From: Nocardioides luteus
Lineage (GTDB): Bacteria > Actinomycetota > Actinomycetes > Propionibacteriales > Nocardioidaceae
Assembly: GCF_015752315.1 (NCBI RefSeq)
Contig: NZ_JADOVJ010000001.1
Location: 5,448,501-5,512,500 of the forward strand
Reading direction: 5' to 3'
Length of the DNA: 64,000 nt
The notes under the pieces were generated by a model. That model saw only the letters and a program-made list of their open reading frames with translations. It searched no databases and had not been told where the DNA came from. Positions 1 through 64,000 of this stretch are shown here, piece by piece. The position numbers and the translations under genes were made by a program. The first letter of the stretch is position 1. Each line of letters begins with the position of its first letter.

Positions 1-832
1 GCTTGCCCCGGGCCGCGACCCAGGCGATGGCCAGCTGCGCCAGGGTGACGCCCTTGGCCGCGGCGATCTCCTCGAGGGTGACCAGCAGGGCGCGGTTGTG
101 GTCGAGGTTGTCTCCCTGGAACCGCGGCATGTGCGCGAGCGCGCCGCCGAGCGCGCCACTGCCGCCGATGAGGCCGCGGCCGAGGACGCTGTAGGCGGTG
201 ATGCCGATGCCCAGCTCGTTGCAGGTGTCCAGGATGCCGTTGGTCTCGATATCCCGGCTGAGCAAGGAGTACTCGATCTGCAGGTCGCTGATCGGGGCCA
301 CCGTGGCGGCCCGCCGGATGGTGTCCGCGCTGACCTCGCTCAGCCCGATGTGGCGTACGTAGCCCGCCTCCACCAGCTCCTGGACCGCACCCACGGTCTC
401 CTCGATCGGCACCTGCGGGTCCAGGCGGGCGGGGCGGTAGATGTCGATGTGGTCGGTGCCGAGCCGCTGCAGCGAGTAGGTCAGGAACGACTTGACCGCC
501 TCGGGACGGCCGTCGAACCCGACCGGCAGCCCGACCGGGGTGAGCAGGGCGCCGAACTTCACCGAGAGCACCACATCGTCGCGGCTGCGCTCACGCAGCG
601 CCCGGCCGATGAGCATCTCGTTGTGCCCGGCGCCGTAGAAGTCGCCGGTGTCGATGAGGGTGCCGCCGGCGTCGAGATAGGCGTGGATGACGCGTACGCC
701 CTCCTCGTCGTCGACCGCGCCGTAGGCGCCGGAGAGGCTCATCCCGCCGAGCGCGGGAGAGGAGACCTCCGGTCCGGTGCTGCCGAGGCGGCGCTTCTGG
801 AACTGTGTCTGGGCTGTCTGTGAGTTCGTCAT
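1..832 (-). CDS. Aldo/keto reductase, C-terminus cut by window edge
   Basis: NAD(P)H-dependent aldo/keto reductase with a cytoplasmic TIM barrel; 277 codons are present and the end lies outside the window. The start is ATG, giving MTNSQTAQTQFQKRRLG. The family motifs for the catalytic Asp and Tyr (LIDTGDFYG) and Lys (SVKFG) are visible, followed by the usual VRHIGLSE strand. The segment that normally reads QHR carries RPAR instead (DIYRPARLD), so the usual catalytic His is Ala. The gene is divergent from the MmyB-type regulator 101 bp away, which may control it. The substrate cannot be told from sequence. Confidence 0.9.
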   Translation of the reverse strand, partial: MTNSQTAQTQFQKRRLGSTGPEVSSPALGGMSLSGAYGAVDDEEGVRVIHAYLDAGGTLIDTGDFYGAGHNEMLIGRALRERSRDDVVLSVKFGALLTPVGLPVGFDGRPEAVKSFLTYSLQRLGTDHIDIYRPARLDPQVPIEETVGAVQELVEAGYVRHIGLSEVSADTIRRAATVAPISDLQIEYSLLSRDIETNGILDTCNELGIGITAYSVLGRGLIGGSGALGGALAHMPRFQGDNLDHNRALLVTLEEIAAAKGVTLAQLAIAWVAARGK

Positions 833-933
833 GCCTCCACCGTGCGGGCTTTCCGAGACGTACGGCAGGGCCGGTTCATCCAGGGACGGCTTCTCCCTGG
901 CTGAGGCTCGGCTCCGGATCGATACTGGTCGGT

Positions 934-1761
934 GTGACCGACCGCAACGCACTCGCCGACTTCCTGCGCCGACGGCGGGCGCTGATCCGCCCGGCCGACG
1001 TCGGCCTGCCCGAGGGCATCCGCCGGCGTACGCCCGGCCTCCGCCGCGAGGAGGTCGCGATGCTCGCCGGTGTGTCTACCGACCACTACACCCGGCTGGA
1101 GCAGGCCCGCGGGTCGGCGCCCTCGGAGTCCGTGGTCAACGCGGTCGCCCGGGCGCTGCAGTGCGACCTCGACGAGCGCGACCACCTCTACTACCTGGCC
1201 GGGATGACCCCACCGCCCCGCCGAGGCCACGTACGCCCCGGGCTCATCGCCCTGGCCAACCGGCTCACCGACCTGCCCGTGATGATCTGCAACGACCTCG
1301 GCGAGGTGCTCTTCACCAACCCGATGGCCGACCTGCTGGTGGGACACCTGCGCGGCAGCGGAGGGAAGACCGAGAACATGGTGTGGCGCTGGTTCACCGA
1401 CCCGGCCTTCCGGCAGATGCCCGAGGAGGACTGGGACCGGATCTCGGCCGTCCACGTCAGCGACCTGCGCGCGACCCACGCCCGTCGCGCCGGCGACCCC
1501 GACGTCACCGGCCTCGTCGACGACCTGCTTGCCGCGAGCGCGGAGTTCCGCGAGCTCTGGGAGCGCCACGAGGTGGGCGTACGCCGCGCCGACCGGAAGA
1601 CCTTCCTCCATCCCGAGGTCGGTGCCGTCGAGGTGCGCTGCGAGGTGCTCTTCAGCGAGGGGCAGGAGATCCAGCTGGTCGCCTACTTCCCCGCCGAAGG
1701 CACCGATGCGGCCGAGAAGCTCGACCTGCTCCGGGTGATCGGAACCCAGGCCTTCTCCTAG
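934..1761 (+). CDS. XRE-family (MmyB-like) transcriptional regulator
   Basis: A 275-aa DNA-binding regulator. An N-terminal helix-turn-helix (about residues 5-75) contains the signature [18 protein letters not shown]. The C-terminal part (about 100-270) matches the MmyB-like ligand-binding domain common in actinobacteria. GTG is chosen as start because the family begins a few residues before the helix-turn-helix; an upstream in-frame start would add 43 unconserved residues overlapping the divergent promoter. Family members often regulate a divergently transcribed oxidoreductase, which fits the aldo/keto reductase next door (inference). Confidence 0.88.
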   Translation: MTDRNALADFLRRRRALIRPADVGLPEGIRRRTPGLRREEVAMLAGVSTDHYTRLEQARGSAPSESVVNAVARALQCDLDERDHLYYLAGMTPPPRRGHVRPGLIALANRLTDLPVMICNDLGEVLFTNPMADLLVGHLRGSGGKTENMVWRWFTDPAFRQMPEEDWDRISAVHVSDLRATHARRAGDPDVTGLVDDLLAASAEFRELWERHEVGVRRADRKTFLHPEVGAVEVRCEVLFSEGQEIQLVAYFPAEGTDAAEKLDLLRVIGTQAFS

Positions 1762-2984
1762 GCCACCATCGCAGAGCGCGGCGCGGCCATCACCATCCTC
1801 AGGATGACGAATCGCACCAGGGTGGCGGCGGCGTTGGCGACGACGAGCACCACCAGCTCGGTGGGTCTGGCCGGCATCGGGGCGGCCAGGTGGAGGAGCG
1901 CGAGCGAGCCCGACGTCAGCGCCAGCCCCAGCCCGAAGGCCAGCAGCCCGGCGACGTGATGCCTGACGGCACCCTGCCGCACGGTGATCCCGAAGGTCAG
2001 CCGGCGGTTGGCCGCCGTGTTGGCGACCGCGGTCACCAGCAGGCTCACCAGGTTCGCGATCTGGGCGTCCACCGTGACCCGGAGGAGGGAGTAGAGGACG
2101 ACGTACGCCAGGGTGCTCATCGCTCCGACGGCGGCGAACCGCATCAGCTGCTCGGGCAGGCCTCGCTTCGGGCCGGGAACGATGGCCTCGTTCAGCGCGG
2201 CCACTCCGCGCAGGTCGATCCGTCCTGACACCAGTCCTCTCAGGAGACGGGCGACACCGCGGAGGTCCTCCTTGACCGTCGCGGCGATGTCGACCCTCGA
2301 GTCCGGATCGTCGACCCAGTCCACCGGCACCTCGTGGATGCGCAGGCCGGCCTCGGAGGCGAGCACGAGCAGCTCGGTGTCGAAGAACCAGCTGTCGTCC
2401 TCGACCAGCGGGAGCAGCTTCTCCGCGACGTCCCGGCGGACCGCCTTGAAGCCGCACTGCGCATCGGTGAACTCCGCGGAGAGCACCCCGCGCAGCAGCA
2501 GGTTGTAGCCCTTGGACAGGAGGTCCCGCTTCGGGCCGCGCTCGATCCGGCTGCCCCGGGCCAGCCGGGACCCGATGGCGACGTCCGAGTGTCCCGAGAG
2601 CAGCGGGGCGAGCAGCGGCGGCAGGGCCCGCAGGTCGGTGGAGAGGTCGACGTCCATGTAGCCGACCACCTCCGCCCGCGAGGTGGACCAGGCCGCCTTG
2701 AGCGCCCTTCCCCGGCCCTTCTCGTTGAGGTGGATCGCCCGGACCCGGGTGATCTCGGTCGCGAGCCGCTCCGCGATCTCCCAGGTGGCGTCGGTGCTGG
2801 CGTTGTCGGCGATGGTGATGGTCGCGGGGATGGGCAGGGTACGCAGGTAGCCGTCGAGGCGGCGTACGGATGCCTCCAGGTCCTTCTCCTCGTTGTGGAC
2901 CGGGATCACCAGGTCGACCGCCGTCAGCAGCCGCTTCCCGTCGAGGACCCACCCTTCGTTCGAGAGCTCCGTTCCCGCGGTCAC
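1758..2984 (-). CDS. GT2 glycosyltransferase fused to a GtrA domain
   Basis: A 408-aa membrane protein. The N-terminal GT-A domain (about 20-240) resembles dolichyl/polyprenyl-phosphate sugar synthases: VDLVIPVHNEE, ADNASTDAT and the DVDLSTD metal motif near residues 111-117. The C-terminal part (about 275-400) holds four hydrophobic segments of the GtrA type (LMRFAAVGAMSTLAY). It probably makes and helps flip a polyprenyl-phosphate-linked sugar for cell-envelope glycosylation. Its GTG start overlaps the stop of the upstream GT39 gene by four bases (GTGA), so the two are translationally coupled. Its last four bases overlap the convergent regulator gene. Confidence 0.88.
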   Translation of the reverse strand: MTAGTELSNEGWVLDGKRLLTAVDLVIPVHNEEKDLEASVRRLDGYLRTLPIPATITIADNASTDATWEIAERLATEITRVRAIHLNEKGRGRALKAAWSTSRAEVVGYMDVDLSTDLRALPPLLAPLLSGHSDVAIGSRLARGSRIERGPKRDLLSKGYNLLLRGVLSAEFTDAQCGFKAVRRDVAEKLLPLVEDDSWFFDTELLVLASEAGLRIHEVPVDWVDDPDSRVDIAATVKEDLRGVARLLRGLVSGRIDLRGVAALNEAIVPGPKRGLPEQLMRFAAVGAMSTLAYVVLYSLLRVTVDAQIANLVSLLVTAVANTAANRRLTFGITVRQGAVRHHVAGLLAFGLGLALTSGSLALLHLAAPMPARPTELVVLVVANAAATLVRFVILRMVMAAPRSAMVA

Positions 2985-4984
2985 GAGGCGTCCTCCGTCA
3001 GGTCGTAGACGGTGCTGCTGCCGATGGTGGTCCGGGTGAAGTTCTCCTCCACCCAGGCGCTGATCTCGGAGGCGCTGGAGGTCTCGTCGCCACCGCCTCT
3101 CATCCCACCCATCCCGCCGCCGGCGATGAAGTAGTGGATCTTGCCGTCGGCGACGTACTCCTGGAACTGCTCGAGCGTGATGCTGTTCGAGGTGCCGTTG
3201 AAACCGCCGATCGCCATGACCGCCTCGCCGGTCTCCAGCTGGAGGCCGGCCGCGGTCTGGGAGCCGATCGTCGCGGCCACCCAGGTGTATTTGCCGGCGT
3301 TGGTGCTGACCGCCTCGGCCAGCTCCTCGTCGACCTCGCCGCCGCCCATCATCCCGCCGCCCCGCATGCCGCTGGGCATGCCACCGCCGTCCCCGCCTCC
3401 CGGCAGCTGCTGCGGCTGGCCCTGGGCTCCGCCGGGGGCACCGTTCGGCGGCGCACCGATGACCTGGCCGCCCGGACCACCACCGGGCATGGCCCGGCCG
3501 CCGCCCATGCCGCCCATCCCGCCCTCGTACGGCCCCGCAGTCACGATCGAGCCGGTGTGAGCGGTGCCGATCGTCTGGAGGGCGTACGCCGCCGGCCCGA
3601 TGCCCAAGGTCACGGCTGCCGCCGCGAGCGTTGCGCCCGCGGCCCGGCGGGTGAACCTGTCCGCGAGGACGAACGCGGCGGCGAGCCCGAGACCGATGAT
3701 CAGGACGGGCCAGCGCAGCGCGTCGTACGGCTGCTCGCCCGACTGCCCGAGGAGCACCCAGCCCCACACGGAGCTGCCGGCCATGGCGACCGCCAGGGTG
3801 GCCCGGGCGAGGAGGCTGTCGCGGTCGCGCCACATGACGACCGTGCCGACGACCGCGGTGACCGCGATCCACGGAGCCAGCGCGACCACGTAGTAGTCGT
3901 GGTAGATGCCCTCCATGAAGGAGAAGACCAGGCCGGTGACGAGCATCGTGGCGCCGCTGAGCATGAGCGTGGCGCGGGTCAGATCGGTGCGGGGCGCCTT
4001 GCGCAGCGCGACGAGCCCGGTCACGAAGAGGAGCAGCGCCGCGGGCAGCAGCCAGGCGACCATGCCGCCGGAGACGCCCTGGAACAGCCGCAGGATCCCG
4101 GCCCCGCTGGAGAAGCCGGCGTTGCCGAGGCCGCCGTAGTCACCGCCGTTGAGGCGGCCGACGCCGTTGTAGCCGAGCGTCAGCTCGAGGAGCGAGTTGC
4201 CGGTCGAGCCGTCGATGTAGGGCCGCCAGGACTCCGGGATGAGCTCGACGACCGCGATGTACCAGCCGGCACTGACGACCATCGCGGCGAAGCAGGCGAT
4301 GCCGTGCGCCATCCTCCTCGCGAAGGTGCCTCGGCCAGCGATCAGGTAGACCACCGCGATCGCCGGGACGATCAGGAACGCCTGCAGCATCTTGGCCAGG
4401 AAGCCGAAGCCGAGCAGCACCCCGGCCAGCACCATCCACCTGCCCCTGCCGGTCTCGATCGCCTTCAACGTCGAGAACCCGGCACCGACCAGCATCAGGA
4501 GCAGCAGCGCGTCCGGGTTGTTGAACCGGAACATCAGCGCCGCCGCCGGCGTCAGCGCGGTGAAGGCCCCCGCCGCGATCCCCGCCTGCCACGGCGCGAC
4601 CTTCCTGACGAGGCCGTGGACCAGGCCGACCGTGGCCACGCCCATCAGCGCCTGCGGGACCAGGATGCTCCACGAGGACAGCCCGAAGATGCGTACGGAC
4701 AGGCCCATCACCCACAACGACGCCGGCGGCTTGTCGACCGTGATCGAGCTGCTCGCGTCGAGCGCCCCGAAGAACCACGCCTTCCAGCTCTCGCCGCCGG
4801 CCTGGGCGGCCGCGGAGTAGTACTGGTTGGCGTATCCCGACTCCGACAGCGTCCACAGGTACGCGACCGCGGTCAGGGCGAGCAGGATGATCAGGGACGC
4901 CCGCTCGGGGGTCGGGCGCCATCGGCTTGTCGGGGGTGTCGGCTCAGGCGCCTGACTGGTCGGTGGGTCCAGGAGTTGGGTCAT
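2981..4984 (-). CDS. GT39 (ArnT/PMT-like) membrane glycosyltransferase
   Basis: A 667-aa polytopic protein. The first membrane segment lies at about 31-47, followed by the DKPP motif (residues 84-87) in the first external loop, as in ArnT/PMT mannosyl- and aminoarabinosyl-transferases. Many further hydrophobic helices follow. A low-complexity Gly/Met/Pro linker (GGMGG, GGGMMGGG repeats) separates the membrane part from a C-terminal extracytoplasmic domain. It would use a polyprenyl-phosphate sugar to glycosylate protein or envelope acceptors; the partner GT2-GtrA gene probably supplies that donor. ATG start giving MTQLLDPP; an upstream ATG would add an unconserved extension. Confidence 0.88.
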   Translation of the reverse strand: MTQLLDPPTSQAPEPTPPTSRWRPTPERASLIILLALTAVAYLWTLSESGYANQYYSAAAQAGGESWKAWFFGALDASSSITVDKPPASLWVMGLSVRIFGLSSWSILVPQALMGVATVGLVHGLVRKVAPWQAGIAAGAFTALTPAAALMFRFNNPDALLLLMLVGAGFSTLKAIETGRGRWMVLAGVLLGFGFLAKMLQAFLIVPAIAVVYLIAGRGTFARRMAHGIACFAAMVVSAGWYIAVVELIPESWRPYIDGSTGNSLLELTLGYNGVGRLNGGDYGGLGNAGFSSGAGILRLFQGVSGGMVAWLLPAALLLFVTGLVALRKAPRTDLTRATLMLSGATMLVTGLVFSFMEGIYHDYYVVALAPWIAVTAVVGTVVMWRDRDSLLARATLAVAMAGSSVWGWVLLGQSGEQPYDALRWPVLIIGLGLAAAFVLADRFTRRAAGATLAAAAVTLGIGPAAYALQTIGTAHTGSIVTAGPYEGGMGGMGGGRAMPGGGPGGQVIGAPPNGAPGGAQGQPQQLPGGGDGGGMPSGMRGGGMMGGGEVDEELAEAVSTNAGKYTWVAATIGSQTAAGLQLETGEAVMAIGGFNGTSNSITLEQFQEYVADGKIHYFIAGGGMGGMRGGGDETSSASEISAWVEENFTRTTIGSSTVYDLTEDAS

Positions 4985-5181
4985 GCCGACGAGGCTCCGA
5001 CGTGGGTCTGTGGCGGCCTTACGACGAGACTGTGAGCGTCCTGTGTGCTGCGGTTCACAGCGGTTCGGCCCGGCAGCCGAAGGCCTCGCCTTGACTCCGG
5101 GCGATACCCGGAACACCATCGAGTCAGGCTCGACGACGCGCCGTACGTGTTGGAGATCACTCCCCGACATCCTCCCAAAAC

Positions 5182-5195
5182 GAGAACACGTTCTA
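5182..5195. promoter_or_regulatory. Candidate KstR-type operator upstream of fprA
   Basis: GAGAACACGTTCTA matches 13 of 14 positions of the pattern TnnAACnnGTTnnA recognised by KstR, the TetR repressor of sterol catabolism. It lies 115 bp before fprA. The match is read by eye; whether the genome has KstR is unknown. Confidence 0.4.
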
Positions 5196-5269
5196 GGATT
5201 GAGCGTGAAACTCGCGTACGGCCACGTAACCACCTGGCGGAACGGATTCGGAGGGTTACACGACCCCCT

Positions 5270-5283
5270 TTAGGCTTGCCTTA
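5270..5283. promoter_or_regulatory. Candidate iron box upstream of fprA
   Basis: TTAGGC-TT-GCCTTA is a 6-2-6 palindrome with the half-site type used by DtxR/IdeR. It sits 27 bp before the fprA start, where a repressor could block transcription. The spacing is shorter than the classical 19-bp box, so the call is tentative. Confidence 0.3.
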
Positions 5284-5310
5284 GTACTCCACGGAAGGTT
5301 GAACTCCCTT

Positions 5311-6654
5311 ATGCGTGACATCCGCGTTGCGATCGTCGGTGCCGGCCCGGCCGGCATCTACGCTGCCGACATCCTCACGAAGGAGCACCCTGGTGCGCGC
5401 GTCGACGTCATCGAGCGTCTGCCTGCCCCTTACGGCCTGGTTCGCTACGGCGTGGCTCCTGACCACCCGCGAATCAAGGAGATCATCAAGGCTCTGAAGC
5501 GCGTCCTGAACCAGGACAGCATCCGGTTCATCGGCAACGTCGACTTCGGCACCGACCTCAAGCTCGACGACCTGCACCGGTTCTACGACGCCGTCATCTT
5601 CGCCACCGGCGCGATGGCCGACCGCGAGCTCGACATCCCGGGGATCGACCTGCCCCAGTCCTACGGCGCGGCCGACTTCGTCAGCTGGTACGCCGGACAC
5701 CCCGACGTCTCCCGCGAGTGGCCCCTCGAGGCCGAGGAGGTCGCCGTCCTCGGCGCCGGTAACGTCGCGCTCGACGTCGCCCGCATGCTGGCCAAGCCCG
5801 CCGACGAGCAGCTGGTCACCGAGGTCTCCGACAACGTCTACCAGGGCCTGAAGAAGAACCCGGCCAAGACGATCCACGTCTTCGCCCGCCGCGGCCCGGC
5901 CCACATCAAGTTCAGCCCGATGGAGCTGCGCGAGCTCTCCCACTCCCCGTCGGTCGAGGTAGTGGTCGAGGAGGAGGGCTTCGAGATCGACGAGGCCGGC
6001 GAGAAGGCGATCCAGAGCCACAAGGCGACCAAGCTCGTGGCCGACATCCTCCTGAAGTACATGGAGGCCCCCAGCGCCGGCAAGCCCCACAAGATCGTCA
6101 TCCACATGATGCAGAACCCCGTCGAGATCCTCGGCGAGGACGGTCGCGTGGTCGCGCTGCGCAGCGAGAAGACCGAATACAACGGCGACGGCACCGTCTC
6201 CGGCACCGGCGAGTTCACCGACACCCCGGTCCAGGCCGTCTACCGCGCCGTCGGCTACCTCTCCGAGGCGCTCCCCGACGTGCCCTTCGACGGCGAGAAC
6301 GGCGTCATCCCCAACGATGGCGGCCGGGTCCTCGGCCTCAACGGCGAGCACATCAACGGGACGTACGTCACCGGGTGGATCAAGCGCGGACCGGTCGGCC
6401 TCATCGGCCACACCAAGTCCGACGCCAAGGAGACCATCGACAACCTCCTCCACGACCTCGACAAGCTCGAGCCGGCCGAGCACGCCTCGCCCGCGGCGGT
6501 CCTCGAGCACCTGTCCGGCAAGGGCGTCGAGTTCACCACCATCGAGGGCTGGGAGAAGCTCGACAACCACGAGCGCTCCCTCGGCGAGGCCCAGGGTCGC
6601 GAGCGGATCAAGGTCGTCCCGCGCGACGAGATGATCCAGATCTCCAACGCCTGA
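5311..6654 (+). CDS. fprA: Ferredoxin-NADP+ reductase FprA
   Basis: A 447-aa flavoprotein of the adrenodoxin-reductase/FprA family that passes electrons between NADPH and ferredoxins, which serve P450s and other oxygenases. The FAD-binding motif GAGPAG lies at residues 10-15, followed by PYGLVRYGVAPDHP, typical of FprA. The NADPH motif VLGAGNVALDVARML is near residue 150. The ATG start is preceded by GGAAGG 12 bases upstream; a TTG 12 bases earlier would sit directly on that site. The gene is monocistronic, with a terminator immediately downstream. Confidence 0.93.
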   Translation: MRDIRVAIVGAGPAGIYAADILTKEHPGARVDVIERLPAPYGLVRYGVAPDHPRIKEIIKALKRVLNQDSIRFIGNVDFGTDLKLDDLHRFYDAVIFATGAMADRELDIPGIDLPQSYGAADFVSWYAGHPDVSREWPLEAEEVAVLGAGNVALDVARMLAKPADEQLVTEVSDNVYQGLKKNPAKTIHVFARRGPAHIKFSPMELRELSHSPSVEVVVEEEGFEIDEAGEKAIQSHKATKLVADILLKYMEAPSAGKPHKIVIHMMQNPVEILGEDGRVVALRSEKTEYNGDGTVSGTGEFTDTPVQAVYRAVGYLSEALPDVPFDGENGVIPNDGGRVLGLNGEHINGTYVTGWIKRGPVGLIGHTKSDAKETIDNLLHDLDKLEPAEHASPAAVLEHLSGKGVEFTTIEGWEKLDNHERSLGEAQGRERIKVVPRDEMIQISNA

Positions 6655-6668
6655 CCAAGCGAGTACGC

Positions 6669-6706
6669 AGCGGGGCCGGCCATCCACAGAGATGGTCGGC
6701 CCCGCT
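6669..6706. terminator. Bidirectional terminator between fprA and vapC
   Basis: A 16-bp stem with one G-U pair (AGCGGGGCCGGCCATC and its complement) and a 6-nt loop, between two convergent genes. Confidence 0.8.
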
Positions 6707-6718
6707 TCTGTTCCGCGG

Positions 6719-7138
6719 CTAAGCCTCGGCAGAAAACGGGTTGTGAACGTCGACCCCCGTCGATGCGAAGTCCTTGGTGTTGCGGGTCGAGACCGTGAGC
6801 CCGTGCTCAAGAGCAGTCGCGGCCAGAAGCGAGTCCACAGCCGGCAGCGGTCGCACCGAGTTCAGCTCGCCCCAGCGATCTGCGACCCGGGCAGTGATCG
6901 GCAGCACCTGGTCGTCGTACTGCTCCACGAGCCCTTCGATCCAGACCGTCAGCGCCTGTGCCGCGACCTCGTCACCTCGTGCCGCTAGGCGAGCGGCTCC
7001 CGCCCGCAGCTCTCCTACCGTCAAGACGGACAGGTGAACCTCGTCGGCTCCGAGCCCGTTCACCCACGCGACGACGGCCGGGTCAGGGCGCTTCTTCCGA
7101 AGCTCGGAGACCACATTCGTATCGATCAGATACCTCAC
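6719..7138 (-). CDS. vapC: PIN-domain ribonuclease toxin VapC
   Basis: A 139-aa PIN-domain protein, the usual VapC length. The fold begins LIDTNVVSELRK, with the first catalytic Asp at residue 6. The central ELRAG segment and the C-terminal LPAVDSLLAATALEHG and RNTKDF elements supply the remaining acidic residues. It would cleave RNA when freed from its antitoxin. The GTG start overlaps the antitoxin stop by four bases (GTGA), the standard coupling in these operons. Confidence 0.93.
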   Translation of the reverse strand: MRYLIDTNVVSELRKKRPDPAVVAWVNGLGADEVHLSVLTVGELRAGAARLAARGDEVAAQALTVWIEGLVEQYDDQVLPITARVADRWGELNSVRPLPAVDSLLAATALEHGLTVSTRNTKDFASTGVDVHNPFSAEA

Positions 7139-7389
7139 GCCATCCCCTCGAGGTCAAGCTCTCGGAAGTCTGAACGGTCGCGATCGAGATCGAGGTCGTC
7201 ACCCTTGGGCACATCCAGCAAGTACTCGGACAGTGGCCGTCGTGGCTGAGCGATCCGTCGGTAGTCATCGATGCTCAGCACGACGGCAATCTCCTCGCCG
7301 TGCTTGGTGATCAGCTGCGGGCCGCCAGCAGTCGCCTCGCGAAGCACCTCACTGAACCGTTGCTTGGCCTCTTGTACTTGCCATGACAT
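7135..7389 (-). CDS. vapB: Phd/YefM-type antitoxin of the vapBC pair
   Basis: An 84-aa antitoxin. The N-terminal half (MSWQVQEAKQRFSEVL ... ITKHGEEIAVVLS) is the Phd/YefM DNA-binding fold, and the acidic C-terminus (DDLDLDRDRSDFRELDLEG) is the toxin-binding tail. ATG is chosen because GGAGGTGG lies just upstream; a longer frame would add unconserved residues. It should neutralise VapC and autorepress the operon through the repeats before its start. Confidence 0.9.
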   Translation of the reverse strand: MSWQVQEAKQRFSEVLREATAGGPQLITKHGEEIAVVLSIDDYRRIAQPRRPLSEYLLDVPKGDDLDLDRDRSDFRELDLEGMA

Positions 7390-7405
7390 CGACCCACCTC
7401 CTTCA

Positions 7406-7424
7406 TCTAGACAGACTAGACAGA
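7406..7424. promoter_or_regulatory. Repeat operator of the vapBC operon
   Basis: Two consecutive copies of CTAGACAGA (7407-7415 and 7416-7424), overlapping a TCTAG-ACAGA-CTAGA inverted repeat, lie 17 bp before the antitoxin ATG. This is where Phd-type antitoxins bind (inference). Confidence 0.55.
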
Positions 7425-7461
7425 GGGGCCACCAGATGCAACCGAGGAACCGCACTCGAGC

Positions 7462-7509
7462 GCGTCAACCAAAGGTTGACGCATCACGATCGTCAACCTA
7501 GAGTTGACG
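7462..7509. promoter_or_regulatory. Tandem palindromic operators before the methyltransferase
   Basis: Site 1 (7462-7482) has perfect 9-bp arms GCGTCAACC/GGTTGACGC around AAA. Site 2 (7491-7509) has 7-bp arms CGTCAAC/GTTGACG around CTAGA. The centres are 28 bp apart, and the second site ends one base before the GTG start. Confidence 0.65.
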
Positions 7510-7510
7510 T

Positions 7511-8317
7511 GTGGTCACTTCTGAATCCGGCCCCGCACACCGGCATCGCCAGATGGCCGAATCGTTCGGTGCCGACGTCGATCGCTACGACCGAGCCCGG
7601 ATGGCCTATCCCGACGAGCTGATCGCCCGGATCATGGAGCACTCCCCAGGTGTCGACCTGCTGGATGTCGGGTGCGGGACCGGGATCGAAGCCAGACAGC
7701 TTCAGGCGGTCGGCGCAACCGTGCTCGGCGTCGAGCCGGACGCGCGGATGGCGGCGTACGCACGTTCGCGCGGGCTCGCCGTGGAGGAGTCGCGGTTCGA
7801 GGACTGGGACACCGCGGGGCGCACGTTCGACACCGTCATCGCGGCGCAGGCCTGGCACTGGATCGACCCCGTTGCCGGCGCAGCGAAGGTGAGGGACGTG
7901 CTGCGTCCCGGCGGGCTGTTCGCAGCCTTCTGGAACGTCTACGAGCCGCCCGCGCCGGTGGGCGATGCGCTTCTCGAGGGCCTGAGGCAGGTCGTTCCCG
8001 ACCTCCCTCTCGGCCTGGGCGCCATGAAGCAGGCGGACAAGACGTACGAAGCGGGTGCCCGGCAGGTCGGCGAGCGCTTCGTCGAGCTCGGCGGGTTCGC
8101 CGAGCCGGAGCCTTGGCGCTTCTCGTGGTCGCGTGACGTCACGCGCGAGGAGTGGCTCGACTTCGTGCCGACCCAGGGCTTCCTCACCCGGCTCTCCGCC
8201 GAACAGTGTGCGCCGGTGCTGGAGGCGGTCGGTGCGGCTATCGACGACCTCGGCGGCGCGTTCACGCTGAACACCGTCACGGTGGGAATCGCGGTCCCAC
8301 TCCGGCGCGTGCCATGA
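7511..8317 (+). CDS. Class I SAM-dependent methyltransferase
   Basis: A 268-aa cytoplasmic methyltransferase (Methyltransf_11/25 type). The SAM-binding motif LLDVGCGTGIEA is near residues 49-60, with the acidic end of strand 2 (GVEPDARM) and a QAWHWIDP segment after it. The family acts on small molecules or lipids; the substrate is not evident. The GTG start directly abuts two palindromic operators, so the gene is probably tightly repressed. It runs towards, and is close to, the Clp-N gene. Confidence 0.85.
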   Translation: MVTSESGPAHRHRQMAESFGADVDRYDRARMAYPDELIARIMEHSPGVDLLDVGCGTGIEARQLQAVGATVLGVEPDARMAAYARSRGLAVEESRFEDWDTAGRTFDTVIAAQAWHWIDPVAGAAKVRDVLRPGGLFAAFWNVYEPPAPVGDALLEGLRQVVPDLPLGLGAMKQADKTYEAGARQVGERFVELGGFAEPEPWRFSWSRDVTREEWLDFVPTQGFLTRLSAEQCAPVLEAVGAAIDDLGGAFTLNTVTVGIAVPLRRVP

Positions 8318-8348
8318 CCCGACAGTTCCGATCACCTAGGAGAAACGT

Positions 8349-9110
8349 ATGACCAGCACCCCAGACCCCGCCCTCAAGGCCGTACGCCTCGACACCCTGA
8401 TCGACTCGATCAAGAAGGGTCGGTCCGAGCCTCTGGACCAGCTGGCCGACGCGATGGTGGTCGGCGAGCACCTGGGCGAGGTGGCCGACCACCTGATCGG
8501 GCACTTCGTCGACCAGGCTCGCCGCTCCGGCGCCTCCTGGACCGAGATCGGGACCCGGATGGGGGTGACGAAGCAGGCGGCGCAGAAGAAGTACGTGCCG
8601 AAGGCCGGCGATCACCCGCTCGACCCGAACGCCGGGTTCGCGAAGTTCACCCCGCGCGCCCGCACGGTGGTCGTCGCCGCCCAGGCGGAGGCGCGGAAGG
8701 CCGCGAACGCGGAGACCGGCGTACCTCACCTCGTGCTCGGTCTCCTCTCCGAGCCGGAGGGGGTGGCGGGCCACGCGATCCGGGCGCAGGGTGTGACCCT
8801 GGAGGCCGTTCGCGAGGTGGCGACCGCCGCGACCCCGGAGCCCTACGGCGAGGTCGGCGAGATGATCCCGTTCACCGCCGACGCCCGCAAGGTGCTCGAG
8901 CTGACCTTCCGCGAGGCCCTCCGGCTCGAGCACTCCTACGTCGGCACCGAGCACATCCTGCTCGCCCTCCTCGAGCACGAGGACGGCGCCGGGATCCTCC
9001 ACGACGCCGGTGTCGACAAGGAGGCGGCCGAGCAGAGCATCACCTCGATCCTCGACTCGCTGAAGGTCGACTTCGCCTCGGCCGAAGCCGACGCCAGCGC
9101 AGCGGAGTAG
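8349..9110 (+). CDS. Clp N-terminal-domain protein without ATPase
   Basis: A 253-aa protein. Residues 1-85 resemble a helix-turn-helix region (SWTEIGTRMGVTKQAAQKKY). Residues about 95-245 contain two ClpA/ClpC N-domain repeats (FTPRARTVVVAAQAEAR ... PHLVLGLL and FTADARKVLELTFREA ... EHILLALL). There is no AAA module, so it cannot unfold proteins itself; it may be a Clp adaptor or a regulator (inference). An AGGAGAAACGT ribosome site precedes the ATG. Confidence 0.82.
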   Translation: MTSTPDPALKAVRLDTLIDSIKKGRSEPLDQLADAMVVGEHLGEVADHLIGHFVDQARRSGASWTEIGTRMGVTKQAAQKKYVPKAGDHPLDPNAGFAKFTPRARTVVVAAQAEARKAANAETGVPHLVLGLLSEPEGVAGHAIRAQGVTLEAVREVATAATPEPYGEVGEMIPFTADARKVLELTFREALRLEHSYVGTEHILLALLEHEDGAGILHDAGVDKEAAEQSITSILDSLKVDFASAEADASAAE

Positions 9111-9130
9111 TCCGCTACCTGATCTGAGGG

Positions 9131-9165
9131 ACCGCCGGCACGAGCAAAGAGCACGTGCCGGCGGT
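9131..9165. terminator. Terminator after the Clp-N gene
   Basis: Perfect 12-bp arms ACCGCCGGCACG/CGTGCCGGCGGT with an 11-nt loop, followed by TTCG. Confidence 0.8.
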
Positions 9166-9182
9166 TTCGCTACGTTCCGAGG

Positions 9183-10172
9183 ATGCCTCGCAGTCTCGCC
9201 CGACTCGTCCTCGGCATGGTCCTGGCCACCGCGGTCGTCACCGTCCCTGCCTCGATGACGACGCCGTCGGCCGAGGCGGCCTGCCGGCCGGCGCTCCAGT
9301 CGCTGACGCTCGCGAGAGGCACCGTGGTCGGAGGCACGTCGACCACCGCCACGGTCCGGCTCACCTGCCGGACCCCGAGGCGCACCAAGGTGGTGCTGTG
9401 GGCGAGCACCGGCATCCGCGTGCCGGCGTACGTCTACGTCGCAAGGGGCCGGAGCACGACCACGGTCACCGTCCGGACCTCACCGACGACGGTCCGCAGC
9501 AGCGGCAGGGTCAAGGCGGTCCACCGCCAGGTCGTACGCCGCGCCACGCTGATCCGCACGGTCACCCCGTGCTACCCCACGCCGGTGCCGACGGCCGTGG
9601 CGCTGCCCACCTACGTCCACGCCGGCCAGACCGCCACCGGGACGGTCACGCTGGACTGCGTCGCCCGGACCTCGCTGACGGTGAGCCTGACCTCGAGCTC
9701 GTCCTGGGTCACCGTGCCGGGGACGATCACGGTCGCGGCGGGGCGGCGTACGGCCTCGTTCCGGGCCGTGACCACGGCGCCGTCGGTGGGGTCACTTCCT
9801 GCGTTCGACGTGACGATCCGGGCCACCCGCAACCGGAAGAGCGCCGCCCGGGTGATGCAGGTGCGGCCGGAGATCCGGCCGTTCCGGGCCGGGGACCGGT
9901 TCATGGTGAACGAGCCGGTGCTGACTCCCGAGGGGACCGACGGCTGGGTGCGCGGCACGCTGCGGATCACCCTGGACCATCCGGCGCCGCCGGGCGGGCT
10001 CGACGTGAACGGCTCGATCATCCCCGAGGGCGGGACCTGGACCGAGGTGACGATCTATCACCACCCGTATCCACCCGACTCCCGGGTGACGGACCACCTC
10101 ACCATCAGCGACTCCGCCGGCAACGTCCTGCTCCACGAGGACTTCACCTACGTCGTCCATCCGGCCCCCTGA
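9183..10172 (+). CDS. Secreted protein of unknown function
   Basis: A 329-aa protein that I do not recognise. It starts with a Sec signal peptide (MPRSLARLVLGMVLATAVV, likely cleavage after AEA near residue 31). The mature part is rich in Thr, Val and Arg, with repeated beta-strand-like stretches (TATVRLTCRTPR, TGTVTLDCVART) of Ig-like appearance and paired Cys residues. The C-terminal strand ends in FTYVVHPAP. It is probably an exported beta-sandwich protein. It starts 17 bp after the upstream terminator. Confidence 0.75.
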   Translation: MPRSLARLVLGMVLATAVVTVPASMTTPSAEAACRPALQSLTLARGTVVGGTSTTATVRLTCRTPRRTKVVLWASTGIRVPAYVYVARGRSTTTVTVRTSPTTVRSSGRVKAVHRQVVRRATLIRTVTPCYPTPVPTAVALPTYVHAGQTATGTVTLDCVARTSLTVSLTSSSSWVTVPGTITVAAGRRTASFRAVTTAPSVGSLPAFDVTIRATRNRKSAARVMQVRPEIRPFRAGDRFMVNEPVLTPEGTDGWVRGTLRITLDHPAPPGGLDVNGSIIPEGGTWTEVTIYHHPYPPDSRVTDHLTISDSAGNVLLHEDFTYVVHPAP

Positions 10173-10236
10173 GGGTCCCGAGAGTCCCTGACGTGTCGGA
10201 GCAACACCCCTGTGCCCGAATCACGCCAGGGACGTT

Positions 10237-11121
10237 TCAGGCGCCCGCGGGCGCGAGCACGATGTCGAAGCGCACCTTCGACCAGGTGCCGTCGACGGCA
10301 CGGCCGTCCGGCGTCGGCGTCCCGGCGGCCTGCCGCTCGAACTTCTTGATCAGCGACTCCTTGACCCCGAAGACGGTGTCCTTCCAGCCGATCGGGTCGC
10401 CCTCCGGGAAGATGTGGGTGACCAGCGTGCGGCACCCCTCGTGGGTGACCATGAAGTGCAGGTGCGAGGCCCGCAGCGGCGAGCGCCCGACCGCGGCCAG
10501 CATCTTGCCGACGGGGCCGTCGTCGGGGATCGGGTACGGCGTGGGCGTCAGCCCCCAGAACCGGTAGCCGCCCTCGGCGTCGGTGAACAGGTGCGCCCGC
10601 GCGGCCCGCGCGCCCGCGTCGCGCTGGACGTCGTAGAGCCCGTCCTCGTCGGCCTCCCAGACCTCGATCTTCGCTCCGACCAGCGGCTTTCCGTCCGTGT
10701 CGGTGACGGTCCCGACGACCCAGCACGGTTCGCCCGGGGCCCCGAAGGCCATGTCCCCGCCCAGCTCGATCGCCGGGGAGTCCTCCACGAAGAACGGCCC
10801 GAAGACGGTGGCCTCGGTCGCGTCGGCGTACGCCTCGTTGTTGATGTTGATCGTCTGCATCGAGGCACCGAGGGTGTCGGAGAGGAGGATGAACTCCTGG
10901 CGTACGTCGTCGGTGATGTGGCCGGCCGCGGTCAGGAACGCGATGGCCGCGCCCCACTCCTCCTCGGTGAGGCGTACGTCGCGGATGAACGCGTGCAGGT
11001 GACGCGTCAGCGAGACCATGACCTCCTTCAGGCGCGGGTCCTCGCAGGCGTCGAAGGACGCGACCACGGTGTCGACCAGGGTCTGCTCGACGGCCTCCTG
11101 CTCCGGCGATACGTCGCTCAT
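10237..11121 (-). CDS. Hydroxyquinol 1,2-dioxygenase (intradiol)
   Basis: A 294-aa Fe(III) intradiol ring-cleavage enzyme converting hydroxyquinol (1,2,4-trihydroxybenzene) to maleylacetate. The N-terminal helical dimerisation domain covers about 1-100. Expected iron ligands are Tyr163 (GLYDVQ), Tyr196 (TPYPIP), His220 and His222 (SHLHF). Assignment to hydroxyquinol rather than catechol rests on the operon partner maleylacetate reductase. The start overlaps the upstream stop by one base (TGATG). It is the last gene of a three-gene operon. Confidence 0.9.
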
Positions 11122-12173
11122 CAGCTCTCCTCTCCCGACCACGCCGCGGTCAGCAGCGCGGTCAGGTTCTCCTCGGTGACCGGGGTCGGGTTGTTGTCGG
11201 GGATGGCGGCCATGATCGGCGCCACCGCCTTGGCGATGCCGTCCTCGGGCATGCCGTAGTCCTCGAGCGCCTTCGGCGCCGACAGCGTCCTGCGCAGCCC
11301 CGCCAGCCCTTCGACGGCGCTCGGCGCCCCGAACGCCGCCGCCATCCGCGCCTCCGCCTCGGGGGCGTTCGGGGCGTTGAAGGCGAGCACGTGCGGGAGG
11401 ACGACCGCGTGGGTCTGGGCGTGCGGCAGGTTGAACATGCCGCCGAGCACGTGGCAGATCTTGTGGTGCATCCCTGACCCGGCGGACGTGAACGAGACCG
11501 CTGCCAGGTAGGCGCCGTAGAGGGTCTCCTCGATCCCCTCGACGCTGGCGGAATCGCGCGCGACCTTCGGCAGCCCACCGGCGAGCCCGCGGATCCCCTC
11601 GGCGGCGTTGACCTGGTCGATGGGATCCACCCGCGGGCCCCACATCGCGTCGACGCAGTGCGCGAGCGCGTTGAGCCCGCTGGCGACGGTCATCTCGCCG
11701 GGCAGCGTGGTCAGCAGGGAGGCGTCGTAGACGACAGACCGCGGCAGGACCCGGGCATCGACGCCCGTCGTCTTCGTCTCGCCCGAGGTCAGACCCCAGA
11801 CGTTGGTCGCCTCAGACCCGGCGTACGTCGTCGGGACGGCCACGATCGGCAGCCCCGTGGTGAGCGCGACGGCCTTGGCCAGGCCGGTGGTCGAGCCACC
11901 GCCGACGCACACCAGCGCGTCGACGGCGGCCTCGGCCGCCCGTTCGCGCGCCCGCTCGGCGACCTCGACCGGGACGTGCATCACGACCTCGTCGTGCCGC
12001 AGCGCGACCGGTACGTCGGCCGTCACCCGGGCGGCGAGCTCGGCCTCGCGCTCGCCGGCGACGACCATCACCCGCCGTGCGCCGAGCTCGTCGATCTCTG
12101 CCGCCACCGCGGCGGGCGCCTCGCCGGTGGCGAAGCGGACCCGCTGCGGCAGCGACTCGTGCGTGAACTTCAT
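11121..12173 (-). CDS. Maleylacetate reductase
   Basis: A 350-aa member of the iron-containing alcohol dehydrogenase superfamily that reduces maleylacetate to 3-oxoadipate with NAD(P)H. The nucleotide-binding [15 protein letters not shown] and the segment [15 protein letters not shown] are typical. Asn replaces the metal-ligand Asp of true Fe-dehydrogenases, as expected for metal-free maleylacetate reductases. [10 protein letters not shown] and PHAQTHA follow. It lies between the dioxygenase and the monooxygenase. Confidence 0.92.
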
Positions 12174-12199
12174 GCGATTCCCCCGCCCGGCCCGAACGA

Positions 12200-13990
12200 T
12201 CAGGCCTTGCCCAGCAGCGTCGCGACCGCCTCGCCCAGCGCGGTGCCGGGGTCCTCGGGCAGCGACATGGCACGCCAGGCGATGTGCTTGTCGGGGCGGA
12301 CCAGGATGGCGCCCGACTCCTCGACCTCGCGGAGCTTGGCCCAGTCGAAATAGAGGTCGGTGACCGGACGGCCGGGCCCGATGACGACGGTCTGGAGCGG
12401 GATCCCGAACTTCGTCCGGGCGGCCTCTGCCGCGTCCTCCCATGCCTCGCCGGCGATGCCGGTGATCAGCGTCCACTGGGTGTAGGGCGCGAGGTCGAGC
12501 ATCGCGTGCTTCTCCACGTTGTCACCGACCCAGGCGTGCGGCAGGTGCGCACCCGGGGAGGTCGACATCCGGTGGTAGAGGTCCTCGTCCTCGGTCGGCG
12601 CGGGCCGGCTGCCGTCGGCGAGGATCGCGTTGGACTCGTAGAACTGGCCGAGCTCGACGCCGTGAGCGTTGAACTCGTAGTTCTTGCGCTCCATCGCGGT
12701 GACCAGGGCGGCCCGCTTGGCAGCACCCTCGGGGGTGTTGGCCTTGCGCTCCTCGATGGCCCTGGCCATCTCCTCGCCCTCGAGACCGACGACGCCGAGC
12801 GCCTCGAAGAGCTCGCCGAACTCGCGTGCGGACTGGTTGGCGCGGGTGACGATGCGCTTGGCGACCGGGGCACGCTCGGCGGAGTAGGACTCCAGGAGCG
12901 ACGGCTCGGCATAGCCCTGGAGCACCGCGGCGAGCTTCCAGGCCAGGTTGTAGGAGTCCTGGATCGAGGTGTTGGAGCCGAGGCCGTTCGACGGCGGGTG
13001 CCGGTGGATGGCGTCGCCGGCGCAGAAGACGCGGCCCTTCTGGGCGTGGGTCGCGTACATCTCGTTCACGCCCCACAGCGAGTAGCCGGTCACCTCCGGC
13101 TCCAGGTCGGGCATGCCGAGCAGGTCGCGGATCACGCCGACGGCGTACTCCTCGGTGAGGTCGGGCGGCGGCTGGTTGATGTCGTAGCCCCACACGATCA
13201 GCCACTCGTCCCACGGACGGACCATCCGGACCAGGCCGGTGCCGATGCCGCCGACGTTCGAGCCCGGCTGGATGACCCAGTAGAGGACCGAGGGGCGGTG
13301 GTCGACGAGCTCGGAGAGGTCGGCCTTGAACGTGATGTTCATCGACCCGGCGATGTCCATCGCGCCCTCGAGCGGGAGGTCGATGTCGGCGCCGACCTGG
13401 GTGCGGGCGCCGTCGGCGCCGATGAGGAACTTCGACCGGATCTTGTACTCGTGGCCGGTCAGGCGGTCACGGGCGGTCGTGGTGACGCCGTCCTCGTCCT
13501 GGACGTGCGAGACGTACTCGGTGGAGAACCGGGTCTGGGTGCCGCGCTCGGTGGCGTTGCGGACCAGGATCGGCTCCAGGTAGGTCTGCGGGATGTCGAC
13601 GGTCAGGCACGGGCTCGCCAGCTGGTAGTCGGCCTCGCGGTCGGGGCGGGTGCCCCAGGTGCGGATGCGGCCGATCTCCTCCCCGGCGATGCTCGTGCAG
13701 AAGACGGTGTCACCGACCAGCTCGTGCGGCGTCGCGTCGGCGAGCACCTGCTCCTCGATACCCAGGTCGCGGAAGATCTCCATCGCGCGCTGGTTGGTGA
13801 TGTGCGCCCGCGGGGTGTTGGCGGTCCAGCGGTACTTCGTGATCATGATGTTGTCGACGCCGAGCTCGCTCAGGAAGAGCGCGGCGGACGCGCCGGCCGG
13901 ACCGGAACCCACGACGAGCACGTCGGTGGTCACGACATCCTCGGTCTCGGGGATCTCGGTCTCTTTCTGGCCGTCGTCGAAGACTGGCAT
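12200..13990 (-). CDS. FAD phenol monooxygenase, probably resorcinol/phenol to hydroxyquinol
   Basis: A 596-aa class A flavin monooxygenase of the TfdB/phenol-hydroxylase group. The FAD fingerprint VLVVGSGPAGASAALFL lies near residues 24-40, the central GADGAR motif follows, and VFCAGDAIHRHPP provides the second FAD contact. The C-terminal thioredoxin-like domain is present. As first gene of an operon with maleylacetate reductase and hydroxyquinol dioxygenase, it probably ortho-hydroxylates resorcinol or a related phenol to hydroxyquinol (inference; 2,4-dichlorophenol hydroxylases are close relatives). A 14-bp motif shared with the ABC transporter promoter lies upstream. Confidence 0.88.
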   Translation of the reverse strand: MPVFDDGQKETEIPETEDVVTTDVLVVGSGPAGASAALFLSELGVDNIMITKYRWTANTPRAHITNQRAMEIFRDLGIEEQVLADATPHELVGDTVFCTSIAGEEIGRIRTWGTRPDREADYQLASPCLTVDIPQTYLEPILVRNATERGTQTRFSTEYVSHVQDEDGVTTTARDRLTGHEYKIRSKFLIGADGARTQVGADIDLPLEGAMDIAGSMNITFKADLSELVDHRPSVLYWVIQPGSNVGGIGTGLVRMVRPWDEWLIVWGYDINQPPPDLTEEYAVGVIRDLLGMPDLEPEVTGYSLWGVNEMYATHAQKGRVFCAGDAIHRHPPSNGLGSNTSIQDSYNLAWKLAAVLQGYAEPSLLESYSAERAPVAKRIVTRANQSAREFGELFEALGVVGLEGEEMARAIEERKANTPEGAAKRAALVTAMERKNYEFNAHGVELGQFYESNAILADGSRPAPTEDEDLYHRMSTSPGAHLPHAWVGDNVEKHAMLDLAPYTQWTLITGIAGEAWEDAAEAARTKFGIPLQTVVIGPGRPVTDLYFDWAKLREVEESGAILVRPDKHIAWRAMSLPEDPGTALGEAVATLLGKA

Positions 13991-14083
13991 TTCCTCACCT
14001 TTCCGAGACCGCGGTGGGGTGTGTGATCGCAGTCTCAGGGCGAGTCTTACCGGCCCGCGCGGGCGGCATCAAAGGTGGACCCG

Positions 14084-14097
14084 CCGGTTGGCGGAAA
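14084..14097 (+). promoter_or_regulatory. Shared 14-bp motif, copy 1 (hydroxyquinol operon)
   Basis: CCGGTTGGCGGAAA lies 94-107 bp upstream of the monooxygenase start. The identical 14-mer, in the same orientation relative to the gene, lies upstream of the LIV-type binding protein. It is a candidate AraC-family operator. Confidence 0.55.
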
Positions 14098-14108
14098 TGC
14101 GTACGCGA

Positions 14109-14960
14109 CTAGGCCGCGAGCCACTGAGTAACGGCGGCGATCGTCGAGTCCGGCTTCCGGGCCCACTTGAAGTGGTCGATGCCGGGCTCGTCCAGGTGGA
14201 CCCGCTCGACCTCGAGCCCGGGCATCCGCCGGTGGATCTCGTCGACCGTCGCGCTGGGTGCCAGCCAGTCGCCCTCGATCGAGACGACGAGCGCGGGCTT
14301 CGCCAGCGCTCGCATCTCCGCCGTGAGGTCGCGGGCAGGGCTGCCGAAGCGGAGACGGCCGGTGCGGGCGTACCGGGCCCATTCCTTCATCAGCGTGCGC
14401 GCCTCGCGCCCGGCGAACTTGAGCTGCGTGCCGGGGAAGTGGCCGACGACCCGGCCGATCAGGCCCATCGCCTGGCTGGCGACCAGGAAGCCGGGGCCGT
14501 AGTTGCGCCAGTAGGGCGTCTGCGACGCGACGTAGATCAGCCCGGCGACGCGGTCGGGGTGGAGCGCCGCGTAGGCGCTGGCAGCCTGGCCGCCGAGGCT
14601 GTGCCCGAGGACGTACGTCGCCCCGGCCGCGGCCGGGACCAGCTCGCCGAGGCGGTCGACCGCGGCGGCGATGTCGTCGACCAGGTCGGCGTAGCCGAAG
14701 TCGTAGCCCCAGCCGGCGACCCGGCCACCGCTCTCCTCGTGGCCGCGCTGCTCCATCCGCCCGACGTTGATGCCCGCCTCGGCGAAGGCCACGATCAGCT
14801 TGTCGTAGTAACCCGCCGGCATGCCCATCGCCGGCACCACGAGCACCGTCGCCGCGTCAGGGTCCGCCGCACGGACCACCGTCAGCGTGAAGCTGGTGCC
14901 TTCCGAACGCTCGATGACGTACGCCTCGGGTGTGGTCGTGGGGGACGAAGTCTCGGTCAC
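14109..14960 (-). CDS. Alpha/beta hydrolase
   Basis: A 283-aa alpha/beta-hydrolase. The nucleophile elbow GHSLGG (LGHSLGGQAAS) supplies the Ser, followed by AALHPDRVAGLIYVAS. A late Asp and His (GIDHFKW) complete a plausible triad. The substrate is unknown. The GTG start (VTETSSPTTT) is preferred over an ATG 48 bp upstream, because the latter falls inside the hairpin repeat and would place a TetR-like palindrome inside the coding region. The gene is transcribed towards the hydroxyquinol operon, but a 118-bp gap separates them. Confidence 0.82.
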   Translation of the reverse strand: MTETSSPTTTPEAYVIERSEGTSFTLTVVRAADPDAATVLVVPAMGMPAGYYDKLIVAFAEAGINVGRMEQRGHEESGGRVAGWGYDFGYADLVDDIAAAVDRLGELVPAAAGATYVLGHSLGGQAASAYAALHPDRVAGLIYVASQTPYWRNYGPGFLVASQAMGLIGRVVGHFPGTQLKFAGREARTLMKEWARYARTGRLRFGSPARDLTAEMRALAKPALVVSIEGDWLAPSATVDEIHRRMPGLEVERVHLDEPGIDHFKWARKPDSTIAAVTQWLAA

Positions 14961-14969
14961 ACGGGCGAT

Positions 14970-14984
14970 GTTACCCGCGAGTAG
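14970..14984. promoter_or_regulatory. TACTCGCGAGTA-like palindrome before the hydrolase
   Basis: GTTACCCGCGAGTAG lies 10-24 bp before the hydrolase GTG. Related 15-mers form the loop region of both hairpin repeats (GTTACGCGCGAGTAG and GTTACTCGCCAGTAG). The near-palindromic core suggests a TetR-type operator (inference). Confidence 0.4.
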
Positions 14985-14990
14985 AACCGT

Positions 14991-15063
14991 CGGGTAGTCG
15001 GGGAGCAAGCGGTCGGTTACGCGCGAGTAGACCGACCGTTTGGTCCCCGACTACCGGCTCAGG
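14991..15063. repeat. Hairpin repeat, copy 1
   Basis: A 73-bp element, 62/73 identical to copy 2 at 16203-16275. It folds on itself: outer arms GTAGTCGGGGA/TCCCCGACTAC, inner arms CGGTCGGT/ACCGACCG, and a 13-nt loop. Its right end carries the TGA stop of the nuclease gene, so it can also act as that gene's terminator. Confidence 0.8.
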
Positions 15064-16156
15064 CCGCCCATCGATGGCTCAGCAGATGGCGGCGCTCGTC
15101 TTTGGAGAGTGCTCGTCGCTCGGCCACCGTCACGGTCGAGGTCCACCATGCCGGCGGATCCAGTGTCCAACGTCTCGGCCCCGCCGCCGCTCGTGCCCGC
15201 TTCCGTGCAGCCAGGGTGCGGGCCTTGAAGCCTGACGGATCACCCAGGTCGGCGGAGACCATGGTGACGTACTCCAGACCAGCACCGCGCAGATCTTCCT
15301 CACGCCTGATGTCTTGGGCACGCTGCTTGCCCTCGAGGTGCAAGGAACCGTCGTACTCGCCCACGACACCGGCCTCCAGGTCGAGTAGGTCGGGCGTGGC
15401 GAGATGCCGGCCGGCGTGGTCGAACACCGGGTGGTTGCACACGACATCGCGGATGCCGAGCTCCTCCCACGCGAGTCGGAGGTCGACCTCGGGCGGCGAC
15501 CACGCGTTCTCGTCGACGAAGGGGAGCGCGTCCCGGATCTTCGCGATTCCGGTCCAGCCGCGGTGCGCATCTGCCCACGCGGCGATCTCCGCGATGGAGA
15601 CCAGGTCGTGGAATGCCACCATGTCGTGGGCCCGCACCGCCGCCCGCCGATCGCGGGCGTAGCGCATCTCGAAGGTCACCGACCGCACCGGGATCGTCAC
15701 TCGCACGCCGTCGACCACCTGGACGTCGGAGGGGAGGAGTCGCTCACCGCACACGGTGATGCCGGGACGTGACACCAACGAGTGGGCCGTGGCGGCCACG
15801 GTCACCGGCCTGGGTCGACCGGAGGCGTCGCGGCCGTCGAACCACGTGCATCGCATCCACGCCAACGCCGCCCACCCTGTCAGCGCCGCATGCGCGGGAA
15901 GCCGCACCGATGCCTCGAGCGCTCGCTGCATCGGCGCATCGGCATCCACATCGGCCGGCACGTAGAACCCGTGGCTGCTGCGTCGCCACCCACGCCCCCG
16001 AGCCTGGCGCGGAGTCGGGCCGGCCTCTCCAGTCGGGTCGAGGCGCACCGGCTGCACCACAGCAGGCCGCGCGGAGGAGTATTCCGGCGGTCGGAAGTGA
16101 GGAGCTCGGGCAACCACGCCAACAGCATCGACCAGCCGCCGTCCACCGATCCACAT
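15059..16156 (-). CDS. Predicted PD-(D/E)XK endonuclease-like protein (DUF559/AbiEi-like)
   Basis: A 365-aa protein of an actinobacterial family usually left hypothetical. The N-terminal part (about 45-180) resembles AbiEi-type antitoxin/regulator regions. The C-terminal region (about 225-330) has a Vsr/DUF559-like nuclease pattern: PPEVDLRLAW, then ATPDLLD, then GEYDG, giving spaced acidic residues, followed by KQRAQDIRREEDLRGAG. The ATG start is chosen because AGGTGGGGG lies five bases upstream. The gene sits alone between two direct copies of a 73-bp hairpin repeat. Function is unknown; housekeeping DNA repair or defence are both possible. Confidence 0.72.
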   Translation of the reverse strand: MWIGGRRLVDAVGVVARAPHFRPPEYSSARPAVVQPVRLDPTGEAGPTPRQARGRGWRRSSHGFYVPADVDADAPMQRALEASVRLPAHAALTGWAALAWMRCTWFDGRDASGRPRPVTVAATAHSLVSRPGITVCGERLLPSDVQVVDGVRVTIPVRSVTFEMRYARDRRAAVRAHDMVAFHDLVSIAEIAAWADAHRGWTGIAKIRDALPFVDENAWSPPEVDLRLAWEELGIRDVVCNHPVFDHAGRHLATPDLLDLEAGVVGEYDGSLHLEGKQRAQDIRREEDLRGAGLEYVTMVSADLGDPSGFKARTLAARKRARAAAGPRRWTLDPPAWWTSTVTVAERRALSKDERRHLLSHRWAA

Positions 16157-16202
16157 CAATCCCCCACCTGTGCACAACCCTGTGGATAACTCCCGAGAGC
16201 GG

Positions 16203-16275
16203 TGGATAGTCGGGGATCAGACGGTCGGTTACTCGCCAGTAGAACGACCGGTTGATCCCCGACTACCGGGTCAGG
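16203..16275. repeat. Hairpin repeat, copy 2
   Basis: Same orientation as copy 1. Perfect 13-bp outer arms TAGTCGGGGATCA/TGATCCCCGACTA, inner arms CGGTCG/CGACCG. The right end overlaps the TAG stop and the last four codons of livM, so the element also serves as the transporter operon's terminator. Confidence 0.8.
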
Positions 16276-17279
16276 ACCGTGTGACCGACAGGGAAGACCT
16301 GGTAGCGGCCACGCGTCGCCAGGCCCCACAGCCCTCGCGGGGCGAGCAGCACCACGGCGATCGCGACGGCACCGAGCGCGATGAGGTACCAGGTGCCGTA
16401 CGAGTCCAGCAGCTGCTGCAGCGCGAAGAAGATCACCGCTCCCAGGATCGGGCCCTCGATCGTCCCCAGCCCGCCGATCACGACGATGAAGATCATGAAC
16501 GCGGTGTACTGCACCGAGAACATCGAGTCCGGCGAGACCCGCAGGCCGTTGACCGCGATCAGCGCGCCGGCCAGGCCGGCACCGCCGGAGGCGGCGACGT
16601 AGACGAGGCGCTGCGAGCGCCGCACCGCGACGCCGAGGTTCGCGGCCGCCACCGAGTCGTCGCGGATCGCGGTCAGGCCGAGCCCGACGCGCGAGCGCAT
16701 CAGCGCGTACGTCGCGAGCACGACGACCACGGCCAGCACCAGCGCCAGGTAGTAGACCGTCGCGATCCGGGTCACCCGGTCGACACCCTGGAAGGCGGTG
16801 AGCGAGAGGCCGGAGCCGCCGCCGAAGCCGGGAAGCTCCTGGGTGACCAGCTTGAAGACCTCGGCCACCACCCAGGTGCCGATCGCGAAGTAGCCCCCGA
16901 CCAGCCGGAACAGCAGGAACGAGGTCGGGACGGCCAGGGCGGCGCAGACGACGCCGGCCGCGACGACGGCCACCGGGATCGGCAGGCCGACGACGTCGGC
17001 GAGCTTGATCACGCCGTAGCCGCCCGCGCCGATGAACGCCTGCTGCCCGATCGAGACGAGGCCGCCGTAGCCGGCCATGAGGTTCCAGGTCGTGCCGAGG
17101 ATGATCAGCGCGAAGAGCGTGACCAGGTTGGTCACGTCACCGGGGCTGAAGACGAACCAGGGCGCCGCGGCCAGGAACACCACGACCGCGGCGAGGACAC
17201 CGCCGCCGGCCAGCGACGGCCAGCCGCCGCGTACGACCTTCAGGGTGGTGGAGGGGGCCAGGGTTGTCGTGGGGCTCAT
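16263..17279 (-). CDS. livM: Branched-chain-type ABC transporter permease LivM
   Basis: A 338-aa inner-membrane permease with a LivM signature: GLVSIGQQAFIGAGGYG and GFGGGSGLSLTAFQG, followed by TAIRDDSVAAANLGV, the coupling-helix region that contacts the ATPases, and VVIGGLGTIEGPILGA. The ATG start overlaps the livH stop (ATGA). Its final codons lie in the hairpin repeat. LIV-type systems in soil actinobacteria often carry aromatic acids rather than amino acids. Confidence 0.92.
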   Translation of the reverse strand: MSPTTTLAPSTTLKVVRGGWPSLAGGGVLAAVVVFLAAAPWFVFSPGDVTNLVTLFALIILGTTWNLMAGYGGLVSIGQQAFIGAGGYGVIKLADVVGLPIPVAVVAAGVVCAALAVPTSFLLFRLVGGYFAIGTWVVAEVFKLVTQELPGFGGGSGLSLTAFQGVDRVTRIATVYYLALVLAVVVVLATYALMRSRVGLGLTAIRDDSVAAANLGVAVRRSQRLVYVAASGGAGLAGALIAVNGLRVSPDSMFSVQYTAFMIFIVVIGGLGTIEGPILGAVIFFALQQLLDSYGTWYLIALGAVAIAVVLLAPRGLWGLATRGRYQVFPVGHTVLTR

Positions 17280-18142
17280 GCGACGACCGCCTTCGGGAGC
17301 AGGCCCTGGGGCCGGAACAGGAGCACGACCAGGAAGACCAGGTGGCCCGCGAGGACGCCGTAGGCTGGGTCGATCTGGGCGCCGACGGTCTGCGCGACGC
17401 CGAGCACGAGGCCGCCGAGGAGGGTCCCCCACAGCGAGCCGAGGCCCCCGATGATGACGGCCTCGAAGGCGAAGATGAGGACCAGGTCCCCGTACGTCGG
17501 GCTGAACTGCGTCGACATGCCGAGGAAGACGCCGGCGAGTGCGACGGTGCCGATCGCGATCGCGGTGGCCAGGGCGTACATGTGCCTCTCGTCGATCCCC
17601 ATGAGCGTGGCTGCCTCGGGGTCGTCCTTGGTCGCGCGCATGGCACGGCCGATGCGGGTGTGGGAGAGGTAGAGCTGCAGGCCGACGATGACGCCGACCG
17701 CGACGACGAGGGTGAGCAGGGAGAAGACGCCGAGGCGCAGCCCGCCGAGCTCGACCGACGAGGTCGACAGCGTGCCGATCGGGATCTTGCGGGAGTCGGC
17801 GGTGAAGATCTCCTGGAGCAGGTTGGCACCGATGACGGCCAGGCCGAACGAGACCAGCAGCGGCGACAGCTCGCCGTGACGCAGTGCCGCGTTGAAGAGG
17901 CCGCGCTGGATCGCGTAGCCGACCGCGGCGAGCACCGGGATCACGATGACGATGGTGAGGAACGAGGGCATCCCGGTCTGCTGGACGAGCCAGAGCGCGA
18001 GGTAGGCCGCGGCGACCGCGAGGACGCCGTGGGCGAGGTTGACGATCCGCATCACCCCGAAGATGAGGCTCAGACCGCAGGCGAGGAGCGCGTACTGCCC
18101 ACCGAGCAGGAGTCCCTGGAGGACCGCGTTGATCCAGTCCAT
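17276..18142 (-). CDS. livH: Branched-chain-type ABC transporter permease LivH
   Basis: A 288-aa permease. The N-terminus LQGLLLGGQYALLACGLSLIFGVMRIVNLAHG is the LivH hallmark in pieces, and RAMRATKDDPEAATLMGI is the ATPase-contact loop. About eight hydrophobic segments are visible. The ATG overlaps the livF stop by one base (TGATG). It forms the heterodimeric channel with LivM. Confidence 0.93.
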   Translation of the reverse strand: MDWINAVLQGLLLGGQYALLACGLSLIFGVMRIVNLAHGVLAVAAAYLALWLVQQTGMPSFLTIVIVIPVLAAVGYAIQRGLFNAALRHGELSPLLVSFGLAVIGANLLQEIFTADSRKIPIGTLSTSSVELGGLRLGVFSLLTLVVAVGVIVGLQLYLSHTRIGRAMRATKDDPEAATLMGIDERHMYALATAIAIGTVALAGVFLGMSTQFSPTYGDLVLIFAFEAVIIGGLGSLWGTLLGGLVLGVAQTVGAQIDPAYGVLAGHLVFLVVLLFRPQGLLPKAVVA

Positions 18143-18870
18143 CAGCCGGCCTCCTGACCCTCCGGGACATCGACCCCGAAGTACGCCGCCTGGACCTGCT
18201 CCCTGGTGACGTCGGCCGCCGCGCCCTCGAGGACCGTGCGGCCCTCGAGGAGGCACTGCACCCGGTCGGCGACGGTGAGCGCCTGGGTGAGGTCCTGCTC
18301 GACGACGAGCACGGTGGTCCCCTTCGCGGTGATCGCGGGGAGCGCCTTGTAGATGTCGGCGATCACGACCGGGGCGAGCCCGAGCGAGACCTCGTCGAGC
18401 AGGAGCAGTTTCGGGTTCGACATCAGCGCGCGGCCGATGGCGGTGGCCTGCTGCTCGCCGCCGGACAGGTGCGCTCCGCGGCGCGCCCGCTTCTCGGCGA
18501 GCAACGGGAACGCGTCGTAGACGGTGGCGAGGTTCCAGGGGCCGGGGCGGCGGCCGTGCGCACCGACCTTGAGGTTCTCCTCGACGGTGAGCGAGCCGAA
18601 GATCCGGCGGCCCTCCGGGGTGAGCGCGATGCCCTCGCGGACCCGCCGGTGGGCGGGGGTGTGGGAGACGTTGTGGCCGTCGAACCGGATCTGGCCGGCG
18701 CTCGGGCGGAGCAGGCCGGCGATGGTCTTCAGCAGCGTCGACTTGCCGGCACCGTTCGCCCCGATCACGGCCAGGGTCTCGCCCTCGGCGACGGTCAGGG
18801 TGATGCCGTGCAGTGCGCGGAAGTCGCCGTAGGCGACGTCGATCGCGTCGACCTCGAGCAAAGCGCTCAT
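18142..18870 (-). CDS. livF: ABC transporter ATP-binding protein LivF
   Basis: A 242-aa ATPase: Walker A GANGAGKST, signature LSGGEQQ, Walker B LLLLDEVSLGLAP and the switch VEQD. The short length and LAPVV after Walker B place it with LivF. The ATG overlaps the livG stop by four bases. It energises the LivH/LivM channel. Confidence 0.93.
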   Translation of the reverse strand: MSALLEVDAIDVAYGDFRALHGITLTVAEGETLAVIGANGAGKSTLLKTIAGLLRPSAGQIRFDGHNVSHTPAHRRVREGIALTPEGRRIFGSLTVEENLKVGAHGRRPGPWNLATVYDAFPLLAEKRARRGAHLSGGEQQATAIGRALMSNPKLLLLDEVSLGLAPVVIADIYKALPAITAKGTTVLVVEQDLTQALTVADRVQCLLEGRTVLEGAAADVTREQVQAAYFGVDVPEGQEAG

Positions 18871-19652
18871 GGGGTCTCGCCTTCCAGGTCGGGGGAGCCG
18901 AGATAGACGGCGGCGACCGCGTCCGAGGCCATCACCTCGTGCGGGTCGCCGGTGGCGACGACGTCGCCCTGGGCCAGGCACATCAACCGGTCGACGACCT
19001 GCAGCAACGCGTGCACGATGTGCTCGATCCAGACGACGCCGGTGCCGCCGTCGCGGATCGCCGAGATGGTCTCGATCAGGGCGGGGAGCTCGTGCTCGGT
19101 GAGGCCGCCGGCGATCTCGTCGAGCAGCAGCAGCCGGGGGCGGGTGGCCAGCGCGCGAGCGAGCTCGAGCCGCTTGCGATCGAGCAGCCGGAGCGAGCCG
19201 GCAGGGGTGTTGGCCAGACGGGTCAGGTCGGCGGTCTCCAGCGCCTGCCAGGCCTGGTCGTTGGCCTCGCGGCGGCGCGTGCCGGCGCCGAAGGTGGACC
19301 CGACCAGCACGTTCTCGAAGACGGTGAGCCCCTCGAAGGGGCGGGGGACCTGGAACGTACGTCCGATCCCGAGGGCCGTACGCCGCGCGGCCGGCATCCG
19401 GGTGACGTCGGTGCCGTCGAAGCGGATCGTGCCGGCGTCGACCGGGAGGGTGCCGGTGACCAGGTTGAGCAGCGTGGACTTGCCGGCGCCGTTGGGCCCG
19501 ACGATGCCGAGCGCCTCGCCCGCGGCGACGTGGAAGGAGACCGAGCGGGCGGTGACGACCTGGCCGAACGCCTTGGCCAGGCCTTCGGCCTCCAGCAGCG
19601 TGCCGCCGGGCACGCTGCTGGAGGCCTCGACCGATGATGGGGCAGAGGTCAC
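18867..19652 (-). CDS. livG: ABC transporter ATP-binding protein LivG
   Basis: A 261-aa ATPase with Walker A GPNGAGKST, the LivG-type GIGRTFQVPRPFEGLTV, and Walker B LLLLDEIAGGLTEHEL. The signature motif is degenerate (SLRLLDRKRLELARAL instead of LSGGQ), as often seen in LivG. The GTG start overlaps the stop of the binding-protein gene (GTGA). Confidence 0.92.
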   Translation of the reverse strand: MTSAPSSVEASSSVPGGTLLEAEGLAKAFGQVVTARSVSFHVAAGEALGIVGPNGAGKSTLLNLVTGTLPVDAGTIRFDGTDVTRMPAARRTALGIGRTFQVPRPFEGLTVFENVLVGSTFGAGTRRREANDQAWQALETADLTRLANTPAGSLRLLDRKRLELARALATRPRLLLLDEIAGGLTEHELPALIETISAIRDGGTGVVWIEHIVHALLQVVDRLMCLAQGDVVATGDPHEVMASDAVAAVYLGSPDLEGETP

Positions 19653-20941
19653 TTGAGGGCCTCGGGCTCGCCCCCGAGAGGTACGTCGGGAGCCAGCGAG
19701 TTCTGCACGACGACCAGCTCGAACGGGTGCTCCCCGCCCTCGACCTGGCGCCACTGGCCACCCGCGAGCGAGGTCTTGGCGACGTACGGCGGGACGTTCT
19801 CGTCCTTGCCCCAGGCGACGTCACCGACGACCGTGGAGACCTCGAGGCCGGAGAGCGCCTTGGTGATCGCGTCGGCGTCGGTCGAGCCGGCCTCGGTCAC
19901 CGCCGCGGTCGCGACCTCGAAGAGCGCGTGCGCGAAGCCCAGCGGCTGGGTCCACTGCTTGCCGGTCTTCTCCTCGTACGCGTCCGCCAGCTCCTGCGCC
20001 GACTGGCCGGTCAGCGAGGACTTGTAGGGCGCGGTCGGGGTCCACCACACCTCGGTGGAGAGGTTGTGGGCGATCGGACCCAGCGCCTCGACGCTGCTCG
20101 GGAAGAGGAGCGCCTTGCCGATCGTGGCGACCTTCGGGTTGTAGCCCTGCTGCTTGGCCTGCTGCCAGAACGTGGTGAAGTCCGGCGGGATCGGGACGCC
20201 GACGAGCACGTCGTGACCCTTGTAGGCGCTGATCTGGGCGGAGAAGTCCTTGGTGCCGTTGGGGTAGTTGCCCGGGTTGTCGATCTTCACACCGGACGCC
20301 TCGGTGAGCGCCGGGAAGTTGGCGCCCCAGGCCTCGCCGTCGGGGTCCTTCGGGAACAGGCCGCCGGCCTTCTTGTTGTTGGGGACCTTGCCCCAGATGT
20401 CGGCGTAGACCGTCGCGACGTCCTCGAGGCCCCAGAAGAAGTGGTAGCTGTACTTCAGCTCGGCCGGCTTGTCCCCGCTGCGGATCGCGAACGGCTGCCA
20501 CGGGGCGACCGTCGTGATGCACGGGATCGAGTTGGCCTCGCACTGCTCCGAGACCGGGTTGACGATGTCGGGCGTCGAGGAGGCGACGATGATGTCGGCG
20601 CCGTCCTTGTTGATCAGGTCGCCGGCCACCGCCCCGGCCTTGGTCGTGTCGCTCTGCGCGTCGCGCACCACGATCTCGACGTCGAGCTCCTTGTCGCCGA
20701 CCTTGACCGGGTGGTCCTTGAAGTAGGTCTCCATCTCGTCGACGACGAAGCTGTTCGCCTCACCGAACGGCGCCGAGGAGCCCGTCTCGGTCGAGACGAA
20801 CCCGATGGTCAGCGTGTCCTCGCCGCCACCGCCTTCGTCGTCGATGCCGCCCGACCCGCAGGCCGTCAGGGTCAGCGCCATCGCTGCGACACCGGCGGCG
20901 GCCATGCTCAGGCCGCGTCCGGTGGTGAGTCCGTTGCGCAC
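19649..20941 (-). CDS. LIV-type ABC transporter substrate-binding lipoprotein
   Basis: A 430-aa periplasmic-type binding protein anchored to the membrane. The signal peptide ends in a lipobox (ALTLTACGSGG, Cys near residue 29). The mature protein has the two-lobed Peripla_BP_6 fold (TIGFVSTETGSSAPFGEANS, VVRDAQSDTTKAGAVAGDLI). The GTG start is supported by AAGGAG 8 bases upstream. It is the first gene of the transporter operon. The cargo is probably an aromatic compound, given the shared promoter motif with the hydroxyquinol operon (inference). Confidence 0.9.
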   Translation of the reverse strand: MRNGLTTGRGLSMAAAGVAAMALTLTACGSGGIDDEGGGGEDTLTIGFVSTETGSSAPFGEANSFVVDEMETYFKDHPVKVGDKELDVEIVVRDAQSDTTKAGAVAGDLINKDGADIIVASSTPDIVNPVSEQCEANSIPCITTVAPWQPFAIRSGDKPAELKYSYHFFWGLEDVATVYADIWGKVPNNKKAGGLFPKDPDGEAWGANFPALTEASGVKIDNPGNYPNGTKDFSAQISAYKGHDVLVGVPIPPDFTTFWQQAKQQGYNPKVATIGKALLFPSSVEALGPIAHNLSTEVWWTPTAPYKSSLTGQSAQELADAYEEKTGKQWTQPLGFAHALFEVATAAVTEAGSTDADAITKALSGLEVSTVVGDVAWGKDENVPPYVAKTSLAGGQWRQVEGGEHPFELVVVQNSLAPDVPLGGEPEALK

Positions 20942-21014
20942 GTACGTCTCCTTAGAGAGTGTGGGGTGTTCGAGAGTGTCGTCCGTCACGGTCCCTACGG
21001 GTGGGAAGCAGGGT

Positions 21015-21028
21015 CCGGTTGGCGGAAA
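21015..21028 (+). promoter_or_regulatory. Shared 14-bp motif, copy 2 (ABC transporter)
   Basis: CCGGTTGGCGGAAA lies 74-87 bp upstream of the binding-protein start, identical to the copy before the hydroxyquinol operon. The AraC regulator gene is the next gene upstream. Confidence 0.55.
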
Positions 21029-21075
21029 ATCGCATGGAAGACCTATCGGATCTTTGGTGGACTTGTCACCCTTTC

Positions 21076-21182
21076 GCGCCGAGAAGTGACTTCTGGGCGC
21101 CGAGAAGTGACTTGTGGCGTACGAAACTCGACTTTCGTACGCCACAACTGACGACTCGGCCGCCACAAGTGCGGACTCGGCT
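21076..21182. repeat. 21-bp-period repeat array between AraC and transporter genes
   Basis: Two tandem 21-bp units (21076-21096, 21097-21117) differ at one base and contain CCGAGAAGTGACTT. After a hairpin core come two units in inverted sense (21141-21161, 21162-21182) with GCCACAA and ACTCGGC. Read on one strand, all four share GCCGAG-N5-A(C/G)TT-N-TGG. Confidence 0.7.
21112..21147. terminator. Perfect 15-bp hairpin, likely terminator of the AraC gene
   Basis: Arms TTGTGGCGTACGAAA/TTTCGTACGCCACAA with a 6-nt loop, at the centre of the repeat array and 42 bp past the AraC stop. No clear U-tract follows on the transcribed strand. Confidence 0.55.
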
Positions 21183-21188
21183 GGAAGG

Positions 21189-22148
21189 TCAGGCGCGGGC
21201 GGCGCGGCGTACGTCTCCGGCGGCGACGCCGAAGCGCTTGCGGAAGGCCTGGGAGAAGTGCGAGGCGGAGGTGAAGCCGCACTTCTCGGCGACGTCGACG
21301 GTGCGGATGGCCGGGTCCGAGCCGGTGGCGAGCATCGCGTAGGCGAGCTCGAGGCGGCGGCCGAGGATGTGGCGGGGGACGCTGGTGCCGGCGTCGGCGA
21401 AGAGCCGGGAGAGGTGGCGCTCCGAGATGCCGGCGCCCGCGGCGACAGCGGTGGCGGAGAGGCCGGGGTCGGCGAGGTGGTCCTCGATGAACGCCTTCGC
21501 CGCGGCCCGGTGGGCGGTGGCCAGGGAGACCTTCCCGTCGGTGGCGATCACCGAGATCAGGTCGAGCACGGCACCCTCGTCGGCGGGTACGGGGTCGTTG
21601 GGCCGGAGCGCGCGGCCGACCATCTGCACCAGGGCTCGCCCGTGCGGGTCCTGGCCGCGACCGGCATCGAGAACCAGCGGCGACGGCATCGACGCGATCC
21701 CGGTGCGGGCCGCGAAGGCCTCCACCGGAACCTTGACCGCGAGCTCCTCGAGCCCGTGCCCGAAGCCGCGCAGGAACGGCGCGTCGACGTCGCACACGAT
21801 CAGCTGGCCGGGCCGGATGACCTGGCGGCGGCCGGCGTACTCGAGGATCGCCTCACCACGGAGGCTGGCATAGACGGCGATCGACCTGGCGGGGATCTCC
21901 TTGACGAGGCTGGCCGGTCGCTCGACGACGTGGCGGGTGGCCCGGACCCGCGCCAGATGGATCTCGTCGAGCTGCAGGTTGACCTCCTGCGCCTCGAACC
22001 CGTGGCCCTCGATGGGTCGGCAGGAGAGCGCGACCAGCGCGCAGGCGTTGTGGCGTTCCCAGGCCTCGACCTGCGCATCCGCGCTCAGCCGGCTGGTCTC
22101 GAAGACCTCCGGGCGGCGAACCCGTGCGACGAGGGGAGATTGCGGCAC
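21189..22148 (-). CDS. AraC-family transcriptional activator
   Basis: A 319-aa regulator. The N-terminal part (about 20-200) is an AraC-binding-domain-like cupin (RHVVERPASLVKEIPARSIAVYASLRGEA). The C-terminal double helix-turn-helix (about 215-315) shows AVAAGAGISERHLSRLF and VAEKCGFTSASHFSQAFRKRFG. GTG start. It lies directly upstream of, and on the same strand as, the ABC transporter operon, separated by the repeat array. It is the best candidate regulator of that operon and, through the shared motif, of the hydroxyquinol operon (inference). Confidence 0.9.
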   Translation of the reverse strand: MPQSPLVARVRRPEVFETSRLSADAQVEAWERHNACALVALSCRPIEGHGFEAQEVNLQLDEIHLARVRATRHVVERPASLVKEIPARSIAVYASLRGEAILEYAGRRQVIRPGQLIVCDVDAPFLRGFGHGLEELAVKVPVEAFAARTGIASMPSPLVLDAGRGQDPHGRALVQMVGRALRPNDPVPADEGAVLDLISVIATDGKVSLATAHRAAAKAFIEDHLADPGLSATAVAAGAGISERHLSRLFADAGTSVPRHILGRRLELAYAMLATGSDPAIRTVDVAEKCGFTSASHFSQAFRKRFGVAAGDVRRAARA

Positions 22149-22188
22149 GAAACGACTCTACGGCGTGCCCGTATGCCAAGGCGATGAC

Positions 22189-22207
22189 TTAGGGAAGACT
22201 TACCTTT
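22189..22207. promoter_or_regulatory. Candidate IdeR/DtxR iron box before the Dps gene
   Basis: TTAGGGAAGACTTACCTTT matches about 13 of 19 positions of the DtxR/IdeR consensus, including TTAGG and TTACCT-like half-sites. It lies 80 bp before the Dps start. Iron storage genes are known IdeR targets in actinobacteria. Confidence 0.4.
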
Positions 22208-22286
22208 CTGGAATCGTTCAAGAAAAGGTGGCACAGTGGGTGTCACCACGAAAGTCCGACACTTCAATCTGGGGGACCCACCGAAC

Positions 22287-22817
22287 ATGGCCACGAAGAC
22301 CGACACGAGCAGCGCCACGCACACCTCGCACCCCGCGTTCATCCCGAGCCCGGCGTTCGCGACCCAGATGCAGCGCCTGCTCGTCGATCTGACCGAGCTC
22401 AGCCTGCAGGGCAAGCAGCTGCACTGGAACGTCGTGGGCAAGAACTTCCGCGACATGCACCTCGTCCTCGACGAGGTCGTCGACGCCGCCCGTGACTTCA
22501 CCGACGAGGTCGCCGAGCGCATGCGCGCGCTCTACATCCTCCCCGACGGCCGCACCGGCACCGTCGCCGAGGACACCACCCTCGCGCCGCTCCCGGCGAC
22601 CGAGGTCGACACCGCGACCGCCGCCGACCTCGCCGCCGCCGCGCTCTACGCGACCTCGAAGACCGCCCGCGAGATCCACGACGACATCGACGCCGAGGAC
22701 CCGACGACCGCCGACCTGCTCCACGCGATCATCACCCGGGTCGAGCAGCTCGCCTGGTTCATCGACTCCGAGAACCGCGTCGCCAACCAGTCCAAGCCCG
22801 CTCAGCTGACGGTCTGA
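22287..22817 (+). CDS. dps: Dps-family ferritin-like protein
   Basis: A 176-aa DNA-protecting ferritin. Dps motifs are visible: LTELSLQGKQLHWNVVGKNF (His and Trp of the ferroxidase region), then MHLVLDEVVDAARDFTDEVAERM (Asp and Glu ligands). It would form dodecamers that oxidise and store iron and protect DNA in stress. The ATG is preceded by GGGGGA; a GTG 51 bp upstream would add an unconserved leader. Confidence 0.9.
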   Translation: MATKTDTSSATHTSHPAFIPSPAFATQMQRLLVDLTELSLQGKQLHWNVVGKNFRDMHLVLDEVVDAARDFTDEVAERMRALYILPDGRTGTVAEDTTLAPLPATEVDTATAADLAAAALYATSKTAREIHDDIDAEDPTTADLLHAIITRVEQLAWFIDSENRVANQSKPAQLTV

Positions 22818-22828
22818 TCTTTCCCTGA

Positions 22829-22863
22829 GGACGGCGTCCCGCGACTTCCGCGGGGCGCCGTCC
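22829..22863. terminator. Bidirectional terminator between dps and the reductase
   Basis: A 15-bp stem with one G-U pair (GGACGGCGTCCCGCG and partner) and a 5-nt loop, followed by TTC. Confidence 0.82.
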
Positions 22864-22874
22864 TTCGCTGTCCA

Positions 22875-24077
22875 CTACCTCCGCAGCAGACTCCGAAGGT
22901 TCTGCGTGGGATCGGCGAGATCAGAGGCCCGTACGTCGACACCCCGGTCGATCATCCGGCGCGCCGCGCGCACGGCGTTGGGGTCGTCGACCGCGACCGC
23001 GCCGATGACGCGCTCACCGCGGAGCGTGAACACCGCGAAGGGCGGCTCGCCGACCACGCCGCGTACGACGGTCTGGTGCTGGGCGTCCGGCGAGCGCATC
23101 TCGCCGACCCCTTCGACGTGGAGCCCGTAGCGGTCCGACCACCACCAGGGCGCCGTGGCGGGCGCGACCTCGGCGCCGAGGATCGTCGCCGCCGCCCTCC
23201 CCCCGTCGACCTGGGCGGCCTCCCAGTGCTCGGGCCGGTGGTGGTCGCGGAGCCGGGCGCAGTCGCCGACCGCGAGCACCGCCGGGTGGCTGGTCACCTG
23301 GCCGGCGTCGACGAGAATGCCGCGCGAGGTCTCCAGGCCCGCTTCCTCGGCGAGTGCCGTCTCGGGGACCAGGCCGACGGCCAGGAGCACGGCGTCGAAC
23401 TCGCGCGAGTCCGGCTCGCCCTTCAGCTGCGCCCCGACGCCGGTCGGGGTCTCGAGCAGCGTCTCCACCGTGGTCGTCAGCGTCTCCACCCCGTGGTCGG
23501 CGTGCAGGGCGTGCAGCCAGGTCGCCACCTCGATCCCGACGGCAGCGGCGAGAGGCGGCGAGAGCGGGTCGACCAGCACGACCTCGGCCTCCAGCCCGCG
23601 CGCGGTCGAGGCGACCTCGGCCCCGATCAGGCCACCACCGACGATCAGCAACCGTGCCCCGGGCACCAGCTGCGTACGCAGCCGGTCGGCGTCCGCGACG
23701 TCCCGCAGCACGTGGCTCGGGGATCCGAGCGCGGGCCGTACCGCGCGACCACCGGTGGCGAGCACGATCCGGTCGGCGGTCAGCACGCGTCCGTCGGCGA
23801 GCTCGACCTCGCCTGCGTCCGGGCGTAGGGCGACGGCGACGGCTCCCCCGATCAACGAGATCCGCTGCTCGGCGTACCACTCCGGAGCCTGGAGCGCGAT
23901 CGAGTCGAGATCGCGGCTGCCGGCGAGATACTCCTTGGACAGCGGCGGACGGTCGTAGGGCAGGACATCGGCCGAGAGGAGCGTCAGGTCACCGACGTAC
24001 CCGTTCTTCCGCAGCTCCGCGACCGTCGACACCCCGGCGATGCCGCCACCGACGACGACGACCGAGGAGACCGTCAC
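22875..24077 (-). CDS. FAD-dependent ferredoxin reductase
   Basis: A 400-aa flavoprotein of the oxygenase-coupled NADH-ferredoxin reductase family (ThcD/BphA4/CamA type). Two Rossmann fingerprints are visible: VVVVGGGIAGVSTVAEL at the N-terminus and LLIVGGGLIGAEVASTAR near residue 143. PYDRPPLSKEYL is diagnostic, and VLAVGDCARLRD binds FAD. The C-terminal reductase_C domain is present. It is translationally coupled (GTGA) to the Rieske ferredoxin upstream, which it should reduce. The terminal oxygenase is not in this operon. Confidence 0.92.
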   Translation of the reverse strand: MTVSSVVVVGGGIAGVSTVAELRKNGYVGDLTLLSADVLPYDRPPLSKEYLAGSRDLDSIALQAPEWYAEQRISLIGGAVAVALRPDAGEVELADGRVLTADRIVLATGGRAVRPALGSPSHVLRDVADADRLRTQLVPGARLLIVGGGLIGAEVASTARGLEAEVVLVDPLSPPLAAAVGIEVATWLHALHADHGVETLTTTVETLLETPTGVGAQLKGEPDSREFDAVLLAVGLVPETALAEEAGLETSRGILVDAGQVTSHPAVLAVGDCARLRDHHRPEHWEAAQVDGGRAAATILGAEVAPATAPWWWSDRYGLHVEGVGEMRSPDAQHQTVVRGVVGEPPFAVFTLRGERVIGAVAVDDPNAVRAARRMIDRGVDVRASDLADPTQNLRSLLRR

Positions 24078-24436
24078 GGCCTCTCGCCGGGGAAGAGGTA
24101 GATCTCCCCGTCACGCACCTCGACCCGATGCGGCACGGTGTCCCGGGTGGCCGGGAGGCCGTCGACCTTGCCGGTCTTGAGGTTGAACCGCGAGGAGTGG
24201 AGCGGGCACTCGACGTCGCCGTCCTCGACCCAGCCCTCGGCCAGCGAGGCGGTCTCGTGGGTGCAGGTGTCGTTGAGGGCCCAGCAGGTGCCGTCGTCGT
24301 CGCGCAGGATGGCGATGTCGTCCTCGGTGCCGGTGATGTCCGAGGAGATGGCGATGCCCTCACCCTCCGGGATGTCGTCGACGGACGCGACGCGGATGCC
24401 TGTGCTGTTTCCGCCGTTTCCACTATTTCCGGTCAT
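24074..24436 (-). CDS. Rieske [2Fe-2S] ferredoxin
   Basis: A 120-aa electron carrier. The Rieske cluster ligands are Cys-x-His (CTHETASLAEG) and Cys-x2-His (ECPLHSSRF), as in bulk Rieske ferredoxins of oxygenase systems. ATG start (MTGNSGNGG) with a GGGGG ribosome site. It forms a two-gene electron-transfer operon with the reductase. Partner candidates are P450s or ring-hydroxylating oxygenases elsewhere. Confidence 0.92.
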   Translation of the reverse strand: MTGNSGNGGNSTGIRVASVDDIPEGEGIAISSDITGTEDDIAILRDDDGTCWALNDTCTHETASLAEGWVEDGDVECPLHSSRFNLKTGKVDGLPATRDTVPHRVEVRDGEIYLFPGERP

Positions 24437-24463
24437 GCCCCCATCTTCCAACGTGGACCACGA

Positions 24464-24497
24464 AGAACCGGCCACCTCCCCCGGGGTGGCCGGTTCT
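24464..24497. terminator. Terminator downstream of the polyester-hydrolase gene
   Basis: Perfect 13-bp arms AGAACCGGCCACC/GGTGGCCGGTTCT with an 8-nt loop, 19 bp past the stop. Confidence 0.82.
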
Positions 24498-24515
24498 GGG
24501 GTCGCGACCGAGGGG

Positions 24516-25379
24516 TCAGTCGGGGCAGGTGTTGCGGTAGTCGGACAGGTAGATCGAGGACGGCGCCGGGCAGAGGAACTGCGAGTAGCGGGTGTCGTCG
24601 TCGACGTACCTCTTCAGCCAGGTGACGAACAGGCGCCCTTGCCAGTCGTCGTCGGTGTTGGCGATGAAGTGGTCGCCGTTGTTGATCTCGCCGTACGCCT
24701 TCTCCCGCGCCCCGGTCATCGAGGTGTAGAACGGGATCGAGTGCGAGGCGACGGGCGCGACCGAGTCGTTCTCCGCGCCGATGATCATGGTCGGGATCTG
24801 GATGCCGGGCCAGGTCTTGTCGGTGTGCCAGGGCTGGAGCGCGACCGCGGCCTTGATCGAGGAGTCCTGGTTGGCCGCTGCGAGCGTGCCGCCGCCGCCC
24901 ATGGAGTGGCCGGAGACCGCGATCCGGGTCTCGTCCAGGCGCGAGGCGACGGTTGAGGAGGCGCTGTTCTTCAGGTAGGAGACCGCCGCCAGGATCTGCG
25001 AGCCGCGACTGTCGGGCTGGTCGTAGCGGGAGTTCGTGTCGATCGCGAAGACCACGAACCCGTGCGAGGCCACCCGGCGCGCGACCGAGGAGTAGGACGA
25101 CGAGGAGGCCGTGTAGCCGGGAGCGAGGACGACACCGCCGAACGTCCCCTGGGTCGTCGACGTCGGGTAGTAGATCGTCCCGCCGCCGAAGCCGGTGACC
25201 AGCGAGGACACCGACGTCGAGGAGAGGGAGAACGTGCCGTTGTCCAGGACGCTGGCGGACGTCGGGTCCGGCCCGCGCTCGTAGGGGCTCTCCGCTTCGG
25301 CCGGCGCGACCAGACCGAAGAGGGGGAGAGTGACGGCCGCGGCGACCGCGGCGATTCGGAGAGAGAGTGATCTGAGCAC
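24516..25379 (-). CDS. Secreted cutinase/PET-hydrolase-type polyesterase
   Basis: A 287-aa secreted alpha/beta-hydrolase of the actinobacterial cutinase/PETase family (Thermobifida TfCut2, Ideonella IsPETase). The signal peptide ends at AEA near residue 29. The mature enzyme begins SPYERGPDPT, as in TfCut2. Catalytic Ser159 (GHSMGGGG), Asp205 (GAENDSVAPV) and His237 (GDHFIAN) are intact. Tyr89 (PGYTA) and Met160 form the oxyanion hole, and Trp184 is the substrate clamp. The C-terminal disulfide Cys270-Cys285 is present; the second IsPETase disulfide is absent. The GTG start has GAAGGAG upstream. It should hydrolyse cutin and synthetic polyesters; PET activity is inference. Confidence 0.9.
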   Translation of the reverse strand: MLRSLSLRIAAVAAAVTLPLFGLVAPAEAESPYERGPDPTSASVLDNGTFSLSSTSVSSLVTGFGGGTIYYPTSTTQGTFGGVVLAPGYTASSSSYSSVARRVASHGFVVFAIDTNSRYDQPDSRGSQILAAVSYLKNSASSTVASRLDETRIAVSGHSMGGGGTLAAANQDSSIKAAVALQPWHTDKTWPGIQIPTMIIGAENDSVAPVASHSIPFYTSMTGAREKAYGEINNGDHFIANTDDDWQGRLFVTWLKRYVDDDTRYSQFLCPAPSSIYLSDYRNTCPD

Positions 25380-25507
25380 CGAGCATGCTCCTTCGTCCGT
25401 CCGGCCCCGGGCTGTCCGGGGTTCCGGTTGCTCATCGAAGGTAGGGGCGCGGCCGGTCGCCCGGCACCGGCACAGAGGCAGAACCTGTTTGGGCGGCTGT
25501 CACAAAA

Positions 25508-25557
25508 CAGAAACAAGCGGCGTACGCAGGTGGAGCTGCGTACGCCGCCGGTTTCTG
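25508..25557. terminator. Terminator downstream of the chitinase gene
   Basis: A long interrupted stem: CAGAAAC/GTTTCTG outer and a perfect 13-bp inner pair GCGGCGTACGCAG/CTGCGTACGCCGC, with a 6-nt loop, just past the stop. Confidence 0.82.
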
Positions 25558-25571
25558 TGCAGAGTGTGGCG

Positions 25572-26741
25572 TCAGCAGTACAGATTTCCGCCCGGGTCCA
25601 CCCCGAGCAGCGAGGTGACCTCGCGGTAGTTGTCGACGCGGCTCTGCACCTGGGCCGGGTTGCCGCCGTTGCACTCGATGGACCCGTTGATGGATCGGAT
25701 GGTCTCGCCGAAGCCGGCGCCGTTGACCATCGCCGCGTGCGGGGTCATGGTGCCCGGGCCGTTCTGGGTGTTCCAGTACCAGAGCCCGGTCTTCCAGGCG
25801 ACCGCCGGATCGGTGGCGACCAGGTTGGGGTTGTTCAGCAGGTCGATCCCGAGCGCGTCCCCGGCGGCCTTGTAGTTGAAGTTCCAGCTCAGTTGGACCG
25901 GGCCGCGACCGTAGTACTGGTCGTTGCCGGCCGGGCAACCGTAGGGCTGGGACGTGTCGCAGTAGTGCGGGTAGTTGGCCTGGTTCTGCTCCACGACGTA
26001 GAGCAGGTCACCGGTCTCGTGGGCGACGTTGGCGACGAACGCGGCGGCCTCGCGCTTCTGGGTCGCCTCGTCCCCAGCATTGGTGAACTCCGGATAGGCG
26101 CTGAGCGCCTCGACGAGCCCTGCGTACGTGTAGAAGGGGTTGCGGTTGGGGAAGAGCTGGTTGAACTGCGCCTCGCTGACCGGGAACTCTCCGGCCACCG
26201 GCGCCGGCGACTCCGGGTCGGTGGCGGTGCCGCCGATGTTCACGTCGATGCAGGCGTAGAAGGCGTTCGCGGTGTCGGCGACGTTCCAGACCGCGAGCAC
26301 CTTCTGGCGGCCGGTGAAGGACCCGAAGTCGACCTGGTGCTCGACGGTGGCCGGCGGCTGCGCGCCGCCGTCGTCGAACTCGGCGATCTTGGTGCCACCG
26401 ATGAAGTACTGCCAGGTGCTGGTGCTGTGCCGGGCGCTCAGCGACCAGCTGAAGGTCTGGCTCCGGCCGACGGGCGTGACCTGCCAGTTCTTCGAGTCGT
26501 CGTCGAGCTCGGCGAACCGGGCGTTGCCGCCGGAGCAGCTGGTCAGGCCCTTGGGGCCCTCGACGCTCTGCGGTTCGTACTTGATGTCACCGCACTCCAC
26601 GGTGCCGGCAGCACACTGTGCCTGCCGGCTCGGGGGGTTCGAGATGTAGCCGTGCGCACTTGCGGGGCTCGTCGGCACCATGGCCAGGACGGGCGCCAGC
26701 AAGATCCCGCCGAGAACGGCGATCTTCGTTGTAGTACGCAT
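25572..26741 (-). CDS. Secreted AA10 LPMO - GH19 chitinase fusion
   Basis: A 389-aa exported enzyme with two catalytic modules. After the signal peptide (cleavage ASA/H) the mature N-terminus is His30, followed by GYISNPPSRQ, as required for a copper lytic polysaccharide monooxygenase. The second copper His is His105 (SARHSTSTW), with axial Phe161 (NAFYACIDVNI). A Pro/Ala linker leads to a GH19 domain (about 185-389) with HETGD (Glu242), EQN (Glu251) and YYGRGPVQLSWNFNY. It should oxidise and hydrolyse chitin. The start has AAGGAG 7 bases upstream. A palindromic operator separates it from the divergent ROK regulator. Confidence 0.92.
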   Translation of the reverse strand: MRTTTKIAVLGGILLAPVLAMVPTSPASAHGYISNPPSRQAQCAAGTVECGDIKYEPQSVEGPKGLTSCSGGNARFAELDDDSKNWQVTPVGRSQTFSWSLSARHSTSTWQYFIGGTKIAEFDDGGAQPPATVEHQVDFGSFTGRQKVLAVWNVADTANAFYACIDVNIGGTATDPESPAPVAGEFPVSEAQFNQLFPNRNPFYTYAGLVEALSAYPEFTNAGDEATQKREAAAFVANVAHETGDLLYVVEQNQANYPHYCDTSQPYGCPAGNDQYYGRGPVQLSWNFNYKAAGDALGIDLLNNPNLVATDPAVAWKTGLWYWNTQNGPGTMTPHAAMVNGAGFGETIRSINGSIECNGGNPAQVQSRVDNYREVTSLLGVDPGGNLYC

Positions 26742-26787
26742 TCCAAACTCCTTGAGGGGGTTGAGATGGATGGCGATCGAAGCCCCT

Positions 26788-26808
26788 ACTGTAAGGTTCC
26801 TTTACAGT
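26788..26808. promoter_or_regulatory. 7-7-7 palindrome upstream of the chitinase gene
   Basis: ACTGTAA, a 7-nt spacer, then TTACAGT, 47 bp before the chitinase start and 100 bp before the ROK start. It is a probable operator for the divergent ROK regulator (inference). Confidence 0.55.
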
Positions 26809-26856
26809 TACCGTCTAGACCCGGCGTGGACAGACACCGGCGGGAGCGCTGCAATT

Positions 26857-26872
26857 GTTAGGTTGGTTTTCC
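26857..26872. promoter_or_regulatory. Second candidate ROK site near the regulator start
   Basis: GTTAGGTTGGTTTTCC resembles the GTAAGGTTCCTTTAC core of the 26788-26808 palindrome and lies 35 bp before the ROK start. It could serve autoregulation. The symmetry is imperfect. Confidence 0.3.
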
Positions 26873-26907
26873 GTACGCCACCCTCCCCCTCGAAAGGAGC
26901 GCCGCCG

Positions 26908-28068
26908 ATGTCAAGAGCACCCAAGACACACCTGATCCGCGACACGAACGACCGCGCGGCGCTCGACCTGATGCTCTCGAACGGGCCGGTGACGAAGACC
27001 CGGCTCGGCGAGCTCGTCGGCCTCTCGAAGGTGACCGCCGGACAGCTGCTGACCCGGCTCGGCGAGCGCGGCCTCGTCGAGGTGGTCGGGGCCCAGCAGG
27101 GCGGCCGCGGCCCCAACGCGGCGCTCTACGGGGTGGTCCCCTCGGCCGGCTACGTCGCGGCCCTCCACATCGGACCCGACCAGATCACCGCGTCGGTCGC
27201 CGACATCACCGGCACCGAGCTGGCCACCGGCGAGCTCGACCCCCACGAGGCCTCCGACCCGGTCGAGGCGGTGCGGGCCACCGTCGCCAACGCCACCCGG
27301 AGCGCTGGCATCACCATGGCGCAGCTCCGCTGCCTCTCGATCGGCACGCCCGGCATGATCGACCCGCGCACGGGCGACATCCGGTTCGCCAACGACCTGC
27401 CCGACTGGCGCGCGGGCGTCCTGGAGGACCTCCGCCGCAGCTTCCAGCGGCCGATACTGATCGAGAACGACGTCAACCTGGCCGGGCTCGCGGAGCAGTC
27501 CGCCGGCGCGTCCCACGGCGTCAAGGACTCGGTGCTCGCCTGGATCGACCGCGGCCTGGGTCTCGCGGTGATCGTCGACGGCCGCCTCCATCGCGGCGCC
27601 GGCGGTGGCGCCGGCGAGATCGGCTATCTCGCGGTCCCCGGCGCCTCCACGCCGCACGGCACCGACAGCCCGCAGCACGCCGCCTTCCAGTCACTGGTCA
27701 GCGTCGAGGCGATGGACACCCTCGCCCGCGCGTTCGGACTGAGCGGCGACGGTGTGGACTGCGTACGCTCCGCGGTCGGGGGCGACCCCGATGCCGAGCC
27801 GTTCCTCGACGAGCTGGCCCGACGGCTCGCCCTCGGCCTGGCCGGCATCTGCGTGGTGCTCGACCCCGAGCTGTGCGTGCTCGCCGGCGAGGTCGGGCGT
27901 GCCGGCGGGCCGGTCCTGGCCGACCGCGTGCAGAAGGCGATCGCCTCCCTCGGCCCCAACGTCCCCACGGTCGTCCCCACCGAGATCTCCGGCGACCCGG
28001 TGCTCCGCGGCGCCCTGCAGATGGGCCTCGACACGGCCCGCGACGAGGTCTTCTCCAACCAGGGCTGA
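26908..28068 (+). CDS. ROK-family transcriptional regulator
   Basis: A 386-aa NagC/XylR-type regulator. The N-terminal winged helix (about 10-75) reads LMLSNGPVTKTRLGELVGLSKVT. The ROK sugar-kinase-like domain follows (IENDVNLAGLAEQSAGAS; RGAGGGAGEIGYLAVPG). The full zinc-binding Cys cluster of ROK kinases is not seen, consistent with a regulator. ATG preceded by GAAAGGAG. The divergent placement next to a chitinase suggests it senses chitin-derived sugars such as GlcNAc (inference). Confidence 0.9.
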   Translation: MSRAPKTHLIRDTNDRAALDLMLSNGPVTKTRLGELVGLSKVTAGQLLTRLGERGLVEVVGAQQGGRGPNAALYGVVPSAGYVAALHIGPDQITASVADITGTELATGELDPHEASDPVEAVRATVANATRSAGITMAQLRCLSIGTPGMIDPRTGDIRFANDLPDWRAGVLEDLRRSFQRPILIENDVNLAGLAEQSAGASHGVKDSVLAWIDRGLGLAVIVDGRLHRGAGGGAGEIGYLAVPGASTPHGTDSPQHAAFQSLVSVEAMDTLARAFGLSGDGVDCVRSAVGGDPDAEPFLDELARRLALGLAGICVVLDPELCVLAGEVGRAGGPVLADRVQKAIASLGPNVPTVVPTEISGDPVLRGALQMGLDTARDEVFSNQG

Positions 28069-28141
28069 CCCCGACGAGGACGCTCCGGCGATCAGGGGAA
28101 CGCCCGATGCCATACGTACCTCGTCTACATATCGTCGAGGT

Positions 28142-28552
28142 GTGACCACAGAGATACGCCAGCGTCGACCACGCATCAGCCTCTTCTGCTTCCGAGCCGT
28201 CGCGGTACTGATCGCGCTCTTCGCGATCGGCCAACCGATCTTCATCGGCTCCTACTTCTCGGGCACCTTCGAGGCCTTGGGGTTCCACTCGGCCGGCGCG
28301 GCGGCACTGCAGGCGCTCGGCCTGCTCCTGCCGATCGTCGCGGGCGCCGTCGTGGCGATGCGCGGCCGCTGGTGGTTCCTCGTCTGGTCGGTCGTGCTCT
28401 TCCTCCTCATCCACGTCCAGGCGATCCTCGGCTACATCCGGGTCCTCCAGCTGCACGTCCCGGTCGGCGTCCTCACCGTCGGGATCGCGGTGGCCCTCGC
28501 CATCGCCTCGCTGCGTCGCGGCGCCGGCAGCCCGCGGGAGGTCCGGCGATGA
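28142..28552 (+). CDS. Small membrane protein, four helices
   Basis: A 136-aa protein of unknown function with four hydrophobic segments (ISLFCFRAVAVLIALFAIG; LQALGLLLPIVAGAVVAM; WWFLVWSVVLFLLIHV; VGVLTVGIAVALAIASL). The GTG start (VTTEIRQRR) is the first in frame after the regulator gene. The ATG of the multicopper oxidase overlaps its TGA (ATGA), so the two are co-translated. It may anchor or assist the oxidase. Confidence 0.78.
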   Translation: MTTEIRQRRPRISLFCFRAVAVLIALFAIGQPIFIGSYFSGTFEALGFHSAGAAALQALGLLLPIVAGAVVAMRGRWWFLVWSVVLFLLIHVQAILGYIRVLQLHVPVGVLTVGIAVALAIASLRRGAGSPREVRR

Positions 28553-30123
28553 GGCTCAGTCGACGGATGCTCCTCGGCGCCGGCCTGGCCGCTCCGGTCG
28601 CCGGATCACTGGTCTCCTGCGGCGACGCCCCCGGACAGACCGGAAGGGTCCTGCGCAGCGCGGCACGGCTACCGAAGGCGTACGCGACACCGTTGCCGTT
28701 GCCGCCGGTCAAGCGCCCCTCGGGTGGCCTGATCGAGATCGCCCAGCGCTCCGCCTCGGTCGAGATCCTGCCCGGGCTGCGGACCGAGATGATGACGTAC
28801 GACGGGGTCTTTCCCGGGCCGACGCTGGAGACCCGGCGCGGCCAGGCCGTGACCGTACGCCACACCAACTCGCTCGCGCTGCCGACCGCGACGCATCTCC
28901 ATGGCGGGCACACCCCGGCGGAGAGCGACGGGTGGCCGACGGATCTGCTGATGCCGCCCGGCTTCGAGGCTCCGGCGCATCATGCCGGGCACGGGAGCGA
29001 GCACGGCGGCGGACACGGCGGGCACGAGGCCATGGCCGACCCGAAGGCGCAGGTCAGCACCGGGAAGCGGGACTACCGCTATCCGCTCGAGCAGCCCGCG
29101 ACGACGCTCTGGTACCACGACCACCGGATGGACTTCACCGCCCCGCAGGTGTGGCGTGGCCTGGCCGGCTTCCACATCGTCCGCGACGACGAGGAGGACG
29201 CGCTCTCGCTGCCGCGAGGCGAGCGGGAGCTGCCGCTGATGATCGCCGACCGGGCCTTCGACGAGGACGGCGCGCTGCGCTATCCCGCGCTCGACCCGGA
29301 GCTCCTCGGCGAGCCCGGCGTCGAGGACCGCTACATGGCCGGCGTGCTCGGCGACGTCATCCTCGTCAACGGGGCCCCGTGGCCGGAGGCGGAGGTCGAG
29401 GCGGCGCAGTATCGGCTGCGGCTGCTCAACGCCTCCAACGCGCGCCGCTACGCGCTCAGCCTGCGTACCGCCGACGGCAAGCGGGTCGGGTTCACCCAGA
29501 TCGGCTCCGACGGCGGGCTGCTCGCCGCCCCCGTCGAGCACGACCAGATCACGATGGCCTCGGGCGAGCGGTTCGACGTCGTCGTCGACTTCCGTTCACT
29601 TGCGCCGGGCACGACGGTCGAGCTCCGCAACGGCCTCGGCACCGGCCGGACCGCTCAGGTGATGCGGTTCCGGATCACCCGCCGCGCGACCGACGACGTC
29701 CGGCTCCCCGAGAGGCTCGCCGACGTACCCGAGCCCGAGAGGCCCCAGGGCGCGGTCGTCCGCAGGTGGCACTTCCGACAGGCGAGCGTGCACGGTCGCC
29801 GAGGCTGGGGGATCAACGGCAAGCCGTTCGACCCCGCCGTCCCCCAGGCCCAGGTGCCGCTGGGCTCCACCGAGATCTGGGAGTTCTTCACCGACGCGCA
29901 CCACCCGGTCCACGTCCACCTCTCGCCCTTCCAGGTTCTGCGCCGCGGCAACCGCGGCCCCGGCCCGATGGACCTCGGCTGGAAGGACACCGTCGACGTA
30001 CGTCCCTACGAGGCCGTCCGGGTCCGAGTGAGGTTCGAGAGGTACGCCGGCCGGTTCCTCATCCACTGCCACAACCTCGAGCACGAGGACATGGCGATGA
30101 TGGCCGGCTTCGAGACGGTCTGA
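28549..30123 (+). CDS. Multicopper oxidase, exported
   Basis: A 524-aa CotA/bilirubin-oxidase/CueO-like laccase. The N-terminus has a twin-arginine-like motif (SRRMLLG) and a lipobox-like LVSCG (Cys24), suggesting Tat-exported lipoprotein. Copper ligands: THLHGG, WYHDH, HPVHVHLSPF and HCHNLEHEDMAMM, giving type 1, 2 and 3 sites with an axial Met. A His/Gly-rich insertion (HHAGHGSEHGGGHGGHE, about residues 144-160) may bind extra copper. The start is fixed by the four-base overlap with the membrane protein gene. Confidence 0.92.
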   Translation: MRLSRRMLLGAGLAAPVAGSLVSCGDAPGQTGRVLRSAARLPKAYATPLPLPPVKRPSGGLIEIAQRSASVEILPGLRTEMMTYDGVFPGPTLETRRGQAVTVRHTNSLALPTATHLHGGHTPAESDGWPTDLLMPPGFEAPAHHAGHGSEHGGGHGGHEAMADPKAQVSTGKRDYRYPLEQPATTLWYHDHRMDFTAPQVWRGLAGFHIVRDDEEDALSLPRGERELPLMIADRAFDEDGALRYPALDPELLGEPGVEDRYMAGVLGDVILVNGAPWPEAEVEAAQYRLRLLNASNARRYALSLRTADGKRVGFTQIGSDGGLLAAPVEHDQITMASGERFDVVVDFRSLAPGTTVELRNGLGTGRTAQVMRFRITRRATDDVRLPERLADVPEPERPQGAVVRRWHFRQASVHGRRGWGINGKPFDPAVPQAQVPLGSTEIWEFFTDAHHPVHVHLSPFQVLRRGNRGPGPMDLGWKDTVDVRPYEAVRVRVRFERYAGRFLIHCHNLEHEDMAMMAGFETV

Positions 30124-30131
30124 CCGTGGAG

Positions 30132-30497
30132 CTACCAGCGAGTGGCGAGGAACAGCGTGACCAGCGCCCACAGCACCAGCACACCGTTGAGCCACAGGTC
30201 CCCGCGCTCTCCACGCGAGAGGTGGAAAACCGTGGCGAGCACCTGCACCAGCGCCAGTCCTGCCGCGGCCCAGACCGCCAGGCTCGGGGCGATGCCCGTC
30301 AGCGGCGGGAGGATCAGCCCCAGTGCGCCGGCGACCTCGACCACGCCGATGGCCCTGACGCCGGCCATCGGGATCGCCGTACCGGCCCACCCCATCATCG
30401 GCGCCAGCTGCTCGCGGCTCCGAACGACCTTGATTCCGCCCGAGTAGAGGTAGAACGCCGCGAGCAGCCCAGCGACGATCCAGTACGCGACCACCAT
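30132..30497 (-). CDS. DoxX-family membrane protein
   Basis: A 121-aa protein with four predicted helices, beginning MVVAYWIVAGLLAAFYLYSGGIKV and including GVVEVAGALGLILPP, typical of DoxX/DoxD-like proteins linked to redox or thiol stress. Divergent from an HxlR regulator, with a shared palindromic operator, so it is very likely its target. Confidence 0.88.
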   Translation of the reverse strand: MVVAYWIVAGLLAAFYLYSGGIKVVRSREQLAPMMGWAGTAIPMAGVRAIGVVEVAGALGLILPPLTGIAPSLAVWAAAGLALVQVLATVFHLSRGERGDLWLNGVLVLWALVTLFLATRW

Positions 30498-30509
30498 GTC
30501 GAACTCCTT

Positions 30510-30530
30510 GGTTACGATGAGTAACTAACC
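30510..30530. promoter_or_regulatory. Operator between doxX-like and hxlR-like genes
   Basis: Overlapping inverted repeats: GTTAC-GATGA-GTAAC (30511-30525) inside GGTTA...TAACC (30510-30530), 13 bp before the DoxX start. HxlR regulators bind such palindromes in the shared divergent region. Confidence 0.6.
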
Positions 30531-30612
30531 GATCGAGAACCCAGCATGGACGGGTTTCGGGAGGCGTACAAAAGGCACATCGGTGTGCCTGAGGAGCGGC
30601 GGGAGCGGGCGC

Positions 30613-30990
30613 GTGTCGGACTACGAGAAGGTCTGCCTGATCAGGGGCGATGGCGGGAGCGCGATCCGTGGCATCCTCGACCGCATCGGCGACAAGTGGA
30701 GCCTGCTGGTGATCGCCACGCTGGACGGCGGTCGGCTGCGGTTCGGCGATCTGAAGCAGCGCGTCCCGGGCATCTCGCAGCGCATGCTCACGCTCACGTT
30801 GCGCCATCTGGAGCGCGACGGGCTGGTGAGCCGCACGAGCTATCCCGAGGTGCCGCCGCGGGTGGAGTACGAGCTGACCGGCATGGGCAGGACGCTCGTC
30901 GGCCCCGCCGTCACCTTGGCCGAGTGGGCGATCCGGCACAACCCGCTCATCGACGAGAACCGACGCTCCTACGACGCTCGTCAGGACTGA
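30613..30990 (+). CDS. HxlR-family transcriptional regulator
   Basis: A 125-aa winged-helix regulator. ILDRIGDKWSLLVIATL, LRFGDLKQRVPGISQRMLTLTLRHLERDGLV and YPEVPPRVEYELT are hallmark HxlR segments. The usual single N-terminal redox Cys is present (CLIRG, Cys8). GTG start (VSDYEKVC) with GGGAG upstream; an earlier GTG 30 bp upstream is less likely. Confidence 0.9.
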   Translation: MSDYEKVCLIRGDGGSAIRGILDRIGDKWSLLVIATLDGGRLRFGDLKQRVPGISQRMLTLTLRHLERDGLVSRTSYPEVPPRVEYELTGMGRTLVGPAVTLAEWAIRHNPLIDENRRSYDARQD

Positions 30991-32700
30991 CTAGACCTCG
31001 AGCCGCTTCTCCATGTCGTCGAGGATGGACTCGACCCTCGCGTACGTGTGGGAGCTGTAGGCGCCGATGCTGCGCTCGGCGGCGAGCGCCTCGCGCATCG
31101 CATCGAGGTAGCGCATCTGCAGGATCATCGTCTGCTCCATCACGGCGGGCCGCACTCGCGGCGCCTCCTGCACACCGGCGAGCACCCGCGGGAGGATGCG
31201 GTCCTTGAGCTTCGTCACCAGCTTCGGGTCGATCGGCTCGCCGTCGATGGTCTGCGACTCGAGCGGTCCGAGTGTGTCGACGGCCGACGCACCGACCTGC
31301 TGCAGCAGCGAACGGAACGCGTTGTGCCTGTCCTTGGCGCTCTCCGGGGAGAACCGCAGCCGGCGGATGAGGGCCGGAAGGGTGAGGCCGAACAGCACCA
31401 GGGTGATGAGCGCGACCAGGAAGGCGGCGAGCACGACGGTCGCCCGGTGGGAGGTGCCGGCCGGGATGGTCTGGGCCGCGGCGACCGTGACGACGCCGCG
31501 CATGCCGGCCCAGCCGATCGTCAGGAAGCCGCGCTTGGTGATCGGCTCGCGCTCCTCGAAGTCGATGTCCGCCCGGCCACGCGCCAGCCGGCGCCGGGCC
31601 GCAGTGATCCGGGCGTCCTCCCGGTCGTCGGCAGGGGTCAGCGAGTCGAGCTTCTCCTCGAACTGGTCCAGGCGGGTGCGTACCTCTTCCTGGTTCTCCT
31701 TACGGTCGCGGAGCACGAACACGGGGCCGGCGAGGCCGGCGAACCGGAGCGCGACCAGCAGGCCGACGACGACCAGGACGAGCCCGGCCATCTCGCCGGG
31801 CGTGGTCTCGCCCTGCGCCGCGTCGACGAAGTCGGGCAGCTGGTAGCCCATCGCCAGGAAGACGCCGCTCTCCAGGATGAAGTTGAACGTGGTCCAGGTC
31901 GTCGCCTGGGTCTGCCGGTCGCGGGCGCTGAACCGGCGGCTGCCGAGTCCACCGGTCACCAACCCGGCGACGACGACCGCGAGCACGCCGGACGCGTCCA
32001 GCTCCTCGGCCGGGAAGTAGGCGATGAACGGCACCGCGAACGAGATCGTCGTGTTGAGCACCGGGTCGTCCAGCCGCCGGCGGAGCTCGACGGTGAGCCA
32101 GCCGACGAGGCCACCGATCACGAGCGCGCCGAGCACCGCCCACCCGAACTCCAGGACCGTACGTCCCAGGGAGAACGAGCCGGCGGCCGCGATCCCCGCG
32201 ACGGCCGTCCGCAGGACCACGAGGGCGGACGCGTCGTTGACCAGGCTCTCGCCCTCCAGCACCGTCATCACCCGCGGCGGCAGCCCGACCCGGCGCCCGA
32301 TCGCCGTCGCCGCCACCGCGTCGGTCGGGCTGACGACCGCCCCGAGCGCGACCGCGAGCGGGAACGAGATCTCGGGGAACAGCCAGTGCACCACCGCCCC
32401 GATCACCAGGGCCGAGACGATCACCATCACGACCGAGAGCCAGCTGATCAGCCGGAAGTTCCGCCGGAAGTCGATCACCGGCAGGTTGACCGCGGAGGAG
32501 TAGAGCAACGGCGGCAGTACGCCGGCCAGGATCAGCTCCGGATCGAGCTCGATCTCCGGTGCCCCCGGCAGATAGCTCGCCCCGATCCCGAGCCCCACGA
32601 GCAGCAGCGGCGCCGCCACCCCCGTACGCCGCGCGAACACCGACGCCGCGATCATGATCACCAGCGCCGCCCCGACGATCAGCAACACGTGTTCGTCCAC
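30991..32700 (-). CDS. CPA1-family Na+/H+ antiporter
   Basis: A 569-aa polytopic antiporter. Transport-core motifs include GAVVSPTDAVAATAIGRR and LEGESLVNDASALVV (ND pair), and WAGMRGVVTVAAAQTIP. The C-terminal 150 residues form a cytoplasmic regulatory tail. It exchanges cytoplasmic Na+ or K+ for protons and supports pH and salt homeostasis. GTG start (VDEHVLLIVG). Its last base abuts the HxlR gene tail-to-tail. Confidence 0.92.
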   Translation of the reverse strand: MDEHVLLIVGAALVIMIAASVFARRTGVAAPLLLVGLGIGASYLPGAPEIELDPELILAGVLPPLLYSSAVNLPVIDFRRNFRLISWLSVVMVIVSALVIGAVVHWLFPEISFPLAVALGAVVSPTDAVAATAIGRRVGLPPRVMTVLEGESLVNDASALVVLRTAVAGIAAAGSFSLGRTVLEFGWAVLGALVIGGLVGWLTVELRRRLDDPVLNTTISFAVPFIAYFPAEELDASGVLAVVVAGLVTGGLGSRRFSARDRQTQATTWTTFNFILESGVFLAMGYQLPDFVDAAQGETTPGEMAGLVLVVVGLLVALRFAGLAGPVFVLRDRKENQEEVRTRLDQFEEKLDSLTPADDREDARITAARRRLARGRADIDFEEREPITKRGFLTIGWAGMRGVVTVAAAQTIPAGTSHRATVVLAAFLVALITLVLFGLTLPALIRRLRFSPESAKDRHNAFRSLLQQVGASAVDTLGPLESQTIDGEPIDPKLVTKLKDRILPRVLAGVQEAPRVRPAVMEQTMILQMRYLDAMREALAAERSIGAYSSHTYARVESILDDMEKRLEV

Positions 32701-32791
32701 GTTCGGGAGTCTATGTTCGCGGGCGACGACTCAATCGGAGGGCGCGGCGGCGTGGGCGGAGTGTTCGCGGCGCCGACAGACGGCGGTGGGT

Positions 32792-33157
32792 TCAGCGCAG
32801 CGGGGCGTCATCTGCAGCAGTGATGACGCTCGCGATCGCATCGCGCGATTCTGTGAGGGCGCTGATCGAAGTCTCGATGCGCTCCTGCTCGTCCTTGAGC
32901 TGGGCGACGAGTTCTGAACAGATCGGGGTGAGTCGTCCAGCCCTCTCCACCAGGCATGGCAGCACCTGCCGGATCGTCGCGGTGCTCAAGCCGGCGTCCA
33001 GCAACTGGCGCACTCGTCGAGCTGCTTCCAGGTCCGCGGCGTTGTACCGGCGATACCCCGAGGAATCACGTGAGGGCGCAAGCAGCCCCTGCTCTTCGTA
33101 GTAGCGCAACAGCCGCGCACTCACGCCCGCTTCCGCGCTCGCCTCGGATATCCGCAT
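32792..33157 (-). CDS. MerR-family transcriptional regulator
   Basis: A 121-aa MerR protein with the N-terminal winged helix ISEASAEAGVSARLLRYYEEQGLL and RYNAADLEAARRV. A coiled-coil dimerisation helix follows. Only two Cys (CLVERAG, ICSEL) are seen, spaced unlike metal sensors, so it is more likely a drug- or stress-responsive type. Divergent from the MFS gene 59 bp away. An AGGAGG ribosome site precedes the ATG, and a TTGACA -35-like element (33195-33200) is on its strand. Codon use looks less GC-biased than the neighbours. Confidence 0.88.
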   Translation of the reverse strand: MRISEASAEAGVSARLLRYYEEQGLLAPSRDSSGYRRYNAADLEAARRVRQLLDAGLSTATIRQVLPCLVERAGRLTPICSELVAQLKDEQERIETSISALTESRDAIASVITAADDAPLR

Positions 33158-33216
33158 CGCTGTTCCGCCCTCCTGGTTCTTGCCTTCTCACTCATGTCAA
33201 CGTCGAGCCTGAGAAC

Positions 33217-34455
33217 GTGAACACCAATCGACCTTCCTCTCTTCCACCCCATGGTTCCGGTCGTCCGCGACTGGTCCTGGCCACCTTCGTCGTACTCGTC
33301 TTCTGCACGGGCACAGCCGAGTATCTGGTCGCCGGCGTGCTCCCGCAGCTGGCACGCGACTTCGCCGTTCCCGTGGCGACGGCGGGCCAAGCCGTCACCG
33401 CCTACGCCCTCGGCGTGGCCATCGGAGGCCCGGTGGTGACCGTGCTGACTGCGCGTCTGCCGCGCAAGGGCCTCGCTCTCTGGCTCACGGTGCTGTTCGT
33501 CGCAGGCATTGCGCTCACCGCACTCGCCCCGACCTTCGCGTGGCTCATCGTCGGTCGGGTGCTGTCGGCATGCAGCCAGGCGACCCTTTTCGCGATCGCA
33601 CTCACGACAGCGGTCGGGGCGCTGGGCCACGACAAGGCCGGACGCGCGGTAGCCATCGTCAGCTCTGGACTCACCGTCGCAACGGTGCTCGGTGTCCCGC
33701 TCGGGGCGCTGCTGGGCGGCGACACGAGCTGGCGGCGACCTTTCGTGGTGATCGCGGCACTCGCGGTGGTCGGTCTCGTCTCGCTGGCTTTCACGATGCC
33801 CCGTACCGCCCGCCCCACCACCGGGGTCGGGGACGAAGTTCGAGCACTCACCCGCCGCGCCGTCCTCATCGCGGTGGCGACCACGGTGGTCGGATTCGCC
33901 GGGGTCGGCATCGTGTTCACGTATCTGGTCCCGCTCCTCAGGAGCGTCTCCGGCCTCTCGGCAAGCTATGTCCCCCTGCTCCTGCTCGCCTACGGTTTCG
34001 GGGGCTTCATCGGAAACCTCGCGGCCGGCCGACTGGCAGACCTCTCGCTCGGGCGGACCCTGACGGGCGTGTTCCTCCTCCTCGCGATCACGCTGGCCCT
34101 GTTCCCCGTCATGGCCGAGTATCACGCCCCCGTCACGGTCCTCGTGATGACCCTGGGACTCGTCTCGACGGCCACCATCGCACCGCTGGGGTCTCTCGTT
34201 CTACGCCACGCCAGCAATGCCCCGACCTTGGCCCTGGCGGTCAACGTGGGTGCCTTCAACCTCGCCAACGCGATCGGGTCGGCACTGGGAGGCATCGGCG
34301 TCGCAGCGGGCTTGATGCGTGCCAATGGATACGGCGGAGCTGTACTCGCGCTGGCCGGCCTGGGGCTTTCGGTTCTCGCCCTACGGCAGCCACCTCCTGG
34401 TCCATCGAGTCAACGCGTCCAGGAGCATCGGGAGGATGCCGGCAGCCATGCCTGA
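33217..34455 (+). CDS. MFS drug efflux transporter
   Basis: A 412-aa, 12-helix major facilitator of the AraJ/Cmx chloramphenicol-efflux group. VFCTGTAEYLVAGVLPQLARDF is the typical first-helix and loop sequence in parts, and GVPLGALLGG is the motif C-like antiporter signature. GTG start (VNTNRPSS), close to the divergent MerR promoter and probably short-leadered. The divergent MerR regulator is expected to control it. The substrate is unknown. Confidence 0.87.
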   Translation: MNTNRPSSLPPHGSGRPRLVLATFVVLVFCTGTAEYLVAGVLPQLARDFAVPVATAGQAVTAYALGVAIGGPVVTVLTARLPRKGLALWLTVLFVAGIALTALAPTFAWLIVGRVLSACSQATLFAIALTTAVGALGHDKAGRAVAIVSSGLTVATVLGVPLGALLGGDTSWRRPFVVIAALAVVGLVSLAFTMPRTARPTTGVGDEVRALTRRAVLIAVATTVVGFAGVGIVFTYLVPLLRSVSGLSASYVPLLLLAYGFGGFIGNLAAGRLADLSLGRTLTGVFLLLAITLALFPVMAEYHAPVTVLVMTLGLVSTATIAPLGSLVLRHASNAPTLALAVNVGAFNLANAIGSALGGIGVAAGLMRANGYGGAVLALAGLGLSVLALRQPPPGPSSQRVQEHREDAGSHA

Positions 34456-34457
34456 GC

Positions 34458-34495
34458 CCGTGCTCCTCGGGCGTGGTCACGCCCGAGGAGCACGG
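34458..34495. terminator. Bidirectional terminator between the MFS gene and copA
   Basis: Perfect 18-bp inverted repeat (CCGTGCTCCTCGGGCGTG and complement) with almost no loop, between convergent genes. Confidence 0.82.
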
Positions 34496-34502
34496 CCCGC
34501 GA

Positions 34503-36770
<2,268 letters not shown>

Positions 36771-36801
36771 CAGGTGTCCTTCGGGTGGGTGGATCGGCGT
36801 A

Positions 36802-36835
36802 CGCGTCGGCTCCCCGCTCACAGGGAGCCGACGCG
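36802..36835. terminator. Stem-loop between copZ and copA
   Basis: Perfect 13-bp arms CGCGTCGGCTCCC/GGGAGCCGACGCG with an 8-nt loop. It lies inside the operon, so it may be a leaky terminator or processing site that favours the chaperone over the pump. Confidence 0.6.
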
Positions 36836-36841
36836 GATGGC

Positions 36842-37048
36842 TCAGCCGGCCAGCTGGTAGCCGGCCTCCTCGACCGCGCGCTGAACCTGCGCGGGGTCGA
36901 GCTCGTTCTCGGAGGTGACGGTCACCTGGCCGGTGGCCAGGTCGACGTCGACGGAGGAGACGCCCGCGATCTGGGTGACCTCTTCCTTGACGGAGCTGAC
37001 GCAGTGGCCGCAGGTCATCCCGGAAACGGTGTAGGTGGTGCTGCACAT
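36842..37048 (-). CDS. copZ: Copper chaperone CopZ
   Basis: A 68-aa stand-alone HMA domain with GMTCGHC (Cys13, Cys16) and a complete ferredoxin-like fold ending GYQLAG. It delivers Cu+ to CopA. It lies between the His-rich protein and copA on the same strand. ATG start with an AGAGAGGAAAG leader. Confidence 0.93.
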   Translation of the reverse strand: MCSTTYTVSGMTCGHCVSSVKEEVTQIAGVSSVDVDLATGQVTVTSENELDPAQVQRAVEEAGYQLAG

Positions 37049-37091
37049 GGTGCTTTCCTCTCTCTGTGGTGGACCCTGCTCAGGCAGGGGG

Positions 37092-38000
37092 TCAGTGGGC
37101 TGTTCCGTGGGCTTCGGCTGTGGCGGTGAAGGCCGCGGTGCGCACGTCGCCGGCGTGCTGGAAGTCGAGGAACAGGCGGTACGTCCCGGCCGAGGGCACC
37201 TCGGCGGAGAAGGTGATCTCCGGGCCGGGCTCGGTGCGCCCGTCGCCGGGCGCTCCTTCGGGGTGGACGTGGAGGTAGGCCAGGTCGCCGTCGCGCAGCG
37301 CGACCAGGTGGCCGTACGCCTCGAGGTAGGGCTCCAGGTCGGTGACCGGCTCGCCGTCGCGGGTCACGGTCAGGGTCAGGCGCGAGGTCTTTCCGGCGAC
37401 CAGATGGCCGTCGATGTCCACCTGGTAAGGGCTGACCGTGCTGGTCGTGGCGGCTGCGGGGAGCGGCTGCGGCTCGTAGGGCCCGCCGACGAAGAGGTCC
37501 TGACCGAGCGTCAGGCCCTCGTCCTCGGCCGCCGGCCGGAAGTCGGCGAAGACGCGGTAGGTCCCGGCCTCGGCCAGGTCGGCGTCGACCGACCAGGTGC
37601 CGTCGGCGGCCATCACCGGGTGCACGTGCTGGAAGGTGGCCAGGTCGCGGCGTACGACGATCAGGTGGAGCTTCTTCCCGTGGGCCGTCTCGAACCGGGT
37701 CACCGGCTCGTCGTCGGCGCCGAGGATCCGGAACTGCAGCGTGGCGTCGGCCGTGCGCTGGTAGCGGTCCTCGACGAGGTCGAGCGTGTAGCCGGCCTCG
37801 CTGACGTTGAGCCCGGTGGCCGTGGGCGCCGTCGTGGCGCCGTGTCCGGCGTGGCCGCCGTGGCTGCTCTTCTCGGCCGCGTGCTCCTGGTGACGCTCGG
37901 GCTCGCCCACCGGGCCGACGGAGGCGCCCACGGCGGAACCCAGGCCGCCGAGGGCAACGACGGCTCCGGCGAACGCACCGACCTTGGCAATGGCGTTCAT
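37092..38000 (-). CDS. Exported His-rich protein with duplicated domain, copper operon
   Basis: A 302-aa protein with an N-terminal hydrophobic segment (VGAFAGAVVALGGLGSAVGA) and then a His-rich stretch (ERHQEHAAEKSSHGGHAGHG). Two homologous domains follow, each with a His-x-His turn and the same closing strand: TFQHVHP ... AGTYRVFADF and LAYLHVHP ... AGTYRLFLDF. The HVHP motifs and position ahead of copZ-copA suggest an extracytoplasmic copper-binding role (inference). No named family is recognised. Confidence 0.8.
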   Translation of the reverse strand: MNAIAKVGAFAGAVVALGGLGSAVGASVGPVGEPERHQEHAAEKSSHGGHAGHGATTAPTATGLNVSEAGYTLDLVEDRYQRTADATLQFRILGADDEPVTRFETAHGKKLHLIVVRRDLATFQHVHPVMAADGTWSVDADLAEAGTYRVFADFRPAAEDEGLTLGQDLFVGGPYEPQPLPAAATTSTVSPYQVDIDGHLVAGKTSRLTLTVTRDGEPVTDLEPYLEAYGHLVALRDGDLAYLHVHPEGAPGDGRTEPGPEITFSAEVPSAGTYRLFLDFQHAGDVRTAAFTATAEAHGTAH

Positions 38001-38096
38001 GTGATCACTCCTGGCTCGGATCTCGATGACTCTTGTTGACGTGCCAGAGGCTGCTCGGGCGATCTGTCTGCGTACTGTCCCGGCGTTGTCGGGGCT

Positions 38097-38124
38097 CGGA
38101 CAGCTCGGACAGGAGTCCGGACAG
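38097..38124 (+). promoter_or_regulatory. SARP-type heptamer repeats before the SARP gene
   Basis: Three CGGACAG heptamers at 38097, 38106 and 38118, with an inverted CTGTCCC at 38075. They lie 44-71 bp before the regulator's start, suggesting autoregulation. Confidence 0.5.
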
Positions 38125-38167
38125 ATATCCGTTCGGCGCCCGAGCGGGTGCTGACTACGATCTCGAC

Positions 38168-41100
38168 GTGCTGCCGACCTCGCGTGACATCCGCTTCGGG
38201 CTGCTCGGTCCGTTCGAGGCGACGGTCGACGGTGAGCCCGTCAAGGTGCCCGGTTCGGCGGAACGGGCCCTCCTCGCGGTGCTGCTCCTGGCGCGCGGGC
38301 GGATCGTGCCGGCGTCGGCACTGATCGACCGGCTGTGGGCCGACTCGGCGCTGCCGGCCGACCCGCTCAACGCGCTCCAGCTCCGCGTCTCCAAGCTGCG
38401 CCGCGTGTTCAAGAACATGGGGCTCGACCTGGTGCAGCGCGACGGCGGCGGCTATCGGGCGGCGGTCGACCCCGGCAGCATCGATGCCGAGGCCTTCGAG
38501 CGACACATCCGGGAGGTCCGCGCAGCGGTCGCCGGGTCCGGGAGCCCGACCGAGGCGGATCTGGCCACCTACGACGCGGCGCTCGGGCTCTGGCGTGGCG
38601 AGGCGCTCGCCGACTTCGCCACCGAGCCGTGGGCGGTGCCCGAGTCGGTGCGGCTGGAGGACCTCCGCCGGACGGCGTACGCCGAGCGGGCCCAGATCGC
38701 GCTGTCGCTGGGCCGGCACGCGGAGGTCGTCACCGACCTCGAGCCGCTGCTGCGTACCGACCCGACCCATGAGGCGATGGCCGGTCTGCTGATGGTCGCG
38801 CTCTACCGCGCCGGCCGGCAGGCCGACGCCCTCGAGGTCTTCACCCGCACGCGGAAGACGCTCGACGCCGACCTCGGTCTCGAGCCGTCGGCCTCGCTGC
38901 GGTCGCTCCACGAGCGCGTGCTTCGGCAGGATCCGTCGCTCGGCTCCTCCGGCGAGGTGACCCTCTCCACCCCGGCGACCGCACCCCACCGAGCCCGGTC
39001 CGGGGCGCAGCTCTCCAACCTTCCGGCCGACCTGACCCCGCTCGTCGGGCGGGACGAGCTGCTCGACTCGCTGAGCGACCGGGTCGGCAGCTCCAGGCTC
39101 ACCACCCTCGTCGGCCCCGGCGGATCCGGAAAGACCGCCCTCGGTCTGCACGCCGCCCGACGTCTCGCCGACCGGTTCCCGGACGGCACCTTCCTCGTCC
39201 GTCTCGCCGCGATCCGGAGCCGCGAGCACATCGTGCCGGCCGTCGCCGCGGCGGTGGCGATGCCGCAGGACGGCTCGGCGACCGACCTCCAGGCACGGCT
39301 GATCGAGTTCCTCGCCGACAAGCACCTGCTCCTGGTCGTCGACAACTGCGAGCACCTCGTCGACCCGGTCGCGACGCTGGTCGAGCAGCTGCTGACCCGC
39401 TGTCCGCAGCTCACCGTCATCGCCACCAGCCGCGAGCCCCTCGCCCTGCCGAGCGAGGTGCAGACCCTCGTCGGGCCGCTCCCGACACCGCTCGAGGACG
39501 ACGACGCCGAGACGATCGCGGCGACGGCCTCCGTGCAGCTCCTCGTCCGCCGGATCGCGACCGTCGGGCCCGGGATCGAGACCGACCCGGAGGCGTACGC
39601 AGCGCTCGGCCGTATCGCCCGTGCGCTCGACGGCATGCCGCTGGCGCTCGAGCTGGCCGCGGCCCGGGCGACCTCCCTGTCCCCGAGCGACCTCGCCGAC
39701 CGGCTCGACCAGCGCTTCACCCTGCTCACCTCCGGGCCGCGGACGGCGGAGGAACGTCAGCGCACGCTCCGCGCGACCGTCGACTGGAGCTACGACCTGC
39801 TCGACGACCTGGAGAAGCGCGTCTTCGAGGGACTCGCGGTGTTCCACGGCGGCTGGACCCTGACCGCCGCCGAGCAGGTCCTCGCCGACGACGAGACCGA
39901 CCCGAGCCAGGTCATCCATGCCGTCGGCCGGCTGGTCGAGCAGTCCCTGATCGTCGCCGAACGCGGCCCGGTCACCCGCTACCGCATGCTCGAGACCCTG
40001 CGTGAGTACGCCGCCGACCGGCTGGCGACGACCGGCCGGAGCGACGCCCTGGCCACCCGGCACGCCCACCACTTCGCCCAGGTCGCGGAGCGGTCGGCGC
40101 GGGCGCTGCGCGGTCAGGGCGACCCCCGAGCGCGGAACCTCCTGGTCGACGAGCAGGCCAACGTACGCTCGGCCATCGCCTGGCTGGAGGGCCCCGCCGG
40201 CGACCCTTCGACAAGCTCAGGACATCGCATCGACGCCGCCCTGCGGCTGGCCGGCCACCTCGGTCTCTTCTGGCACCAGGGCCGCCACCTCGAGGGCCGC
40301 CGGATCCTGCGCCGCCTCCTCGAGCAGGACCGCGGGACGCCCGCGGCGCGGGCAGCCGCCCTGCAGGCGGTGTCGCTGGTCGAGCGCCCCCGGGCGTGCG
40401 TCGTCCACCCCCACCCGCGCTGTGCCGAGGCGGCCCGCGAGAGTCTGGCGATCTTCAGCGAGGCAGGCGACGCCGACGGGGCCGCGGTCTCGCAGGTGCT
40501 GCTCGCCGTCGAAGGCGTCAACGGGCAGGATCCCGAGGCGCCGGCACTCCTCGATGCCGCCGAGGCGTCCTTCCGCGACCGCGGCGACCGCTGGGGCCTC
40601 GCCGTCGCCGGGTTCGTCAGGCTCGAGACCGCCCTCAAGGCCAGGGACGAAGCGACGGCGACGCGGCTCGGCAGGGCCACCGCGGCCGAGTTCCGCCACC
40701 TCGACGACCCCTGGGGTCACAGCGCCGTCCTGTACCACCTCGGCTACGGCCTGCGGCACTTCGGACGCCTACGCGAGTCGGCCCGCACCCTCGAGCAGGC
40801 GATCGACGTCGCCACCTCGGCCGGCATCCACAACACCGTGCAGTGGGCGCTCGCCGACCTCGGGATCACCCACCTGGGCCTGGGCGACCACGAGTCGGCC
40901 GAGGACGCGTTCCGGCGCGCGGAGCTGGCGTCGCGTCACGTCGGTGACCGTGCCGGGTCGGTCCTGGCGGCGTACGGACGTGGCCGGCTCGCCGAGCGTC
41001 AGCAGGACTGGACGACGGCCATCGACCTGCTGACGACGGCGATCCAGGGCTTCGAGACGCTGCAGACGCCCGCGATGACGGCGAAGGCGACGCTCGCGCT

Positions 41101-41275
41101 GGCCCGGTGCCACGAGCAGCTGACCGAGGTGGAGGCGGCCGCGGAGCGCTACGAGGAGGCCCGGACCCTCGGCCTCGCCACCGGCGAGGTCGCCCTCGCG
41201 GCCCAGGCGACCGAGGCGCTCGACCGGCTCAACGGCTCCGGGACGGACGGCGCCCGGACAGACCAGGGACAGTGA
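38168..41275 (+). CDS. Large SARP/BTAD-NB-ARC transcriptional regulator
   Basis: A 1035-aa AfsR-like regulator. OmpR-type winged helix at about 8-95 (LLGPFEATVDGEPV ... LRVSKLRRV), bacterial transcriptional activation domain at about 100-250, NTPase with P-loop VGPGGSGKT at about 315-323 and LLVVDNCEHL as Walker B, then TPR-like helices to the end. GTG start (VLPTSRDIRF) fits the domain border; an upstream start is possible. It probably activates the DHA2 exporter directly downstream, since similar heptamers precede both genes. Residues about 679-685 (DPSTSSG) are encoded by an inserted 20-bp dispersed repeat. Confidence 0.88.
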   Translation: MLPTSRDIRFGLLGPFEATVDGEPVKVPGSAERALLAVLLLARGRIVPASALIDRLWADSALPADPLNALQLRVSKLRRVFKNMGLDLVQRDGGGYRAAVDPGSIDAEAFERHIREVRAAVAGSGSPTEADLATYDAALGLWRGEALADFATEPWAVPESVRLEDLRRTAYAERAQIALSLGRHAEVVTDLEPLLRTDPTHEAMAGLLMVALYRAGRQADALEVFTRTRKTLDADLGLEPSASLRSLHERVLRQDPSLGSSGEVTLSTPATAPHRARSGAQLSNLPADLTPLVGRDELLDSLSDRVGSSRLTTLVGPGGSGKTALGLHAARRLADRFPDGTFLVRLAAIRSREHIVPAVAAAVAMPQDGSATDLQARLIEFLADKHLLLVVDNCEHLVDPVATLVEQLLTRCPQLTVIATSREPLALPSEVQTLVGPLPTPLEDDDAETIAATASVQLLVRRIATVGPGIETDPEAYAALGRIARALDGMPLALELAAARATSLSPSDLADRLDQRFTLLTSGPRTAEERQRTLRATVDWSYDLLDDLEKRVFEGLAVFHGGWTLTAAEQVLADDETDPSQVIHAVGRLVEQSLIVAERGPVTRYRMLETLREYAADRLATTGRSDALATRHAHHFAQVAERSARALRGQGDPRARNLLVDEQANVRSAIAWLEGPAGDPSTSSGHRIDAALRLAGHLGLFWHQGRHLEGRRILRRLLEQDRGTPAARAAALQAVSLVERPRACVVHPHPRCAEAARESLAIFSEAGDADGAAVSQVLLAVEGVNGQDPEAPALLDAAEASFRDRGDRWGLAVAGFVRLETALKARDEATATRLGRATAAEFRHLDDPWGHSAVLYHLGYGLRHFGRLRESARTLEQAIDVATSAGIHNTVQWALADLGITHLGLGDHESAEDAFRRAELASRHVGDRAGSVLAAYGRGRLAERQQDWTTAIDLLTTAIQGFETLQTPAMTAKATLALARCHEQLTEVEAAAERYEEARTLGLATGEVALAAQATEALDRLNGSGTDGARTDQGQ
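40204..40223 (+). repeat. Dispersed CTTCGACAAGCTCAGG-type repeat inside the SARP gene
   Basis: CCCTTCGACAAGCTCAGGAC is a short repeat that recurs in many unrelated high-GC genomes (from memory). Here it keeps the reading frame. Confidence 0.5.
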
Positions 41276-41285
41276 CGCGGGACAG
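41255..41285 (+). promoter_or_regulatory. SARP-type heptamer repeats before the DHA2 exporter
   Basis: CGGACAG at 41255, GGGACAG at 41266 and GGGACAG at 41279. The first two have the 11-bp period typical of SARP boxes. They end 47 bp before the exporter ATG and overlap the 3' end of the SARP gene. Confidence 0.55.
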
Positions 41286-41332
41286 GTTCTCCTCACGCGG
41301 TCGAACGGCCGCCCTGACGAAGAGAGAGAACC

Positions 41333-42775
41333 ATGTCTTCCACAGCATCCCCGGCGGCGGGTGCCAACAGCCGCCGCTGGCTCGCCCTCGGCCTCATCGC
41401 CGCCGCCCAGTTCATGGTCATCATGGACACCTCCATCATCGGCGTCGCCCTCCCCGAGATCCAGCGTGATCTCGGCTTCGCCCCGCAGGACCTCAGCTGG
41501 GTGTTCAACGCCTACGTGGTCGCCTTCGGCGGCCTGCTCCTGCTCGGCGGCCGGCTCTCCGACCTGCTCGGCGCGCGCCGGATCTTCGCCCTCGGCTGGC
41601 TGGTCCTCGGCGTCGGCTCGCTGGTCGCGGGACTGGCTGACAGCGTCGCCGTCGAGATCGCCGGCCGCGCCGTCCAGGGCGCCGGATCGGCGCTCATCGC
41701 ACCCTCGGCGCTGACGCTCCTGTTCATGACCTTCGGGGCCAACCCGAAGGAGCTGACCAAGGCGCTCGCGCTCTACGGTGCGGCCGCCCCGGCCGGCGGC
41801 ACGGCCGGCGTGTTCCTCGGCGGCGTGCTCACCGAATACCTCTCCTGGCCGTGGGTCTTCTTCATCAACCTGCCGATCGCCCTCGCGGTGCTCGCGCTGA
41901 CGCCCGGCACGATGCCGGCAGGGACCGCGCAGCGCGGTCGCATCGACCTGCTCGGCGCGCTGACCGTCACCCTGGGTCTCGCCGCCGTGGTCTTCGCGGT
42001 CGTACGCGTCCCCGAGGAGGGCTGGGGATCGCCCAGCACGCTCATCGCCGGCGCCGTCGGCATCGCCCTGCTCGTCACTTTCGTCGCCCTGCAGGCAGGC
42101 TCCTCGGCGCCGCTCATGCGCCTGGGCATCTTCAAGGCCCCGAACCTGGCCGCCGCCAACATCGCCCAGCTGCTGCTCGGCGCCGCCTGGATCCCGATGT
42201 TCTTCTTCATCAACCTCTACCTGCAGCAGGTCCTGGGGCTCGGCGCGTTCGAGTCCGGCGCGGCCCTGCTGCCGATGACGGTGACGATCATGCTCGGCAT
42301 GGTCGCCGTCGCCCCGCGGCTGACGGCGGCGTTCGGACCGAAGGCGATGACCGTCGGCGGCCTGGTCGTCCTCGCGCTCGGACTGGTCTGGCTCTCCCGG
42401 ATCGACGCCGACGGCAGCTTCGCCGTCGACGTGCTCCCGGCGACCCTGGTCACCGCGGCGGGCATGGCGCTGGCGTTCATCCCCTCGCTGAGCACGGCGC
42501 TCGGCGCGGCCGCTCCCGAAGAGGGCGGTCTGGCCGCCGGGATCGTCAACACCAGCTACCAGGTCGGCTCCGCGCTCGGCCTGGCGGCGATGACCGTCGT
42601 CGCGGCCGCGTACGGCTCCGACCAGCTCGGTGACCTGGCCGCCATGACCGACGGCTTCTCGGCCGGGTTCCTCGGCGCGGCCGGGATCGCCCTCGCCGGT
42701 GCCGTCGTCACCGGGCTCGGCTGGAAGCCGGTCCGCACCGAGACCGCGGCCGAGTCGGTCCCCGCCGGCCGCTAG
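41333..42775 (+). CDS. DHA2-family (EmrB/QacA) 14-helix MFS exporter
   Basis: A 480-aa drug:H+ antiporter. AAQFMVIMDTSIIGVALPEIQRDLGF (in parts) with the helix-1 Asp, RLSDLLGARRIF (motif A) and GGTAGVFLGGVLTEYLSWPWVFFINLPI (motif C region) mark the DHA2 group. It sits 57 bp after the SARP gene with heptamer repeats between, so it is its likely target. Substrates may be antibiotics or biocides. Confidence 0.92.
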   Translation: MSSTASPAAGANSRRWLALGLIAAAQFMVIMDTSIIGVALPEIQRDLGFAPQDLSWVFNAYVVAFGGLLLLGGRLSDLLGARRIFALGWLVLGVGSLVAGLADSVAVEIAGRAVQGAGSALIAPSALTLLFMTFGANPKELTKALALYGAAAPAGGTAGVFLGGVLTEYLSWPWVFFINLPIALAVLALTPGTMPAGTAQRGRIDLLGALTVTLGLAAVVFAVVRVPEEGWGSPSTLIAGAVGIALLVTFVALQAGSSAPLMRLGIFKAPNLAAANIAQLLLGAAWIPMFFFINLYLQQVLGLGAFESGAALLPMTVTIMLGMVAVAPRLTAAFGPKAMTVGGLVVLALGLVWLSRIDADGSFAVDVLPATLVTAAGMALAFIPSLSTALGAAAPEEGGLAAGIVNTSYQVGSALGLAAMTVVAAAYGSDQLGDLAAMTDGFSAGFLGAAGIALAGAVVTGLGWKPVRTETAAESVPAGR

Positions 42776-42787
42776 CCCGTCCGACAC

Positions 42788-42823
42788 CCGTCGTGGCCCC
42801 GGATCCGTCCGGGGCCACGACGG
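42788..42823. terminator. Terminator after the DHA2 exporter
   Basis: Perfect 16-bp arms CCGTCGTGGCCCCGGA/TCCGGGGCCACGACGG with a 4-nt loop, just past the stop. Confidence 0.85.
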
Positions 42824-42850
42824 CACTGCGAGACCACCAAGGAGACCGCC

Positions 42851-43063
42851 ATGCAGACCATCCAGCTGTACGTCGAGGGCATGCGCTGCCCTCGATGCGT
42901 CCGTGAGGCCACCGCCCGGCTCCGGGACCTCCCCGGCGTCGCCACCCTCACCGCCGACCGCGAGACCGGCCAGATCACCGTCACCGGTAAGGTCTCGGCC
43001 GCCGACCTGCTCGAGGCGCTGGCCGGCAGCAGCTTCACGGCGCAGGTGCGTCCGCGGCCGTGA
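42851..43063 (+). CDS. Stand-alone HMA domain protein
   Basis: A 70-aa CopZ-like metallochaperone. The metal site reads GMRCPRC instead of the usual GMTCxxC. The rest of the fold (VREATARLRDLPGVATLTADRETGQITVTG in parts) is regular. AAGGAG precedes the ATG. Its 3' end overlaps the convergent gcoB gene by 29 bp. Metal specificity and partner are unknown; the copper operon lies 4 kb away on the other strand. Confidence 0.82.
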   Translation: MQTIQLYVEGMRCPRCVREATARLRDLPGVATLTADRETGQITVTGKVSAADLLEALAGSSFTAQVRPRP

Positions 43064-44051
43064 ACTTCTCGCGGTGGATCAGGCGCGGCGCCATCCGGCG
43101 GCGCTTGAACGCCTTGACGCCGGCCTCGACCATCGGCGGCGGGCCGCAGAGCCAGCCGGACCAGCCACGGGCGCTGGCCACGTCCTCGACGAAGGCGTCG
43201 GGGGCGTAGCCGTTGCGGTGGCCCGGCACGGACTCCCGGGAGAGCACGGTGACGAAGCTGAACCCGGGATAGCGGATCACCAGCTCCTCGAGGCGGTCGG
43301 TGTCGTAGAGGTCCGCCTCGTTGCGTACACCGTGATAGAGGACCATCAGCCGCTTGGGATGGCGATCCAGGGCCGTGCGGGCGATGCCGAGCAGCGGCGC
43401 CAGGCCGGTGCCGCCGCCGATGAGCACCATCGGCTCGCCCTCGTCGTGGTCCGCGTCGGGGACGTGGAAGTCGCCGAGCGGGCCGCGCACCTCGACCCGA
43501 TCGCCGACTGCGACCGGCCCGAAGAGCCACTCGCTCGCCACGCCACCGGGGACGCGGCGTACGTGGAGCTCGAGGACCTTGTCCTCCTCGGCCGTGTTGG
43601 CGAGGGAGTAGGGGCGGCGCTCGGAGGTGTCGGGGACGAGCAGCTCGACGTACTGCCCCGCCGAGAACGCGAGCGGCTCCTCGAGGCCAAGCAGGACCCG
43701 CCGGGTGTCCCGGGCGATCTCCTCGACCGCGACGACGGTGGCCGTGAGGTCGCGCAGCACGTGGGTCGTACGTCCCGTCTCGGAGCCCCGCAGCGCGACC
43801 TCGGTCTCGGCGAGCGGCCGGGCCTGGCACGCGAGCGCCAGCCCGGCGGCGCGCTCTTCCGCGGTCAACGTGTCGAGCGGGGACTCGCGGTGGTCAACCT
43901 CGCCGCAGACGACCTGCAGCTTGCAGGTGCCGCAGGTGCCCTGGTTGCAGGAGTTCGGCATCCAGATGCCGGCCCGGAGGAACGCCTCGAGGATCGACTG
44001 GTCCTCGGCGCACTCGACGCGGCGGCCGGCGACGCTGATCGCGGCGGACAC
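43035..44051 (-). CDS. gcoB: Guaiacol O-demethylase reductase GcoB
   Basis: A 338-aa three-domain reductase passing electrons from NADH to GcoA. The N-terminal plant-type [2Fe-2S] ferredoxin has Cys35, Cys40, Cys43 and Cys75 (SCNQGTCGTC ... LACQARP). A ferredoxin-reductase FAD domain follows (RRPYSLAN), then an NADH domain (VLIGGGTGLAPLLG and WLCGPPPMVEAGV). Order and length match GcoB. It follows gcoA with a 3-bp gap. GTG start. Confidence 0.93.
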   Translation of the reverse strand: MSAAISVAGRRVECAEDQSILEAFLRAGIWMPNSCNQGTCGTCKLQVVCGEVDHRESPLDTLTAEERAAGLALACQARPLAETEVALRGSETGRTTHVLRDLTATVVAVEEIARDTRRVLLGLEEPLAFSAGQYVELLVPDTSERRPYSLANTAEEDKVLELHVRRVPGGVASEWLFGPVAVGDRVEVRGPLGDFHVPDADHDEGEPMVLIGGGTGLAPLLGIARTALDRHPKRLMVLYHGVRNEADLYDTDRLEELVIRYPGFSFVTVLSRESVPGHRNGYAPDAFVEDVASARGWSGWLCGPPPMVEAGVKAFKRRRMAPRLIHREKFTAADAPAP

Positions 44052-44054
44052 GGC

Positions 44055-45275
44055 TCAGACCTCCCAGGTGCAGTGCAGGCTGGTCGGGCCGCGGAATCCC
44101 CAGCCCCAGAACTCCACGCCCTCGCCGGTGTCGCGCTCCAGGTTGGGGATCGCCTCGAAGAGCTCCTCGAGCCCGATCCGCATGACCTGGTTGGCGTAGT
44201 AGATGCCCGCGCAGGCGTGGTTGCCGGCGCCGAAGGCGAGGTGCGGCAGCGGCGGCCGGTGCAGGTCGTACTCGGTGGGGGCGTCGTACTTCCCGGTGTC
44301 GTGGTTGGCGGAGCCATAGGAGAGGATCACCGGGGTGCCGGCGGGCAGGTCGACGCCGGCGATGGTGACCGGCTTGGTGCTGATCCGCGCGGTCGCCGAC
44401 CAGATCGGCGAGGTCCAGCGCATGCCCTCGGAGATGGCCCGCGGCAGCAGCGACGGGTCGTCGACGACCTCCTCGAGCTGCTCGGGACGGCTGAAGAGCC
44501 CCACCAGGGTGGAGGCCATGCCGTGGCCGGGCTCCTGCATCGCGCCGAGCAGGTAGACGTAGATGGTGGGGTAGATGTACTCGCGGGCACGGGTCTTGCC
44601 CGGCGGCATGCCGTCGTGGAGCCAGTGGGAGATCGCCGTGTTCTCCGGGTGCTCGATCCAGCGGTCGATCAGCGGGTCGACGACCTCCTGGATCTCCGCC
44701 CGGGCCTCGTCACCCGGAGTGAACCCCTCCGGGTTGGTGAACTCCCCGTTCTCGTCGACCGCGGCGTTGGTGAACGAGACGCTCAGCTTGTGGAACCACT
44801 CGCGGAGCTTGTCGGAGGAGACCGACTGCAGCCCGAGCAGGTCGCCGAGCGAACGCACCGAGACCGGCTCGCAGAACTCGGCGACGAGCTCGGCGCTGCC
44901 GCGGTCCTCGAACTGCTCGACGTAGCTCCGGGCGATCGGGCGCACCAGGTCGTCGACCCAGCTGTCGACCTCGGCCGGCTGCAGCTGCGGCTCGACCATG
45001 CCGCGCAGGTCCGCGTGGATGTCACCGTTGACACCGATGATCGCGGGATGGCCGAACGTGCGCCCGCCGGCCGGGGTGATCACGGCCTCGAAGTCGGGGC
45101 TGGTCGCGACCTCGCGGCACACCTCGGCGGTCGAGGCGACGTACGACCCGAGGACCGGGACGAAGGCGAGCGGTGCCTCGCGGCGGAGACGTTCGTAGGT
45201 CGGGTAGGGATTCCGCTCGAGGTCGCTCATCGTCACGTCGTCGAGCCAGGACAGGTCCTGCTGGGTGGTGGTCAT
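44055..45275 (-). CDS. gcoA: Cytochrome P450 guaiacol O-demethylase GcoA (CYP255A-type)
   Basis: A 406-aa P450 that demethylates guaiacol to catechol plus formaldehyde. The heme Cys is Cys355 ([10 protein letters not shown]). The I-helix has EPGHGMAST in place of the usual acid-Thr motif, as in CYP255A. Residues lining the guaiacol pocket in Amycolatopsis GcoA (F75, I81, F169, V241, G245, I292, A295, F395, from memory) are all found one position earlier here: F74, I80, F168, V240, G244, I291, A294, F394. ATG start ([10 protein letters not shown]) gives nearly the same length as GcoA. Confidence 0.95.
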
Positions 45276-45418
45276 CGGGTGCTCCTCGAAGGCTGAACGG
45301 GTCGGCACTGAGATCCCGAAGTTAGGTGCGTCACAGCAGACCGGCGACACGGATCGCGCGGTCTCGGCACCGGATGCGCGACCTTTTTGTGACGGACGTC
45401 TCAGGTAGACTCCGCGCC

Positions 45419-46357
45419 ATGTCCGGTCGCCGGCGCACCGCCCCTCGGGACTGGGGCCAGGCCTCGAACGTGGTCGCCCAGGCGTACTTCCCGCATGAGC
45501 TGAGGCCGCTCGGCGGGAGCCACGAGCCTCGGCTGACGCTGCGTACGCTCGACCTCGGGCCGGTGCTGATCGGCCACGTCGGCTGGGGCGCCGACGTGGC
45601 GATCGACTGCGACTACCCCGGGGCGTTCGAGGTGAACATGCCGATCACCGGGCATCTCGCGAGCCGGGGACGGTTCGGGGAGATCACCTCGGTGACCGGC
45701 CAGGGCACGGTCTTCCGCCCCGACACCCCCTCGCTCATCAGCCACTGGGACGCGACCTGCACGGTGCTCGGCGTGAAGTTCGACAGCTCCTGGCTGGAGG
45801 TGGAGGCCGAACGCGTCCTCGGCACCGACCGGGTCAACGTACGCACGCTGCTGCCGGAGCAGCTGTCCGTGCAGCACGGCCGCGCGCGGGCCTGGCACCA
45901 TCTGATCACCAGCCTGGCCACCAACCTGCACGACCCGGACCTCTACGCCGACAGCGAGCACGTACGCAGCCAGCTGGCCGGCGCGGTCGCGGTCGGTCTG
46001 CTCGAGGCCTGCTGTCCCGACGGCGGGGTCCGTCCGGCGGCGCAGCCGCGGATGATCCGGGCCGTGGTCGAGGCGCTCCACGACGACCCGGCCCGGGCCT
46101 GGACCGCCGCCGACATGGCCGTCCTCGCCGGCACCAGCGTCCGGCGCCTCCAGGAGGGCTTCCAGCGCTGGGTCGGCCAGTCGCCGACGCAGTATCTGCT
46201 CGACATCAGGCTGCAGCGGGCCCATGCCGACCTGGCCGGCGACCCCGCGCTCGCCATCGGCGACGTCGCCGCGCGCTGGGGCTTCTCGTCCGCGAGCAGG
46301 TTCGCGGCGGCCCACCGCCGGCGCTACGGCACCGCGCCGTCCCAGGTCAGGGACTGA
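45419..46357 (+). CDS. AraC-family regulator, probably of gcoAB
   Basis: A 312-aa activator. The N-terminal AraC-binding-like domain ([23 protein letters not shown]) precedes a C-terminal helix-turn-helix region (about 210-310) with [22 protein letters not shown] and [22 protein letters not shown]. It is divergent from gcoA with 143 bp between, the standard layout for a catabolic activator. An upstream in-frame start is possible but lies in the promoter region. Confidence 0.88.
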
Positions 46358-46628
46358 CCCCGCGGGCGCCCGCCACGGTGCGGGTGGGACGCGCTGCGGC
46401 GGAGCAGTCGGCGCACCACCGGCGGATGTCCTCGGAGCGCAGCTGCCAGAACGCGTGCCAGCCCTGAGCCGGTGCACCGCAGAGGGTCACCTGCGTGCCG
46501 ATCCGCTTGAGGTGCGCCTCGCCCCACGGCGCAGGATCCTTCGTGCCCGCGGGCTGGCGGTGCCTGGCCACGATGATCCAGCTGCGCCCTATCGTCCGGG
46601 GATCGACGCCTGTCGTGGGCACGGCCAT
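46347..46628 (-). CDS. Small hypothetical protein with Cys pair
   Basis: A 93-aa protein. The conserved-looking core is SWIIVARHRQPAGTKDP, APWGEAHLKRIG, VTLCG and WCADC, so a C...C-x2-C arrangement could bind a metal. It starts one base past the acs stop on the same strand and is probably co-transcribed with acs. Its end overlaps the AraC gene tail by 11 bp. Function unknown. Confidence 0.55.
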   Translation of the reverse strand: MAVPTTGVDPRTIGRSWIIVARHRQPAGTKDPAPWGEAHLKRIGTQVTLCGAPAQGWHAFWQLRSEDIRRWCADCSAAARPTRTVAGARGVSP

Positions 46629-46629
46629 C

Positions 46630-48600
<1,971 letters not shown>

Positions 48601-48647
48601 GGCGTCGTGCTTCCTTCGGGGCGGGAGGGGATGGCGGGTGAGGCCGG

Positions 48648-49040
48648 CTAGCCGAGCAGGGCGGCCTCGTCGTCGGTGAACAGTCGCGACCGGATCAGGA
48701 ACCGCACGCCCTCGGGCGCTTCCAGCGAGAACCCGGCGCCGCGTCCGGGGACGACGTCGATGGTGAGGTGGGTGTGCGACCAGTACTCGAACTGCGAGCG
48801 CGACATCCAGACGGGCACCTGCGGGTCCAGCCCGATGTCCAGGTCGCCCAGGTGGATGTCGGCGTCGCCGAGCATGAAGTCGCCGCTCGGGTAGCACATC
48901 GGGGCGGAGCCGTCGCAGCATCCACCGGACTGGTGGAACATGACCGGTCCGTGGATACCGACGAGACGGCGGAGCAGGTCCGCCGCCTCGTCGGTCACGG
49001 CGACCCGCGCCGGAAGGGAGGAGGCGTGGGTCGCGCTCAT
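48648..49040 (-). CDS. DUF779 protein, aldehyde-dehydrogenase partner
   Basis: A 130-aa DUF779 protein ([48 protein letters not shown]). The family is nearly always beside ExaC-type aldehyde dehydrogenases, and its biochemical role is not established. The start overlaps the aldehyde dehydrogenase stop by one base (TGATG), so they are coupled. The clustered Cys/His suggests metal binding (inference). Confidence 0.9.
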
Positions 49041-50563
49041 CAGAAGAACCCGAGGGCGTCGGGGCTGTAGCTGACGAGCAGGTTCTTGGTCTGCTGGTAG
49101 TGGTCCAGCATCATCTTGTGGGTCTCGCGACCGATGCCGGACTGCTTGTAGCCACCGAAGGCCGCGTGGGCCGGGTAGGCGTGGTAGCAGTTCGTCCAGA
49201 CGCGACCGGCCTTGATCTCCTTGCCTGCCCGGAAGGCCTGCGACCCGTCGCGCGACCAGACGCCGGCACCGAGGCCGTACAGGGTGTCGTTGGCGACCTT
49301 GAGGGCGTCGGCCTCGTCGTCGAAGCCGGTCAGCGAGACGACCGGGCCGAAGATCTCCTCCTGGAAGATCCGCATCGAGTTGTCGCCCTCGAAGACGGTC
49401 GGCTGCACGTAGTAGCCCTCGGCGAGGTCGCCCTCGAGGATGTTCCGCTCGCCACCGGTGAGGACCTTGGCGCCCTCGTCCTTGCCGATCTCGATGTAGG
49501 ACAGGATCTTCTCGAGCTGGTCGTTGCTGGCCTGGGCACCGATCATCGTGGTGTCGTCGAGCGGGTTGCCCTGCTTGATCTTCTCGACCCGGGCGATCGC
49601 GTCGCCGACGAAGTCGGAGTAGATCGAGCGCTGGACGAGCGCACGCGACGGGCAGGTGCAGACCTCGCCCTGGTTGAGGGCGAACATCGTGAAGCCCTCG
49701 AGCGCCTTGTCGTAGAAGGCGTCCTTCTCCGCGGCGACGGAGTCGAAGAAGATGTTCGGGCTCTTGCCGCCGAGCTCCAGGGTCACCGGGATGATGTTCT
49801 GGCTGGCGTACTGCATGATCAGGCGGCCGGTCGTGGTCTCACCGGTGAAGGCGACCTTCGCGACCCGGGGCGAGGAGGCGAGCGGCTTGCCGGCCTCGAC
49901 ACCGAACCCGTTGACGACGTTGAGCACGCCGGCGGGCAGCAGGTCGCCGACGAGCTCGACGAGCTTGAGGATCGACCACGGGGTCTGCTCGGCCGGCTTG
50001 AGCACGACCGCGTTGCCGGCGGCCAGGGCCGGGGCGAGCTTCCAGACCGCCATCAGGATCGGGAAGTTCCACGGGATGATCTGGCCGACGACGCCCAGCG
50101 GCTCGTGGAAGTGGTACGCCACGGTGTTCTCGTCGATCTCGCCGATGGTGCCCTCCTGGGCACGGAGCACGCCGGCGAAGTAGCGGAAGTGGTCGATCGC
50201 GAGCGGGATGTCGGCGGCCAGGGTCTCGCGGACCGGCTTGCCGTTCTCCCAGGTCTCGGCCACGGCGATGGCGGTGAGGTTCTCCTCCATCACGTCGGCG
50301 ATCTTGAGCAGGATGTTGGCCCGCTCCGTCGTCGAGGTCTTCCCCCACGACGGAGCGGCGGCATGTGCGGCGTCCAGGGCGGCCTCGATGTCCTCGGCCG
50401 TGCCCCGGGCGATCTCGGTGAACGGCTTGCCGTTCACCGGCGAGATGTTCTCGAAGTAGGCGCCCTTGACCGGGTCGACCCACTGGCCGCCGATGTAGTG
50501 GCCGTAGCGGCCTTGGACGGTGACCAGCGAGTCGGGCTGGCCGGGAGCTGCGTATACGGTCAT
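49040..50563 (-). CDS. NAD+-dependent acetaldehyde dehydrogenase (ExaC-type)
   Basis: A 507-aa aldehyde dehydrogenase oxidising acetaldehyde, and probably other short aldehydes, to acids. NAD+ region [22 protein letters not shown] (in parts), Glu in [11 protein letters not shown], and the catalytic Cys in [11 protein letters not shown]. It is first in an operon with DUF779 and then acs. An operator cluster lies between it and the divergent GAF regulator. Confidence 0.93.
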
Positions 50564-50598
50564 CGGGAATTCTCCTCAGGCAAAGTCAGGCATTGGGG

Positions 50599-50614
50599 CG
50601 TGATCGTGGTCACA
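50599..50614. promoter_or_regulatory. Crp/GlxR-like site 1
   Basis: CGTGATCGTGGTCACA matches TGTGA-N6-TCACA at all but the first position. It lies 36 bp before the aldehyde dehydrogenase start. Confidence 0.5.
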
Positions 50615-50630
50615 GACGCTAGGAACGCCG

Positions 50631-50675
50631 AGGTTGCAGCCACGTTGCGGAACCGATGCAACGTGAATGCAACCT
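50631..50675. promoter_or_regulatory. Nested double palindrome, operator of the GAF regulator
   Basis: Symmetrical layout: AGGTTGCA-gc-CACGTTGC, a 9-nt centre, then GCAACGTG-aa-TGCAACCT. The 18-bp arms differ only at two spacer bases. It lies midway between the two divergent starts. Confidence 0.7.
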
Positions 50676-50680
50676 TCAAA

Positions 50681-50696
50681 TGTGACCCTCGTCACC
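50681..50696. promoter_or_regulatory. Crp/GlxR-like site 2
   Basis: TGTGACCCTCGTCACC matches TGTGA-N6-TCACA at all but the last position, 13 bp before the GAF regulator start. Confidence 0.45.
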
Positions 50697-50709
50697 AGAG
50701 GAGGTCCGG

Positions 50710-51921
50710 ATGAGCGATACGAAGCAGAGCGCCTCGATGCGCGCAGCCGTGGCGGACTCGTGGCACCGGTCCGCCGCCGCCGGGGTGACCGCGGACGACA
50801 CGTGCGCGCCGATCACCCTCCCCGAGGACCAGCTGCGAGACGTACGTGCCGCCCATCCGCTGGCGCGCGTGTTCCCGCTGCTCGACGACGTGCTCGGGCA
50901 GGCGGCGCGCGACTGCGACGCGATCATGGCCGTCTCCGACGAGGCCGGCCAGCTGCTCTGGGTGTGCGGGGCTCCGGCAGCCCTACGGCGCGCGGAGCGG
51001 ATCGGCTTCGTCGAGGGGAGCAACTGGGACGAACGGCTCGCCGGCACGAACGCACCCGGCCTCGCGCTCCGGCTCGACCGGCCGACCAGTGTCGTCGCCG
51101 CCGAGCACTTCCGGCGCTCGGTCCAGCAGTGGAGCTGCGCCGCCACCCCGATCCACGACCCGGGCGACTCCCGCCTGCTCGGCGTCCTCGACATCACCGG
51201 CGGTGACTCCATCGTGGTGCCCCAGACGATGGCGATGGTGCGCGCCGCGGCCAGGCTCGCGGAGTCCGAGCTCGCGCGCGAGCAGCTGCTCCCGAGGCAG
51301 CCCGAGACCCGGCCCGGCTGGGCGCGCATCGCCGTGGAGACGCTGGGTCGCCAGGACCTGCTGCTCTCGATCGACGACGGCCGTGGCCATCGCGCCCAGC
51401 TGCGGCTCTCGCCGCGCCACAGCGAGATCTTCCTGCTCCTCGCCAGCGCCCCGCGCGGGCTCTCCGGCGACGAGCTCGCCGTCCTGCTCTACGAGGACGA
51501 CGGTGGCTCCTCGACGCTCCGCGCCGAGCTCAACCGGCTGCGCAACCTGCTGGGCGAGGAGTTCCTCGCCTCCCGGCCCTACCGGCTCACCACCGAGGTC
51601 ACCGGCGACTGGCTCGGCGTGGAGGCCCGGCTCGCGGTGGGCGACGTCGCCGGCGCACTCCGCTGCTATCGGGGCCCGATCCTGCCGCGCTCGGTGGCGC
51701 CCGGCGTCGTACGACTGCGGGAGACCCTGGCGCAGCAACTGCGTGCCGCGGTGCTCCAGTCGGGCCAGCCCGACCTCGTCTCGACCTGGACCCGGTCGGC
51801 GTGGGGCGCCGACGACTACGAGATGTGGCTCCGCCTCCAGGACCTGCTGCCGCCCGGTTCCCCGCTGATGGCGCTCGCCGACGGTCAGATCGCCCGGCTG
51901 GACCGCGAGGTGGGTCTCTGA
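50710..51921 (+). CDS. GAF-domain transcriptional regulator
   Basis: A 403-aa regulator resembling AcoR-type proteins but without a sigma-54 ATPase. The N-terminus has VADSWHRSAAAGV, and the GAF-like sensory region spans about 60-190 (DAIMAVSDEAGQLLWVCG; EGSNWDERLAGTNAPGLAL). The C-terminal winged-helix-like region (about 225-300) reads LRLSPRHSEIFLLLASAPRGLSGDELA in parts. Divergent from the acetaldehyde dehydrogenase and immediately followed by an alcohol dehydrogenase; it probably activates both (inference). Confidence 0.88.
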   Translation: MSDTKQSASMRAAVADSWHRSAAAGVTADDTCAPITLPEDQLRDVRAAHPLARVFPLLDDVLGQAARDCDAIMAVSDEAGQLLWVCGAPAALRRAERIGFVEGSNWDERLAGTNAPGLALRLDRPTSVVAAEHFRRSVQQWSCAATPIHDPGDSRLLGVLDITGGDSIVVPQTMAMVRAAARLAESELAREQLLPRQPETRPGWARIAVETLGRQDLLLSIDDGRGHRAQLRLSPRHSEIFLLLASAPRGLSGDELAVLLYEDDGGSSTLRAELNRLRNLLGEEFLASRPYRLTTEVTGDWLGVEARLAVGDVAGALRCYRGPILPRSVAPGVVRLRETLAQQLRAAVLQSGQPDLVSTWTRSAWGADDYEMWLRLQDLLPPGSPLMALADGQIARLDREVGL

Positions 51922-51922
51922 G

Positions 51923-53164
51923 ATGAGCGCCGGAGCCGGAGCCACGACAGCAGTGATCGCCCGCACCCGGGAGGCCCCTCCCCGGCACGAGCCCGTCCCA
52001 CCGACCGCCCCGCTCGACCAGGTGGTGAAGTTTCAGGCACCCGAGGTGGTCTTCGGACCCGACTCCCTCGGGGAGGCGGGCTACGCCGCCGCCCGGCTCG
52101 GTGCCCGGCGGCCGTTCGTCGTCACCGATCCCGGGATCGTCGAGGCGGGCTGGGTCGACGAGCTGCTCCGGCTGCTGCGGGCCGAGGGGCTCGCCCCGGT
52201 GCTGTGGACCGAGGTCACGCCGAATCCCAAGGACCACGAGGTACGCCGCGCCTACGAGAGGTACGTCGAGACCGAGGCCGACGTCATCGTGGCGATCGGC
52301 GGCGGCTCCTGCATGGACGCCGCGAAGGGCGTCGCGGTGCTCTCGGGCAACGGCGGCGACATCCTCGACTACGCCGGCATCGACCAGATCGCCCGGCCGA
52401 TCCCGCCGATGCTGATGATCCCGAGCACCTCCGGGACCGGGGCCGACGTCTCCCAGTTCTGCATCGTCACCGACACCGACCGCCGGGTGAAGATCACGAT
52501 CATGGGCCGGGCGCTGGTGCCGGACGTCTCGATCACCGACCCACGGCTGCTGACCACGATGCCGGAGGCGCTCAACGCCGCGACCGGCCTGGACGCGCTG
52601 ACCCACGGCATCGAGTCGTACGTGTCGCTGGCGCACAACCCGCTGGCCGACGGGCACGCGATGGCCTCGGTCGCCCTCGTCTGCCGCCACCTGCGCTCGA
52701 CCATCACCGACCCCGGCGCGATGGAGCACCGCGCGATGATGGCGCAGGCGAGCCTGCAGGCCGGACTGGCCTTCACCAACGCGATCCTCGGGGCGACCCA
52801 TGCGATGAGCCACCAGGTCGGCGGGCTGCTCGACGCCCCGCACGGGGTGGTCAACGGCGTGCTGCTCCCGCACGTGATCCGCTACAACGCACGCTCGGTC
52901 CCCGAGCGGTTCGTCGGCCTGGCCCGGGCGGCCGGGCTGCCGGTCGACGGCGTCCCCGGGTACGTCGCGGCCGAGATGCTGGCCGACCACGTGCGACGCC
53001 TGGCCGACGACGTCGGCGTGCCCCGAGGTCTGCGTGATCTCGGGGTGACCGACACCGATCTCGACACCCTGTCGGTGACCACCCTCGACGACGCCTGCCT
53101 GACGACGAACCCACGACCGGCGAGCCGCACCGAGATCCACGCGCTCTTCCGGGAAGCCCTGTGA
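51923..53164 (+). CDS. Iron-containing (group III) alcohol dehydrogenase
   Basis: A 413-aa NAD(P)-dependent alcohol dehydrogenase. IAIGGGSCMDAAKG (in VAIGGGSCMDAAK) is the nucleotide motif. The metal ligands are Asp and His in GLDALTHGIESYVS, then His in ATHAMSHQVGG and DAPHGVVNG. It probably oxidises ethanol or a related short alcohol to feed the aldehyde dehydrogenase. It starts one base after the GAF regulator's stop and is followed at 10 bp by the sensor kinase. Confidence 0.9.
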   Translation: MSAGAGATTAVIARTREAPPRHEPVPPTAPLDQVVKFQAPEVVFGPDSLGEAGYAAARLGARRPFVVTDPGIVEAGWVDELLRLLRAEGLAPVLWTEVTPNPKDHEVRRAYERYVETEADVIVAIGGGSCMDAAKGVAVLSGNGGDILDYAGIDQIARPIPPMLMIPSTSGTGADVSQFCIVTDTDRRVKITIMGRALVPDVSITDPRLLTTMPEALNAATGLDALTHGIESYVSLAHNPLADGHAMASVALVCRHLRSTITDPGAMEHRAMMAQASLQAGLAFTNAILGATHAMSHQVGGLLDAPHGVVNGVLLPHVIRYNARSVPERFVGLARAAGLPVDGVPGYVAAEMLADHVRRLADDVGVPRGLRDLGVTDTDLDTLSVTTLDDACLTTNPRPASRTEIHALFREAL

Positions 53165-53174
53165 AGGCAGTCCC

Positions 53175-54542
53175 GTGAGCGCCCCCGACCTGGCAGCACT
53201 GACCGGCGTACGTTCCGGCAAACGCTCCTACTACCGCGCGTTCCTGCGCTCCGACGAGCGGATGCAGCAGGCCGTACGCGCCATGGACTCGATCTCCCGG
53301 GCGCTGGTGCGCACGGTGGAGGGTCCGCGGGCGCTCCTGGAGGAGGTGGCCCGCGCGGCCGCGGTACACCTCGCCGCGGAGTGGACGATCCTGGCGCTGG
53401 CCGACGGCCACCTGACGGGAGCGCGGCCGCGGTTCATCGTCGTGGACCAGGACGGCCGGGTGGTGGGCGACGAGGAGGACCTCCCCGCCGTCGTACGCCG
53501 CGAGCTCGGCGCGATCCGGGCCGGCCATGCCACCGGGGCGCCGGGGCCGGCCCGCTGGGTGCGGGTGCCGATGACGCTGGAGAGCGTCATGATCGGCAGC
53601 CTGGTCGGCCTCCACGGGCTCGCGGACGACCCCGAGCCCGGAGACCTGTCGGTGCTGCGGATCCTGGCCAACGAGGCCGCGGTGGCCCTGCACACCTCCG
53701 AGCAGTACCAGGCCGGGCTCGCCCAGCACCGGCGTGCCCAGCGGCTCTACGACGAGGTCGGCGCCCGGGAGCGGGACCTCGAGCAGCGGACCCGAGAGCT
53801 GCGCGAGGCCGAGGAGCGGCTGCTGGTGGCCCGGCAGCGCGAGCTGGTCGACCACGAGCGCCACCGGATCGCGCGGGAGCTCCACGACAGCGTGACCCAG
53901 TTCGTGCTCTCGGCCGGGATGTCGGTCGAGGTCGCGCGGGGCGAGACGGAGGACCTGGGGCCTGCCGGCGAGCGGATCACCGAGCTCCTCAACACCGCCA
54001 AGCAGCTCACCCAGGACGCCGTGGAGCAGCTGCGCCGGGCGATCTACGCGCTGCACCAGCCGCATCGCGACACGGTCTCCTCGCTGCCGGAGCTGCTGCA
54101 CGAGGTGGCCGAGCACCATCGCCCGCACCTGGACGTGTCGGTGCGGGTCGAGGGCGAGGTGTGCCCGATGCCCGCGGAGGCCAAGCACGACATCGCCCGT
54201 GCGGTCGGCGAGGCGCTCTTCAACGTGGCCATCCATGCCGAGGCCACCCAGGCCGTGCTCCGGCTCCGCTACCGCAAGCACGAGCTCTACGTCGGCGTCG
54301 CCGACGACGGCCGCGGCGACCCCGGCCTGCTCGCCCGGAAGCTGCGTCTCGAGCGCGGCGCCTCCATCGACGGCCGCCACCGGGGCTTGGCGAACATCGA
54401 GACCCGGATCAGCGAGCTCGGCGGCACGGTCGCGTTCCGCCGCTCGCACCTCGGCGGGGTCCGAGTCGAGCTCCGGGTGCCGCTGCCGGTCGTGGACCGC
54501 GGCCGAGGAACGATCTGCGGGCTCATCGAGGACCCGCAGTAG
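53175..54542 (+). CDS. GAF sensor histidine kinase (NarL-system type)
   Basis: A 455-aa cytoplasmic kinase. GAF-like domain at about 45-175, coiled coil at about 185-230, HisKA_3 with phospho-acceptor His237 (RIARELHDSVTQFVLS), and HATPase_c (VGEALFNVAIHAEA; VADDGRGDPG; HRGLANIETRISELGG). No membrane helix, so it senses an internal signal. It is the partner of the response regulator 19 bp downstream. Position in an alcohol/mycofactocin cluster resembles MnoS of Mycobacterium smegmatis methanol metabolism (from memory, not verified). Confidence 0.9.
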   Translation: MSAPDLAALTGVRSGKRSYYRAFLRSDERMQQAVRAMDSISRALVRTVEGPRALLEEVARAAAVHLAAEWTILALADGHLTGARPRFIVVDQDGRVVGDEEDLPAVVRRELGAIRAGHATGAPGPARWVRVPMTLESVMIGSLVGLHGLADDPEPGDLSVLRILANEAAVALHTSEQYQAGLAQHRRAQRLYDEVGARERDLEQRTRELREAEERLLVARQRELVDHERHRIARELHDSVTQFVLSAGMSVEVARGETEDLGPAGERITELLNTAKQLTQDAVEQLRRAIYALHQPHRDTVSSLPELLHEVAEHHRPHLDVSVRVEGEVCPMPAEAKHDIARAVGEALFNVAIHAEATQAVLRLRYRKHELYVGVADDGRGDPGLLARKLRLERGASIDGRHRGLANIETRISELGGTVAFRRSHLGGVRVELRVPLPVVDRGRGTICGLIEDPQ

Positions 54543-54561
54543 CCGCTTCGAGGAGGAACCC

Positions 54562-55260
54562 ATGACCATGCTCAGCCCACCCCAGGCGGTCCCCGCCCCA
54601 GCGGTCCCGGACCGGACCACGGCCGGCATCGACGTACTGCTGGTCGATGATCACGCGATCGTGCGGCAGGGTCTGCGCTCGATCCTGGAGCGCGAGCCCG
54701 GGCTGCGGGTCGTCGCGGAGGCGGCGACGGCGGCCGAGGCGCTCGCCCGGGTCAACAGCGCCCGCCCGGACATCGTGCTGCTCGACCTGAAGCTCTCCTC
54801 GTCCTCGGACGCCGAGGGGCTCGAGCTCTGCGCGGCGCTCACCCAGCGCCATCCGGAAGCCCTGATCCTGGTGCTGACCACGTTCCTCGACGAGCAGCTG
54901 GTGATGCAGGCGATCCGCGCCGGCGCCCGCGGCTACGTCGTCAAGGACGTCGACACCACCGGGCTGGTCCGGGCGATCCGGGACGTCGCGAGCGGCGGCA
55001 GCGCCTTCGACGCGCGCTCCGCGGCGGCGATGATCCGTGGCGTGAACATGCCGGTGACCAGCGACGACTCCGAGCTCACCAGCCGCGAGCTCGAGGTGCT
55101 GGAGCTGCTCGCCCACGGGTTGTCGAACCGCGCCATCGGCCACCGGCTCTACATCTCCGACACCACCGCGAAGTTCCACGTGGGCAACATCCTGCGGAAG
55201 CTGGGCGTCAGCCGCCGGGCCGAGGCGGTGTACGAGGCGTCCAAGATGGGACTCCTCTGA
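54562..55260 (+). CDS. NarL/LuxR-family response regulator
   Basis: A 232-aa regulator. The receiver domain (about 24-145) has VDDH, phospho-acceptor Asp75 (IVLLDLK) and the switch Lys in GYVVKD. The LuxR helix-turn-helix (about 165-228) reads LTSRELEVLELLAHGLSNRAIG. GAGGAGG precedes the ATG. Phosphorylated by the adjacent kinase, it probably controls the alcohol dehydrogenase genes; the MnoR counterpart is the closest known analogue (inference). Confidence 0.92.
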   Translation: MTMLSPPQAVPAPAVPDRTTAGIDVLLVDDHAIVRQGLRSILEREPGLRVVAEAATAAEALARVNSARPDIVLLDLKLSSSSDAEGLELCAALTQRHPEALILVLTTFLDEQLVMQAIRAGARGYVVKDVDTTGLVRAIRDVASGGSAFDARSAAAMIRGVNMPVTSDDSELTSRELEVLELLAHGLSNRAIGHRLYISDTTAKFHVGNILRKLGVSRRAEAVYEASKMGLL

Positions 55261-55285
55261 CCGACGGCCCGACGGCCGAGCGAGA

Positions 55286-55891
55286 TCACGGCACCGGCAG
55301 GACCGTGCGGTCCCAGGTCGTGTTCACGATGATCGCGGCCGAGGCGTAGAGCGCCACCACGGCGTCCAGGATCAGCACGTAGCCGGCGGTCTTGCCGAGA
55401 CCGGCGCTGCCGAGGAACGACCCGAAGGCCGCGAGGTAGAAGACCCCGGCCAGGAGCACGAAGATCACGATCGTGGTGGTGTTGGTGCGCAGCGCCGCCA
55501 GCAGCATGTAGGACGTGAACAGCGCCCAGGCGAGCAGGAACATCCCGGTGATCGCGGCGCCGTCCGCGGTCACCATCGGTCCGTAGAACTGCACCAGCAG
55601 CGCATAGGAGAGCCAGAAGCCGGCGTACGCGGTGAACACCAGGGCCGGGAAGGTCTCGCCACGCCGGTAGTGGACCAGACCGGCCAGGAGCTCGGTCGCG
55701 AAGCCCAGCGCCAGCGCGAGGGGCAGCACCGCCGGCAGGGCGGCCGCGTCCACGAGTCCCGACATCACGCTGGACAGCACGAGCGCCGAGATCCCGAAGC
55801 TGGCCAGGCCGAGCGGGAACGGGTCGCCCCAGGCCGTCGGGGTGGTGCCTTGCACCGTGGGCACCTCTGCATCGATGGATGTGTTCGTCAT
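55286..55891 (-). CDS. Acetate uptake permease (SatP/AceTr family)
   Basis: A 201-aa membrane protein with six hydrophobic helices. The N-terminal PFPLGLASFGISALVLS corresponds to the NPAPLGL region of the YaaH/SatP/GPR1 family, and a central TYAGFWLSYA-like FTAYAGFWLSYALL is diagnostic. It imports acetate and related acids by proton coupling. Its product is the substrate of the acs-encoded enzyme in the same cluster. GGAGGAACTG precedes the ATG. Confidence 0.9.
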   Translation of the reverse strand: MTNTSIDAEVPTVQGTTPTAWGDPFPLGLASFGISALVLSSVMSGLVDAAALPAVLPLALALGFATELLAGLVHYRRGETFPALVFTAYAGFWLSYALLVQFYGPMVTADGAAITGMFLLAWALFTSYMLLAALRTNTTTIVIFVLLAGVFYLAAFGSFLGSAGLGKTAGYVLILDAVVALYASAAIIVNTTWDRTVLPVP

Positions 55892-56134
55892 CAGTTCCTC
55901 CAGGGAGTGAGCCGTGGTCCGGGCTGGGCTACGGTCCTCTCAAGGTAGTGACGTACGACACACCGACAGACCCACCGAGTGGGCGGTCGCACACCTGCCC
56001 TCGGGTAGGCCTCCCACCCGGTTGCGTGCGGCCGACGGACAGGTCGAACCCGCCTGTGACCAGGCCTGACGCGGGGTCGGCCGGCGTGGCGAGCGTCCGC
56101 GTCGTCGATGGACAGGTCGACCGGCGAGGAGCGA

Positions 56135-57055
56135 TCAGCGGTCGGTGTCGACGACGAGCCAGCCACCGTGGTGCTCGACGACCCGGTACGGGTGTCCCGA
56201 GGCCTCGCCCCACGCGGCGAGGTCGTCCAGCGACACCGTCCGGACGTGTCCCCAGGTCTCGTCGGGCTCGTCCTCGAGGGGTACGGCGATGACGACTCTG
56301 CGACGCGCGACCCGGATCGCCTCGGCGACCGCCCGGTCGCCGAGGCTCGGCTCGATGTGCTCGAGCAGGTGGATCAGCAGCACGTTGTCGGCGGCGTCGG
56401 CGGCCCACGGCAGCCGGGTGGCGTCGGCGGCGCGCGTGGCGAGCGGGACCTTCAGCCGGGAGGCGGCGGCGCGCAGCAGCGTGACGGTGCCCGCGGAGAG
56501 GTCGGAGGCGGTCACGTCCCGGCCCGCGGCGGCCAGCCGCAGCGAGAGGAACCCGAAGCAGCAGCCGACCTCGAGGACGGAGCCACGCGCCAGCTGCTGC
56601 TCGACGAAGCGGTAGACGGGGGCGTACTCGGCGACGGTCCCGTGACCCGCGGGAGCGGGGCCGGGGCGCTCCAGCGCCTCTTCCACGTGGCGCAGGGTGT
56701 TGCGGTAGAACGCGGCCCAGGCCTGCCCCGGGTCGGGGGCGCTGCTGATCACGACGCCGGTGAAGAGCCGCTCGAACAGGTCCGGACCACGCAGCCAACC
56801 GGGCTGGAACAGCTCCTCGGCCAGCAGCCCGGAGAGGTCGTCGTCGATCTGCTCCGCCCGCAGGCAGTGGACCAGGTGGACCTGGTGGCCCTCGCGGTGG
56901 ACGTCGAAGTGGCGGGTGCGGATCGTCCCGAGATGGCGACGCGGCCGAGGGCCCTGCCAGGCCCGGACGCTGACCACCTCGTCGCGGTAGACCCCTGCCT
57001 CGGGGCCGGGGCGCAGAGCGTCGATCACCCCGAGCTCGCCGGGCGGGGTGGTCAT
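56135..57055 (-). CDS. mftM: Mycofactocin-associated SAM methyltransferase MftM
   Basis: A 306-aa methyltransferase. An N-terminal region of about 150 residues (HLGTIRTRHFDVHREGHQVHLVHCLR in parts) precedes the SAM fold: VLEVGCCFGFLSLRL (about 160-174), ASDLSAGT, and LLIHLLEHIEPSLGDRA. MftM methylates the glucose chain of mycofactocin in Mycobacterium. Assignment rests on the overall pattern plus the nearby mftF, mftE, mftD and methanol dehydrogenase. ATG overlaps the VWA gene stop by four bases (ATGA). Confidence 0.8.
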   Translation of the reverse strand: MTTPPGELGVIDALRPGPEAGVYRDEVVSVRAWQGPRPRRHLGTIRTRHFDVHREGHQVHLVHCLRAEQIDDDLSGLLAEELFQPGWLRGPDLFERLFTGVVISSAPDPGQAWAAFYRNTLRHVEEALERPGPAPAGHGTVAEYAPVYRFVEQQLARGSVLEVGCCFGFLSLRLAAAGRDVTASDLSAGTVTLLRAAASRLKVPLATRAADATRLPWAADAADNVLLIHLLEHIEPSLGDRAVAEAIRVARRRVVIAVPLEDEPDETWGHVRTVSLDDLAAWGEASGHPYRVVEHHGGWLVVDTDR

Positions 57056-58572
57056 CGCCCGGCCGACATCGTCTGGGTCACGTTGTCCAGCCCACGCAGG
57101 TTGCGGACGACCTGGACCTTGTCGCACCACTCCGCGTACTCCGGCAGGTCGCAGCCGCCGAGCGCCCACGAGTAGCGCGGCTCGGGGGTCAGCCAGATCG
57201 TCGACCGGGCGCGCCGGGTGAGCTCCTCGAACGCGGCGAAGCCCGGATCCCTGCCGTTGCCGCGCCCGTCGCCGAGGATCACCAGCGTGGTCCTGCGGTT
57301 TACCGCCGAGCCGAACTGCTCGAGGAACTGCTCGAACGAGGAGCCGTAGTCCGAGTCGGCGTCCACGTCGAGCACGCCTCCGGCCGGGAGTCCGGAGAGC
57401 ACCAGGGACAGCGCGTCCTCGATCCGGTGCTCGGCGAACAGGTCGGTGATCTCGACCAGGTCCTTCACGAACGCGAACGACCGCACGGAGGTGGCCACCG
57501 ACTGCAGGCTGTGCAGCAGGTGCAGGGTGAAGCGGGCGGTGGAGCGTACGGACAGGGAGACGTCGCAGAGCACGAGCAGCCGTGGCCGGTCGTGCGCCTT
57601 GGCGACGGTGACCGGCCGGAACGGCACCCCGTCGTACTTCATGTTGGTGCGCATCGTCCGGCGGCCGTCGACGATGCCGCGGGCGGCGACCGTACGCCGC
57701 GGGCGCGGGGCTCCGTGGAGCTTCCTGAGCAGCCGCCGCAGCGACTCCTCCAGCGCGGCCCGGTCGTGCTCGGCGACGGTCTCGGCCTGGGCGGCCTGGA
57801 TCTCGCGCGACTCGATCTCGCGCTCCATGCTCATCAGCCGCTCGAGGTGGTCGCGGATCCGCTCCGGCAGCGTGGCCAGCCACGGCGAGAGGGCCTTGCG
57901 GAGCTCCGCGAGGGCGTCGTCGTCGTCGATGCCGCTGTCTGGCTCGCGCTCCTCGAGCCAGCTCAGCAGCGCGATCTCCTCCTGCACCGAGAGCTCGGTG
58001 TCGAGCTGCATCCCGGCGTCGCGGATCAGGTCGCCCGGGTTGCCGGGGTTGTGCATCCGGCTCGTGGAGAGCTGGACCCGCGCGGCCTCACCGGGGCTGG
58101 ACTTCGGGTCGTTGGAGAGGACGATCTCGTCGGTGAGGGCGGCGATGTCGATCTTGTTCGCCTCCTGGTGGAGGTTGTAGCGCTGCGCCATGTCCTCGGG
58201 CTTGAAGTACTCCTTGATGTCGTCCGGCTTGCCGTGGCTGTGCCCGTCCTCCGGCACCTCGCCCGGCTCCTCGGAGAGCGTGAAGTCGGTCAGCTGTCCG
58301 TCGTCGGAGAGGTCGTCGTGGGTGTGCCCGTGCTCGTCGGGCTCCTCGACGACCGGCCGCAGCCCGAAGAACCGGTCGAAGACCAGGTCGAAGGTGTCCA
58401 GGTCGCGGCGGTCCTTGACCAGGCTGGCGGTCAGCGCGGCGTGGAGCAGGTGGCGCTGCTCGAGCACCCCGGGCTGGGCGACCGCATGCATCGCGTCGAT
58501 CACCTCGGCGGTGCTCACGCGTACGCCGTAGAGCCGGAGCAGCCGGATGAAGCGGTGCAGTGCGGTCTCCAT
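57052..58572 (-). CDS. VWA-domain protein (CoxE-like), MoxR partner
   Basis: A 506-aa protein. The N-terminal helical part includes acidic and His-containing loops (DEHGHTHDD at about 79-87; EDGHSHGKPDD at about 108-118). A helical middle region follows. The C-terminal von Willebrand A domain (from about 330) carries a MIDAS motif D337-x-S339-x-S341 (LCDVSLSVRS). MoxR/VWA pairs act as chaperones that activate or insert metal into enzymes (for example CoxD/CoxE). The gene lies between the MoxR ATPase and mftM, 19 bp after moxR. Confidence 0.88.
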   Translation of the reverse strand: METALHRFIRLLRLYGVRVSTAEVIDAMHAVAQPGVLEQRHLLHAALTASLVKDRRDLDTFDLVFDRFFGLRPVVEEPDEHGHTHDDLSDDGQLTDFTLSEEPGEVPEDGHSHGKPDDIKEYFKPEDMAQRYNLHQEANKIDIAALTDEIVLSNDPKSSPGEAARVQLSTSRMHNPGNPGDLIRDAGMQLDTELSVQEEIALLSWLEEREPDSGIDDDDALAELRKALSPWLATLPERIRDHLERLMSMEREIESREIQAAQAETVAEHDRAALEESLRRLLRKLHGAPRPRRTVAARGIVDGRRTMRTNMKYDGVPFRPVTVAKAHDRPRLLVLCDVSLSVRSTARFTLHLLHSLQSVATSVRSFAFVKDLVEITDLFAEHRIEDALSLVLSGLPAGGVLDVDADSDYGSSFEQFLEQFGSAVNRRTTLVILGDGRGNGRDPGFAAFEELTRRARSTIWLTPEPRYSWALGGCDLPEYAEWCDKVQVVRNLRGLDNVTQTMSAGR

Positions 58573-58591
58573 GTCGGGCCTCGATCCCGCC

Positions 58592-59785
58592 TCAGACCGG
58601 ACGCTTGCGGGTCGACGGGAACGCCCGGGTCCCCTGGCTGGTGGACACCGCCGGGGCCGTACGCGGCCCGGTGCCGCCGGCGCCGCCGTAGTAGCCCGCG
58701 TTGTGCCGGCCGGGCTGGTCCTTCGCCTTCCGCTCGGCGCGGCCGTCGACGTCGTCCTCGACACGGTCCTCCGCAGCCGGGGCGTGGGAGTGGCCATGAC
58801 CGTGGCCGTGCCCGTGACCATGGCCGTGCAGGTGGTCGGGCACCTCGGCGTTCGGGTCGACCAGCCGCGGCAGCGCGTCCATGACCCGCTTCAGGTCGCG
58901 CTCGTACTTCACGACCACGTTGAGCGTCGTGGAGAGCACGTCGGCGGTGAGCTCCTCGACGCCGAGCACCGCCAGCGTACGAGCCCAGTCGACGGTCTCG
59001 GAGATGCTGGGCGCCTTGCGCAGCTCGAGCTCACGGATGCCGCGGACGATGTCGACGAGGCGGGCCGCGAGCGAGTCGGCGAGACCGGTCTCCTTGGACC
59101 GGATGATCTCCAGCTCACGGACCGCGTCGGGGTAGTCGAGGAAGAGGTGCAGGCAGCGGCGCTTGAGCGCGGCGGAGAGGTCGCGGGTGTTGTTCGAGGT
59201 CAGCACGACGTACGGCATCGTCTTGGCAGTCACCGTGCCGACCTCGGGGATGGAGATCTGAAACTCGGCGAGCAGCTCGAGCAGCACCGCCTCCAGGGCC
59301 TCGTCGGCCCGGTCGACCTCGTCGATGAGGAGCACGACCGGGGTGTCGGAGTCGATCGCCTCGAGCAGCGGCCGGGCGGCCAGGAAGCGCTGCGAGAAGA
59401 ACACCGAGTCCTGCTTGGCGATCCGCTCGACGGCCTCGTTCAGGTCGGCGGCGTCCTCGACGACCTGGCCGATCTTCTCGCGCAGGATCTGGGTGTAGAG
59501 CAGCTGCTTGCCGTAGTCCCACTCGTAGAGCGCCTTGGTCTCGTCCTGACCCTCGTAGCACTGCAGCCGGATCAGGCGCCGCCCGGTCGCGGTCGCCAGG
59601 CTCTCCGCCAGCTGGGTCTTGCCGACCCCCGCCGGGCCCTCGAGCAGGACCGGCTTCTCCAGCCTGGTCTGCAGGAACACCGTGGTGGCGAGCCGGTCGT
59701 CGGCGAGGTAGCCGCACGCCGCCAGCTGGGCGCGGGTGTCCTCGACGTCGGTGAAGCCCTGGGTCGGTTCGGTGGTGGTCGACAC
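58592..59785 (-). CDS. MoxR-family AAA+ ATPase with poly-His tail
   Basis: A 397-aa AAA+ chaperone. Walker A GPAGVGKT (about 50-57), Walker B LLIDEVD (about 152-158), sensor-1 VLTSNNTRDLS, Arg finger region LKRRCLHLFLDYP. The C-terminal extension carries HLHGHGHGHGHGHGHSH (about 318-334), an obvious metal-binding tract, and then a disordered Gly/Ala tail. GTG start (VSTTTEPT) is chosen because GAGGAG lies five bases upstream; a GTG two codons earlier overlaps it. It probably works with the VWA protein on the methanol dehydrogenase (inference). Confidence 0.9.
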   Translation of the reverse strand: MSTTTEPTQGFTDVEDTRAQLAACGYLADDRLATTVFLQTRLEKPVLLEGPAGVGKTQLAESLATATGRRLIRLQCYEGQDETKALYEWDYGKQLLYTQILREKIGQVVEDAADLNEAVERIAKQDSVFFSQRFLAARPLLEAIDSDTPVVLLIDEVDRADEALEAVLLELLAEFQISIPEVGTVTAKTMPYVVLTSNNTRDLSAALKRRCLHLFLDYPDAVRELEIIRSKETGLADSLAARLVDIVRGIRELELRKAPSISETVDWARTLAVLGVEELTADVLSTTLNVVVKYERDLKRVMDALPRLVDPNAEVPDHLHGHGHGHGHGHGHSHAPAAEDRVEDDVDGRAERKAKDQPGRHNAGYYGGAGGTGPRTAPAVSTSQGTRAFPSTRKRPV

Positions 59786-59819
59786 GTGCACTCCTCGAGG
59801 TGATGGATGGGGCCGAGGC

Positions 59820-59858
59820 GGCGGGCCCGGCTGGTGGTCTCAGCCGGCCGGGCCCGCC
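59820..59858. terminator. Terminator between methanol dehydrogenase and moxR
   Basis: Perfect 12-bp arms GGCGGGCCCGGC/GCCGGGCCCGCC with a 15-nt loop that itself contains a small CTG/CAG pair, 26 bp past the dehydrogenase stop. Read-through may supply the downstream chaperone genes. Confidence 0.75.
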
Positions 59859-59883
59859 ACGCTCGTGTGATCAGCTGGGCCGA

Positions 59884-61176
59884 TCAGCCGAGCAGGTCGT
59901 CCAGGTCGCCGTTCAGGCAGTGGTCGACCACCGGACGTACGGTCTCGAACGTGCACTCCTTGGCGTTGCCCGGCGTGCAGGCGTCACCGAGGACGTGGTT
60001 GGTGATCCGGTCGACGTCCGAGTCGTCGCCGACGATCTCCTTGGCGTTGGCGTAGTAGGCCGTCGGACCCTGGCCGAGCCGGTTCTTCGAGTACGTGTCC
60101 TGCTTGACGTCCACGAAGCGCTCGGTGATGCCGACGTCACGCAGCAGCCGGATGGCCGCGGCGAGGGCCGCGTCGGCGGCCTGCACGTCGGTCATGCCGT
60201 GGGTGTCGACGCCCATCGCGCGAGCGATGTCGGCGAACCGCTTGTAGTGCGTGGGCATGTTGAACGCCCAGACCCGCGGCAGCGCGATCGCGTTGTTGAG
60301 GCCGTGGTGGGTGTCGTAGAAGGCGCTCACCGCGTGGCTGATCGAGTGGATGATGCCGAGGCCGCCGGAGTTGAACGCCTGGGCGGCGATGTACTGGGCG
60401 TACATCATCCCCTCACGGCCACCGAGGTCCTGGCCGTTCCAGACCGCCTGGCGCAGGTTCTCCGAGGTCAGCTTGATCGCGTGCAGCGCGTTGCCGAGCG
60501 ACGGCTGGAAGTTGATCCGGGAGACGTACGGCTCGCTGGCGTGCGCCAGGACGTCGAAGCCGCACTGCGCGGTGTAGTCGACCGGGCAGTCGTAGTAGAG
60601 CACCGGGTCGTCGATCGCCAGGCTGGCGACCGAGGCGTCGTCGAAGGCGACGTACTTGTGCGGGTTGTCGGGGTCCGTGGTCGTGTCGGTGATGACGTAC
60701 GCCCAGGACGTCTCCGAACCGGTGCCGGCCGTGGTCGAGACCGCGATGTGCGGCGGGTTCTTCGGGTTCTCGGACATGTTGAAGCCCTCGAACTCGTTGA
60801 CGTTGCGGCCGTCGTGGGCGACCGAGATGCGCGCGCCCTTACAGGCGTCGTGCGACGAGCCACCGCCGATGGAGACGAACGAGTCGCACTCGTTCTCCTG
60901 GTAGAGCTTGACCGAGTCCATGACGTTGTAGTCCTTGGGGTTGGACTCGACCTTGTCGTACACGACGACCTCGAGGCCGTGGTACTTCATCGACTCGACG
61001 ATCTTGGTGACGATGTCCGTGCCGCGCAGGCCGGACGTCATCACCAGGGTCTTGCGGAAGCCCATCTTCAGGGCCTCGGGACCGATCATCTCGTGAGCGC
61101 CGGGGCCCATGAGGGCGCGCGGGAAGGGGTGGAACTCCTTGATGGGGAATGGCTTGAGTAGTTCGTCGACCTGCAT
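59884..61176 (-). CDS. mno: NDMA-dependent (mycofactocin-linked) methanol dehydrogenase
   Basis: A 430-aa group III alcohol dehydrogenase of the Mno/MDO (ThcE) type, which oxidises methanol and other short alcohols to aldehydes. It keeps a tightly bound nicotinamide cofactor and needs an external acceptor, physiologically mycofactocin. Nucleotide motif SIGGGSSHDACKGAR (about 102-116). Metal ligands Asp208, His212 (FDVLAHASEPYVS), His277 and His291 (IIHSISHAVSAF; THHGLNNA). ATG with GGAGG seven bases upstream. Flanked by mftF on one side and MoxR/VWA/mftM on the other. Confidence 0.93.
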   Translation of the reverse strand: MQVDELLKPFPIKEFHPFPRALMGPGAHEMIGPEALKMGFRKTLVMTSGLRGTDIVTKIVESMKYHGLEVVVYDKVESNPKDYNVMDSVKLYQENECDSFVSIGGGSSHDACKGARISVAHDGRNVNEFEGFNMSENPKNPPHIAVSTTAGTGSETSWAYVITDTTTDPDNPHKYVAFDDASVASLAIDDPVLYYDCPVDYTAQCGFDVLAHASEPYVSRINFQPSLGNALHAIKLTSENLRQAVWNGQDLGGREGMMYAQYIAAQAFNSGGLGIIHSISHAVSAFYDTHHGLNNAIALPRVWAFNMPTHYKRFADIARAMGVDTHGMTDVQAADAALAAAIRLLRDVGITERFVDVKQDTYSKNRLGQGPTAYYANAKEIVGDDSDVDRITNHVLGDACTPGNAKECTFETVRPVVDHCLNGDLDDLLG

Positions 61177-61194
61177 GGCAAACCTCCGTTGATG

Positions 61195-61210
61195 TGTGAC
61201 GCTCAGCACA
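61195..61210. promoter_or_regulatory. Weak Crp/GlxR-like site before the methanol dehydrogenase
   Basis: TGTGACGCTCAGCACA matches TGTGA-N6-TCACA with one mismatch, 19 bp before the start. This close position would suit repression. Confidence 0.3.
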
Positions 61211-61277
61211 TTAGGTACGGCGAAAGGGCCGCGAACAGGCGAGGAACGGGAAACAGCCCGGCCCGGGAGGGGCCTAC

Positions 61278-62684
61278 CTACCCGTTGGGAGAGGTGCCTC
61301 CCTGGCCGGTCTTCTGGCCAGGTCGGCGCGGCAGCAGACAGGTCACCGAACGGGCTCTGATCGCGCCGGCCCAGAGGCCTGCGCCGTACGCCATGTCGTC
61401 CAGCCGGCGGGCCAGCGGACGGTATCTCGTGCCGGGGTTGTCGACCCGGGCGACGACCACGTCGACGACCAGGGAGGCCACCAGGGCACGCCGGACGAGG
61501 GCGCTGCGCGGTGCGAGGAGCACGGTCAGCGGCCACCAGTGCCGCAGCAGCAGCGCGGCCTCCTGGCGCACCGTCCAGCCGAGGCCCTGAGCGCACAGCT
61601 GGACGGCGAGCCGGTCGCGTCCGGGGGTCTCGGGCAGCCGTCGGCGCAGCGAGAGGAGGCCGTAGGCGATCCCGGCGGCGGCGACCGGGAGCGACCACCG
61701 GCGATGCACGAGGAGCGCGGCGGCCGTGGCCGCCATGCTCGCTGTCATCACCGCCGGGGCGCCCTTGCGGCCGTGGCGGACGGCCAGGTCGGCGCCGCCG
61801 GTGCCGTAGAGGTACTTGCGGCCCAGCCAGCCGCGGACGGTCGTGCGGGTGTCGTGCCAGGCGACCTGGTCGGGGTCGTAGCGGACCACCTCGCCGGCCT
61901 CGACCAGCCGCCAGACCAGATCGACGTCCTCGCCCACCCGCATCGTCTCCTCGAACCCCTTTCCGAGCCGTTCGGTACGTCCCACCAGGCACGCGCTGGG
62001 CAGCCAGCCAACCGCGGCACCCGGGCGTACGACGCAGGCGCGGGTGCCGAGGGCGAGGGAGGAGTCGTCCTCGTCGAAGCGCTCGAACCACCGCGGTTGC
62101 CGGCTGCGCGCGCGGCTGCGGACCAGCGGCGCGACCAGGGCGACGCGGCTGTCGGCGAAGTGGCGGGAGAGGTCCAGGAGCGTGCTCGCCTCGACCGTGA
62201 CGTCGGAGTCGACGAAGGCGACGTAGGCGGTGCGCACCGCGCGCAGGCCGGCGTTGCGGGCACCCGCCGGGCCGAGGTTCACCGGCAGCCGCAGGAGGTG
62301 GGCGCCGTGGCGGCGGGCCACCCGCTCGACGGCGTCGGGGTCGAGCGAGGCGTCGTCGACGACGATGCGGTGGAGGCCCTTCAGCGGCCCGAGCGCGCGG
62401 TCGAGCTGCTCGGGCCGGTCGCGCACCGGGATCACGACGGTCAGCTCCGCCGGCTCCACGCCGGCCCCGTCGAGCACGGGATCGGCCAGGTTGCCGTCGA
62501 CGAGCCTGGCGGCGAGCGCGTCGGTCGCCGCGTCGACCACGGTGACCTCGCCGTCGGCCAGCAGCGTCAGCGCCGCCTTGGTGAGCCGGACGGCACGCAG
62601 CGGCGAGCCGCCGACGAGCAGGCGACCGTCGATGCGGCGTACGTCGTCGCGGATGCGGGCGCGGAAGCCGATCGGGTATCTCAC
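61278..62684 (-). CDS. mftF: Mycofactocin glycosyltransferase MftF
   Basis: A 468-aa GT2 glycosyltransferase that adds glucose units to the redox core of mycofactocin. The GT-A domain (about 80-290) shows LTVVIPVRDRPEQLDRAL, VDDASLDPDAVERVARR and VAFVDSDVTVEAS (DxD-like), then GEDVDLVWRLVEAGE and a Trp/Arg loop. The C-terminal part is membrane-associated (hydrophobic from about 320). GTG start. Follows mftE after a 13-bp gap, in the usual mft order. Confidence 0.92.
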   Translation of the reverse strand: MRYPIGFRARIRDDVRRIDGRLLVGGSPLRAVRLTKAALTLLADGEVTVVDAATDALAARLVDGNLADPVLDGAGVEPAELTVVIPVRDRPEQLDRALGPLKGLHRIVVDDASLDPDAVERVARRHGAHLLRLPVNLGPAGARNAGLRAVRTAYVAFVDSDVTVEASTLLDLSRHFADSRVALVAPLVRSRARSRQPRWFERFDEDDSSLALGTRACVVRPGAAVGWLPSACLVGRTERLGKGFEETMRVGEDVDLVWRLVEAGEVVRYDPDQVAWHDTRTTVRGWLGRKYLYGTGGADLAVRHGRKGAPAVMTASMAATAAALLVHRRWSLPVAAAGIAYGLLSLRRRLPETPGRDRLAVQLCAQGLGWTVRQEAALLLRHWWPLTVLLAPRSALVRRALVASLVVDVVVARVDNPGTRYRPLARRLDDMAYGAGLWAGAIRARSVTCLLPRRPGQKTGQGGTSPNG

Positions 62685-62697
62685 GGGCGGGAGCGGT

Positions 62698-63393
62698 TCA
62701 TCCCACGGCCACGCCGCCGGGCGCCAGCACGTCCATGGTGGTCTGCTCGATCATCGTCGTGAGCGCCTCCGCTCCCTCCGCCGCCGTGGCGCCCGTCGGG
62801 TCGCCGAGGACGCCGTTGGCGGAGACCGCCGCGACGCCGCCCGCCCGCATCGCCGGCAGGATCTCGGCGAGCGGACGGGTGTCGCCCGGCTCGGCCAGGT
62901 CCAGGCGTACCGACTCCGGACGCAGATGCAGCATCAGCGACGTCTCGGTGCGGCCGGCGTGCAGGTCGTAGTCCTCCGTGCGGCACGGCAGCCAGCAGGC
63001 CGACTGCCGCTCGAACGCGAGCTGGTTGACCGCGCTGGTCAGCGCGGCGGCGTTGCCACCGTGGCCGTTGACGAGCACGACCCGCTCGGCCCAGGTGCGG
63101 GCCGAGCGGACCAGCTCGACCACGACCAGGTGGAGCGCGTCGCTCCCGATCGACACGGTGCCGGCGAAGGACTGGTGCTCGCCGCTGGAGCCGATCGCTA
63201 TCGGTGGCGCGACCCAGCTCTCGACACCCTGCTCCGCGAGCCGGTCGGCCACCCCCTGCGTGACCGCCGACGCGATGGTGGTGTCGGTGTCGAACGGCAG
63301 GTGCGGTCCGTGCTGCTCCAACGAGCCGACGGGCACCAGCAGGACCGTGCCCCGGCGCACCTGCGGCCAGGTGGCGTCACCCAGTGCGTACAT
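62698..63393 (-). CDS. mftE: Mycofactocin maturation peptidase MftE (creatininase family)
   Basis: A 231-aa metal-dependent amidohydrolase that cleaves the modified Val-Tyr product from the MftA peptide. Creatininase motifs: GSLEQHGPHLPFDTDT with Glu26, His28 and Asp35 as expected ligands, VNGHGGNAAAL, and HAGRTETSLML. The ATG start gives MYALGDATWPQV. The start region overlaps the mftD stop by 17 bp, showing tight coupling. Confidence 0.93.
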   Translation of the reverse strand: MYALGDATWPQVRRGTVLLVPVGSLEQHGPHLPFDTDTTIASAVTQGVADRLAEQGVESWVAPPIAIGSSGEHQSFAGTVSIGSDALHLVVVELVRSARTWAERVVLVNGHGGNAAALTSAVNQLAFERQSACWLPCRTEDYDLHAGRTETSLMLHLRPESVRLDLAEPGDTRPLAEILPAMRAGGVAAVSANGVLGDPTGATAAEGAEALTTMIEQTTMDVLAPGGVAVG

Positions 63394-64000
63394 GGAAGCC
63401 GTCCGGGACGATCAGATGCTCCGGCCGCAGCTCGGCGACCGACCCGACCGCGAGCCCCCGCAGCGCCGAGTCGATGCCACCGCTGAGCACGTCGAGGACG
63501 TTCTCGACCCCGGCCTGGCCGTTGGCCGCCAGGCCCCACAGGTAGGCCCGTCCGATCAGCACCGCCTTCGCACCGAGCGCGAGCGCCTTGACGACGTCGG
63601 AGCCGCGGCGTACGCCTCCGTCCATCACCACGTCGACCTGCTCGCCGACGCGGTCGGCGATCGGCTTGACCATCCGGATCGCGGCCGGGGTGCCGTCGAG
63701 GTTGTTCCCGCCGTGGTTGGAGACCGAGATGCCCGCGACCCCGGCGTCCACGGCACGGAGCGCGTCGTCGACCCGGCACACGCCCTTGAGGACGAACGGC
63801 GTGCCGCTGATCTGGTGCCACTGCTCGCGCATCCAGGCGACGTCGTCCCAGGTCGGCGGCGGGGTGGTCATCCACTCGTAGTAGGCGCCGAAGAACGTCG
63901 GCGCGCTCCCGCCCGGCGGGGCGAGGTTGGGCGCGGTGAGATCGGGGAAGGAGCCCGTACGCCCGAACTGCCACGCCCACCGAGGCCGGGCCGCGACCTG
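63377..64000 (-). CDS. mftD: Mycofactocin dehydrogenase MftD, N-terminus cut by window edge
   Basis: The C-terminal 207 codons of an FMN-dependent alpha-hydroxy-acid-oxidase-type enzyme. TPFVLKGVCRVDDALRAVDAG holds the FMN Lys, GISVSNHGGNNLDGTPA the catalytic His and Asn-Asp region, and VDVVMDGGVRRGSDVVKALALGAKAVLIGR the phosphate site. MftD deaminates oxidatively the AHDP intermediate to pre-mycofactocin. The reading frame is open to the window edge; mftA, mftB and mftC presumably lie beyond it. Confidence 0.93.
   Translation of the reverse strand, partial: QVAARPRWAWQFGRTGSFPDLTAPNLAPPGGSAPTFFGAYYEWMTTPPPTWDDVAWMREQWHQISGTPFVLKGVCRVDDALRAVDAGVAGISVSNHGGNNLDGTPAAIRMVKPIADRVGEQVDVVMDGGVRRGSDVVKALALGAKAVLIGRAYLWGLAANGQAGVENVLDVLSGGIDSALRGLAVGSVAELRPEHLIVPDGFHVRTG

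Follow-up and report, generated by a model that had tools for sequence, protein, structure and literature searches.

A MoxR/VWA gene pair with conserved His-rich segments accompanies a nicotinoprotein methanol dehydrogenase and may serve as its activator

The 64,000-nucleotide stretch of Nocardioides luteus DNA analyzed here (the window) contains, beside a plus-strand group, a minus-strand run of chromosomal genes: mycofactocin genes come first, then a methanol dehydrogenase of the TIGR04266 family (MDH), next a MoxR-type ATPase and a CoxE-type VWA protein, and last mftM. The genes concerned are as follows.

51923..53164, plus strand: Fe-ADH paralogue resembling ErcA, in the neighboring plus-strand group (NF041833, 460 bits, below the cut-off of 550)
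53175..54542, plus strand: sensor histidine kinase, same group (translation judged by eye)
56135..57055, minus strand: mftM, mycofactocin oligosaccharide methyltransferase (NF041255, 319 bits, cut-off 200)
57052..58572, minus strand: CoxE/NorD-like VWA protein (Pfam VWA_CoxE, 112 bits, cut-off 26.4)
58592..59785, minus strand: MoxR-type AAA+ ATPase with a His-rich C-terminal tail (Pfam AAA_5, 53.6 bits, cut-off 22)
59884..61176, minus strand: MDH, an NDMA-type nicotinoprotein methanol/alcohol dehydrogenase of the Mno/Mdo type (TIGR04266, 668 bits, cut-off 625; Fe-ADH Pfam domains)
61278..62684, minus strand: mftF glycosyltransferase (TIGR03965, 330 bits, cut-off 280)
62698..63393, minus strand: mftE peptidase (TIGR03964, 307 bits, cut-off 172)
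63377..64000, minus strand: mftD, partial in the window and continuing past its end (TIGR03966, 322 bits on the fragment)

All the genes that an earlier, sequence-only reading had placed on this strand (mftD-mftE-mftF, MDH, MoxR, the CoxE-like VWA protein and mftM) are present by profile score. Gaps of 101, 98 and 19 bases separate mftF from MDH, MDH from MoxR and MoxR from VWA, respectively, and the VWA and mftM genes overlap by 4 bases. The full mftD gene (G000:C1:5511892-5513052) scores 636 bits against a cut-off of 470.85, and mftC lies beyond it, outside the window. The mycofactocin set of the source genome comprises MftC, MftD, mftE, mftF and mftM, all above their cut-offs, and a short gene (L009:14601-14705, minus strand) that, judged by eye and by its ending, we take to be mftA. 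By analogy with MnoSR, described in M. smegmatis (PMC11303327), the histidine kinase is perhaps a regulator of the MDH cluster.

The genome survey proposed in the sequence-only reading was run and gave a clear outcome, with the pair tracking MDH and not mycofactocin. Of 80 named loci seeded with MDH (best 80 of 243 relatives), 77 carry MoxR and VWA immediately downstream of MDH and in its orientation, and each of the 77 loci holding MoxR also held VWA downstream. In two of the remaining three (L016 and L082), a contig ends within approximately 200 bases of MDH; the third (L054) is a second MDH copy of Pseudonocardia acidicola. VWA also follows MoxR in 10 of the 11 fetched deep clusters that hold MoxR; the exception, L123 (genome G130), has MDH and a tailed MoxR with an unrelated ORF next to them. 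From the analysis of 100 genomes of the family, MDH was above cut-off in 11, and the same 11 carried a MoxR of at least 369 bits, adjacent in every case. No MoxR exceeded 331 bits in the 10 family genomes with MftC and without MDH, and 10 of the 21 MftC genomes had neither MDH nor an MDH-type MoxR. Across 246 genomes of the phylum, MDH was present in 13, with MoxR adjacent in 12 and the contig of the 13th ending there, while none of the 23 genomes with MftC and without MDH had a MoxR above 321 bits; neither MDH nor an MDH-type MoxR was found in 23 of the 28 MftC genomes. MftC and MftD above cut-off were missing from 8 of the 13 MDH genomes, and MoxR adjoined MDH in 7 of these, the contig of the eighth again ending at that point. 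As MoxR co-occurs with MDH and is retained where the mycofactocin genes are lacking, the MoxR/VWA pair follows the dehydrogenase, independent of mycofactocin. The role in a mycofactocin electron path that had been envisaged for the pair finds no support in these 8 genomes. The MDH relatives of mft-free clusters fall below the TIGR04266 cut-off of 625, at 360 to 536 bits (102 for a contig-end fragment in G184).

Within the two proteins, the following segments were located.

57550..57564, minus strand: MIDAS motif DVSLS, VWA residues 337-341 (D337, S339, S341; alignment)
58234..58242, minus strand: VWA His loop 2 (H111, H113; translation and alignment)
58318..58332, minus strand: VWA His loop 1 (H81, H83, H85; translation and alignment)
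58592..58690, bounds approximate, minus strand: C-terminal end of MoxR with a (Q/R)GxRSF-plus-basic motif (motif-like match)
58784..58834, minus strand: 17-residue His/Gly tract HLHGHGHGHGHGHGHSH, MoxR residues 318-334 (translation)

The His/Gly tract, the two His loops and the MIDAS motif are those pointed out in the sequence-only reading. The DNA of the tract is an imperfect repeat with a 12-base unit, 81% matches and mixed codons. In all 77 named MDH-linked MoxRs (from the best 80 of 243 relatives), the tail is 30 residues or longer and includes 5 or more His, and it stays His-rich although its sequence changes. In the VWA proteins of the same loci, H81, H83, H85, H111 and H113 are each identical in 77 of 77; together with the tail, this indicates that the His segments are not due to chance. 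At least 4 His in 25 residues were found in 10 of 11 deep MDH-linked MoxRs. No His-rich tail was identified in the 11 related MoxRs of the L106-L116 group, 9 of which adjoin HD-domain proteins, or in the two MoxR paralogues examined in the source genome. In a control set of 267 ORFs, seven had at least 6 His in 25 residues, and five of these seven were MoxR, VWA or NicO proteins of MDH clusters. The MDH-linked MoxRs did not all group in one clade of the MoxR tree. Walker A residues K56 and T57 are present in 76 of 77 named MoxRs (best 80 of 243 relatives) and in all 18 further sequences, and CbbQ and NorQ were among the PDB sequence matches of MoxR. The (Q/R)GxRSF-plus-basic end, matched in 76 of the 77, is a possible docking peptide.

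For the VWA protein, D337, S339 and S341 are conserved in 76 of the 77 sequences from named loci (best 80 of 243 relatives) and in 17 of 17 further ones, and D435 in 76 of the 77. Judging from the alignment, S407 and D435 probably complete the MIDAS; all five residues are invariant across the 28 sequences of alignment A1. An AlphaFold2 model of poor quality (mean pLDDT 63.6) has helices over residues 1-69, a low-confidence stretch at 71-118 that contains both His loops, and then helices and the VWA domain, suggesting that the stretch around His loop 1 is probably disordered. In a Foldseek search with the VWA protein, chain G of 9qhe, a NorQD complex, came up at rank 13 (E = 1.5e-4); this chain was taken as NorD because the NorQ chains are 268 residues long.

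His clusters occur at shifted positions in the VWA proteins of mft-free clusters, and in the mft-free L119-L121 MoxR and VWA remain under 6 His in 25 residues (4 each). In four of the seven readable mft-free clusters, a gene for a NicO (nickel/cobalt-type) transporter comes after VWA; it is absent from the other three, and in the source genome it is far from the MDH cluster. In the cluster of genome G156 (L117), MoxR has no His tail, VWA matches weakly (140 bits) and the His segment is poor. Several of the clusters L118-L123 have molybdenum hydroxylase-type genes adjoining MDH; the domain scan of these genes covered L119.

MDH is the likely client of the pair. D208, H212, H277 and H291, its presumed metal ligands, show no variation across 88 aligned sequences, its own included. 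Dehydrogenases of the Mno/Mdo type are reported to be required for growth on ethanol in one M. species, with the enzyme termed an Mdo homologue (PMC11778925).

The arrangement is comparable to several known systems. NorQ/NorD, which inserts FeB into nitric oxide reductase and is a precedent for metal insertion (PMC13036017, PMC9976466), likewise combines a MoxR ATPase with a VWA partner, and NorD resembles our VWA protein in its MIDAS-bearing VWA domain at the C-terminus, probably also in having an N-terminal domain and a linker, as well as through the Foldseek match. Unlike NorQ/NorD, the client here is an Fe-ADH-type nicotinoprotein, the MoxR tail is long and His-rich, and the putative VWA linker carries His loops. 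CbbQ/CbbO, the Rubisco activase, is also a MoxR and VWA pair acting on a metabolic enzyme, with a different client. PQQ methanol dehydrogenase is a quinoprotein unrelated to the present MDH, and hence a parallel and not a homologous client. It is likewise served by MoxR/VWA helpers, MoxR-MoxC/L, reported to support calcium insertion (PMC12657314). In the maturation of CO dehydrogenase, CoxD/CoxE and MSMEG_0748/MSMEG_0751 also adjoin an oxidoreductase, and their VWA proteins share Pfam VWA_CoxE with ours; interaction of the M. smegmatis pair was demonstrated by co-immunoprecipitation (PMC12657314). Membership in CoxD/CoxE was rejected, as the conserved neighbor is MDH and not a CO dehydrogenase-type client; the CoxD-like MoxRs from the fetched deep loci differ from the MDH-linked MoxRs in branching apart in the tree and in having no His tail. 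The best-scoring named models were NCBIfam MadB (NF047784) for MoxR and MadC (NF047783) for VWA, and this assignment was also rejected, with scores (372 and 293 bits) far below the cut-offs (475 and 600); MadB was above cut-off in none of the 246 phylum or 100 family genomes, and no function for MadB/MadC was found in the literature searched. The similar mycobacterial neighborhood mentioned in the sequence-only reading is borne out in Mycolicibacterium sphagni (L074), with the order MDH-MoxR-VWA. The M. smegmatis Mno operon, msmeg_6242-6238, has the same dehydrogenase type under MnoSR regulation (PMC11303327); msmeg_6241 and msmeg_6240, which go unmentioned in the main text of PMC11303327 or PMC6529628, would be MoxR and VWA.

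As the pair travels with the enzyme and carries His segments of a metal-holding type, it probably loads or repairs the metal centre of MDH. We therefore favor, at a probability of roughly 0.55, a NorQD-like ATP-driven activator dedicated to the neighboring nicotinoprotein dehydrogenase, with metal loading as its most likely task. On the model of NorQ/NorD, the pore of a MoxR hexamer would hold on to the VWA protein, which in turn would bind the dehydrogenase via the MIDAS site and its N-terminal domain, and the force for opening the dehydrogenase would come from ATP hydrolysis; the His-rich MoxR tail and VWA linker could then bring a divalent metal, whichever it may be, to D208, H212, H277 and H291. 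From the maturation machine of the sequence-only reading, the tie to the dehydrogenase is retained, and metal handling is favored circumstantially by NicO in some sister clusters and by His-rich segments that are conserved on both proteins and missing from the nearest relatives; the mycofactocin electron path finds no support, and a part in handling the buried nicotinamide may apply. To our knowledge, other structurally solved Fe-ADH enzymes, among them lactaldehyde reductase and NAD-dependent methanol dehydrogenases, which have the same fold as MDH, have no MoxR/VWA-like helper, so that metal loading alone leaves the need of MDH unexplained.

Tentatively, the pair might instead remodel MDH so that its tightly bound NAD(P)(H) is loaded, exchanged or freed, or so that the enzyme leaves a dead-end state, in a manner similar to CbbQO on Rubisco, with the His segments regulating or tethering. 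Non-exchangeable NAD is described as distinguishing mycofactocin-linked dehydrogenases (PMC5264612), PMC12657314 names a MoxR/VWA pair thought to remodel and not to insert metal, and linkage to MDH fits equally well. Left unexplained are the invariant VWA His loops, a His tail kept despite sequence change and the NicO neighbor. It is unlikely that nickel or cobalt is the native metal of MDH, with the His-rich MoxR/VWA pair as its metal-insertion machine, aided by NicO in some lineages; nickel systems such as urease and hydrogenase employ GTPases with His-rich stretches, whereas the motor here would be MoxR. We also doubt that the pair assembles, dismantles or stabilizes an MDH oligomer with no cofactor transfer, which would leave the metal-binding segments without a reason, although a chaperone role toward protein complexes has been described for MoxR proteins (PMC3893208, PMC6987120) and a decamer was suggested for a related Bacillus enzyme (PMC3602061). 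Service to mycofactocin, with MftM or the step in which the cofactor docks on the dehydrogenase as the target, is suggested by the position of the pair between MDH and an overlapping mftM, matched in 69 of the 80 named loci (best 80 of 243 relatives), and is largely refuted by the genomic distribution of MoxR and MftC/MftD given above, making it very improbable. Equally hard to credit is maturation of a different neighboring enzyme, for instance the molybdenum hydroxylase of the deep clusters: a MoxR/VWA pair has been linked to CO dehydrogenase (PMC12657314), but these hydroxylases own a second MoxR/VWA-type pair whose MoxRs form a separate tree group, and no molybdenum hydroxylase was seen by eye among the window genes from 46630 to 64000.

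As the sequence-only reading had supposed, no role for the pair was found in the literature searched, which covers the Rhodococcus enzyme incompletely, and neither was an activation route for mycofactocin-linked nicotinoproteins. If MDH needs a dedicated activator, its heterologous expression should include two more genes. MoxR/VWA machines would also gain a probably soluble, easily assayed client, along with a His-rich variant in which the route of the metal can be traced.

A search with the NDMA-type methanol dehydrogenase (MDH; TIGR04266) gave 243 relatives, of which the best 80, all at least 88% identical, were taken as the named loci. In 77 of these, genes for a MoxR-type ATPase and a CoxE/NorD-like VWA protein lie directly downstream of MDH on the same strand. 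Two of the three exceptions (L016 and L082) have MDH no more than about 200 bases from the end of a contig, while the third (L054) is a second MDH copy of Pseudonocardia acidicola; the other copy of this strain (L038) has the pair, which could act in trans for the MDH of L054. As the 80 named loci are close relatives, genomes were also drawn evenly, giving a family sample (n = 100) and a phylum sample (n = 246). Within the family sample, TIGR04266 scored above cut-off in 11 genomes and MftC in 21. A MoxR of at least 369 bits was present in exactly the same 11 MDH genomes, and the best MoxR in the 10 MftC-positive, MDH-free genomes reached at most 331 bits. MDH of this type was found in 13 genomes of the phylum sample, a count that includes G184, where the match is a fragment at the end of a contig, and G227 and G152, where the gene matches in two pieces. 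MoxR scored at least 356 bits beside eleven of these and 315 bits beside one (G156); in the thirteenth genome (G163) MDH is at a contig end, and this genome was scored as MDH positive with MoxR not readable there.

Mycofactocin genes were distributed differently. MftC was above cut-off in 28 of the 246 phylum genomes and in only 5 of the 13 with MDH, and MftD was above cut-off in the same five. The eight MDH genomes with neither (G163, G216, G195, G065, G130, G227, G152, and G184) carry Mno/Mdo-type dehydrogenases with bit scores of 360 to 536, one of them a short fragment. Fisher's test of MDH against MoxR gave P values of 2e-17 (phylum sample) and 7e-15 (family sample), and of MDH against MftC 0.009 (phylum sample), values that serve as a guide only because the sampled genomes are related. 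Absences of MoxR, MDH, and MftC were judged by the best E value per genome together with ranked bit scores, with weak matches only partly listed. The sequence-only reading had linked the pair to the dehydrogenase, and the pair does follow this enzyme (MoxR adjacent in 12/13 phylum and 11/11 family genomes); from the distribution in both samples, it therefore goes with the dehydrogenase independently of mycofactocin. A part for the pair in mycofactocin biosynthesis or use is rejected by the same distribution. The opposite pattern was found for mftM, which was matched in 69 of the 80 named loci and gave no match in the loci without mycofactocin genes (mft-free loci L119 to L121, L123, and L126 to L129). 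There is good support for a dedicated activator acting on a known enzyme class, and we place the probability that MDH is the client of the pair at about 0.9.

Among more distant MDH-linked (deep) clusters, the VWA gene follows MoxR in 10 of the 11 fetched with a readable MoxR. In the remaining cluster (L123, from G130), an unrelated open reading frame (ORF) occupies the slot after MoxR (about 7450-8560, minus strand) and no VWA gene was found beside MoxR, while in L130 (from G076) MoxR and mftM are separated by two VWA genes in tandem (8942-12176, minus strand). The MoxR and VWA proteins of L126 to L130 were examined separately; L129 is cut at MDH and has only a distant second pair.

The 17-residue His/Gly tract attributed to MoxR from the sequence, and the two His loops and MIDAS motif attributed to the VWA protein, are present as described. 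All 77 named MoxR proteins have a tail that is 30 residues or longer and contains 5 or more His (median length, 98 residues; median His count, 10), the tails of L033, L072, and L081 being taken from the sequence match itself. HG repeats are found in 53 of the 77, and the other 24 differ in form, including HHHH runs in Streptomyces and HDHTHHHHHHH in Mycolicibacterium; the His composition of the tail is conserved and its sequence is not. As these 24 tails are not HG repeats, a simple DNA repeat was rejected as the explanation of the tract. After the His tail, 76 of the 77 MoxR proteins terminate in a (Q/R)GxRSF motif with basic residues, which is perhaps a docking peptide. Near the C-terminal end, a stretch of 25 residues holds 4 to 12 His in 10 of the 11 deep MDH-linked MoxRs; the exception, that of L117 (from G156), has no tail. 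In the next-closest MoxRs the end is short and contains 0 to 2 His, a comparison made on 11 loci (L106 to L116) with G198 and G209 of the same score group left out, and CoxD-like MoxRs have no His tail. In the VWA protein, H81, H83, H85, H111, and H113 are identical in 77/77 named loci. In the mft-free VWAs, the linker that holds these residues also has His, in smaller clusters whose positions are shifted, and the VWA of L117 has a weak cluster. As a control, ORFs of at least 150 residues from 20 loci were examined, and 7 of 267 reached 6 His per 25 residues; five of the seven are MoxR, VWA, or NicO proteins of MDH clusters. The MoxRs and VWAs of mft-free L119 to L121 fall below this mark.

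The next recognized gene after VWA in four mft-free clusters encodes a NicO transporter (PF03824 type) with a His-rich loop:

L119, 5253-6023, minus strand, NicO with His-rich loop (Pfam scan of the protein)
L120, 14061-14810, plus strand, NicO with His-rich loop
L126, about 8209-8955, minus strand, NicO with His-rich loop
L128, about 995-1738, minus strand, NicO with His-rich loop

NicO was not found in mft-free L121, L123, and L127, and L129 ends at MDH. The NicO proteins also carry an HxxxxDH motif, which we take to be typical of nickel/cobalt transporters; their NCBIfam matches were weak and named families of both uptake and efflux. In the mft-positive deep genomes G237 and G076, NicO is found no farther than about 15 kb from MDH, in the genome of the window it is far from the MDH cluster, and in G163, G152, G053, and G156 no match to it was found. 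Molybdenum hydroxylase-type genes (domains scanned in L119) adjoin the MDH cluster in several of L118 to L123 and have their own CoxD/CoxE-like pair; they perhaps provide the next step, aldehyde oxidation. ORF calling in the fetched loci was crude and placed some ORFs in the wrong frame.

The window occupies positions 5448501 to 5512500 of a 5.82-Mb chromosome, and its MDH matches that of Nocardioides luteus BAFB (L010) at 100% identity over 429 residues. The gene list drawn up from the sequence was accurate, with the minus-strand order mftD (partial), mftE, mftF, MDH, MoxR, CoxE-like VWA, and mftM. Past the window end, the same run continues with the rest of mftD, followed by mftC and by what reads as mftA, a short gene. 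No RNA families were found in a search of window positions 48000 to 64000. Other genes near the cluster were as follows:

46630-48921, minus strand, acetyl-CoA synthetase-like protein (read by eye)
51923-55260, plus strand, ErcA-like Fe-ADH paralogue, then apparent sensor kinase and response regulator
55286-55891, minus strand, GPR1/YaaH-type acetate transporter-like protein (read by eye)

The plus-strand group resembles the MnoSR group regulating the M. smegmatis operon, and the acetate transporter-like and acetyl-CoA synthetase-like genes would fit ethanol oxidation to acetate.

The VWA model was poor overall (mean pLDDT, 63.6); its N terminus is a bundle of helices, after which come low-confidence residues 71 to 118 with the His loops, further helices, and the VWA domain. 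A PDB sequence search with this protein gave no match. Foldseek with the model placed chain G of the NorQD complex, taken to be NorD, at rank 13, below mostly generic VWA domains. In NorQD, the VWA finger occupies the MoxR pore, and ATP hydrolysis has been proposed to drive the twisting of a linker that iron insertion requires (PMC13036017); the MIDAS residues are essential and thought to bind the client (PMC9976466). Carried over to the MoxR/VWA pair, this plan would comprise a finger in the pore, ATP-driven action, and contact between MIDAS and the client, to which the His-rich segments would add the holding of metal. MDH residues D208, H212, H277, and H291, identical in 88/88 sequences, are presumably the Fe-ADH metal ligands (judged by alignment), and the Amycolatopsis enzyme reportedly contains zinc with magnesium. 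Delivery of metal by the pair is likely.

No job for the pair was found in the searched literature on mycofactocin, MSMEG_6242, or MadB/MadC, and papers on the Rhodococcus enzyme may assign one. MoxR and mycofactocin co-occurred only as separate gene-table rows in the portions of text retrieved, the combination of AAA and mycofactocin returned nothing, and the MadB/MadC literature was uninformative. Operon msmeg_6242-6238 and its regulation have been described (PMC11303327, PMC6529628, PMC11778925); the accessible parts of these three papers contain no occurrence of msmeg_6241, and those of two of them none of msmeg_6240.

Membership of the pair in NCBIfam MadB/MadC was rejected on scores. A single clade for all MDH-linked MoxRs was unsupported, as the tree splits the deep ones into two groups, and L117 sits on a very long branch. 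In the L106 to L116 group, a related MoxR/VWA pair has a conserved neighboring protein with metal-type residues (H, HD, H, and D) in nine of the 11 loci (L106 to L114; e.g., L110, 9180-9935, minus strand); this neighbor was not found in L115 and L116. In a scan of three of these proteins, two passed the Pfam HD cut-off and the third narrowly missed it. The HD-domain-like protein is a possible new client of the related pair. The MoxR beside it lacks the His tail, and the tail therefore marks the dehydrogenase-linked type. The wider MoxR/VWA family may thus serve several metal-binding enzymes.
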